A stretch of 30,068 nt of DNA from a virus. The notes beneath the pieces were generated by a model that saw only the letters and a program-made list of their open reading frames with translations, was not told the origin of the DNA and ran no database searches. The position numbers were made by a program, and so were the translations under genes. The DNA is taken from positions 1 through 30,068 of IMG/VR virus record IMGVR_UViG_3300015374_000038. One strand, given 5' to 3'. How positions within the stretch are numbered: the stretch's first letter is position 1; every line of letters begins with the position of its first letter. This document shows, piece by piece, positions 1-30,068 of this stretch.

Positions 1-1
1 C

Positions 2-625
2 CTCGACGAGTCCCTCGGCAACGAGACCTGGCGTGCCAACAAGCGCGCGGCCGCCCAGAAGATCGCGAAGACCGACTGGGAGTGCCAGTTCTGCCACCGC
101 CACCTGCCCCTCAACACCAAGGGTAACCACCTCCGGACATGCAAGCTCAACCCGGACCGCAAGCCGCGGATCAGCAAGGGTTCGAAGCGCCACGACCTGG
201 TCTCGTGCGAGTACTGCAAGAAGGGCATCAGCCGCGCATCCATGGACACGCACGTCAGGAAGACATGTCGCGTCGCACAAGCCATCCGCGAGGGCCGGCT
301 CGTCGACGCCACGCTCATGAAGGCCGGCCTCGCTCCCGAGGTCCCCGCCTTCGAGCCACCTGTCACAGTAGGCGATGGCGGACAGATCAGCTGGGTGATC
401 ACGGCCCCGACGGCGAGCACCAATCTAGTCGCTCGCATCGAAGAGGTCGACCCGACCGCCAAGCTGCAGTTCCAGCTCGACCTCATCAAGGCGGTCCTCG
501 AGATGGCTGTCGAGGAGATCCTCACCGACCAGTTCGACGGCGAGATGACGTTCTCGATGGCCCGCCGCATCGACGCCGGTCTCATGGCCTTCGTCGACGT
601 CTTGATCAAGGAGCTCCCGCGATGA
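2..625 (+). CDS. Tandem C2HC zinc-finger protein, 5' end missing
   Basis: The frame is open from the first bases of the window, so the start codon lies outside; 207 residues are visible. Two zinc-finger-like motifs stand in tandem in the first 90 residues: CQFC followed by 11 residues, H, three residues and C; then CEYC followed by 11 residues, H, four residues and C. Basic residues surround both fingers, which would suit DNA or RNA binding. The remaining ~120 residues, ending in a probable helical region, match nothing I recognise. The stop overlaps the next start (ATGA), so it heads a translationally coupled run of small genes. The zinc ligands are seen directly; nucleic-acid binding is inference. 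Confidence 0.75.
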   Translation, partial: LDESLGNETWRANKRAAAQKIAKTDWECQFCHRHLPLNTKGNHLRTCKLNPDRKPRISKGSKRHDLVSCEYCKKGISRASMDTHVRKTCRVAQAIREGRLVDATLMKAGLAPEVPAFEPPVTVGDGGQISWVITAPTASTNLVARIEEVDPTAKLQFQLDLIKAVLEMAVEEILTDQFDGEMTFSMARRIDAGLMAFVDVLIKELPR

Positions 626-726
626 TGTGCTTCATGGGCACGGACGTCGAGCTCGTCGCCTTCCTCGTGCTCGTCCTCGCGGTGCAGTTCTACTGGGAGC
701 TGCGCGCAGCAGGAGCACGGCCATGA
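622..726 (+). CDS. Small single-pass membrane protein (34 aa)
   Basis: A 34-residue ORF that starts with ATG inside the previous stop codon (ATGA). AAGGAG lies 8 bases upstream of that ATG, an ideal ribosome-binding distance. Residues 10-24 (ELVAFLVLVLAVQFYW and flanks) form one strongly hydrophobic segment followed by a short basic tail. Its stop again overlaps the next ATG by four bases. I do not recognise a family. The consistent ATGA overlaps and good Shine-Dalgarno sequence are the reason for calling it a gene despite its size; the function is unknown. Confidence 0.6.
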   Translation: MMCFMGTDVELVAFLVLVLAVQFYWELRAAGARP

Positions 727-890
727 CCTATCCGCAGGCGGTCGACTTCGTCGGCCGCAGTCGCTGGACGGACCGGGACCACGACGGTCCTCGGGAACAG
801 CGAGTCCTCCTCGAAGATGGACGTGTGATTTGGGTCGAGGAAGGCTCACAGCGCTGGGAGGAGGCGGCTCGTGCTACCCAACGTCGGTGA
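723..890 (+). CDS. Hypothetical small protein (55 aa)
   Basis: This ORF begins with MTYPQAVDFVGRSRW at an ATG overlapping the preceding stop, with CAGGAG 7 bases upstream. The product is hydrophilic, with a centre that looks like a short beta-hairpin (RVLLEDGRVIWVEEG) and an acidic/aromatic composition. The 3' end overlaps the next gene by 20 bases. No family is recognised. The call rests on its place in a tightly coupled operon. Confidence 0.6.
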   Translation: MTYPQAVDFVGRSRWTDRDHDGPREQRVLLEDGRVIWVEEGSQRWEEAARATQRR

Positions 891-1137
891 GCTGCGCGCA
901 GCGCTGTACGTCTACACGATGGCAGCCGGTCGTAAGGACCTGAGGCCCGAGACCCTCGAGCGTCTCGAGTACCGGGTCAAGAAGGCCTGCGCGGACGTGG
1001 CCTTCCCGGTCGACAAGACTCGGCACCCCTCGAACGTCAAGCCCCAGCCGTGGGACTCCACGGATCCGACCCAAGCCGACCTCGCGCGGGCGAGCCGGTT
1101 TCTGACCGTGTTGGAGGGCGGTAAGAAGGATCCGTGA
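871..1137 (+). CDS. Hypothetical protein (88 aa)
   Basis: A GTG start follows a purine-rich GGGAGGAGG ribosome-binding stretch inside the end of the preceding gene. The 88-residue product starts MLPNVGELRAAL and is mixed alpha-helical and charged, with no membrane segment or Cys motif. Its stop overlaps the next GTG start. I recognise no domain. It is probably one of the small accessory proteins common in early operons of actinobacterial phages, which is inference from position only. Confidence 0.65.
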   Translation: MLPNVGELRAALYVYTMAAGRKDLRPETLERLEYRVKKACADVAFPVDKTRHPSNVKPQPWDSTDPTQADLARASRFLTVLEGGKKDP

Positions 1138-1376
1138 AACCCTACGACCGCATGACTGACGACGAGCTGCGTCGGCATCAGTGCACCCGCAAGGTCTTCT
1201 ACCGCACTCGTGAGGAGGCGAAGCGCGCACTGCGGCTGATCAAGCAGAAGCACCCCGAGCACCGCGGCGCTGTGCGCAACAAGATCACGGTGTACTCGTG
1301 TCCCTGGGCCGTCTACGACGACGGCCCCCACTACCACATCGGCCACCGGCCGACGAAGAAGGAGCCAGAGGAGTGA
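1134..1376 (+). CDS. Hypothetical basic protein (80 aa)
   Basis: The start is GTG in a GTGA overlap with the preceding stop. The product is rich in Arg and Lys. It contains two Cys residues (HQCTRKVFY and YSCPWAVYD) about 36 residues apart and ends in an acidic tail. The pattern resembles short phage proteins with a single zinc-ribbon half-site, but only two Cys and scattered His (HYHIGH) are present, so I do not claim zinc binding. It is followed by the RuvC-like nuclease in a GTGA overlap, which places it in the same transcript. Confidence 0.65.
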   Translation: MKPYDRMTDDELRRHQCTRKVFYRTREEAKRALRLIKQKHPEHRGAVRNKITVYSCPWAVYDDGPHYHIGHRPTKKEPEE

Positions 1377-1840
1377 CGTTCTCGTCCATCTTCGTCGCCG
1401 ATCCGGGCGGCACGACCGGCTTCACCTACTGGCTGGCTTCGAACCCCTCGAAGCCGGCTGGTGGGTGGCAGCTGCCGTACCTGGAGTTCGCCGACTGGGC
1501 CGTCGAGTTCATCCACTCCGCCCAGCCGGGCACGATGGTGGTGATCAGCGAGGACTTCACGATCAACCCCGAGACCCACCGCAAGCCGGGCAGTCGCTGG
1601 TCGCTCGAGCAGATCGGCGTCTTGCGCATCGCCGCACAGCAGTGCCGTCAGCAGTTCGTGCTGCAGGACGTGGGCGACGCGAAGAAGTTCTGCCCGAACC
1701 CGGTCCTGCAGCAGCTGGGGTGGTACATCCCCGGCAAGGTGCACGCGAATGACGCGCTGCGCCACCTCGTCCTCTACTTCGCTCGGATTGGCTGGTACGA
1801 TGGTCAATCCTTCACCCCTAGAATCGGAGCCGCCACATGA
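1373..1840 (+). CDS. RuvC-like Holliday-junction resolvase family protein
   Basis: A 155-residue protein with the RNase H-fold pattern of phage RuvC-like nucleases. Residues 8-17 (VADPGGTTGF) carry the first acidic ligand, D10, in the usual DPG-x-TG setting. VVISEDF supplies E60, and HANDALRH (residues 124-131) supplies D127 with a following His. Members cut branched DNA in recombination or before packaging, using two metal ions. The GTG start lies in the GTGA overlap with the previous gene; a longer in-frame upstream extension is rejected because it would overlap that gene deeply. The SNF2-type helicase follows directly. The fold is fairly confident; the exact substrate is inferred. Confidence 0.7.
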   Translation: MTFSSIFVADPGGTTGFTYWLASNPSKPAGGWQLPYLEFADWAVEFIHSAQPGTMVVISEDFTINPETHRKPGSRWSLEQIGVLRIAAQQCRQQFVLQDVGDAKKFCPNPVLQQLGWYIPGKVHANDALRHLVLYFARIGWYDGQSFTPRIGAAT

Positions 1841-3714
1841 GCATCTTCCGCAAGGACGTCGTCCGCGCTGAGCTGACGACGGACGAACGTCGCATCTTCG
1901 TGACGCTCGCCGACTGGCGAGGCGACCAGATCGCCTCCATCCCCGGCTCCACCTGGCACAAGGAGACCGATCTCTGGACCGTGCCCAAGGCGTGGACCGC
2001 CTGTCTCGCGCTGCGAGGCGTGTTCGGTGAGGCTCTGGAGATCGGCCCGAAGCTCGAGCAGTGGGGGATGCACGAGCGGAACTCCAGGGCCCAGCCCTGT
2101 CGAGAGCATCGCCTCGACCTCGACGCTCCGGGTGACCCACTGCTCCGGCCGTTCCAACGGGCCGACGTGATGTGGCTGCGAGCCGCCCGTCGTGCCATCC
2201 TCGGCAACGGGACCGGGTCCGGGAAGACGGTGTCAGCGTGTGTCGCCTTGAGAGAGCTGGGACCGCAAGCGCTCCCAGCCGTCGTCTTCTCCATGAAGAA
2301 CATGGCCATCGAGTGGGAGCGGCACCTCCTCAGGTGGGGCAACCCGAACTGGCGGGTGGTGCGAGTGTCGGGTGGCGTAGCCGCCCGACGCAAGGCGCTA
2401 GCCACGCCGGCCGATGTCTACGTCATGCACTACGACGTCGCTCTCGCCCACTCACGGCTGGCACCGTTCGGCAACCTCCGCCTGAGTGAGAAGGATCGAG
2501 CTCCGAAGGAGCTCGATCGATTGGGACACCGCACAGTGATCGCCGACGAGGTGCACCTGTTGGCTGACCCCACTGCGAAGCGGACCCGTGCCTTGTGGGC
2601 CACGGCCTTCCACTCGGACGTCGACACCGTCTGGGGGCTGACCGCCACCCCGATGACCGGCGACCTCGGCTCCACGTGGTCGATGCTGCACTTCATCTCG
2701 CCAGATGAGTGGCCCGCGAAGACCAAGTTCGTGGATCGGTACGTGGACCGAGGCTTCAACGCCTGGGGCGGCATGGTGCTGGGCTCGGTCAAGCCCGAGA
2801 CGGCGGGTGAGTTCTTCGCTGGCTTTGAGCCGCGTTTCCGCCGGATCCCGGAGGAGATAGCCCTGCCGCAGCTGCCGCCCGCCATCTACGAGGTGAGGCA
2901 GATCGCCATGACTACGGCACAGGAGCAGGCCTACTGCCAGGCTGAGAAGTCCATGTTCGCTGAGCTGGCGGGTGACAACCTTGTCATGACTCGGTCGACG
3001 GAGCAGTTCCTCCGGCTGCGGCAGCTTGCCAGCTCTCTGGTCACGGCCGAGAACGAGACGTACGAGGACAAGGAGACAGGCGAGACGAAGTGGCGGCAGA
3101 AGGTGGACATGGTCCTGCCGTCCAACAAGATCGAGGCGGTCTTCGAGCTGCTCGACGAGATCCCGGCTGATGAGCCGTTCGTCGTGTTCGCCGAGTACCG
3201 GAAGCTCATCAACCTGTTGGCGCTGGAGCTGGCCAAGAAGAAGGTGCCGTTCAGCCTGATCGTCGGCGGCCAGTCCGAGGAGGGTCGGCAGGATCAGATC
3301 GACCGGTTTCAGAACGGTGAGAAGCGCCTGATCATCGCCACCATCGCAGCGGGCGGAACAGGCGTCACCTTGACCAGGGCCAACACCGCCGTGTACCTGC
3401 AGCGGCACGGAAGCATGGTCCTCAACATCCAGGCAGACGGCCGCATCCGGCGCATCGGCTCCGAGCACCACCAGTTCAGCCGGTACATCGAGATTCAGTC
3501 CGCCGGCACGGTCGACGCTCGGATCCTGGAGCTGATGCACCAGAAGAAGACGCGACTCGAGGACCTGCTGCGAGACGAGGAGGCGGTGCGCTTCCTCCTC
3601 AGTGCGCCGGACACCCCGGTCGACACACAGTTGGCCATCTATGCCGATCAAGTTGAGTACTATAAGCAGAACGCCGGGATCATCGATCCGCGGGATCTGC
3701 AGGAGGCTGCGTGA
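1837..3714 (+). CDS. SNF2-type superfamily 2 DNA helicase/translocase
   Basis: The 625-residue product has the full superfamily 2 motif set in order: Walker A ILGNGTGSGKT (residues 121-131), DEVH box (237-240), motif III LTATP (268-272), motif V AAGGTGVTLT (about 504-513) and motif VI QADGRIRRIG (532-541). Spacing and the Q-x-x-GR-x-x-RIG arginine-finger motif fit SNF2-like phage helicases, which translocate on double-stranded DNA with ATP. The first ~100 residues resemble a small N-terminal accessory domain. GGAG lies 7 bases before the ATG, which overlaps the previous stop. The C-terminal IIDPRDLQEAA is repeated, differently coded, in a 15-codon ORF 280 bases downstream. It probably acts in replication or recombination with its neighbours. 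Confidence 0.88.
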   Translation: MSIFRKDVVRAELTTDERRIFVTLADWRGDQIASIPGSTWHKETDLWTVPKAWTACLALRGVFGEALEIGPKLEQWGMHERNSRAQPCREHRLDLDAPGDPLLRPFQRADVMWLRAARRAILGNGTGSGKTVSACVALRELGPQALPAVVFSMKNMAIEWERHLLRWGNPNWRVVRVSGGVAARRKALATPADVYVMHYDVALAHSRLAPFGNLRLSEKDRAPKELDRLGHRTVIADEVHLLADPTAKRTRALWATAFHSDVDTVWGLTATPMTGDLGSTWSMLHFISPDEWPAKTKFVDRYVDRGFNAWGGMVLGSVKPETAGEFFAGFEPRFRRIPEEIALPQLPPAIYEVRQIAMTTAQEQAYCQAEKSMFAELAGDNLVMTRSTEQFLRLRQLASSLVTAENETYEDKETGETKWRQKVDMVLPSNKIEAVFELLDEIPADEPFVVFAEYRKLINLLALELAKKKVPFSLIVGGQSEEGRQDQIDRFQNGEKRLIIATIAAGGTGVTLTRANTAVYLQRHGSMVLNIQADGRIRRIGSEHHQFSRYIEIQSAGTVDARILELMHQKKTRLEDLLRDEEAVRFLLSAPDTPVDTQLAIYADQVEYYKQNAGIIDPRDLQEAA

Positions 3715-3717
3715 TGG
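3679..3717 (+). repeat. 39-base direct repeat, copy 1 (helicase 3' end)
   Basis: This stretch encodes the last 11 helicase residues, the stop and the ribosome-binding site (AGGAGG) of the next gene. It matches 33 of 39 bases of copy 2 at 3959-3997. All six differences are synonymous or fall in the stop codon (TGA versus TAA). Confidence 0.85.
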
Positions 3718-3950
3718 CCATATCCACACGACAACAGACCGGCCGCGCTGAGTTGGATCGCATCGCTTCAGCGGCAGGGTATCCAGGCGACGTTCCGGGC
3801 TACCTCATCGCCGTTAAGGACATGTCGATCGGGCTGAAGGAGACTGTCGAAGCCCGTCAGTCAGGGCAGATCGACGAGTGGGGATTTGTGGCGCACGTCA
3901 AGAACTACACCGTAGCCATGAAAGGTCTCCTCCAAGGAGCGCCGTGGTGA
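3714..3950 (+). CDS. Hypothetical protein (78 aa) between duplicated helicase tails
   Basis: The ATG overlaps the helicase stop (TGATG) and has AGGAGG 7 bases upstream. A GTG three bases earlier is too close to that site. The product (MAISTRQQTGRAELD...) is a mostly helical, soluble 78-residue protein with no recognised domain. It is bracketed by two copies of the helicase 3' end, so it could be a small inserted cassette. Its codon use includes more A/T third positions than the helicase, a mild sign of separate origin. Function unknown. Confidence 0.65.
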   Translation: MAISTRQQTGRAELDRIASAAGYPGDVPGYLIAVKDMSIGLKETVEARQSGQIDEWGFVAHVKNYTVAMKGLLQGAPW

Positions 3951-3994
3951 CTCACGAAATCATTGACCCGCGAGATTTACAGGAGGCTGCGTAA
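3947..3994 (+). CDS. 15-codon ORF repeating the helicase C-terminal tail
   Basis: GTG at 3947 overlaps the preceding stop (GTGA) and has AAGGAG 7 bases upstream. The peptide is MTHEIIDPRDLQEAA, whose last 11 residues equal the helicase C-terminus. The stop TAA overlaps the next ATG by one base, and the AGGAGG for that gene lies within the ORF. It may be a real peptide, a coupling leader for the next gene, or the displaced original end of the helicase gene after an insertion. I cannot decide among these. Confidence 0.45.
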   Translation: MTHEIIDPRDLQEAA

Positions 3995-3997
3995 TGG
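3959..3997 (+). repeat. 39-base direct repeat, copy 2
   Basis: This is the second copy of the helicase 3'-end repeat (copy 1 at 3679-3717). The same 11-residue peptide is encoded with other codons (for example CTG to TTA, CGG to CGA, GAT to GAC). The embedded AGGAGG serves the gene starting at 3994. Confidence 0.85.
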
Positions 3998-4242
3998 AAG
4001 AGGTCTGGGATTTGGACGAGATCCTCGCTCGAGGAGTAAACGCCAAGCTGGCTGCGCCGGCCTCGGAGGCGGAGCCGTTGCTGCAGTATCACGTGGTGGC
4101 GCATGAGCTCGAAGCCGGTGGGTACCTGGCAGTCATCTACGAGAATGGATCCCTAGTCCGAGTGCAGCGAATCGACCAAGCGTGGCTCACGCCGTGTGTT
4201 GGCGTCTCCTGTCCTGATCCAGTCGACGTCGTCGTCGAGTGA
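3994..4242 (+). CDS. Hypothetical acidic protein (82 aa)
   Basis: The ATG has AGGAGG 7 bases upstream, inside repeat copy 2. The product begins MEEVWDLDEILARG and is acidic, with a likely beta-rich middle (LLQYHVVAHELEAGGYLAVIYENGSLVRVQRI) that looks like a small barrel or sheet. Two Cys lie near the end. No family is recognised. The last codons overlap the GTG of the Cas4/RecB-like nuclease gene, so the two are coupled. Confidence 0.6.
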   Translation: MEEVWDLDEILARGVNAKLAAPASEAEPLLQYHVVAHELEAGGYLAVIYENGSLVRVQRIDQAWLTPCVGVSCPDPVDVVVE

Positions 4243-5225
4243 CCCTCGACCCCGACGTCAGGTACGTCACCAACTCCGAGACCTGGACGTGGAAGCGCTG
4301 CCGCCGGCGCTGGTACATCCAGTACTTCCGCAAGCTGGAGCCGATCCGACAGCCGTTCACCGGGCCGATGAAGACCGGCACTCGGGTGCACAAGGCGCTT
4401 GAGCTCGAGTACAGCCCGAACTCCACCGTCACGCTGCTCGAGGCCTACGAGCAGGTCGTAGCGGAGGAGAAGGCGCGGCTCGAGAACGAGGGGTCGCTCG
4501 TCCTCGAAGCTGACGTCAAGGCCTACGAGAAGGACGTCGACCTCGGTCGTGCCATGATCGAGGGCTTCGAAGAGTGGCGGGCTGAGACCGGCGTGGACGC
4601 CGGTCTACAGGTCACCGACGTCGAGCAGAAGGTGGACGTGGCGTCCGGGATCCCCGGCGTCCGGCTTCTCGGCAAGATGGACGTGCGCGGCTTTCGCAAG
4701 ATCGACGGCGCCCGGTACTTCATCGACCACAAGGGCGTGCAGTCCATCGTCAACTACGACGGTGATCGGGTCGTGCAGTTCCTCCACTACCACCTCCTCG
4801 AGCTGCTGTACCTGATGGAGCAGCACCCCGGCATGCCGCTGTCAGAGCTCCCGGTCTGCAAGGGCACCGCCGTCAATCTCGTCCGTCGAGTGAAGCGCAC
4901 GGCCAGCGCCAAGCCGCCGTTCTACGACCGGGTCTGGGTGTACCACTCGCTCGACGAGCTGCGCACCTACTGGGACCAGCTGCACGGCATGATCAACGAC
5001 ATCCTTCGAGCAGAGCAGCTGCTCGAAGAAGGTGCGAGCCACAACTTGGTCGCCTACCCCACCCCCGATTACAGCTGTGAGTGGCAGTGTCCGTTCTTCG
5101 ATGTCTGTGGTCTGATGAACGACCCGGCGTCCGACTCGGAAGGCTACATCTCTCGGTATCTGAGAGAGTACAATCCGGTTGAACGCTACGCCACAGACCC
5201 GGAGGACGAAGAACAGGATGCCTGA
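4239..5225 (+). CDS. Cas4/RecB-like PD-(D/E)XK exonuclease with Fe-S cluster
   Basis: A 328-residue nuclease of the RecB/Cas4 type. An early Cys (C21 in WKRCRRRW) and three C-terminal Cys (C280, C284, C290 in CEWQCPFFDVC) form the 4Fe-4S pattern of Cas4/AddB-type enzymes. The catalytic core shows H51 (motif I), D148 in GKMD, D163 and K165 in FIDHKG, and QFLHY (180-184), the Q-x3-Y motif typical of this family. Such enzymes degrade or process DNA ends, often producing 3' single strands. Directly downstream lie a Sak4-like ATPase and an SSB-like protein, so a phage recombination system of nuclease, annealase/recombinase and SSB is likely. There is no cas1/cas2 or repeat array here, so a CRISPR role is not implied. 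Confidence 0.82.
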   Translation: MTLDPDVRYVTNSETWTWKRCRRRWYIQYFRKLEPIRQPFTGPMKTGTRVHKALELEYSPNSTVTLLEAYEQVVAEEKARLENEGSLVLEADVKAYEKDVDLGRAMIEGFEEWRAETGVDAGLQVTDVEQKVDVASGIPGVRLLGKMDVRGFRKIDGARYFIDHKGVQSIVNYDGDRVVQFLHYHLLELLYLMEQHPGMPLSELPVCKGTAVNLVRRVKRTASAKPPFYDRVWVYHSLDELRTYWDQLHGMINDILRAEQLLEEGASHNLVAYPTPDYSCEWQCPFFDVCGLMNDPASDSEGYISRYLREYNPVERYATDPEDEEQDA

Positions 5226-5988
5226 AGACCGATCACTTGGCCTCCTCCTGCACGGAGGCTCGAAGGTCGGCAAGACGCGACTCGCTGCGAGTGCGCCGAA
5301 GCCGGTCCTCATCCTCGACGCCGAAGGCGGGAGCCGGTTCCTCAAGAACCCACTGCCCGGCCAGCAGCCGTTGCGGATGATCGAGTGGCAGATCGACAAG
5401 TACGCCCCGCCCGCCTACGACGGGAGTTGGGACGTCTGCGTCGTGTTCGTCCGGAACTACGCCACCATGCAGGCGGTCTACGCGTGGCTCGACTCGGGCA
5501 AGCACGACTTCGCTTCGGTGGTGATCGACTCCCTGTCCGAGGTCCAGCAGCGGTGCATCGACGGGCTCGTCGGCGTCAACCCGATGAAGACGCAGGACTG
5601 GGGCACGCTGCTGCGTGAGCTCTCCGGTCTCGTGCGCAAGTTCCGAGACCTCACGTTCCACCTCATCAAGCCGCTGCAGTGTGTGGTGCTCGTCGCCATG
5701 TCGCGGCAGGTCGACGGCAAGTGGATCCCCTACGCACAGGGCCAGCTGGCGACGACGCTGCCGTACTACATGGACGTCATCGCCTACCTGCAGGTCATGC
5801 AGCTGGACGATGGCTCCGGGAGCGGTGTCACCCAGTCACACCGCGTGCTGATGCTGTCGCCTGAACCCCAGTACGAGGCAGGTGACCGCACGTGTACCTT
5901 GCCGCAGTACCTCGTCGACCCCGACGTGGTCACGATGATCAACCTCGTGCATCCAGTCCATCAACCAGAAGGAGCCGTCAGTGGCTGA
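5218..5988 (+). CDS. Sak4-like RecA-fold ATPase
   Basis: The 256-residue protein has Walker A GGSKVGKT (residues 13-20), an early acidic strand LILDAEGG and Walker B VVIDSLSE (101-108), followed by the long helices and LVAMSRQ strand seen in phage AAA/RecA-type proteins of the Sak4 group. These proteins promote single-strand annealing or strand exchange and work with SSB. The chosen ATG overlaps the nuclease gene by 8 bases; an upstream in-frame ATG at 5179 is rejected because it lies further inside that gene and would put 13 extra residues before the Walker strand. The SSB-like gene follows with an 8-base overlap. Annealase versus RecA-like recombinase cannot be told from sequence alone. Confidence 0.75.
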   Translation: MPEDRSLGLLLHGGSKVGKTRLAASAPKPVLILDAEGGSRFLKNPLPGQQPLRMIEWQIDKYAPPAYDGSWDVCVVFVRNYATMQAVYAWLDSGKHDFASVVIDSLSEVQQRCIDGLVGVNPMKTQDWGTLLRELSGLVRKFRDLTFHLIKPLQCVVLVAMSRQVDGKWIPYAQGQLATTLPYYMDVIAYLQVMQLDDGSGSGVTQSHRVLMLSPEPQYEAGDRTCTLPQYLVDPDVVTMINLVHPVHQPEGAVSG

Positions 5989-6739
5989 AGTCAGCTGGGC
6001 AGATCTCGCCGGTCAGGCGGAGGACGCCCTCACCCCGATCCCATCAGGCGAGTACGACGCCGTCGTCACGAAGGCCGAGATCAAGTTCGCCTCGACGGGC
6101 AAGAAGATGTTCTCCATCTCGGCGAAGGTCACAACAGGGCCGCACGTCAACCGCATGTTCTGGAACAACTTCACGGTGACGCCGGACAACCCCAACGCCA
6201 TGCTGGTGTTCTTCCGGCAGATGAGCGTGTTCGGTCTGCCGATCGAGTTCTTCAAGTCGCTGCCCGCGGACGGCTCCGGCGACCACGCCATCCCGCAGGC
6301 CCTGATGGGCAAGCCGTTCCGCGCTCGCCTCAGCATCCGGTCCTGGCAGGGCATCGACTCCAACCAGCTCGACGCTGTGATGCCGCCGACCGCCGGCGTC
6401 GTGGCCGCTCCGCAGCCGGCCGTCGGGCCTCAGCCGGTGGTCGCGCAGCCTCAGGCGCAGCCAGTCACCGTCCCGCAGGCTGTGCCTGTTCCAGGCGTGC
6501 CGCAAGACGCCGCGCCTCCGCAGCCGGTCCAGGCCGGTCCCACCGTCGAAGAGCTGCAAGCGCAGCTCGCCGCCCTCCAGGCGGCCGCTCCGCAGCCGGC
6601 TCTGGTTGTCACGCCCGCGCCGGAGCCGGTTGCGACCACTGACTGGGCTGCACAAGCTCAGACGGTGTCGCCGACCGCCGAGCCCCAGCCGACGGCCGAC
6701 CAGAACCTCAACTCCACCACCCCTGCTCGGCCCTTCTGA
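5981..6739 (+). CDS. SSB-like protein (DUF669-like) with Pro/Gln-rich tail
   Basis: Starting at GTG (MAEVSWADLAG), residues ~15-130 form a beta-rich domain (PSGEYDAVVTKAEIK, GKKMFSISAKV, NRMFWNNFTV, GKPFRARLSIRSW) like the OB-fold/DUF669 proteins that replace SSB in many phages. Residues ~140-225 are a low-complexity Pro/Ala/Gln/Val linker with repeated PQP/AQP units. The protein ends in ARPF, where a terminal Pro-Phe resembles the partner-binding tip of SSB proteins, though the usual acidic residues before it are missing. It sits next to the Sak4-like ATPase, the expected partner. Single-strand DNA binding is inferred. Confidence 0.68.
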   Translation: MAEVSWADLAGQAEDALTPIPSGEYDAVVTKAEIKFASTGKKMFSISAKVTTGPHVNRMFWNNFTVTPDNPNAMLVFFRQMSVFGLPIEFFKSLPADGSGDHAIPQALMGKPFRARLSIRSWQGIDSNQLDAVMPPTAGVVAAPQPAVGPQPVVAQPQAQPVTVPQAVPVPGVPQDAAPPQPVQAGPTVEELQAQLAALQAAAPQPALVVTPAPEPVATTDWAAQAQTVSPTAEPQPTADQNLNSTTPARPF

Positions 6740-6740
6740 C

Positions 6741-7073
6741 ATGATCGGTGAGAACTGGCTGACGCTGACCCGCGAGCGCCAGACCCAGATCGGCACGCTC
6801 CCGCTCCACTCGGAGCGGGAGCGGGTCGACTACGTCAAGGACATGATGCTCGCCGCCCACGTCGAGCTCGCCGAGGCCCTGCAGTGTGTGGACTGGAAGC
6901 CGTGGCGCTCGGACCGCACGACGTCTCGGCCGGCCTTCGTCGAGGAGATGGTCGACGTGCTCCACTTCTGCGCCAACTTGCTCGTGGCCTTTGACGTCAC
7001 CGACCATGAGCTGCGTGAGGCGTACGCAGCGAAGAGCCGTGTGAACAAGCAACGTCTACTCGATACAAGGTAA
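6741..7073 (+). CDS. All-alpha dUTPase/dCTPase-like pyrophosphatase
   Basis: A 110-residue protein of the all-alpha NTP pyrophosphatase superfamily. It has the paired acidic helices that bind magnesium: E42-x-x-E45 in HVELAEAL and E69-x-x-D72 in VEEMVDVLHF, followed by a conserved-looking helix ending KSRVNKQRL. The second half (EEMVDVLHFCANLLVAF) resembles the matching region of dimeric dUTPases and of T4 gp56, which hydrolyses both dUTP and dCTP. It would act on the deoxynucleotide pool. Whether it prefers dUTP or dCTP cannot be read here, and matters given the putative dCMP hydroxymethylase at 18628-19443. It could also be a MazG-like housekeeping enzyme. Confidence 0.72.
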   Translation: MIGENWLTLTRERQTQIGTLPLHSERERVDYVKDMMLAAHVELAEALQCVDWKPWRSDRTTSRPAFVEEMVDVLHFCANLLVAFDVTDHELREAYAAKSRVNKQRLLDTR

Positions 7074-7076
7074 GAT
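7071..7076 (+). promoter_or_regulatory. Candidate -10 element for a leaderless start
   Basis: TAAGAT fits the actinobacterial TANNNT -10 pattern and lies 7 bases before the ATG at 7084, which has no good Shine-Dalgarno sequence. No convincing -35 is visible. A TAA stop of the preceding gene overlaps it, so this could be chance. Confidence 0.3.
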
Positions 7077-7083
7077 CGACGTC

Positions 7084-7458
7084 ATGATCACGATCAACCA
7101 GATCTGGAGGTACCTCCGCGGGCGCGCCCTCACGGCTGCTGCGCTCTCCGAGCTCCTCAACCGGGACCCCGACGACGTCAACCAGGCTCTCGAGACCCTC
7201 AAGGCAGCGAGGATCGTCAAGGAGACGAAGGGGACGTGGTCGCTGGTCGACGACGAGGCCCGACCCACTGACCTGCGCGACAAGCTCGTGCTCAGCACGG
7301 TCGTCAAGGCCAAGTCCGTGACCCGCGAGGACCTCACGCCTCAGATCCCCGGGTCGACGTCCGCGCAGGTCTACACCAGCCTCCGTCGGCTCACGCTGAC
7401 CGGGCTGGTGTCGAAGGTCAAGAACGGGTCTCGCACGCCCGTCTACCAGCCCGCCTAA
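7084..7458 (+). CDS. Winged-helix DNA-binding protein, probably two tandem domains
   Basis: The 124-residue product looks like two winged-helix units. Residues ~1-58 (MITINQIWRYLRGR, LTAAALSELL, VNQALETLKAARIVKETKGTW) and residues ~68-122 (KLVLSTVVKAKSVTREDL, SAQVYTSLRRLTLTGLVSKV) each show helix, helix-turn-helix and a wing ending in the next domain. This suggests a transcription regulator or DNA-organising protein binding DNA through recognition helices. A structured non-coding region with an operator-like palindrome follows, a plausible target. Start choice: ATG with a -10-like TAAGAT 7 bases upstream and no ribosome-binding site, possibly leaderless. The specific role is unknown. Confidence 0.65.
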   Translation: MITINQIWRYLRGRALTAAALSELLNRDPDDVNQALETLKAARIVKETKGTWSLVDDEARPTDLRDKLVLSTVVKAKSVTREDLTPQIPGSTSAQVYTSLRRLTLTGLVSKVKNGSRTPVYQPA

Positions 7459-7500
7459 GCAGCGTCACCGGGCTCGCTGCCCGTAGACGCAGACGGCGTC

Positions 7501-7534
7501 CGGACCTCAGGCCAGCCCCCCGGCCTGAGGTCCG
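7501..7534 (+). terminator. Perfect 13-bp hairpin, probable terminator
   Basis: CGGACCTCAGGCC at 7501-7513 pairs perfectly with 7522-7534 across an 8-base loop. It lies 43 bases after the winged-helix gene. A U-tract is missing, as is common in high-GC genomes, so termination is probable but not certain. Confidence 0.6.
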
Positions 7535-7538
7535 GTCC

Positions 7539-7556
7539 CATCATCATCATCATCAT
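7539..7556. repeat. CAT trinucleotide repeat, six units
   Basis: Six perfect CAT units stand between two hairpins in non-coding DNA. The tract could vary in length by slippage. No coding frame uses it. Confidence 0.9.
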
Positions 7557-7595
7557 CGCCGGAGCGGTGAGTTGTCGGGCCCTCCCGCTCCGGCG
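7557..7595. other. Second hairpin, 11-bp perfect stem
   Basis: CGCCGGAGCGG at 7557-7567 is the exact reverse complement of 7585-7595, with a 17-base loop that itself contains GGGCCC. It follows the CAT repeat immediately. It may be a second terminator, a protein-binding site or part of a structured RNA. Confidence 0.55.
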
Positions 7596-7609
7596 GTGAC
7601 CACTCGTAT

Positions 7610-7666
7610 CGCCGGGGGATGACGCTCGGGGCCGACCAGCTTAGGCCTTAGGGCAAGCCCCCGGCG
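7610..7666. other. Third inverted repeat, 9-bp arms
   Basis: CGCCGGGGG at 7610-7618 pairs with CCCCCGGCG at 7658-7666 across a 39-base loop. It lies just upstream of the promoter/operator for the gene at 7710. The long loop makes an RNA or DNA-site role as likely as termination. Confidence 0.45.
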
Positions 7667-7672
7667 GTGCGG

Positions 7673-7702
7673 TTGTCTCTATCGTTGCAACTATGATAGA
7701 GT
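7673..7702 (+). promoter_or_regulatory. Promoter TTGTCT-N18-TAGAGT for the gene at 7710
   Basis: A -35-like TTGTCT (7673-7678) and a -10-like TAGAGT (7697-7702) are separated by 18 bases. The ATG follows 7 bases after the -10 without a Shine-Dalgarno sequence, so transcription would start at or next to the A of ATG (leaderless mRNA). Confidence 0.5.
7677..7701. promoter_or_regulatory. Operator-like palindrome over the promoter
   Basis: CTCTATC at 7677-7683 and GATAGAG at 7695-7701 are perfect inverted arms around an 11-base centre that contains the palindrome GTTGCAAC. The right arm overlaps the -10. This is the layout of a dimeric repressor site. The downstream HTH-like protein or the winged-helix protein could bind it. 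Confidence 0.5.
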
Positions 7703-7709
7703 ACTTTCG

Positions 7710-8207
7710 ATGACCGCCACCATCGAACAGCTCCGGACCAAGGCCGGCATGTCCATCAAGGACCTGGCCGTCTCAGCAGGCTTGACGTACAACGAGGCGT
7801 ACGCCGCCGAGAAGTACGAGGGCGTCGAGATCAAGCGCAACCGCGCCAAGCACGAGCGGAACCAGCAGCTGCTGCGTGAGCACCTCACCCTCCATCTGGA
7901 CGGGCAGGAGCGTGAGCAGCTGGCCCGCCGGCTCAAGCACTCCAAGCTCTCGGACGACGAGAATCTCGACGACCTTCGTGAGCGGGCACAGGCCGACTTC
8001 GTCCGTCGCATGACCTTCGCACCCGTCGGGTGGAGCAAGGAGGCCGAGTGGGAGGGCTACAAGTCCGGCGACCGGATCCAGATCTCAGGCGTCGACACGG
8101 TCTTCATCTTCCTGTGCCACACCATCACCGCCAACGACCACCACTGGGTGGACTGCTACGGTGGCGACGAGTTCCGCTCCTTTCGAGTCGAGCGGGTCGT
8201 CCGCTAA
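7710..8207 (+). CDS. Possible HTH regulator with unknown C-terminal domain (165 aa)
   Basis: Residues ~3-40 (TIEQLRTKAG, MSIKDLAVSAGLTYNEAYAAE) read like a helix-turn-helix of the XRE/HTH type, although the turn is not perfectly canonical. A charged helical linker with many Arg/Lys/Glu follows (~40-95). The C-terminal ~65 residues look beta-rich (WEGYKSGDRIQISG, TVFIFLCHTI, DEFRSFRVERVV), perhaps an SH3-like barrel. It starts at ATG directly behind a promoter that overlaps a palindrome, so autoregulation is plausible. I recognise no named family for the whole protein. Confidence 0.55.
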   Translation: MTATIEQLRTKAGMSIKDLAVSAGLTYNEAYAAEKYEGVEIKRNRAKHERNQQLLREHLTLHLDGQEREQLARRLKHSKLSDDENLDDLRERAQADFVRRMTFAPVGWSKEAEWEGYKSGDRIQISGVDTVFIFLCHTITANDHHWVDCYGGDEFRSFRVERVVR

Positions 8208-8229
8208 AGTTTCGAAAGATTCTTCACTG

Positions 8230-8308
8230 TTGATGTACATCTCTCCTCCCGCTGTGGTAGGATGACCTCATCCGCTCAGCACTGAGAGGACACCGCCACA
8301 TCAAGGAG
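8230..8308 (+). promoter_or_regulatory. Leader region of the DUF932 gene: -10 and ribosome-binding site
   Basis: TAGGAT at 8258-8263 is a good -10 candidate. TGTACA 18 bases upstream is a weak -35. The start codon at 8317 is preceded by AAGGAG at 8303-8308 with 8-base spacing. So this gene, unlike its neighbours, has a proper ~45-base leader and ribosome-binding site. A palindrome TTTCGAAA lies at 8210-8217. Confidence 0.45.
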
Positions 8309-8316
8309 ATGCCGCC

Positions 8317-9234
8317 ATGCCCACAGAGGCTGCCCACCGCGTGCCGTTCACCAAGTTCGTCACGCCCGTCGCAGAGCAGTACGAGAAGGACCCGATGGGG
8401 GCACTCGCCTCCGCGGGGCTGGACTACGAGGTGGTCAAGCGCCCCCTCTACTTCGCCTCGACTGTCCCGTCCAAGAAGTCCAAGCCCATCAAGATCCCGG
8501 ACCGGTACGCCACCGTCAAGATGTTCGACGGTGACGAGGCGTACATCGCCAACGTCGGCCCGCGCTACGAGGAGATCCAGAACCGCGATGCCTTCGGCGT
8601 GTCGCAGGCCCTCGTCGACGTCGGCTTCCTCGTTCACTCGGTCGGGGAGTCGAAGGACAGCAAGCGGGTATTCATGAACCTCCGGGCCCCGGACGGGTTC
8701 GAGGTCCTCGACGGAGAGGACCACCACGAGCTGTTCGTGATGGTCCGTACGTCGCACGACGGCACCCTCACCCTGCAGGGGCTGATCACGCCGGTCCGCA
8801 TCTTCTGCCAGAATCAGATGCGCCTGATCGAGTCGACCGCCGTTGACCGGTGGCGGTTCCGCCACCTCGCCGGCGCCGAGCTCGCGTTCGAGGCCGAGAC
8901 GATGGCCAAGCTGTGCGTGGACTACGTCAGCTCCTACCAGGACGTCGCCGCCAAGCTGGCGGCCATCGACCTGGAGCTGGACGCCACCAAGAAGATCCTC
9001 GAGAAGGCCATGCCGAAGCGGACCGAGTGGCACGAGGGCATCCTGAACGCCCTCGAGAACAGCCCGACCGTCGAGGACGCACACCGCCGCACAGGCTGGG
9101 GGCTGGTCAACGCCACCACCGAGTACCTCGAGTGGCTGCGTGAGGTCAAGACCGACGAGGCTCGATTCTCCGCCACTGTCGACGGCGCTGCACTTCGGGC
9201 GACGCGGAAGGTGCTTCGTCAGCTGACCCGCTAA
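8317..9234 (+). CDS. DUF932 phage/plasmid-like protein
   Basis: The 305-residue product matches in outline the DUF932 (TIGR03299-type) phage/plasmid proteins: an N-terminal VPFTKFVTPV/GLDYEVVKRPLY region, a central beta-rich part with GPRYEEIQNRDAF and the family-typical LTPVRIFCQNQMRL-like motif (here LITPVRIFCQNQMRL), then long helices. Such proteins are frequent on mobile elements; their biochemical role is not established, though ties to recombination have been proposed. A strong AAGGAG with 8-base spacing suggests high expression, which is unusual here. It stands alone between two promoter-like gaps. Family assignment is fairly sure; function is not. Confidence 0.75.
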   Translation: MPTEAAHRVPFTKFVTPVAEQYEKDPMGALASAGLDYEVVKRPLYFASTVPSKKSKPIKIPDRYATVKMFDGDEAYIANVGPRYEEIQNRDAFGVSQALVDVGFLVHSVGESKDSKRVFMNLRAPDGFEVLDGEDHHELFVMVRTSHDGTLTLQGLITPVRIFCQNQMRLIESTAVDRWRFRHLAGAELAFEAETMAKLCVDYVSSYQDVAAKLAAIDLELDATKKILEKAMPKRTEWHEGILNALENSPTVEDAHRRTGWGLVNATTEYLEWLREVKTDEARFSATVDGAALRATRKVLRQLTR

Positions 9235-9252
9235 CGAAGTTCGTAGTAGAGT
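9223..9252 (+). promoter_or_regulatory. Promoter CTGACC-N18-TAGAGT for the gene at 9259
   Basis: CTGACC (9223-9228) and TAGAGT (9247-9252) are 18 bases apart. The GTG starts 6 bases after the -10. A GGAGG lies only 1 base before the GTG, too close to work, so leaderless translation fits better. The palindrome ACGAAGTTCGT (9234-9244) sits between the two boxes and could bind a regulator. Confidence 0.42.
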
Positions 9253-9258
9253 GGAGGT

Positions 9259-9450
9259 GTGCCCTACTCCACCCGACAATACGAGTTCGACGAGGTCAAC
9301 CCGGCGCTTCAGCAGCTCAAGCGTGAGCTGCTGGCGCCGGGCGTCGCTCGTGTCAGCCTAACCGGTCTTGTCAACCCCGCCTCCCATCGACTGAGCTGGC
9401 ACCTCAAGACTGTCGTCGCCCAACCGGACCCGCCACAGGAAGAAGACTGA
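9259..9450 (+). CDS. Hypothetical protein (63 aa), first gene of the second plus-strand run
   Basis: A GTG start at a likely leaderless promoter gives a 63-residue product (MPYSTRQYEFDEVNPALQQL...). It is soluble, with a short helix, a beta-like LARVSLTGLV-type region and an acidic end. No family is recognised. Its TGA overlaps the ATG of the membrane-protein gene (TGATG), so it probably leads the operon that contains the hypermodification-like genes. Confidence 0.55.
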   Translation: MPYSTRQYEFDEVNPALQQLKRELLAPGVARVSLTGLVNPASHRLSWHLKTVVAQPDPPQEED

Positions 9451-9857
9451 TGTCTGTACCCGTCCTCATCACCATCACAGTGGTGCTGGCAGTCATGGCG
9501 ATCGCTCTCGGGCTGCTCGCCGCCTACTTCGACGACAGCCGGTCGTTCTTGCCGGTCGTTGGCGCGGTCATCGCCGGCATTGCTGCCATCGTGTTCGTGT
9601 TCGTCGACTTCTCCACGTACAACGAGCACAAGAAGACCGACCGCGGCCGAGGTGACGCGCCTCGAGTTTCCAAGCACCTGATCGACGGTCGCACCGCCGA
9701 CGGCATCACCGAGTTCCCGGACGGCTGGGGCAACGTCGCCACCAAGTGCGTGTGGACCGGGTGGCGTGCCTTCGAGTCGACGAAGGCGAACGGCGCCAGC
9801 TCCCTCGTCCTCGTTCCTGACGCCGAGTGCGACTTCGTAGCGACGGGTCCACGATGA
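9450..9857 (+). CDS. Membrane protein with two transmembrane helices (135 aa)
   Basis: Residues ~3-26 (VPVLITITVVLAVMAIALGLL) and ~33-54 (FLPVVGAVIAGIAAIVFVFV) are clear membrane segments joined by a short loop with acidic residues. The C-terminal ~80 residues are soluble and contain two Cys (TKCVWTGW and DAECDF). This suggests a membrane-anchored domain stabilised by a disulphide or metal if exported. No family is recognised. The stop overlaps the next ATG (ATGA). Its position just before the SGNH-like gene may be only operon packing. Confidence 0.62.
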   Translation: MSVPVLITITVVLAVMAIALGLLAAYFDDSRSFLPVVGAVIAGIAAIVFVFVDFSTYNEHKKTDRGRGDAPRVSKHLIDGRTADGITEFPDGWGNVATKCVWTGWRAFESTKANGASSLVLVPDAECDFVATGPR

Positions 9858-10906
9858 GGATCATCATCGACGACGTCGCGTCGACCTACACGCACCGCCT
9901 CGACAGTCACCGCAGCAGCTGGGCCCGGATGGTCCGCTGTGCCGTGGCTGACATGAAGCCGGAAGCCGAGGTCGAGCTCCTGTTCGACGGCGACTGGGAC
10001 GGCAAGTTCGACCAGTGGGTGATCGTCTACCCGATGGAGTTCACGGGTAAAGGCATCAACATGCAGGGCGGCCCGAACCCGAAGGTGCTGGACCGGCTCG
10101 GCCGCCTCATCGACACGGACGACGCCTACAGCCGGGTCGTCTCCCTCGAACGGCCGCTGCCGGACTACAACGAGCTGGTCGTCAAGCCGCGGTTCCATCA
10201 GGACCTCACCGAGTTCACCGAGCTGACTGGGTTGGTCCGTGAGGTGAGCCTTGAGTCGGTCGTTCGAGCTGCCGCTGCTGAGGGTGGCGCGAAGCCGTCC
10301 GTGGTGCTCGGTGACAGCCACGCTGCCAGCCACTACGTCCGTCATTCGCTGATCCTGCGGCACGACGCCCTCACCTTGTACGGCGCCCTCGAACGACGGC
10401 TCGAGAAGATGCTGCCGGCGTGGTCGCTCGACCCGGATCAGTGCTCGGGCGTCAAGCTGGTGTTCGGCAACATCGACGTACGGCACCATCTCTGCCGACA
10501 GGACGATCCGAAGGCGGCGCTGAAGTCGTTGCTCGACGCCTACCACGCGCAGGTCGACGATCTCGCCCGGTCCAGCGGCCAGGAGCTGACGATCGTGACG
10601 CCGCTACCGATCGAGTTCGAGGCCCGACGCCTGCCGAAGACTGGCTGGTACAAGGGCGCCCCGTTCTACGGCAGCCGAGAGGACCGGCTCGACCTCGTTC
10701 GAGACTGGTGGGAGTGGGCGAGCACCGAGTGCTACTACCCGACCTGGCACTGGCCGCTGTCGTGGTACCGGATGGACGGCGAGGAGTACGCCAAGTACCG
10801 GATGGAGAAGCCGAACTCTGTCCACCTCTCTCCGCGCTGGCACCTCTGGGACTACGAGACGAACGAGCCCAACGCCCGACTCATCGACGAGGTCTGGGGT
10901 GCCTGA
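9854..10906 (+). CDS. SGNH-hydrolase-like protein with N-terminal extension
   Basis: The 350-residue protein has an unknown N-terminal part (~1-145) and a C-terminal part resembling SGNH/GDSL hydrolases. Block I is VVLGDSH (151-156) with the candidate nucleophile S155; block III is FGNID (204-208) with N206; the block V His is H324 in NSVHLSP. The Asp normally three residues before that His is Asn (N321), so the triad may be incomplete. SGNH enzymes remove or transfer acyl groups. It overlaps the pyrophosphorylase-like gene by 8 bases, which hints that it acts in the same pathway, for instance on an acylated base or intermediate. The start is ATG in an ATGA overlap. Family call moderate; role inferred. 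Confidence 0.5.
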   Translation: MRIIIDDVASTYTHRLDSHRSSWARMVRCAVADMKPEAEVELLFDGDWDGKFDQWVIVYPMEFTGKGINMQGGPNPKVLDRLGRLIDTDDAYSRVVSLERPLPDYNELVVKPRFHQDLTEFTELTGLVREVSLESVVRAAAAEGGAKPSVVLGDSHAASHYVRHSLILRHDALTLYGALERRLEKMLPAWSLDPDQCSGVKLVFGNIDVRHHLCRQDDPKAALKSLLDAYHAQVDDLARSSGQELTIVTPLPIEFEARRLPKTGWYKGAPFYGSREDRLDLVRDWWEWASTECYYPTWHWPLSWYRMDGEEYAKYRMEKPNSVHLSPRWHLWDYETNEPNARLIDEVWGA

Positions 10907-11972
10907 GCTCGTCGCCACCGACGTTTACCCCGAGCTGCTGCGGTACGTCGGCATGGCAGCCCGGCTGCAGGACGCCAACATCTCGTCGTCCACTGGCAGA
11001 GACGTCACGATCCCCCTCGTCGATGACGCGCTGTGCCAGTGGGTGACGATCTACGACGTCATCGAGCGCCGCTACGCCGGGTTCTCGAACGCCCTCCAGC
11101 AGGTGTGGTTTGGGACCATGAACCCGAAGCGGTGGCAGCGGCTGGCCGAGTTCAACTTCACCCAGCAGGAGCTGTCTGCCACCGCGTGGTTGTACGTCTT
11201 CATGCTCCACCGGGTGACTGGCTCTGGTGCCTCGTTCGCCTCCGACCACGGGTTCCGCAACTCCATCGTGGCAGACGCCGTGCGGCAGTACCTCAACGGC
11301 CACTCGATGCCTGACTACGTCCTCCATGAGATGGAGAAGGGCCGACCCGTCTTCACGTCGATCGGCAACCAGATCCCGGCGTTTCCGAAGCCGGCTGACA
11401 CGCCGTACGCCCGTGGCAGTGAGCTCTACCTCCATCGCATCATGCCAGAGCTGCTCTGGGACCTGTACTACTGGCTCGTTGAGGAGACTGCTCACAAGGG
11501 TCAGATCAGCATCAAGCCGGTGATGGACTGGCTCGGAGCCTACCACCAGTCACGTGGGTGGAGCCGGTTTCACTTCGTGCACACCGCCTTCGCCATGGAC
11601 TTGGCTGAGTACATGCCGCAGTACGTCGACCCGATGAGTCACTGCTACTTCGGAGCCAACGCCGAGAAGTGCGCTGCACTGCTGTTCGAGAAGCCTCGGG
11701 GCCTGAGCAAGGACTTCTTTCATGACGCTGTGATGGAGCGATTCCAGTCTGACGTGTGGGCCATCCGGCCCGAGACGCCTGGCTTTCCCATGTCCCTTGA
11801 GGACGTGCTGTGTGACGGCATTCGCTGGATCCGCAACTACATCCCGAAGGGCTACGACCACCTGCATCCAGATCAGATCGAGTCCTCGGCGCCGGACCTA
11901 CTCGGCCGCCACCCGTCCTACTATCGACACCTCGAACTGTGGGGAGAGAAGCGTGTTCACCCGACCGCCTAA
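10899..11972 (+). CDS. Alpha-glutamyl/putrescinyl-thymidine pyrophosphorylase-like protein
   Basis: The 357-residue protein carries the landmarks I associate with this clade, in order: FMLHRVTGSGASF with HGFRN (101-121), FTSIGNQIPAF (152-162), RFHFVHTAFAMDLAEY (223-238), SHCYFGANAEKC (247-258) and EDVLCDGIRWIRNYIP (301-316). These proteins are related to helix-hairpin-helix DNA glycosylases. In phages with hypermodified thymidine they displace pyrophosphate from an activated hydroxymethyl base with an amino acid or amine. The gene overlaps the SGNH-like gene upstream and the PLP enzyme downstream (20 bases), so the three are coupled. The family is recalled from motif memory, not searched. The actual base here could be cytosine rather than thymine. 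Confidence 0.62.
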   Translation: MPELVATDVYPELLRYVGMAARLQDANISSSTGRDVTIPLVDDALCQWVTIYDVIERRYAGFSNALQQVWFGTMNPKRWQRLAEFNFTQQELSATAWLYVFMLHRVTGSGASFASDHGFRNSIVADAVRQYLNGHSMPDYVLHEMEKGRPVFTSIGNQIPAFPKPADTPYARGSELYLHRIMPELLWDLYYWLVEETAHKGQISIKPVMDWLGAYHQSRGWSRFHFVHTAFAMDLAEYMPQYVDPMSHCYFGANAEKCAALLFEKPRGLSKDFFHDAVMERFQSDVWAIRPETPGFPMSLEDVLCDGIRWIRNYIPKGYDHLHPDQIESSAPDLLGRHPSYYRHLELWGEKRVHPTA

Positions 11973-12900
11973 CGGCGACAACAGCCTGCTCGAGCACGTC
12001 ACGTGGTGGGACTTCGTCGGCCAGCACCGCAACGGGCCGGAGCTGACGCCGCTGCGTGACTCCATGCTCAACTACGTCTGGCAGCTGGGGTTCAAGAGCC
12101 GGTTCGCCGAACCTGTCGTCCTCCAGGAGGACGGCGTCAACGTGGTCGACGAGTCGAAGCTGGGCGTCGGCTCCAAGGCCCGGTTCGGTGAGCTCCTTAT
12201 CAGCCAGGTGGAGGAAGAGGAGCTCGTCTATGTCCAGCCTCGGCACGGCTGGGCTGGCATCAGTCTGTTGGCGCTCGCTCAGATGTACGGCAAGAAGCTC
12301 ACGCTGTTCATGCCCGCCTCCGGCAAGTCGTCTGACACGCAGCGGCTAGTCATTGAGCTCGGTGCCGAGCCTCGGTTCATCCGGATCGCGGCGATGCCGG
12401 TCCTCAACAAGTACGCCCAGGAGTACGCCGTCAAGAAGGGGGCGTTCTTCATCCCGTTGGGTCTGCGACACCCGCTTGTCACTGCGAATGCCGTCGCCCA
12501 GATCTACGAGTTCATGCGGGAGTACCCGCCGGGTGAGATGTGGTGTGCCACCTCCACCGGGGTATTGAGCCGATCGCTTCAGATCGCCTTGATGCCGAAC
12601 ACCTGGATGGTCCATTCGGTGGCAGTGGCCCGCAACCTTCACGCCGGAGAGCTGGGTCGCAGCACCTTCACCTCCTACGACCGGGCGTTCGATCAGCCCG
12701 CGCGGAAGCTGCCGCGCACGTTCCAGTCCGCCCACAACTACGACGCCAAGGCGTTCGAGATTGCAGTCAAGCACCAGTCCATGAACCGGCCGACCTGGTT
12801 CTGGAACGTGGCCGGCAACGTGCCGAAACCCATGCTCCAGCCTGAGGACGTGAACTCAGCTCGCGAGTGGGGCGACCTGCGTGACTTCTTCGCCGCCTGA
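11953..12900 (+). CDS. Fold-type II PLP-dependent enzyme
   Basis: The 315-residue protein resembles cysteine synthase/ACC-deaminase-type enzymes. GSKARFGELL (73-82) places K75 where D-cysteine desulfhydrase-like proteins carry the Schiff-base lysine. VQPRHGWAGISLLALAQMYG (94-113) matches the loop and helix that bind the substrate carboxylate, and KKLTLFMP...VIELGAEPRFI follows the usual pattern. TSTGVLSRSLQIAL (about 198-211) corresponds to the phosphate-binding Gly region. The start chosen is GTG with GGGGAG upstream, overlapping the previous gene by 20 bases. Tight coupling to the pyrophosphorylase-like gene suggests it makes or tailors the group attached to DNA. Substrate unknown. Confidence 0.65.
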   Translation: MFTRPPNGDNSLLEHVTWWDFVGQHRNGPELTPLRDSMLNYVWQLGFKSRFAEPVVLQEDGVNVVDESKLGVGSKARFGELLISQVEEEELVYVQPRHGWAGISLLALAQMYGKKLTLFMPASGKSSDTQRLVIELGAEPRFIRIAAMPVLNKYAQEYAVKKGAFFIPLGLRHPLVTANAVAQIYEFMREYPPGEMWCATSTGVLSRSLQIALMPNTWMVHSVAVARNLHAGELGRSTFTSYDRAFDQPARKLPRTFQSAHNYDAKAFEIAVKHQSMNRPTWFWNVAGNVPKPMLQPEDVNSAREWGDLRDFFAA

Positions 12901-13102
12901 AGTCACCGCGTTCTACACCTATCTGGAGCAGCCGAACAAGTACGCTTGGCGGTTCTTCATGGGTCGGCTGATGATCGGTGGCTGGGTTCTTTCACCTCAA
13001 CAGCACGAGGTCATGGAGAAGTGGGCAGCGGATGTGGGTCTCAGCCTTACCCGCGAGGCTAGGATGCCATCCCCAGACGCCGCCGCCCAGGAGGAAGCGT
13101 GA
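12881..13102 (+). CDS. Hypothetical protein (73 aa) coupled to the PLP enzyme
   Basis: The GTG start overlaps the PLP gene by 20 bases and the stop overlaps the primase-helicase GTG by four. The 73-residue product has an aromatic-rich helix (YTYLEQPNKYAWRFFMGRL), a likely second helix (SPQQHEVMEKWAADVG) and a disordered tail. It might be a small partner or assembly factor of either neighbour. No family is recognised. Confidence 0.6.
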   Translation: MTSSPPEVTAFYTYLEQPNKYAWRFFMGRLMIGGWVLSPQQHEVMEKWAADVGLSLTREARMPSPDAAAQEEA

Positions 13103-15594
13103 CCGACGCCATCATCGACCAGCGTACGGCCACCTCGCCGTACTTGCTCGCCGCACTGGACTACGCGGCTCGAGGCTGGTCGGTCGTGCAGGGCGCCAAC
13201 GTCAAGGAGAAGCGCCCGCTGCGAGGAGGCGACGCCTGGGCCGGGTCGACCGACCCTGACGTGCTGCTCGGGTGGTGGACCGAGAAGCCCTCCGGCCTGG
13301 TCGGCGTCTCACTCGGCCCATCCAACTTACTTGTGCTGGACATCGACATGCACGAGGACGAGAACGGCGACGTCATCGACGGCTTCGCCTCGTTCGAACG
13401 GCTGCTCGAGGTGCTGCGGATCGACTGGTACGACCTCGTCTCGCAGACGCTGGTCAGTCGGACCGGCGGTGGCGGCATGCACTTCTTCTTTCAGGCGCCA
13501 GACATCGAGAAGGAGCACCTCCGCCGGATCATCAAGTGGCATCCCGGCGTGGACATCCTCTGCGGCCGGTCGTATGCGGTGCTCAGTCCGTCGATCCACC
13601 CGGAGACCGGACGCCAGTACATCTGGGAGCCGAAGGGTCGGACGCCTGAGCAGGGACCCGGGCCGCTGCCGCCCAAGCTCCTCGAGCGGGTGGTCTCAGC
13701 GCTCATCAGTCGCGAACGTCACGAGGACGGCACCTCCGCGTCATACGCCACGGATGCAGCTGAGCTCTTCCGTAGGGGCTCTGCCTCAGGGTCGCGCAAC
13801 AACGACCTCGTCCGCATCGTGGGATGGCTGAGGCGCCGCCTCGCTCCGGGCCCGGATCTGCACGAGCGAATCCGCCAGCAGGTCGAGATCTGGCGAGACC
13901 GCTGCACACCGCCCTACCGCGGGTCGGTCGAGGACCTCGAGTTCGAGAAGTCCTTTGCTAGCGCACTGAGCCTGCCGCACGTCGACGTGGTGCTGCCGGA
14001 GTGGGGACGACCGACTGCCATCCAGCACGACGGTGTCACCGAGATCGGCGAGATGTCAGCCGAGGCGCTGGCACGGTGGGCCTACCCCCACCTGGCCCCA
14101 CACCTCCGGTACTCCCGCGAGGAGGGCATGATCTACCGGTGGCGGGACGCCTACTGGCAGGCCGGCGGCCCTCGACACGAGGACGTGCCTCGGCTGCTGG
14201 ACGAGCTCGGGTTCTGCGGCACCATGCGTCGGTCCGTCGAGACCACCACCATGCGGATCGCCGGCGAGGCCACCACCGAGCGGGAGCAGACCAACGCTGC
14301 TCGGATCGGCAAGGAGTGGGAGAACTGGCGCCGCCGTCAGGTGGAGTCGAAGGCTCTCATCTCGACGGCGCTGCGGGTGGCCTCCTCGGACGAGCTCGGC
14401 GTGGGTCGACAGACCTGGGACTCCATCCCACACCTCCTCCACTGTGTCAACGGCGCGGTGGACCTGGAGACCGGTGTCCTGCATCCGCACGACTCGGCGC
14501 GGATGAACTGGTCGCTGGCCCGGGCGGTGTTCGACCCCACCCTGCAGGGCCGAGACCCGGTGTCGGAGCTCGGGCTCCAGACCCTCGGCCCCGCGTGGCA
14601 CAAGATGCTAGGCCTCGTCACCCAGGACGAGGACCTCCAACGGTACCTGCAGCTGGCCTTTGGCGTCAGCTGCTTCGGCGACAACCGCGCCAAGGCGATG
14701 TTCATCCTGCACGGCATCGCCAACAACGGCAAGACCACACTGCTGAACGCAGTGATGGCGTCGTTAGGCGTCAACGACCGGACCTACCCCCTCTCCGGCG
14801 CTGGCGCCTACGCCGCCTCAGTCGACAAGCACGTGCTCTGCGAGGCCCGCGGCAACAACGAGCAGCACCCCGCTGGCCTGGCCTCAGCGCTGCTCCGTCG
14901 CATGATCACCATGAGCCAGGAGTACACCCCGCAGGACCGGCTTCGCCTCGAGATCGTGAAGGCCATCACCGGCAACGAGGTGATCGCCGCGCGGTTCATG
15001 CGGCAGGACTTCTTCGAGCTCCAGGCCCGGTGCACGCCGTGGATGGCGACCAACGAGGAGGTCCAGCTCGGTGCCTTCGACGAGTCCATCCGCACCCGCA
15101 TCAAGCCGATCGAGCTAGAGGGTGAGATCCCGCCGGACGCGCGACGTCCCATCTCCCAGGTGCTGACTGAACTGTCGACCCCGGATGAGCGGACCGGGCT
15201 GCTGACCTGGCTGGTCCTTGGAGCTCGAGCAGTGGTGGACGGACAGCCGGCACTCGACCGCCTGGAGCCGGCCAAGATCGGCGAGAGCCTGAGCAACATG
15301 GTGTTCGACCAGGACTCGGTGCTGGCGTGGATTGACGCGCGCTGTGTACCGGTCGCCACGGGTGAGCGACCCGATCTGTTGAGTGCCTTCGCCCTCCGCG
15401 AGATCAAAGGCTCCACAGTGGGAGTGCTGTTCCACGACTACACGATGTGGACGCAGGCGAAGGGCATCGTGCCGGTCACCCAGGTGGGGTTCACTCGACG
15501 CGTGCAGTCCAGCCTGCGGATCAACTCCAGCATGAAGATCCGAGACACGGTGGACGGCGAGCGGGTCCGGATGTTGCCATTGGTCCTGAAGTGA
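13099..15594 (+). CDS. Primase-polymerase/SF3 helicase fusion
   Basis: The 831-residue protein joins two replication domains. The N-terminal ~200 residues resemble the bifunctional primase/polymerase family: LVLDIDM (78-84) with D81 and D83 as metal ligands, SRTGGGGMHFFF (120-131) with H128, and GVDILCGRSYAVLSPS (150-165) with D152. A D5_N-like middle part follows (HLLHCVNGAVDLETG). The C-terminal P4/D5-type SF3 helicase has Walker A GIANNGKTT (539-547) and a downstream VLCEARGNN strand. Such fusions make primers and unwind DNA at the phage replication fork, partnering the DNA polymerase encoded at 16309-18120. GTG start in a GTGA overlap. The length is normal for the family. Confidence 0.85.
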   Translation: MTDAIIDQRTATSPYLLAALDYAARGWSVVQGANVKEKRPLRGGDAWAGSTDPDVLLGWWTEKPSGLVGVSLGPSNLLVLDIDMHEDENGDVIDGFASFERLLEVLRIDWYDLVSQTLVSRTGGGGMHFFFQAPDIEKEHLRRIIKWHPGVDILCGRSYAVLSPSIHPETGRQYIWEPKGRTPEQGPGPLPPKLLERVVSALISRERHEDGTSASYATDAAELFRRGSASGSRNNDLVRIVGWLRRRLAPGPDLHERIRQQVEIWRDRCTPPYRGSVEDLEFEKSFASALSLPHVDVVLPEWGRPTAIQHDGVTEIGEMSAEALARWAYPHLAPHLRYSREEGMIYRWRDAYWQAGGPRHEDVPRLLDELGFCGTMRRSVETTTMRIAGEATTEREQTNAARIGKEWENWRRRQVESKALISTALRVASSDELGVGRQTWDSIPHLLHCVNGAVDLETGVLHPHDSARMNWSLARAVFDPTLQGRDPVSELGLQTLGPAWHKMLGLVTQDEDLQRYLQLAFGVSCFGDNRAKAMFILHGIANNGKTTLLNAVMASLGVNDRTYPLSGAGAYAASVDKHVLCEARGNNEQHPAGLASALLRRMITMSQEYTPQDRLRLEIVKAITGNEVIAARFMRQDFFELQARCTPWMATNEEVQLGAFDESIRTRIKPIELEGEIPPDARRPISQVLTELSTPDERTGLLTWLVLGARAVVDGQPALDRLEPAKIGESLSNMVFDQDSVLAWIDARCVPVATGERPDLLSAFALREIKGSTVGVLFHDYTMWTQAKGIVPVTQVGFTRRVQSSLRINSSMKIRDTVDGERVRMLPLVLK

Positions 15595-15603
15595 TGTTAC
15601 CGT
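15574..15603 (+). promoter_or_regulatory. Promoter TTGCCA-N18-TACCGT for the lipoprotein gene
   Basis: TTGCCA (15574-15579) matches TTGACA at five of six positions. TACCGT (15598-15603) fits TANNNT. The spacing is 18 bases. The ATG at 15613 is 9 bases after the -10 and has no clear Shine-Dalgarno sequence, giving a nearly leaderless transcript separate from the primase-helicase gene. Confidence 0.45.
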
Positions 15604-15612
15604 TTGTTGACT

Positions 15613-16083
15613 ATGAAACAACTTCGAATCATCCTCGCTGTCCTCACGTTCGGAGTCCTCGCGTCCGGTTGCACGTTCAACCAAATGAATCGGTACTTCG
15701 AGTGGCTGCCCGTGCTCGGTCAAGAGAAGGCCGATCAGGTTGTCGCGCAGTACAACGCTGAGGAAGCGGAGGACACAGCCGGTCGCCCGTGCGCCGACGC
15801 CTACCCCTACTTCCGAGACGCGGGCTTCGACCGCAGTCAGTGGGGTGTCATGTCGGCGCTCTGCTGGCGAGAGTCGATGGACACGCTGACCGCCGTCTCA
15901 CCGACGCACGACTTCTGTTGGTGGCAGATCAACCGGTCCGCCCATCAGAAGCGACTCCTGGAGCTGGGGATCATCCAGAACTCCATGTACGACCTGCTCT
16001 ACGAACCCCAGGCCTGCGCCAACGCCGCCTTCGACGTGTGGAGTCGAGCCGGATACGGTGCCTGGGCGACCTACCACAGGTAG
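15613..16083 (+). CDS. Lipoprotein with lysozyme/transglycosylase-like domain
   Basis: The 156-residue product opens with a classic lipoprotein signal: basic MKQLR, a hydrophobic core (IILAVLTFGV) and the lipobox LASGC with C20 as the lipidated residue. After a linker, residues ~60-155 look like a small lysozyme-like domain: CWRESMDTLTAVS (84-96) with E87 at the catalytic Glu position, DFCWWQIN (100-107) matching the usual GLFQIN motif, EPQACANAAFDVWSRAGYGAWATY (131-154) matching the C-terminal NA...A..G..pW. Three Cys pairs may form disulphides. It would be anchored outside the membrane. ATG chosen over an upstream TTG because the signal then starts normally. Possible roles: superinfection exclusion or cell-wall modification. 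Confidence 0.7.
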   Translation: MKQLRIILAVLTFGVLASGCTFNQMNRYFEWLPVLGQEKADQVVAQYNAEEAEDTAGRPCADAYPYFRDAGFDRSQWGVMSALCWRESMDTLTAVSPTHDFCWWQINRSAHQKRLLELGIIQNSMYDLLYEPQACANAAFDVWSRAGYGAWATYHR

Positions 16084-16092
16084 GATCCGGCC

Positions 16093-16257
16093 GTGCCTGA
16101 GGAACGAAAGCCCTGTGGCTGCGGCGGCGCACCGCCTCAGGACTACATGACGTTGAAGCCAGCCCCTCCGTCGGAGCCACGACCAGCTCGGGTGTACCCA
16201 GAGCCAGCCGTGCCTCAGACGCTCTCTGACCTTCAGATGGGGAAGCCCTCACCTTAG
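16093..16257 (+). CDS. Possible small Pro-rich protein (54 aa)
   Basis: A GTG-started frame of 54 codons with AGGA 7-8 bases upstream. The product begins MPEERKPCGCGGAPPQDY and is Pro-rich, with a CGC motif near the start. It fills the gap between the lipoprotein and the convergent polymerase gene. Short length and low complexity make it uncertain. It could be a disordered zinc- or metal-binding peptide, or non-coding. Confidence 0.35.
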   Translation: MPEERKPCGCGGAPPQDYMTLKPAPPSEPRPARVYPEPAVPQTLSDLQMGKPSP

Positions 16258-16308
16258 GGTGGAACCGTGGAACCACGCGGCTCAGGAGTCAGTGGCGCGG
16301 AGGTGGCC

Positions 16309-18120
16309 TCAGTCCTCGTCGGTCTCAGTGTCCACGTCTGAGTTGTCCGTGACGACCTCGTCCCGGTACTTGTCGCCCCACCGCTGGTAGACGTCCACGC
16401 CCACCGTCAGCGGCACTGCCCAGTTCTCGGTGTCCGGCATCACTGTCTCTAGCGTGTGGATCACGTCCGGGACGTCCTCATCCGGTACGTCTAGGACCAG
16501 CTCGTCGTGGATCGTCAGCATCATGTAGTCCTGGAGGCCGGCCTTGGCGACTCGAACCGTGGCCTGCTTCATGACGTCAGCCGCAGCGCCCTGGATTAGG
16601 TAGTTGACCAGCACGTACTCCTTGCCGGCCTCACCCATCTGCAGTCGGCCGAGCGGGGTGCGCACGAACGGGCTGCCGTAGTTCTGGGTGCGCTGTCGTC
16701 CGGTGGCGATGACTGAGCCGATGAAGCTGGGCACACCAGGGTAGAGCTCGTCGTACCGGTTGTAGACGTGCTGCGCCTGCTCCAGCGGGATGCCGGCGGT
16801 GAGAGCGAACTTCGCCACGCCCGCCCCGTAGATCTTCGAGAAGCTGGTGTTCTTGACTGGCACGTACCGCGGGTCGCCCTTGGCGAAGCTCGGGTCCTGG
16901 TAGATCATCTGCCCGGTGGCGACGTGGATGTTGCCGCTGGCGATCGCCGCGATCATGTTCGGGTCGTGGCAGAAGTGGGCGAGCAGCCGGATCTCGATCT
17001 GGTCGAAGTCCGCCATGATCAGTCTCCGACCGGGTCGCGCGACGAAGGCGTCTCGTACCTCAGGTCCTCGGATCAGGTTCTGGAGAGAAGGACGGGACAC
17101 TGACTGGCGTCCCGTCCTGGCCTGCAGCGTGTTGAGGCTGGCGTGGAGGATGCCGTCCTGTGCCAGCAGCAAGAAGTTCTTCAGGTAGGTGTTGACGATC
17201 TTGCGCTTGCGGCGTACGAGCAGGGCGCCTTGAGCGCCGAGCCGAACCTTCTCGCTGACGCCGCTCGCCATCAGGTAGCTAAGCACCGCCTTGTCCATCT
17301 TCCAGTCGCCGTTCTTCGTGCGCTCGGTGAGCTCCTGGCCTTGGCCGAGCAGCCAGCCAGCCAGCTGCTTGTTGGAGCCGACGTTCGACAGGTCGAGGTT
17401 GTCCTTAAGCCACGCCTGGATCTCGTTGGCCTCTGCCTTCAACTGTGCTGACTTGGCGTGGCAGTACTCCTCGTCGATCATCACGCCGTTCCGCTCCATG
17501 CGGTACGACACCGGCTTGACCGCCCGTTCGAGATCGTAGACGTCGAGGAGGTCCTGCTCCTTCAGTTGTGGCATGAACTCCTCAGCGAGGCAGGCAGCTA
17601 AGACCGTGTCGAGGGCGCCATAGGCCCAGTACTCGGGGAGGTGGATGGGCACGGTCCCCCAGTCCCACCCGTTCCGGGCCTTGACCTCCTTCAAGAGCTT
17701 GTCACCGGCCGCCGCCTTGCTGTCGATGTGGCGGGTGGCCAGCTGCTTCAGTCCGGCGGCTCCGACGGAGTTGATGAGACGTCCCATGGATACGGTGTCA
17801 TGTACTCGGTCCCATGGAAGCTCGTATCCGGAGTCGACCTCGAGGTTGTGGGCGTCGAACCCGATGTTCGAGCCGACAATGGGCCCTTGCCATCGTGTAA
17901 GCGCTTCAACCACCGCACCAGACCAGCGCCGCCACTCGAACGCCCATCCGGCGTGCTGATCACCCAGCTGGCCCAAACGGAGTGTGTCTCGCCACCAGTC
18001 GAGGCCAGAGGTCTCGACGTCGAATCCGAGCCAGTCATGATGTCTCCCCATCCACTCGTGAAAGTCGGCGATGTCGTCCATCGTCTCGACGAGACGAAGC
18101 GGGACGTCTGGGTTGATCAC
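16309..18120 (-). CDS. Family A DNA polymerase with 3'-5' exonuclease domain
   Basis: A ~603-residue replicative polymerase of the Pol I family without a 5' nuclease domain. The exonuclease motifs are FDVETSGLD, GSNIGFDAHN and YGALDT. The polymerase motifs are A, MADFDQIEIRLLAHF; B, a variant VPVKNTSFSKIYGAG; and C, LTIHDELV. The catalytic Asp/Glu residues are present in all. The tail is strongly acidic. I chose GTG at 18120 because it makes a GTGA overlap with the dCMP deaminase stop; GTG at 18147 is possible and adds nine residues. It would replicate phage DNA with the primase-helicase and must accept whatever modified dNTP the phage makes. It is last in the kinase-hydroxymethylase-deaminase operon. 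Confidence 0.9.
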   Translation of the reverse strand: MINPDVPLRLVETMDDIADFHEWMGRHHDWLGFDVETSGLDWWRDTLRLGQLGDQHAGWAFEWRRWSGAVVEALTRWQGPIVGSNIGFDAHNLEVDSGYELPWDRVHDTVSMGRLINSVGAAGLKQLATRHIDSKAAAGDKLLKEVKARNGWDWGTVPIHLPEYWAYGALDTVLAACLAEEFMPQLKEQDLLDVYDLERAVKPVSYRMERNGVMIDEEYCHAKSAQLKAEANEIQAWLKDNLDLSNVGSNKQLAGWLLGQGQELTERTKNGDWKMDKAVLSYLMASGVSEKVRLGAQGALLVRRKRKIVNTYLKNFLLLAQDGILHASLNTLQARTGRQSVSRPSLQNLIRGPEVRDAFVARPGRRLIMADFDQIEIRLLAHFCHDPNMIAAIASGNIHVATGQMIYQDPSFAKGDPRYVPVKNTSFSKIYGAGVAKFALTAGIPLEQAQHVYNRYDELYPGVPSFIGSVIATGRQRTQNYGSPFVRTPLGRLQMGEAGKEYVLVNYLIQGAAADVMKQATVRVAKAGLQDYMMLTIHDELVLDVPDEDVPDVIHTLETVMPDTENWAVPLTVGVDVYQRWGDKYRDEVVTDNSDVDTETDED

Positions 18121-18635
18121 TGCAGCCGCAGGACTGCGATGAGGCACTGTTTCATCAGCGTGACGCCCTGCTCAATGGCGGTGTAAACCTCGTCAGGGTA
18201 GCCCTCGGGCGCTGGACCACAGACCACGCGCTCCACGCCTGAGTTGCAGATCAGCTTCGCGCAGTCGAGGCACGGCACGCGCGTCGTGTAGAGGGTCCCG
18301 CTCTCTCGGTGGCGTCGGTCGCTGGTCAGCAGTGCGTTGGCCTCAGCGTGGATGGCCACGCAGCCGTCGTAGGAGGCCGGCACGGCGCCGTCCAGGGCCC
18401 GCGGGCAGAATGAGTCGCACATCATGGCGTCAGGCAGCCCATGGTCGCCCGTGCCGATGTACCGACTAGGATCCCAGTCAGCGGCTGGGCCGTTGTAGCC
18501 TGTAGCCACGACCCGGTTCTGCTTGTCGACGATCACACAGCCCACCTGGCTGCGGACACACCGGCTGCGCTTCGCCACCTCTTGGGCGACGGCCAGCCAG
18601 CTCTCGTCGATGGTGGCTCGGCGGCGCTCAGCCAT
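18117..18635 (-). CDS. Deoxycytidylate deaminase
   Basis: The 172-residue protein has the zinc-dependent cytidine-deaminase signature of dCMP deaminases: HAE (96-98) in AIHAEANALL and PCLDC (121-125) supply the zinc ligands and the proton-shuttle Glu. GYNGP (46-50) fits the substrate loop. Extra Cys at 73, 77 and 92 may form a second metal site, as in T-even dCMP deaminases. It turns dCMP into dUMP. It starts 8 bases inside the end of the thymidylate-synthase-family gene and is followed by the polymerase. Together with a dCMP-type hydroxymethylase it would drain the unmodified dCMP pool, as T4 does. Confidence 0.85.
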   Translation of the reverse strand: MAERRRATIDESWLAVAQEVAKRSRCVRSQVGCVIVDKQNRVVATGYNGPAADWDPSRYIGTGDHGLPDAMMCDSFCPRALDGAVPASYDGCVAIHAEANALLTSDRRHRESGTLYTTRVPCLDCAKLICNSGVERVVCGPAPEGYPDEVYTAIEQGVTLMKQCLIAVLRLQ

Positions 18636-19443
18636 GGAGCGCCTTGCAGGCGATGCGGGCTCCGTCCGTGGAGAGCGTGGCGTCGTTGCCGTGCCAGATC
18701 TGCTCGCAGACCCACTGCTGATGGGCCCGCACCGTGACGCCGAGCGGCTGCAGCTGCGACACGTCGTGTGCGATCTCGGCGTGCTGCACCTTCATGATCC
18801 CGGACATGTCGGTCATGTAGGCGTGCAGCGAGTTGGCGTGGTGGTAGTAGTCACCGACATCGACCTGGAGGAGCTCAGCGACGTTGAGCTGGAGGAAGCA
18901 GAACTGGAAGATGTCGTACGGCGTCCCCAGCCACACGTCGTTAGAGCGCATGGTGGTGTGGAGCTCGAGGCACCCATCGCGGATCAAGAACTGGAGGCTG
19001 AGGGTGCACGGGTAGTCGTGCAGGTTCTGCCGTCCCGACAGGTCCTTCTCCTTCTCCCAGATCTGGATGACCGCCTGCCGTGACTCGGGGTCGGCGGTGA
19101 GCCGCTCCAGCACGTTCGTCACCTGAGCTCGGATCCGCGGACCGTAGGCGCCGTGCATGATGCCGTCGTCTAGGAACGCCTTCATTTGCGGGAACCAGTC
19201 GCAGAACTGCGGCACGTCACTGAAGCCGCCGAGCAGCTGGATCGCTTCGGCGTACGCGAACTTCATGCTGAAGCCGCGGCTGATTCCGGTGGCGATGCAC
19301 GCCGTGGGATCAGTGAGGTGGATGGTGGTGGAGGGCAGCTCCAGCGTCTGCTTCCCTCGCGGAGCGACGTGGCGTCCTCTCATCACCACGTGTCCGAGGA
19401 TCTTCTGGTACCCAGCCCTCATGTCGTCGATGTGGATCAGCAA
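18628..19443 (-). CDS. Thymidylate-synthase-family enzyme, probable dCMP hydroxymethylase
   Basis: The 271-residue protein is clearly of the thymidylate synthase fold: catalytic C146 in DYPCTLSLQF, RSND (166-169) for phosphate, GTPYDIFQF and SLHAY (205-209). Two features depart from thymidylate synthase and match T4 dCMP hydroxymethylase: the Cys is followed by Thr rather than His, and the residue that reads the pyrimidine 4-position is D177 (PYDI) instead of Asn (PFNI in E. coli, also position 177). Asp there selects cytosine. The strand before RSND (FLIRD...MRSNDV) also resembles T4. Start is TTG with AAGGAG 8 bases upstream, overlapping the kinase gene. Plain dCMP methylation or a variant dUMP enzyme remain possible. 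Confidence 0.75.
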   Translation of the reverse strand: MLIHIDDMRAGYQKILGHVVMRGRHVAPRGKQTLELPSTTIHLTDPTACIATGISRGFSMKFAYAEAIQLLGGFSDVPQFCDWFPQMKAFLDDGIMHGAYGPRIRAQVTNVLERLTADPESRQAVIQIWEKEKDLSGRQNLHDYPCTLSLQFLIRDGCLELHTTMRSNDVWLGTPYDIFQFCFLQLNVAELLQVDVGDYYHHANSLHAYMTDMSGIMKVQHAEIAHDVSQLQPLGVTVRAHQQWVCEQIWHGNDATLSTDGARIACKALHG

Positions 19444-20381
19444 GCTGCGAGCTCCTTCGGTGTGGCGTCGTCCCCGGTGAGCGCCGCGCGCCCGAGCAGC
19501 TCGCCATACTGGCGACCGCGCATCGAGTGGAACCGCTTCACCCACTGAGGATGAGGAACTGTAGCGTGGTCGAGGCCATGCTCAGCCAAGATGCTGGAAG
19601 CCTCGATGCCCAGTGCCACGAGGTTCGGGTACTCTAGGACGTGGACCAGGTGCTCGAGGTCCGGATCCTCACCTGCGTTCACCAGGCCGTAACAGTAGGT
19701 CTCGCCGAACCGGTCCAGTGCTTGCATCAGGAAGGCACCCGACGACCAGCCGTACGGCGCGAAGGCACCAGGCAGCCCGCGGCGCTGTGCCAGCGAGGAG
19801 CGCTCGTGTCCCACGAAGAGGTGCCGCACGTGTCGACCGCCGACATACGAGTCGTGCGACGCCAGGACCGACGACTCCAGATCTCGATGCTCAGCCGCCT
19901 CCATCAGCAGCGAACCGTAGGCGGAGCGCCGCAGCGGGTTGAGCGACACGGCCCGCTGTCCCCGCTGCTGAAAGTGAGCGATGTAGTCGAGGTAGATCTG
20001 CTTGACCTGGTCGACGTCGATCAGCTCGTCGCCTTCTGACCGGATCCGGTTGTAGATCACCGTCATGGGCGTGTCCACCCAGATCAGCACGGCGCCTCGA
20101 GACCGGAGGTACAGGTCGATCCAGTCCTCCACGTAGTTCGGCATCCGGCTCTCGCCACGCAGCAGCGGGCCATAGATTTGCTCACCGATGTGGAGCCGGT
20201 CGCAGACGACGTGGTCGTACTCCTGCAGGGCGCAGTCGACCCGACGGACGTACTCGTCTAGTGGGTGGCGTTGGATGGGACCTGAGTGCAGGACCTCCAC
20301 CTCACCTTCGAGGTGCGCTTGTAGCTCCTTGACGAGCGTGGTCTTGCCGGCTTTGTCAGGTCCCTCGACTACGAACAGCAT
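19437..20381 (-). CDS. Nucleotide kinase fused to a uracil-DNA-glycosylase-like domain
   Basis: The 314-residue protein has two parts. Residues 1-~165 are a thymidylate-kinase-like P-loop domain: Walker A EGPDKAGKTT (6-15), DRLHIGEQIYGPLLRG (61-76) and a WVDTP strand (101-105). Residues ~185-300 resemble the uracil-DNA glycosylase superfamily: LFVGHE (188-193), YGLVNAGE (231-238), LVALGIEA (254-261) and VPHPQWVKRF (275-284), the last at the place of the HPS motif. The kinase half would phosphorylate a (modified) dNMP. The other half may act on bases or have lost cleavage. ATG start directly behind a TATGAT -10, likely leaderless. It is the first gene of the operon. Confidence 0.7.
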   Translation of the reverse strand: MLFVVEGPDKAGKTTLVKELQAHLEGEVEVLHSGPIQRHPLDEYVRRVDCALQEYDHVVCDRLHIGEQIYGPLLRGESRMPNYVEDWIDLYLRSRGAVLIWVDTPMTVIYNRIRSEGDELIDVDQVKQIYLDYIAHFQQRGQRAVSLNPLRRSAYGSLLMEAAEHRDLESSVLASHDSYVGGRHVRHLFVGHERSSLAQRRGLPGAFAPYGWSSGAFLMQALDRFGETYCYGLVNAGEDPDLEHLVHVLEYPNLVALGIEASSILAEHGLDHATVPHPQWVKRFHSMRGRQYGELLGRAALTGDDATPKELAAC

Positions 20382-20389
20382 ATTCGTAG

Positions 20390-20419
20390 ATCATATCATC
20401 CGATCCGAATGCCCCAGAA
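20390..20419 (-). promoter_or_regulatory. Promoter TTCTGG-N18-TATGAT of the nucleotide operon
   Basis: On the minus strand TATGAT (20395-20390) is a near-consensus -10, 8 bases before the ATG at 20381. TTCTGG (20419-20414) is a weak -35 at 18 bases. It lies at the end of the tail-fibre gene, so the kinase-hydroxymethylase-deaminase-polymerase operon can be expressed apart from late genes. Confidence 0.5.
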
Positions 20420-23400
20420 TCCGATGAGAGCACTGGGACCACCAGTTGCCACACCCGCAGCAGTGCTAATGAAGTCAGCCAGTGTCACAACGCCAGAGCC
20501 GGTGACAGGCGCAGATCCCTGTGCCGCAGCCGTCACAGGAGCCAACGTCACGGCTACTGTGCCAGTGACGGACGTGGTGGATGAGCCAGTCGCGTTAGCG
20601 GTGAAGGCAGCGAGTGTCGTGGCGGCCACGGCCTGGATCAGCAGCGCTCCTGTGGCTGCGACTGTGACAGTCGCGAGCGTCGAGGCGCCTGTTCCGACGA
20701 TCGACTCAGTGCCAACAGCGCTGGAGGTGAACGAACCCAGTGTACTTGCGGCAGTACCAGTGATCGTCTCACTGCCAGTTGCGGTGGAGGTGACAGGAGC
20801 GAGCGCCGAGGCAGCGGTTCCCGTGATGATCACTGAGCCGGACGCTGTTGACGTAAAGTCAGCGAGGACTGCGGCGCCGTTCGAGCCCGGGTTGGTGACG
20901 GATCCTGACGCGGTCGAAGTGCAGTTGGCCAGCGTTTGGGCTGATGTGCCGGTGACCGTGGCCCACCCAGATGCGGTCGACGCAAAGTGCTGAAGAGTCT
21001 GAGCTGAAGACCCGGTGATCGTCTCCGTGCCGCTGGCGCTGGACGTGAAGTTCTGGAGGGTCTGAGCTGAGGTGCCGGTAGCTGTGGTCCATCCAGCGGC
21101 AGCGCCTACTACATTGGCAAGCGTCGGCGCCGCAGTGCCTGTAATCGTCTCTGTACCTGTAGCTGTCGAAGTGACGTTCTGAAGCGTCTGGGCTGAAGTT
21201 CCTGTGACAGTGGTCCAACCCGAGGCAGCGCCTGTGAAGTTGGCCAGCGTCGATGCAGCCGTGCCTGTAAATACTTCTGCGCCTGTAGCTGACGACGTAA
21301 AGTTGGCTAACGTAGATGAAGCGGTACCGGTGATCGTCTCAGTGCCAGTCGCTGAAGACGTGAAGTTCTGAAGCGTCGTGGCGCTCGTACCGGTGATCGT
21401 TTCCGTGCCCGAGGCGGCGGCCGTGAAGTTGGCCAGTGTGACGGCACTCGAGCCGGTGATAACCAGCCCCGACGTGCCCGACGCCGCACAGGTGACGTTC
21501 TGGAGCGTGGTGGCAGCGGTGCCGTCGGTCGGGTCCAGGTCGACAACCAGGAGCCAGTCGTTCGTCGTGTCGGCGTGAGCCGACGGGTAGGAGATGCTTC
21601 GGCCCGACTGCTGCGCCTCTGAGGCCGCTATCGACGTATACGTACCGTCCTGCGGGTTGTACCAGCGGAGCCGAACGTGGCTGATCCCAGTCAGGATCGT
21701 CGTGTCGACGGCGACCGTGCGAGACGACGGGAAGTACGCGATCGCAGCTCTGGCGTAGGCGCCCTGGGCAGCCTTCGTGTCGCCGGAGCCCTCCCCGGTC
21801 GTGACGAACCCTGAGGTCGGCGCCCAGTCCGTGTGGAGCATGTAGGCGTCAACGACATCCCAGATGTACGACTGTTGAACCGTGTGGTCGTGGGTTGGGA
21901 CGTCTTGCCAAGTGAGGCTCTCGTCGTAGAGTCCAGTGGCGCCGAATACCCACCAGTTCTCCTGGCCGTAGTTGATGACACTGCCGCCCTCGATGAAGAC
22001 GGCAGAAGAACGCTCGCGAAGTTGCTGTCCGAGATTCCCCGAATAGTGAGGCGAGCCGTCATAAGGTGGTTCGCAGTCGCCGGCCGGTCCCGAGGTGGTC
22101 CCTGATTCCGTGTAGGCCGCCTCGAAGAGCTCCACCGAGTTCGAGCCATACTCGTACATGCAGTTGATCGGCACCGCGAACTGGGTCGTGTTCAGCCACC
22201 CCTGCTCATTGGTGGATGAGCCGTTGTTGACCTCCATCCACCGGACCGGGCGGGCAGGGGACTCCGTGTCATTGACGCCGTCGTAGAACGCCTCGATGCG
22301 GGCGCCGATCGTGGACCCAGGACCACCTGTGTCGTCAATCATGACGTGCCACAAGATGTTCGACGCCGACGCGTACCGGGTGGCGACCGCCACCCCCGCG
22401 TTATACATATCCGTGTTGGTCACGGCTTCCATGTCGGCACGCGCCCCCGTGGAGCCGAAGGCGACAGGCAAGCTGAGCGAGACGGCAATCCCAAGTCGTG
22501 CCGCCTCGGCCACAATCTGGTCGTAGGTCGACCAGCCGGACCCGAGCGAGCTGGCCCATGGCGTGCCAGACCAGAAGCTCGCCCCGGCCGCGTTCTTGTA
22601 GTACGAGCTCGACACCTGCCACGAAGAGTTCAGCCGATAACCGCCGCCCATCCAGACGGTGACCCCGTTGAACCCGTTACTGGCGACACCCTCGAGGGCG
22701 GTGGTGATATCGGCGTTGGACAGCCGGTACATGCCCCACGAGGAGAAGGACCTCAAGAGGTAGACATTTCCGGTCTGATCGAGGATCTTGCGCCCGGAGA
22801 TCGACGCCGGGAACGCTGCGGAGTTACCAGCCGACGTGAAGTTCTGGAGCGTGACGGCGACGGTGCCGGTGATCGTCTCGGTGCCAGTCGCCGTCGAGGT
22901 GAAGTTCTGGAGAGTGACCGCTACTGTTCCGGTGTTGCCGCCTGCAGTCCCTGACGCTGACGAGGTGAAGTTGGCGAGCGTCACGGCCACGGTGCCTGTG
23001 AAGGTCTCAGTGCCGGACGCCGACGAGGTGAAGTTCTGGAGGGTCGTCGCGGAGGTGCCGGTGATGTCGGCCAGACCCGACGCATTGGCCGTGAAGTTCT
23101 GCAGGGTCACCGCGACGGTGCCGGTGGCCGACGAGTCGGCGCTGCCCGACGCCGCGCTCGTGAAGTTCTGGAGGGTGGTGGCCGAGGTGCCCGTGATCGA
23201 CGGGGGGTTGAGGACGAGGATCGCCGCGCAGTGGTCCCGGGCGGTGCCGAGCATCGTGGCGTGGTCGTAGGTCTGCGCGCCGGCAGCAGTGAGGAGCTTG
23301 TAGGTCGAGTTCAGCGTCGAACCCGAAGTAGTCGTGCCCGAGCCGCGCCGAGTCAGGGTGACCCAGGTGCCGTTCGTCGTGTCGGTGTCTTGAGTAAAGG

Positions 23401-24076
23401 CGTCGGCTGTGCCGCCCTCAACGGCGACCAGCGCGCAGACGACCTGCCCAGCCATCGTGGGGTTGACCCCGGTGGCAACGGAGACGGACTGCCCGGTCTG
23501 ATCGTTCTGGACCGCGTAAGAGCTGGCGAGTACCGAGATCGTGCCCGAGATGCTCGGCGTGAACTGCTGGACGTTGATCGCCTTCGCCGTCGTCGAGTTG
23601 CCGTAGGTGATCGTGATCGTGTCACCGGCATCGATCGACCGGGTCACCGGGCAGACGACGAAGAACCCTTGCTGCCCGGCCGAGGCAGCACCAGGGTCGG
23701 CGATGGCCTGTGGGGTCTGGAGCGTGTAGGTGTTCGCTGTCCCGGCGTTGTTCGAGTTGTCCGCCACGGCGATGGTGGTCGCAGCGCCACCGGAGCCGGT
23801 GTTGTCACAGGCCCCGTAGATGACGAGGTAGTCGCCAATCGGCACGCCGCCGGCAGCCACGGTGATCGTCGACGTGGTCCCGGCCGTGGAGTCGGTGACG
23901 AATCCGACCTCCTTGACGTAGAGGACGACCGACGGGTTGGAAACCGAGCCTGACGCCGCGCCGGTGAAGTTCGCGAGCGTGGCGGCGCTCGTGCCAGTAA
24001 CCGACGGCTTGGTGCCCACCCATAACGGGGCGCGCCGGACCGGGCGGTAGGGGCGCGGTCGGAGCCGGATGTGCAT
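20396..24076 (-). CDS. Large tail protein with glycosidase-like domain inside repeat arrays
   Basis: The 1226-residue protein has a short basic N-terminus, one repeat, a beta-rich domain (~50-290), six repeats (~294-420), a TIM-barrel-like region (~425-780) and 17 repeats (~852-1208). The central part (ISGRKILDQTGNVYLLRSF, ADITTALEGVASNGFNGVTV, GIAVSLSLP, NILWHVMIDD, FIEGGS) followed by TVAVDTTILTGISHVRLRWYNP resembles DUF4038 apiosidase-like glycosidases with their collagen-binding-type C-terminal domain. The repeat unit is near TGTSATTLQNFTSSASGTET. GGAGG lies 5 bases before the ATG. It probably binds or cuts a surface glycan of the host. Active residues cannot be assigned with certainty. 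It ends where the next operon's promoter lies. Confidence 0.65.
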   Translation of the reverse strand: MHIRLRPRPYRPVRRAPLWVGTKPSVTGTSAATLANFTGAASGSVSNPSVVLYVKEVGFVTDSTAGTTSTITVAAGGVPIGDYLVIYGACDNTGSGGAATTIAVADNSNNAGTANTYTLQTPQAIADPGAASAGQQGFFVVCPVTRSIDAGDTITITYGNSTTAKAINVQQFTPSISGTISVLASSYAVQNDQTGQSVSVATGVNPTMAGQVVCALVAVEGGTADAFTQDTDTTNGTWVTLTRRGSGTTTSGSTLNSTYKLLTAAGAQTYDHATMLGTARDHCAAILVLNPPSITGTSATTLQNFTSAASGSADSSATGTVAVTLQNFTANASGLADITGTSATTLQNFTSSASGTETFTGTVAVTLANFTSSASGTAGGNTGTVAVTLQNFTSTATGTETITGTVAVTLQNFTSAGNSAAFPASISGRKILDQTGNVYLLRSFSSWGMYRLSNADITTALEGVASNGFNGVTVWMGGGYRLNSSWQVSSSYYKNAAGASFWSGTPWASSLGSGWSTYDQIVAEAARLGIAVSLSLPVAFGSTGARADMEAVTNTDMYNAGVAVATRYASASNILWHVMIDDTGGPGSTIGARIEAFYDGVNDTESPARPVRWMEVNNGSSTNEQGWLNTTQFAVPINCMYEYGSNSVELFEAAYTESGTTSGPAGDCEPPYDGSPHYSGNLGQQLRERSSAVFIEGGSVINYGQENWWVFGATGLYDESLTWQDVPTHDHTVQQSYIWDVVDAYMLHTDWAPTSGFVTTGEGSGDTKAAQGAYARAAIAYFPSSRTVAVDTTILTGISHVRLRWYNPQDGTYTSIAASEAQQSGRSISYPSAHADTTNDWLLVVDLDPTDGTAATTLQNVTCAASGTSGLVITGSSAVTLANFTAAASGTETITGTSATTLQNFTSSATGTETITGTASSTLANFTSSATGAEVFTGTAASTLANFTGAASGWTTVTGTSAQTLQNVTSTATGTETITGTAAPTLANVVGAAAGWTTATGTSAQTLQNFTSSASGTETITGSSAQTLQHFASTASGWATVTGTSAQTLANCTSTASGSVTNPGSNGAAVLADFTSTASGSVIITGTAASALAPVTSTATGSETITGTAASTLGSFTSSAVGTESIVGTGASTLATVTVAATGALLIQAVAATTLAAFTANATGSSTTSVTGTVAVTLAPVTAAAQGSAPVTGSGVVTLADFISTAAGVATGGPSALIGFWGIRIG
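20453..21523 (-). repeat. C-terminal repeat array, 17 units of ~60 bp
   Basis: In-frame tandem units of about 20 codons with consensus near TGTSATTLQNFTSSASGTET. Units vary most in the last positions, and central units are most alike. The pattern suggests a stiff Thr/Ser-rich beta stalk. Confidence 0.85.
22817..23197 (-). repeat. N-terminal repeat array, 6 units of ~60 bp
   Basis: Six units of the same type as the C-terminal array precede the glycosidase-like domain; several begin TGTVAVTLQNFT. A single isolated unit lies near residues 27-46. Confidence 0.8.
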
Positions 24077-24088
24077 TCCGGCCTCCGA

Positions 24089-24568
24089 TCAGTAGGGCTC
24101 GACGATCCAGAGCGTCCCAGACATGGACACGGCGTCAGCCGGTGCAGTCACCAGACGAACCAGGAGCGTCGTGTTGGCCTGGCTGGCACCGATCCAGAAC
24201 TCCTGGGGGAACCACTCCCGGAACGGGACTCGGACGTTCCAGCCCATCGCTGCTAGCAGCGTGCCCGACGTGGTCGCGACCGTTGTGTTGTTGATCTCCA
24301 CCGTGGCGCCCGCAGCGGTGTCGATGCTCGAGTTGGCCGGGACCGGGGTCACGGTCGAACCACCAGAACCACTCGTCGTGAAGCCTCGGTAAATGGCGAG
24401 CCGTAGCAGCTCCTCTTGGGCGTCGGCCGCATCACCGGTGCCACCGACGTTGTCGAGCCAGATGCCGGCGATGGCAACGGGCTTGTCGTCGGCAGGGGTG
24501 ACCTCCCAGAAATCCTGGGCAGCCGACACGGACACGTTGTCGAAGGGACATGCGTAGTAGCGGGCCAT
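24089..24568 (-). CDS. Hypothetical structural protein (159 aa)
   Basis: The 159-residue product (MARYYACPFDNVSVSAAQDF...) is beta-rich, Ser/Thr-rich and without signal or membrane segments. A WNVRVPFREWFPQEFWIGASQ stretch and a final strand GTLWIVEPY suggest a compact virion protein. It lies between tail-type genes and its ATG overlaps the stop of the next upstream gene (TGATG). No named family is recognised; a tail-fibre accessory or virion decoration protein is the best guess. Confidence 0.6.
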   Translation of the reverse strand: MARYYACPFDNVSVSAAQDFWEVTPADDKPVAIAGIWLDNVGGTGDAADAQEELLRLAIYRGFTTSGSGGSTVTPVPANSSIDTAAGATVEINNTTVATTSGTLLAAMGWNVRVPFREWFPQEFWIGASQANTTLLVRLVTAPADAVSMSGTLWIVEPY

Positions 24569-25266
24569 CAGGTCCCTTTCCTTCTCAACTGAGGTTGACG
24601 GCGTGGCGGGAACGGAAGCGCCTTCGTCGCTGCGGCCGCCGAAATCTTGTAGGTGCCGATTACCTGGGCGTCGTCGTGGGAGCTGGCCAGTGTCCAGGAC
24701 GCAGCCAGGGCGGTCGTCGCGGCGACGATCTTGTAGACCGCGTTGTACGCGAGCTCGATGTCGCCACGCTCCGACTCGGAGAGCAACGTCCAGCCTTCGC
24801 CGGCGGACTGGGTGATCGTGTCGGTGTTGCCCTGGTCGGTGGCGACCGTGGCGAACACAATCTCATCAGCCTGGGAGAGTGTCGCCGTGTTCCCGGTCGT
24901 CGGTGTCGACGACGGTGCGCCGATGGCGGCCGCCGACTTGTCGAACGACGGCGACCCGGTGAGCCCGTTCACTTCGATAGCGGTCATGCCATGGTCGGTG
25001 TGAGCCGCGCACGACACGGTGTGCGACGATCCCATCGTCGGGGCTTGACAGTCGTAGATAGCGGCCTTCGTCGCGACCCCGCCGAGACCTGCCGCGTCAC
25101 GGCGGGTGTAGGTGTTCGACTTGTTGTCGGTGATATCCGTGGTACCAGGGTCAGCGGTGCCGTACACGCGGGCTAGTACCACAATCGAGTTTCCGGCCGT
25201 GGTCGGGTTGTCGAATGTGACCGACGCGCCGGACGCTACCGACTTGTGCTGGACAACCGACGCCAC
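24568..25266 (-). CDS. Tail-type beta-sandwich protein (232 aa)
   Basis: The product begins MASVVQHKSVASGASVTFDN and runs through a pattern also seen in the large protein at 20396-24076 and the one at 28395-30068: a GNSIVVLARVYG strand, DNKSNTYTRR, then a strand with A-I-E-V-NGL, a QADEIVFATVATDQG strand and a final YKI-x-AA-TTALAASWT region. I take these as copies of one phage beta-sandwich domain. The C-terminus is basic. Start is GTG without a clear ribosome-binding site, so the exact start is uncertain. Likely part of the fibre apparatus. Confidence 0.6.
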   Translation of the reverse strand: MASVVQHKSVASGASVTFDNPTTAGNSIVVLARVYGTADPGTTDITDNKSNTYTRRDAAGLGGVATKAAIYDCQAPTMGSSHTVSCAAHTDHGMTAIEVNGLTGSPSFDKSAAAIGAPSSTPTTGNTATLSQADEIVFATVATDQGNTDTITQSAGEGWTLLSESERGDIELAYNAVYKIVAATTALAASWTLASSHDDAQVIGTYKISAAAATKALPFPPRRQPQLRRKGT

Positions 25267-25277
25267 TGGTCAACCGC

Positions 25278-25670
25278 TCAGGCGTTGCCGGCGGTGATGG
25301 TGAAGGAAGAGATCGCTACCGTTGCGCCAGCCACGATGGACGTGGTGTTGAGGTTGAGGTCCGCGCCTGACGTGCCGACCGAGCCGTCGATGACAGCTGT
25401 GTTGCCTGACGTCAGAATCCGAAACCACGTAGCCGTCGCGGTAGCGTCAGCCGACGTGTCTGACGTGATGGCGTTCAGCGTCAGGACGCCGCCTGATGCC
25501 GCAGGTGCGAACGTGGCACTGCACGGCAACTCAGCGAGTAGCGTCGTGGCTGTACCTCCAGTCGCCGGCCGCGTGCCATCGTAGATCCGGATCTTGCCAG
25601 AAGCACCGACCGCAGTCGTGAGCGCGTCTAGCATCCCGTTGCGAGCCGTAGTGGAGATGCCCAGGGTCAT
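25278..25670 (-). CDS. Phage structural-type protein (130 aa)
   Basis: The 130-residue product (MTLGISTTARNGMLDALTT...) resembles a group of phage proteins that start with a helix followed by GKIRIYDGTRPATGGTATTLLAEL and then a beta-rich Ala/Thr-rich body. They are found among tail genes; a detailed function is not known to me. The ATG overlaps the stop of the small upstream ORF (ATGA). A GAAGGAGCACC stretch just before the ATG serves as ribosome-binding site. Confidence 0.62.
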   Translation of the reverse strand: MTLGISTTARNGMLDALTTAVGASGKIRIYDGTRPATGGTATTLLAELPCSATFAPAASGGVLTLNAITSDTSADATATATWFRILTSGNTAVIDGSVGTSGADLNLNTTSIVAGATVAISSFTITAGNA

Positions 25671-25828
25671 GAAGGTGCTCCTTCGTCAGGGTTGGACACG
25701 ACGCCTTGAGCCGCGCATCCGACATCACTGACCGGCATGGCCGGCGGGTTGGTAACGACACCCTCAGCGCGAATCTTGAGACTGTTCAAGAACGCGTCAA
25801 AGCCGTCGAGGTCCTGCTTAGCTCCCAC
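25667..25828 (-). CDS. Small hypothetical protein (53 aa) in a former gap
   Basis: A GTG-started frame of 53 codons fills the space between two tail genes. It has GGAG 6 bases upstream of the GTG, and its stop overlaps the next ATG (ATGA), the arrangement used by the rest of the operon. The product begins MGAKQDLDGFDAFLNSLKIR and contains a repeated VVTNPP/VVSNPD motif. No family is recognised. Confidence 0.6.
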   Translation of the reverse strand: MGAKQDLDGFDAFLNSLKIRAEGVVTNPPAMPVSDVGCAAQGVVSNPDEGAPS

Positions 25829-25847
25829 TTCACACTCCAGTCATCGG

Positions 25848-26621
25848 TCAGGCGTACTCTACCTGCACTACGAGGTCGCTACCCGCAGTGACAGAACCGA
25901 CTTGGTCCACGTCGATCGTCAAGTAGTCACCTCCCAGCGCTGTCGTCACGTCAGGCACAGAACTCAGATCCACAAAGCCACCGATCGGGATGGTCGGCCG
26001 GTTGGCCTGCGTGGTGAAGATGGTCGTGCCGTTTCGGTTGACGTCGAGGATGACCGAGGCTCCTGCCGGAGCCACCGAGACACTGGCGATGATCCGCTGG
26101 ATGGTGATACCGGAGCCCATGTACAGCCGAGCCGTACCAGTCAGCGGGGCGATGACACCTGGGAATGAGAAGATCGCGAGTGTGTTGCCAGATGGACCGG
26201 GCACACCGAAACCACCTGAGGACACCGACACGTCGCAGTCCATCAAGAAGACGTCGATGTCACACGAGTCGACAACTTGATCGGTGAAGACGAATCCCTC
26301 GATCGGCCAGAGAGTCGTCGATCCGCTAACTGCTACGAGCCGCCACCAGTATCGAGGACGCGCCAACACAGTTGTCTGAACGTCGGTGAGCGAGAGTACT
26401 AGCTCACCGTTCAACGCTTGGCTGTCGTCGACTTGAAACGTGGTGACCGGTACGAGGCTGTCCTCGTAGTCCATGAGCAGCGCGCTGAAGTTATAACTGC
26501 TGAGATCGACCGGGACTGGGGGGCTGCCGGTCGTGAACCTGAAGATCTTGCTGTAGCTGGGTCCTGGCTTGATCGACAGGTCGTGACGAGCGGTGGCAGC
26601 CGAGAGAGTCACGTGTGGCAC
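25848..26621 (-). CDS. Baseplate/fibre-type protein with BppU-like N-terminus
   Basis: The 257-residue product has an N-terminal sandwich (LSIKPGPSYSKIFRFTTG, VPVDLSSYNFSALLMDYED, GELVLSLTDVQTTVL, RYWWRLVAVSG, LWPIEGFVFT) like the N-terminal domain of BppU-type baseplate proteins. A short GVPGPSG linker leads to a C-terminal domain (VIAPLTGTARLYMGSG, IQRIIASVSVAPAGASVILDV, GDYLTIDVDQVG) common at the ends of phage fibre proteins. It probably forms part of the tail tip. GTG at 26621 is the longest start; GTG at 26612 is an alternative and neither has a strong ribosome-binding site. Confidence 0.65.
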   Translation of the reverse strand: MPHVTLSAATARHDLSIKPGPSYSKIFRFTTGSPPVPVDLSSYNFSALLMDYEDSLVPVTTFQVDDSQALNGELVLSLTDVQTTVLARPRYWWRLVAVSGSTTLWPIEGFVFTDQVVDSCDIDVFLMDCDVSVSSGGFGVPGPSGNTLAIFSFPGVIAPLTGTARLYMGSGITIQRIIASVSVAPAGASVILDVNRNGTTIFTTQANRPTIPIGGFVDLSSVPDVTTALGGDYLTIDVDQVGSVTAGSDLVVQVEYA

Positions 26622-26639
26622 ACTACTTCAACTGCAACA

Positions 26640-26674
26640 GCTTCTGAGGTGGCCAGTACGACCACCTCAGAAGC
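26640..26674 (-). terminator. Perfect 13-bp hairpin between lysis-type and fibre genes
   Basis: GCTTCTGAGGTGG at 26640-26652 pairs perfectly with 26662-26674 over a 9-base loop, six bases beyond the holin-like gene. There is no run of T on either strand. It likely ends or attenuates the transcript from the right. Confidence 0.55.
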
Positions 26675-26680
26675 GTGTAC

Positions 26681-27034
26681 TCAGGCGGGCGGGTTCGGCT
26701 CAGGCGCACCACCCAGCGGCGGCACGTAGGCGGAGCTCTTGTTGTCGCGACTGGCGATGAAATCGGTGATCACCGACCCGCCGGAGGCGAAGACCACACC
26801 GATGAGCACCGTGGCCCAGGTGTTGAGGTCAGCCAGTGTCTTGTTGAGCCCTGGTAACACGTAGTCGTTGGCCACGGCAGACGCCTTGACCAGCGCCACC
26901 GCGCCGACACCGACGAGCCACGCGAGCGCCTGCTTGGCTACCGCTTTCCAGTCCTTCGCCGAGACGAAGGCCACGAAGTCGGTCACCTTCTTGATCATGC
27001 TCGCCACGAAGACGGGCAGCAGGAACGGTTCCAT
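26681..27034 (-). CDS. Probable holin
   Basis: The 117-residue protein has a hydrophobic N-terminus (FLLPVFVASMI), a membrane helix around residues 33-50 (AKQALAWLVGVGAVALV) and another around 72-92 (TWATVLIGVVFASGGSVI), then a hydrophilic tail rich in Pro and ending GGAPEPNPPA. Size and topology match actinophage holins, small proteins that open the cytoplasmic membrane at lysis. Three further small membrane proteins lie directly upstream, typical of a lysis cassette, but no endolysin is in the window. ATG follows the previous stop immediately, with GGAG upstream. Confidence 0.6.
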   Translation of the reverse strand: MEPFLLPVFVASMIKKVTDFVAFVSAKDWKAVAKQALAWLVGVGAVALVKASAVANDYVLPGLNKTLADLNTWATVLIGVVFASGGSVITDFIASRDNKSSAYVPPLGGAPEPNPPA

Positions 27035-27430
27035 CTAGTTGTTCTCCTTCGGTTCGCATGCCCCCACAGGGGGCTGCCGGTTGGTCAGCACAGCTTCTAG
27101 ATGGAGGTAGATCCCAGGAACAGGCCGACCTTGCTCAGTAAATCTATCCTCGACAGTCTTCACTACCTTCAACAGGTCCGCGTTGAGCTGGTCGGTCACC
27201 ACAGTGACGACCCGCTTGCAGACGTCGAGACTCGAGGCCGCCACCTGGTCGCTGCGCTCTTTGGCTTCGTGGACGGCCTGCGCCTTGGCGCGGACCACTG
27301 CGTTGTGGTTGTAGATCTGAAAGGAGACGAACCCTCCGATGGAGACGATGCACACGAAGATGAGGCTGATCACCAGCACGTGCGTGTTGCCCCACTCCTC
27401 GAACTGGCGCCAGCGCGTGCGCACAGACAT
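27035..27430 (-). CDS. Membrane-anchored protein, possible spanin-like
   Basis: The 131-residue product has one N-terminal membrane helix (~16-38, HVLVISLIFVCIVSIGGFVSF) after a basic start, then a long charged helix (NAVVRAKAQAVHEAKERSDQV) and an outside-facing region with two Cys (DVCKRV and ACEPKE). Single anchor plus coiled helix is the plan of i-spanins, but many phage membrane proteins look like this. Its neighbours are small membrane proteins and the probable holin. ATG start in a TGATG overlap. Confidence 0.5.
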   Translation of the reverse strand: MSVRTRWRQFEEWGNTHVLVISLIFVCIVSIGGFVSFQIYNHNAVVRAKAQAVHEAKERSDQVAASSLDVCKRVVTVVTDQLNADLLKVVKTVEDRFTEQGRPVPGIYLHLEAVLTNRQPPVGACEPKENN

Positions 27431-27525
27431 CAGAAGCCTCTGAAGATGGCGAGTACGACTGTCACCACCGTACCGACAGCGGCCACTAACACGGTGGCGA
27501 GGTGGTGGTGGAGGAACATCCTCAC
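27430..27525 (-). CDS. Tiny single-helix membrane protein (31 aa)
   Basis: A GTG in a GTGA overlap with the upstream gene starts a 31-residue product, MRMFLHHHLATVLVAAVG and onward, that is nearly all one membrane helix with three His at the entrance. GGAG lies about 8 bases upstream. The stop overlaps the next ATG (TGATG). It may be an accessory holin or antiholin. The coupling on both sides supports it. Confidence 0.5.
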   Translation of the reverse strand: MRMFLHHHLATVLVAAVGTVVTVVLAIFRGF

Positions 27526-27719
27526 TCTTTGTCTCCTGAAGGCACGGTCAGTGCCTTCCCTCGGCGGTACGCGTCCAGTGCCTGAGCCGGACTGACCAAG
27601 ATCAGCGTGATGCATCCAGAGATGACCGTCGCTCTCCCACCGCCCCAGACGATCTCGTACGAGAAGCCCGCCAGTGCAACAAGCAAGGTCACCGAAGCTG
27701 CGGTGATCTTGAGATTCAC
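27522..27719 (-). CDS. Small two-helix membrane protein (65 aa)
   Basis: GTG start with GGAGG 8 bases upstream. The 65-residue product has two likely membrane helices (ITAASVTLLVALAGFSYEIVW and RATVISGCITLILVSPA) and a short charged tail. In this membrane-protein cluster it could be a holin partner. No family is recognised. Confidence 0.55.
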   Translation of the reverse strand: MNLKITAASVTLLVALAGFSYEIVWGGGRATVISGCITLILVSPAQALDAYRRGKALTVPSGDKE

Positions 27720-27756
27720 TCACACGTCCTCCCGCATGACCCCCACTGTAGCTGTG

Positions 27757-28398
27757 TTAGAACCCCCTAGCGTCGATCTGCATCTTGCCGTAGGCCTGGA
27801 CGTTGGCCGTCCCAGCGAGAGAGCCCTTAGCTGTCAGCCGCATGAGCATGGTGTGGAGGCCGTCTTCTCCCACTAAGATGTCCTCATGACCGACGAGGTG
27901 GTGACGCGCTGAGCCGTTCAACCCGTTCACTCCCGCGCGTGCGACCTCTAGCCACGCACCGCTGAAGTCGAGCATCCGCTCGATGAAGACGTCCCAGCCG
28001 AAGAAGCCGTTGACCCCGGCGTCGGTGGACGCTACGGCCAGCTCACCGCTGTAGGCGATACGAATCCACTGATTAGCTAGTCCAAGACGTTGGAAGTTGA
28101 TCTGCAAGACGGGTCCTACCTGGATGTACCCACCCGCCCCGACCAGGGCGTTGGTGGTTACGAAGCCGGGTCCCTGGTTCGGCTCCCAACCGGCGCGGCC
28201 GAACTGGTTTCGAACCACGACGCCGCCCTGGGTGTCGGTGTACAGCCCGCGGCTGTTGATGCCAAAAATGGCGATCCCAGCACCTGAGTCGAACAGTCCG
28301 CCTGTCGGGTGGAACAGCACTCGTGACGCCAGCTTCCCGGTGGACGGGTCGATGTACATCTGGATGGTCGACGTCTGGGTGAGGCAGGGGACGCTCAT
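27757..28398 (-). CDS. Tail/virion-type protein (213 aa)
   Basis: The 213-residue product (MSVPCLTQTSTIQMYIDPSTG...) is beta-rich with many Gly and short turns (GLFDSGAGIAIFGINSRGLYT, GGYIQVGPVLQINF, FIERMLDFSGAWLEVARAG). The C-terminal part (HTMLMRLTAKGSLAGTANVQAYGKMQI) looks like a jelly-roll edge. It starts with ATG, AAGGAG 6 bases upstream, overlapping the stop of the large tail gene (ATGA). Probably a fibre or tail-tip component. No catalytic motif is visible. Confidence 0.6.
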   Translation of the reverse strand: MSVPCLTQTSTIQMYIDPSTGKLASRVLFHPTGGLFDSGAGIAIFGINSRGLYTDTQGGVVVRNQFGRAGWEPNQGPGFVTTNALVGAGGYIQVGPVLQINFQRLGLANQWIRIAYSGELAVASTDAGVNGFFGWDVFIERMLDFSGAWLEVARAGVNGLNGSARHHLVGHEDILVGEDGLHTMLMRLTAKGSLAGTANVQAYGKMQIDARGF

Positions 28399-30068
28399 CG
28401 GGTTCTCCTTAGCAGGCCGGCCCCGGACGTGGCCAGCACGATCTGACCGAACGAGGCGTCGATGCCCTGAGCGAGGTGCGCACCCTCAGCCACCTCGATG
28501 TCGGTCTCCTGCTTCCAGGTCGTGCCAGTCGCTCGAGGCAGTCGGTGCACCTTGCTGATCGAGGCACCGGCCGACGGCTGCTGGATGACCCACACCGTGC
28601 CGTTGTCCGGGTCGATGGCGACGGTCCCACACCGCTCGGTGCCGGCTGGCAGCGAACCGCCGGTCACCTTCGCGGCGCCCGTCGGGACCGAGCCGGCCGT
28701 GCCCGAGCCCGGCGTGGCTGTGTTCGCAGCGGGCAGCTTCCACACGCCGCCGTTGTCGAACGTGATCCACAAGACGTTCGGGTTGTTGGGGTTGCTGGCC
28801 ATCTGCCCCGACCAGCGGTCCTGGGGTGAGGTGATGGCCTTGTCCCAGAGCAGCGTCCAGCTGGCGCAGTAGTTTGTACTGCGGTAGATCCCCAGATCCG
28901 GCACGTGCAAGTAGAACACGCCCGCACTGCCCGGGAGGAACACCGTCCGCTTTGAGCTGGAGGTGAACGCCTGAACCACGCTGTCACCAGTGGTCGTGGT
29001 CCCGCCGCCCGCACTGGAGAGGCTGATCCCGCGACCGGACTCCACTCCAAGAATCCGCAGCTGGCTGCCGGCGTCCAGGAACGTGTAGAACCCGATCAGG
29101 TCGTGATCCCCGGAGCCGTACTCCGCCAGGTAGTCCTTGGTGAGGATGGCCTGCTGCGCAGGTCCAGTGCCGACCGGTCGGAGTGCGATCTCAAAGCCGA
29201 CCCAGGCGTCGTTCGGGCTGGCGTTGGCGGTCTGGGTCCAGATCGGCGCCGCCCCGCTGGCACCAAGTGGGGTGATCAGCTTGTACGCCGCTGCGAGGGC
29301 AGCTGAGGTTCCAAGCGTGGAGTCGTACGCCGCGCCTGAATACATTGTCGTGAAGCCGTTGGCCGTCGTGGCACTCAGCGCGTTGGCGTCCGCCGAGCTG
29401 ACGTAGTTCACCACGACCGCACGATCTGTCACAGTGGTTAGAGGTGCAGACAGCTGATAGGTCGTGGCGGTGCCTGACGCCTCATCGAACTCCGCCACGT
29501 CCTGCGGCAGCGGCGCAGCCACACCTCGGAACGCCGAGATGGCGCCGATCAAGGTGCCGGTGTTGGCTGCCGTCAGCGTGACCGCCGTCTCACCCTCCAC
29601 CATGTAGTGGAACCACAGCGCCGACCGCATGTTGGAGCCCTGGGTGCGGGAGCCGATCTGCGACCAGTTGGTGATCGTCGGGAAGGCACCCGTCGCGTTC
29701 CTCGTCGTGCCGTGCAGGATCAGGAGGTCGCCGTCCAGCGCAGCGGCCGGGTACGGCACGCTGACCGAGGTGCCGTTGACCTCCGCGAGGGTCCCGGTCC
29801 CGAGGTACACGATGTCCTGTAGCGACGGTGGGTTGAACGGGAACTTGATGCGGTAGCCTCGACCGTGGCGCCCACCCACCACCAGGCCACCAGTTGAGAT
29901 CTCGACGCCGAGGATGTGGCGCTCCAACGAGAATGTCGCCTGGTCGGTGCCTGCGATGCCGGTGATGTCGTTCGCGAGGCACCACCTGAAGACCAACGGC
30001 GTGCCGTGCTCCATGAGATAGGCCGCGCGGTCATCGTCTGTCGCTGCGACCCAGCCCTGCGAGTGCTC
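28395..30068 (-). CDS. Tail protein with beta-sandwich and beta-propeller-like region, 5' end missing
   Basis: The frame is open to the right edge, so at least 557 residues are coded and the start lies outside. Early residues (GWVAATDDDRAAYLMEHGT, GVEISTGGLVVGGRHGRGY) precede a sandwich domain (DIVYLGTGTLAEVNGTS, GDLLILHGTTRNATG, IGAISAFRGVAAP, RAVVVNYVSS, AWVGFEIALRP) like those at 24568-25266 and in the large protein. The last ~250 residues carry repeated blades (AGVFYLHVPDLGIYRSTNY, PNVLWITFDNGGVWKL, GTVWVIQQPS, GQIVLATSGAGLLRR) as in BNR/sortilin-type propellers. It probably binds the host surface. Confidence 0.68.
   Translation of the reverse strand, partial: EHSQGWVAATDDDRAAYLMEHGTPLVFRWCLANDITGIAGTDQATFSLERHILGVEISTGGLVVGGRHGRGYRIKFPFNPPSLQDIVYLGTGTLAEVNGTSVSVPYPAAALDGDLLILHGTTRNATGAFPTITNWSQIGSRTQGSNMRSALWFHYMVEGETAVTLTAANTGTLIGAISAFRGVAAPLPQDVAEFDEASGTATTYQLSAPLTTVTDRAVVVNYVSSADANALSATTANGFTTMYSGAAYDSTLGTSAALAAAYKLITPLGASGAAPIWTQTANASPNDAWVGFEIALRPVGTGPAQQAILTKDYLAEYGSGDHDLIGFYTFLDAGSQLRILGVESGRGISLSSAGGGTTTTGDSVVQAFTSSSKRTVFLPGSAGVFYLHVPDLGIYRSTNYCASWTLLWDKAITSPQDRWSGQMASNPNNPNVLWITFDNGGVWKLPAANTATPGSGTAGSVPTGAAKVTGGSLPAGTERCGTVAIDPDNGTVWVIQQPSAGASISKVHRLPRATGTTWKQETDIEVAEGAHLAQGIDASFGQIVLATSGAGLLRRTR

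Follow-up and report, generated by a model that had tools for sequence, protein, structure and literature searches.

The window analysed here, 30,068 bases long, is the entire IMG/VR record IMGVR_UViG_3300015374_000038, which comes from an uncultured phage and is possibly a fragment. All open reading frames named in a preliminary description of this DNA are present where that description placed them. Three of them follow one another on the plus strand and encode an SGNH-fold protein of 350 amino acids (9854..10906; its frame is open from a GTG at 9827, and the length is counted from the ATG at 9854), a pyrophosphorylase-like product of 357 amino acids, here called PPx (10899..11972), and a fold-type-II PLP enzyme of 315 amino acids (11953..12900). 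The first two genes overlap by 8 nt and the last two by 20 nt, the arrangement seen in operons with translational coupling. The minus strand encodes a family A DNA polymerase, PolA (16309..18147; PF00476, E 9.5e-60; phrog_17, E 2.8e-112), a dCMP deaminase (18117..18635; PF00383, E 3.7e-20; phrog_174, E 1e-38), a thymidylate synthase (TS)-family enzyme (18628 to about 19440; PF00303, E 6e-19) and a P-loop protein that resembles thymidylate kinases and ends in a UDG-like domain (19437..20381; PF02223, E 4e-5; phrog_761, E 5.5e-17). The TS-family frame is open from 19545 and, since its upstream part overlaps the kinase gene, probably starts near 19440.

Sequence and predicted structure of the encoded proteins

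Nothing in Pfam scored above cut-off with the SGNH protein (best E 0.032), which matches phrog_13881 (E 8e-45). Foldseek aligned its AF2 model (pLDDT 89.6) with the SGNH hydrolase 2hsj (probability 1.00); its matches were to esterases and, at a weak level, to an acyltransferase. The motifs G153-D-S155-H, D208-x-R210 and S322-V-H324 are invariant in 28 homologues. By its GDS, block III and catalytic His motifs, together with the modelled fold, the protein is a member of the SGNH hydrolase superfamily.

The PLP enzyme is recognized by PALP (E 8.2e-7) and phrog_7093 (E 2.1e-34), and its lysine K75 is invariant (7 homologues). It aligns by hhalign with gp52 of phage M6 (E 3.2e-10 over 205 columns), whose gene adjoins that of the M6 transferase gp51 (PF18724, E 1e-46). 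This homology bears out the earlier placing of the enzyme in a hypermodification context, and we propose that it produces or modifies the group to be attached, the role presumed for its homologue next to the M6 transferase.

PPx and its homologues gave no match in Pfam or NCBIfam and only a weak one in PHROGs (E 0.033). The Pfam profile of amino acid:DNA transferases (ADDT, PF18724) matched neither PPx of the window nor any of 14 diverse homologues, even with E allowed to reach 10; the positive controls, M6 gp51 (E 1e-46) and phiW-14 gp110 (E 1e-10), were readily found; among 25 records, only M6 and phiW-14 contained matches. Membership of PPx in ADDT by profile was rejected on the outcome with the three libraries. 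Likewise, no aGPT-Pplase3 (PF18746) was found in nine related records and no HMUDK_hel (PF18723) in the window, and with a local HMUDK_hel profile PPx sequences came no higher than first among the non-members (E about 1). Alignments by hhalign of PPx with ADDT (E 0.3) and with M6-type HMUDK_hel (E 0.04) were not significant, and ADDT and HMUDK_hel paired with each other no better (E 0.03).

The AF2 model of PPx, of moderate confidence (pLDDT 75, pTM 0.79), had no match in a fold search of the PDB. In Foldseek it matched A0A6J5L8T5 (E 1.6e-13) and A0A6J5LCY1 (E 6.9e-4), both with an ADDT domain, and the HMUDK-helical protein of phiRSL1 (probability 0.99). A C-terminal motif, ED..CD..R, is invariant. 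From the model we propose that PPx is very distantly related to the amino acid:DNA transferase/HMUDK-helical superfamily and is a putative DNA-acting group transferase. The earlier reading of this product as a pyrophosphorylase relative holds in part: the predicted structure and its ADDT-labelled matches point to the superfamily fold, but no profile library, Pfam included, recognizes the protein. A genome-contig scan gave no bacterial relatives, and tblastn with three PPx proteins gave no match in cultured phages, so that the search turned up no phage in culture that has the whole trio.

The closest solved relative of the TS-family enzyme in the PDB is MilA, a CMP 5-hydroxymethylase (E 2e-26). 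The enzyme carries the motifs PCT...GTPYD and an Asp at the position of E. coli N177, and thus combines a TS fold with the catalytic Cys146 and Asp177 expected of a dCMP hydroxymethylase. We predict this function from the sequence, with the reservation that D177 cannot tell a hydroxymethylase from a dCMP methylase. D177 is present in 47 of 47 resolvable cassette loci, as a cytosine-type hydroxymethylase, suggested previously, would require, and the nine copies with His or Asn are additional canonical TS paralogues. In M6, whose hydroxymethylase is of the dUMP type, the residue at this position is Asn. D177 has been described as the mark of cytosine-modified phages (PMC8670742).

The P-loop protein is a predicted (hm)dNMP kinase. 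Its UDG-like tail is weak: PF03167 reached E 0.0015, under the curated cut-off, in the homologue at locus L124, which is alignable to the window. A kinase with this tail occurs at three loci only, adjoining the cassette in L124 and L143, and is therefore not a constant part of the system. PolA would incorporate the modified nucleotide.

Co-occurrence of the genes across viral loci

PPx is encoded at 69 viral loci, with a GC content of 28.5-64.4% and many gene orders. SGNH and PLP genes lie within 2.5 kb of it at 61 of these, a recurrence far beyond chance; the deaminase is found at 55, the TS-family gene at 48 and all five genes at 42, making this a gene set common to dozens of unrelated phages. 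In L124 and L143 all six genes form one run, SGNH-PPx-PLP-kinase-TS-deaminase, which supports the earlier supposition that the two loci of the window belong to one system. In L117 SGNH and PPx are fused.

Among 134 SGNH loci, 62 combine SGNH with PPx and PLP, 45 combine it with HMUDK_hel and myo-inositol-phosphate synthase, and none has both sets together. Because it is equally found with a different helical protein and with the inositol enzyme, SGNH looks like the shared core, and we propose that it is a putative activation or group-transfer enzyme common to the system. The preliminary description had SGNH merely tailoring a group derived from the PLP enzyme, a role that this second pairing does not support. 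HMUDK_hel with myo-inositol-1-phosphate synthase occurs in T4-like phages; 44RR has a sodium:solute symporter.

Relation to known modification systems

The 5-hmdU system of phages M6, ViI and phiW-14 comprises a 5-hmdU kinase, an amino acid:DNA transferase and a PLP enzyme. In these phages 5-hmdU is incorporated first, then phosphorylated and modified post-replicatively (PMC6449724). The window shares with these phages a TS-family hydroxymethylase, a deaminase and a phage polymerase, and, as in M6, a protein of the transferase superfamily adjoins a homologous fold-II PLP enzyme of the gp52 type. It differs in that the hydroxymethylase is cytosine-type (D177, where M6 has N), PPx lies outside Pfam ADDT, and an SGNH enzyme is found instead of the HMUDK kinase or HMUDK_hel. 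A dedicated DNA kinase had been expected to lie elsewhere in the genome. However, no homologue of the 5-hmdU DNA kinase (P-loop PF18748 plus helical PF18723) was found in the window or in 15 related virus records, which may be incomplete and which include seven cassette-bearing ones of 136-225 kb; the same search does detect M6 and phiW-14. The kinase with the UDG tail was rejected as the DNA kinase of the pathway, being present at three loci only and having no HMUDK profile match. With an M6-type DNA kinase undetected, SGNH is the likeliest stand-in for activation.

Phage T4 makes and incorporates hmC with gp42 dCMP hydroxymethylase, gp1 dNMP kinase and cd deaminase, and decorates it with glucosyltransferases. 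The same kinds of nucleotide-level enzymes are encoded here, whereas SGNH, an ADDT-like protein and a PLP enzyme stand in place of the UDP-glucose-dependent glucosyltransferases. The cytosine-modification phages identified by MetaGPA also couple a D177 TS-family enzyme with a second enzyme for hydroxymethylated cytosine, in their case a carbamoyltransferase (PMC8670742) rather than the trio. The main text of that paper contains no SGNH, PLP, pyridoxal, inositol or pyrophosphorylase, and the literature that we searched, in which many subscription papers are missing, yielded no account of phage DNA modification that involves SGNH or inositol.

Aeromonas phages 44RR, 31 and 25 have gene 42 (dCMP hydroxymethylase) and no glucosyltransferase, and how their hmC is protected was left open in 2010 (PMC2993671). 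All three encode a homologue of the SGNH protein of the window (26-29% identity, E about 1e-22 to 1e-33); unlike in the window, it is fused to an HMUDK_hel-like domain in 44RR and 31, two phages in which PPx was not detected.

A predicted pathway for hypermodified cytosine

We consider it probable that the six genes, together with the phage polymerase, constitute a viral pathway in which hmC is made, incorporated and, after replication, decorated with an amino-acid-derived group. Judging by the families to which the proteins belong, the TS-family enzyme with D177 would make 5-hydroxymethyl-dCMP, the kinase would lift it towards the triphosphate, the deaminase would tune the dCMP/dUMP pool, and PolA would build hmC into DNA. 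PPx may then bind hmC in the DNA and join the group, made or reshaped by the PLP enzyme, to the hydroxymethyl carbon. SGNH may replace the DNA-kinase step of M6, either by turning the hydroxyl into an activated form such as an ester or by aiding transfer via a serine intermediate. The basis for this pathway is the gene identities, the intact motifs, D177, co-conservation and the undetected M6-type kinase, from which we infer the chemistry.

The division of labour within the trio could be different. Like the helical subunit of 5-hmdU kinase, PPx might serve solely as a scaffold that binds DNA and flips bases; SGNH would then transfer an acyl or aminoacyl group to hmC, and the PLP enzyme would make the small-molecule donor only. 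The invariant catalytic motifs of SGNH, its pairing with, and fusion to, either PPx (L117) or HMUDK_hel (44RR), and the extra enzyme of the inositol version, clearly a small-molecule maker (myo-inositol-1-phosphate synthase, PF01658, E 3e-22), are in keeping with this. Yet the helical protein tracks the group enzyme perfectly, PPx with PLP at 62 loci, HMUDK_hel with the synthase at 45, and never mixed, an indication that recognition of the group lies with the helical protein, and we regard a purely scaffolding PPx as unlikely.

It is still less probable that hm-dCMP or hm-dCTP is modified as a free nucleotide and the bulky product then incorporated: the TS-family and deaminase genes do adjoin the trio at most loci and the phage encodes PolA and a primase, but DNA is the substrate of the better-known PPx relatives, and the dNMP kinase is missing from nearly all cassettes. 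That the trio acts on a cell-surface sugar, lipid or metabolite, and sits near the nucleotide genes as fellow early genes, we consider very improbable. It is common for SGNH enzymes to add ester groups to sugars or remove them, consistent with the esterase and acyltransferase matches above; against this, a cytosine-type TS is linked in every resolvable cassette, in many gene orders, and the modelled fold of PPx appears to be that of DNA-modification enzymes.

The post-replicative pathway may be one case of a general SGNH-based decoration of hmC that dispenses with a DNA kinase and exists in at least two interchangeable versions, amino-acid-derived (PPx and PLP) and inositol-derived (HMUDK_hel and myo-inositol-1-phosphate synthase); we put this forward as a tentative possibility. 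To our knowledge, phage cytosine is known to be decorated with sugars, with carbamoyl and with groups derived from carboxymethyl, and amino-acid-derived groups are known on thymine only. From the cassette we predict that cytosine carries a group of the amino-acid type and that SGNH is an enzyme class new to DNA hypermodification; if the general scheme is true, both versions would yield undescribed DNA bases. SGNH is also a concrete candidate for the protection of hmC in Aeromonas phages 44RR, 31 and 25, and since these are cultured, the SGNH hypothesis is directly testable there. New modified bases matter as chemical handles on DNA and for the resistance of phages to restriction and CRISPR, and the system, if true, would be a new way of hiding viral DNA from bacterial defences.

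Conservation and arrangement of the cassette

The window, a complete 30,068-base IMG/VR record of 64% GC for which we found no near relative among cultured phages, contains every ORF named in the preliminary description, and each was translated. Plus-strand genes for an SGNH-fold protein (9854–10906), a 357-amino-acid protein designated PPx (10899–11972) and a fold-type II PLP enzyme (11953–12900) overlap by 8 and 20 bases, an arrangement resembling that of a coupled operon. The minus strand encodes, consecutively, PolA (16309–18147), dCMP deaminase (18117–18635) and a TS-family enzyme (18628 to about 19440), all with strong family matches, and a kinase (19437–20381). The UDG-like domain proposed for the kinase is kept as a weak call, because its homologue in the related locus L124 gives a weak UDG-superfamily match in the C-terminal half and the window kinase aligns along that protein. 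Elsewhere, a plus-strand replication/recombination block (1837–9234) encodes an SNF2 helicase, PD-(D/E)XK nuclease, AAA_24 ATPase, and DUF669 and DUF932 proteins; locus L010 has a similar helicase–nuclease order upstream of its cassette. Adjoining probable structural genes is a minus-strand ORF (20396–24076) whose 1226-amino-acid product contains a collagen-binding-type domain (PF12904, E 3.5e-10) and matches nothing in PHROGs.

A PPx profile scan of viral contigs yielded 53 loci, rising to 69 once an SGNH scan was added; these include near-duplicates, and our argument rests on the gene-order classes instead of on the total. The loci span 28.5–64.4% GC and many gene orders. SGNH and PLP genes lie within 2.5 kb of PPx in 61 of the 69, the deaminase is present in 55, the TS-family gene in 48 and all five genes in 42. 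Since L124 and L143 carry SGNH–PPx–PLP–kinase–TS–deaminase as a single run (one small ORF separates PLP from kinase in L143), the window's two loci, proposed earlier to form one system, are indeed parts of a single system that became separated. In another locus (L117) SGNH and PPx share one 787-amino-acid ORF. At L001:7192–7869 the cassette is split by a gene resembling those of HNH homing endonucleases, and in 16 loci a 227-amino-acid family of similar size recurs as an insert separating PPx from PLP. PPx was not found in the bacterial genome contigs scanned.

Identity of PPx

PPx had zero Pfam and NCBIfam matches and a weak match only in PHROGs (E 0.033). Nothing relevant emerged from scanning 14 diverse homologues in Pfam, and membership of the Pfam ADDT family (PF18724) by profile was rejected. 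The AlphaFold2 model of PPx (pLDDT 75, pTM 0.79) matched viral proteins annotated as amino acid:DNA transferase (29% identity, E 1.6e-13; 13% identity, E 6.9e-4). Weaker matches were to HMUDK-helical proteins, those of phiRSL1 (probability 0.99) and phiW-14 (probability 0.85). Sequence-profile comparisons of PPx with ADDT and with HMUDK_hel (PF18723, the helical part of 5-hmdU DNA kinase) fell below significance, as did that of ADDT with HMUDK_hel. PPx sequences ranked above all other non-members when scored with a locally built HMUDK_hel profile (E about 1), and the non-significant hhalign match to the HMUDK_hel set lands on the same C-terminal Cys motif. On these grounds we call PPx, by predicted fold, a putative diverged clade of the ADDT/HMUDK_hel superfamily. 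The earlier assignment to pyrophosphorylase relatives is supported by the modelled fold, although Pfam and NCBIfam profiles gave no match. In L138 (6580–12141) and L116 (11008–13195) a second protein of 340–350 amino acids with an EDKLC-like end adjoins PPx, giving a weak PPx-profile match in L116; SGNH in L138 is followed by a gene for a C5 cytosine DNA methylase.

A cytosine-type TS-family enzyme

The nearest solved structure to the window TS-family protein is MilA CMP 5-hydroxymethylase, and the protein has Asp at the position of Asn177 in E. coli thymidylate synthase. A Cys-Thr/Asn...Asp copy occurs in all 47 PPx loci with resolvable TS-family residues; where a His/Asn copy is present (nine cases), it is a second thymidylate synthase of canonical type. 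The enzyme of M6, which makes 5-hmdU, has Asn, and Asp177 is a mark of cytosine-modified phages found by MetaGPA (PMC8670742). Together these observations support the cytosine-type hydroxymethylase suggested in the preliminary description. The enzyme may methylate rather than hydroxymethylate; we favour hydroxymethylation.

In 5-hmdU-based hypermodification, ADDT installs an amino acid, which PLP or radical-SAM enzymes reshape. M6 encodes an ADDT (gp51; PF18724, E 1.4e-46), a PALP enzyme (gp52), to which the window PLP enzyme is homologous (hhalign E 3.2e-10), and a 5-hmdU kinase and its helical domain (gp54 and gp55). Modification in M6, ViI and phiW-14 comes after 5-hmdU has entered the DNA and a DNA kinase has phosphorylated it (PMC6449724). 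Unlike M6 and phiW-14, our positive controls, 12 trio records (seven of 136–225 kb) and three SGNH records yielded no HMUDK kinase; virus records can be incomplete, and this absence is therefore suggestive only. PLP-enzyme homologues annotated as DNA modification methylase occur in Erythrobacter phage R6L (L005:13804–16235, part of a long ORF) and Microcystis phage Mae-JY30 (L006:14971–15696, after two ParB-like genes).

The SGNH protein and the proposed pathway

Structural matches of the SGNH model (pLDDT 90) are to SGNH esterases, with a weak one to an acyltransferase; GDSH, D208 and H324 are invariant. Viral contigs hold at least 578 relatives, the best 80 of which were kept. Of 134 SGNH loci, 62 have PPx together with PLP, whereas 45 have an HMUDK_hel protein (E 1.7e-12 in L066) together with myo-inositol-1-phosphate synthase (PF01658, E 3e-22). 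None has both sets, and the remainder are mostly short contigs. Aeromonas phage 44RR (L004:8408–12388) encodes a 795-amino-acid SGNH::HMUDK_hel-like fusion next to a gene for a sodium:solute symporter; the HMUDK_hel-like domain of the fusion shares homology with its stand-alone counterpart (E 1e-21). The two exclusive partner sets and this fusion argue that SGNH is the shared core, with the helical protein and group enzyme varying together. Phages 44RR, 31 and 25 have gene 42 and lack glucosyltransferase, the nature of their modification being left as a question (PMC2993671). The SGNH homologues of T4-like phages (L066:9959–14398, L121, L118 and some 40 more viral loci) adjoin myo-inositol-1-phosphate synthase and the HMUDK_hel protein, together with a HAD-like small protein and an FkbM methyltransferase, possibly reflecting an inositol-derived DNA modification. 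A stand-alone SGNH homologue in Aeromonas phage AS-gz (L007:5783–9047), in whose genome no HMUDK_hel match was found, adjoins UDP-galactopyranose mutase and a 318-amino-acid protein, maybe a third version.

In the pathway we propose, hm-dCMP would be made, phosphorylated and incorporated, as the enzyme families support. PPx would then place on hmC in DNA an amino-acid-derived group that the PLP enzyme makes or reshapes, and SGNH would act either as activator in place of the kinase or as the transferase. Such a system is undescribed in the literature searched. We conclude that the cassette is real and widely conserved, and that it would carry out amino-acid hypermodification of DNA on cytosine rather than thymine, with the help of an enzyme new to such systems.
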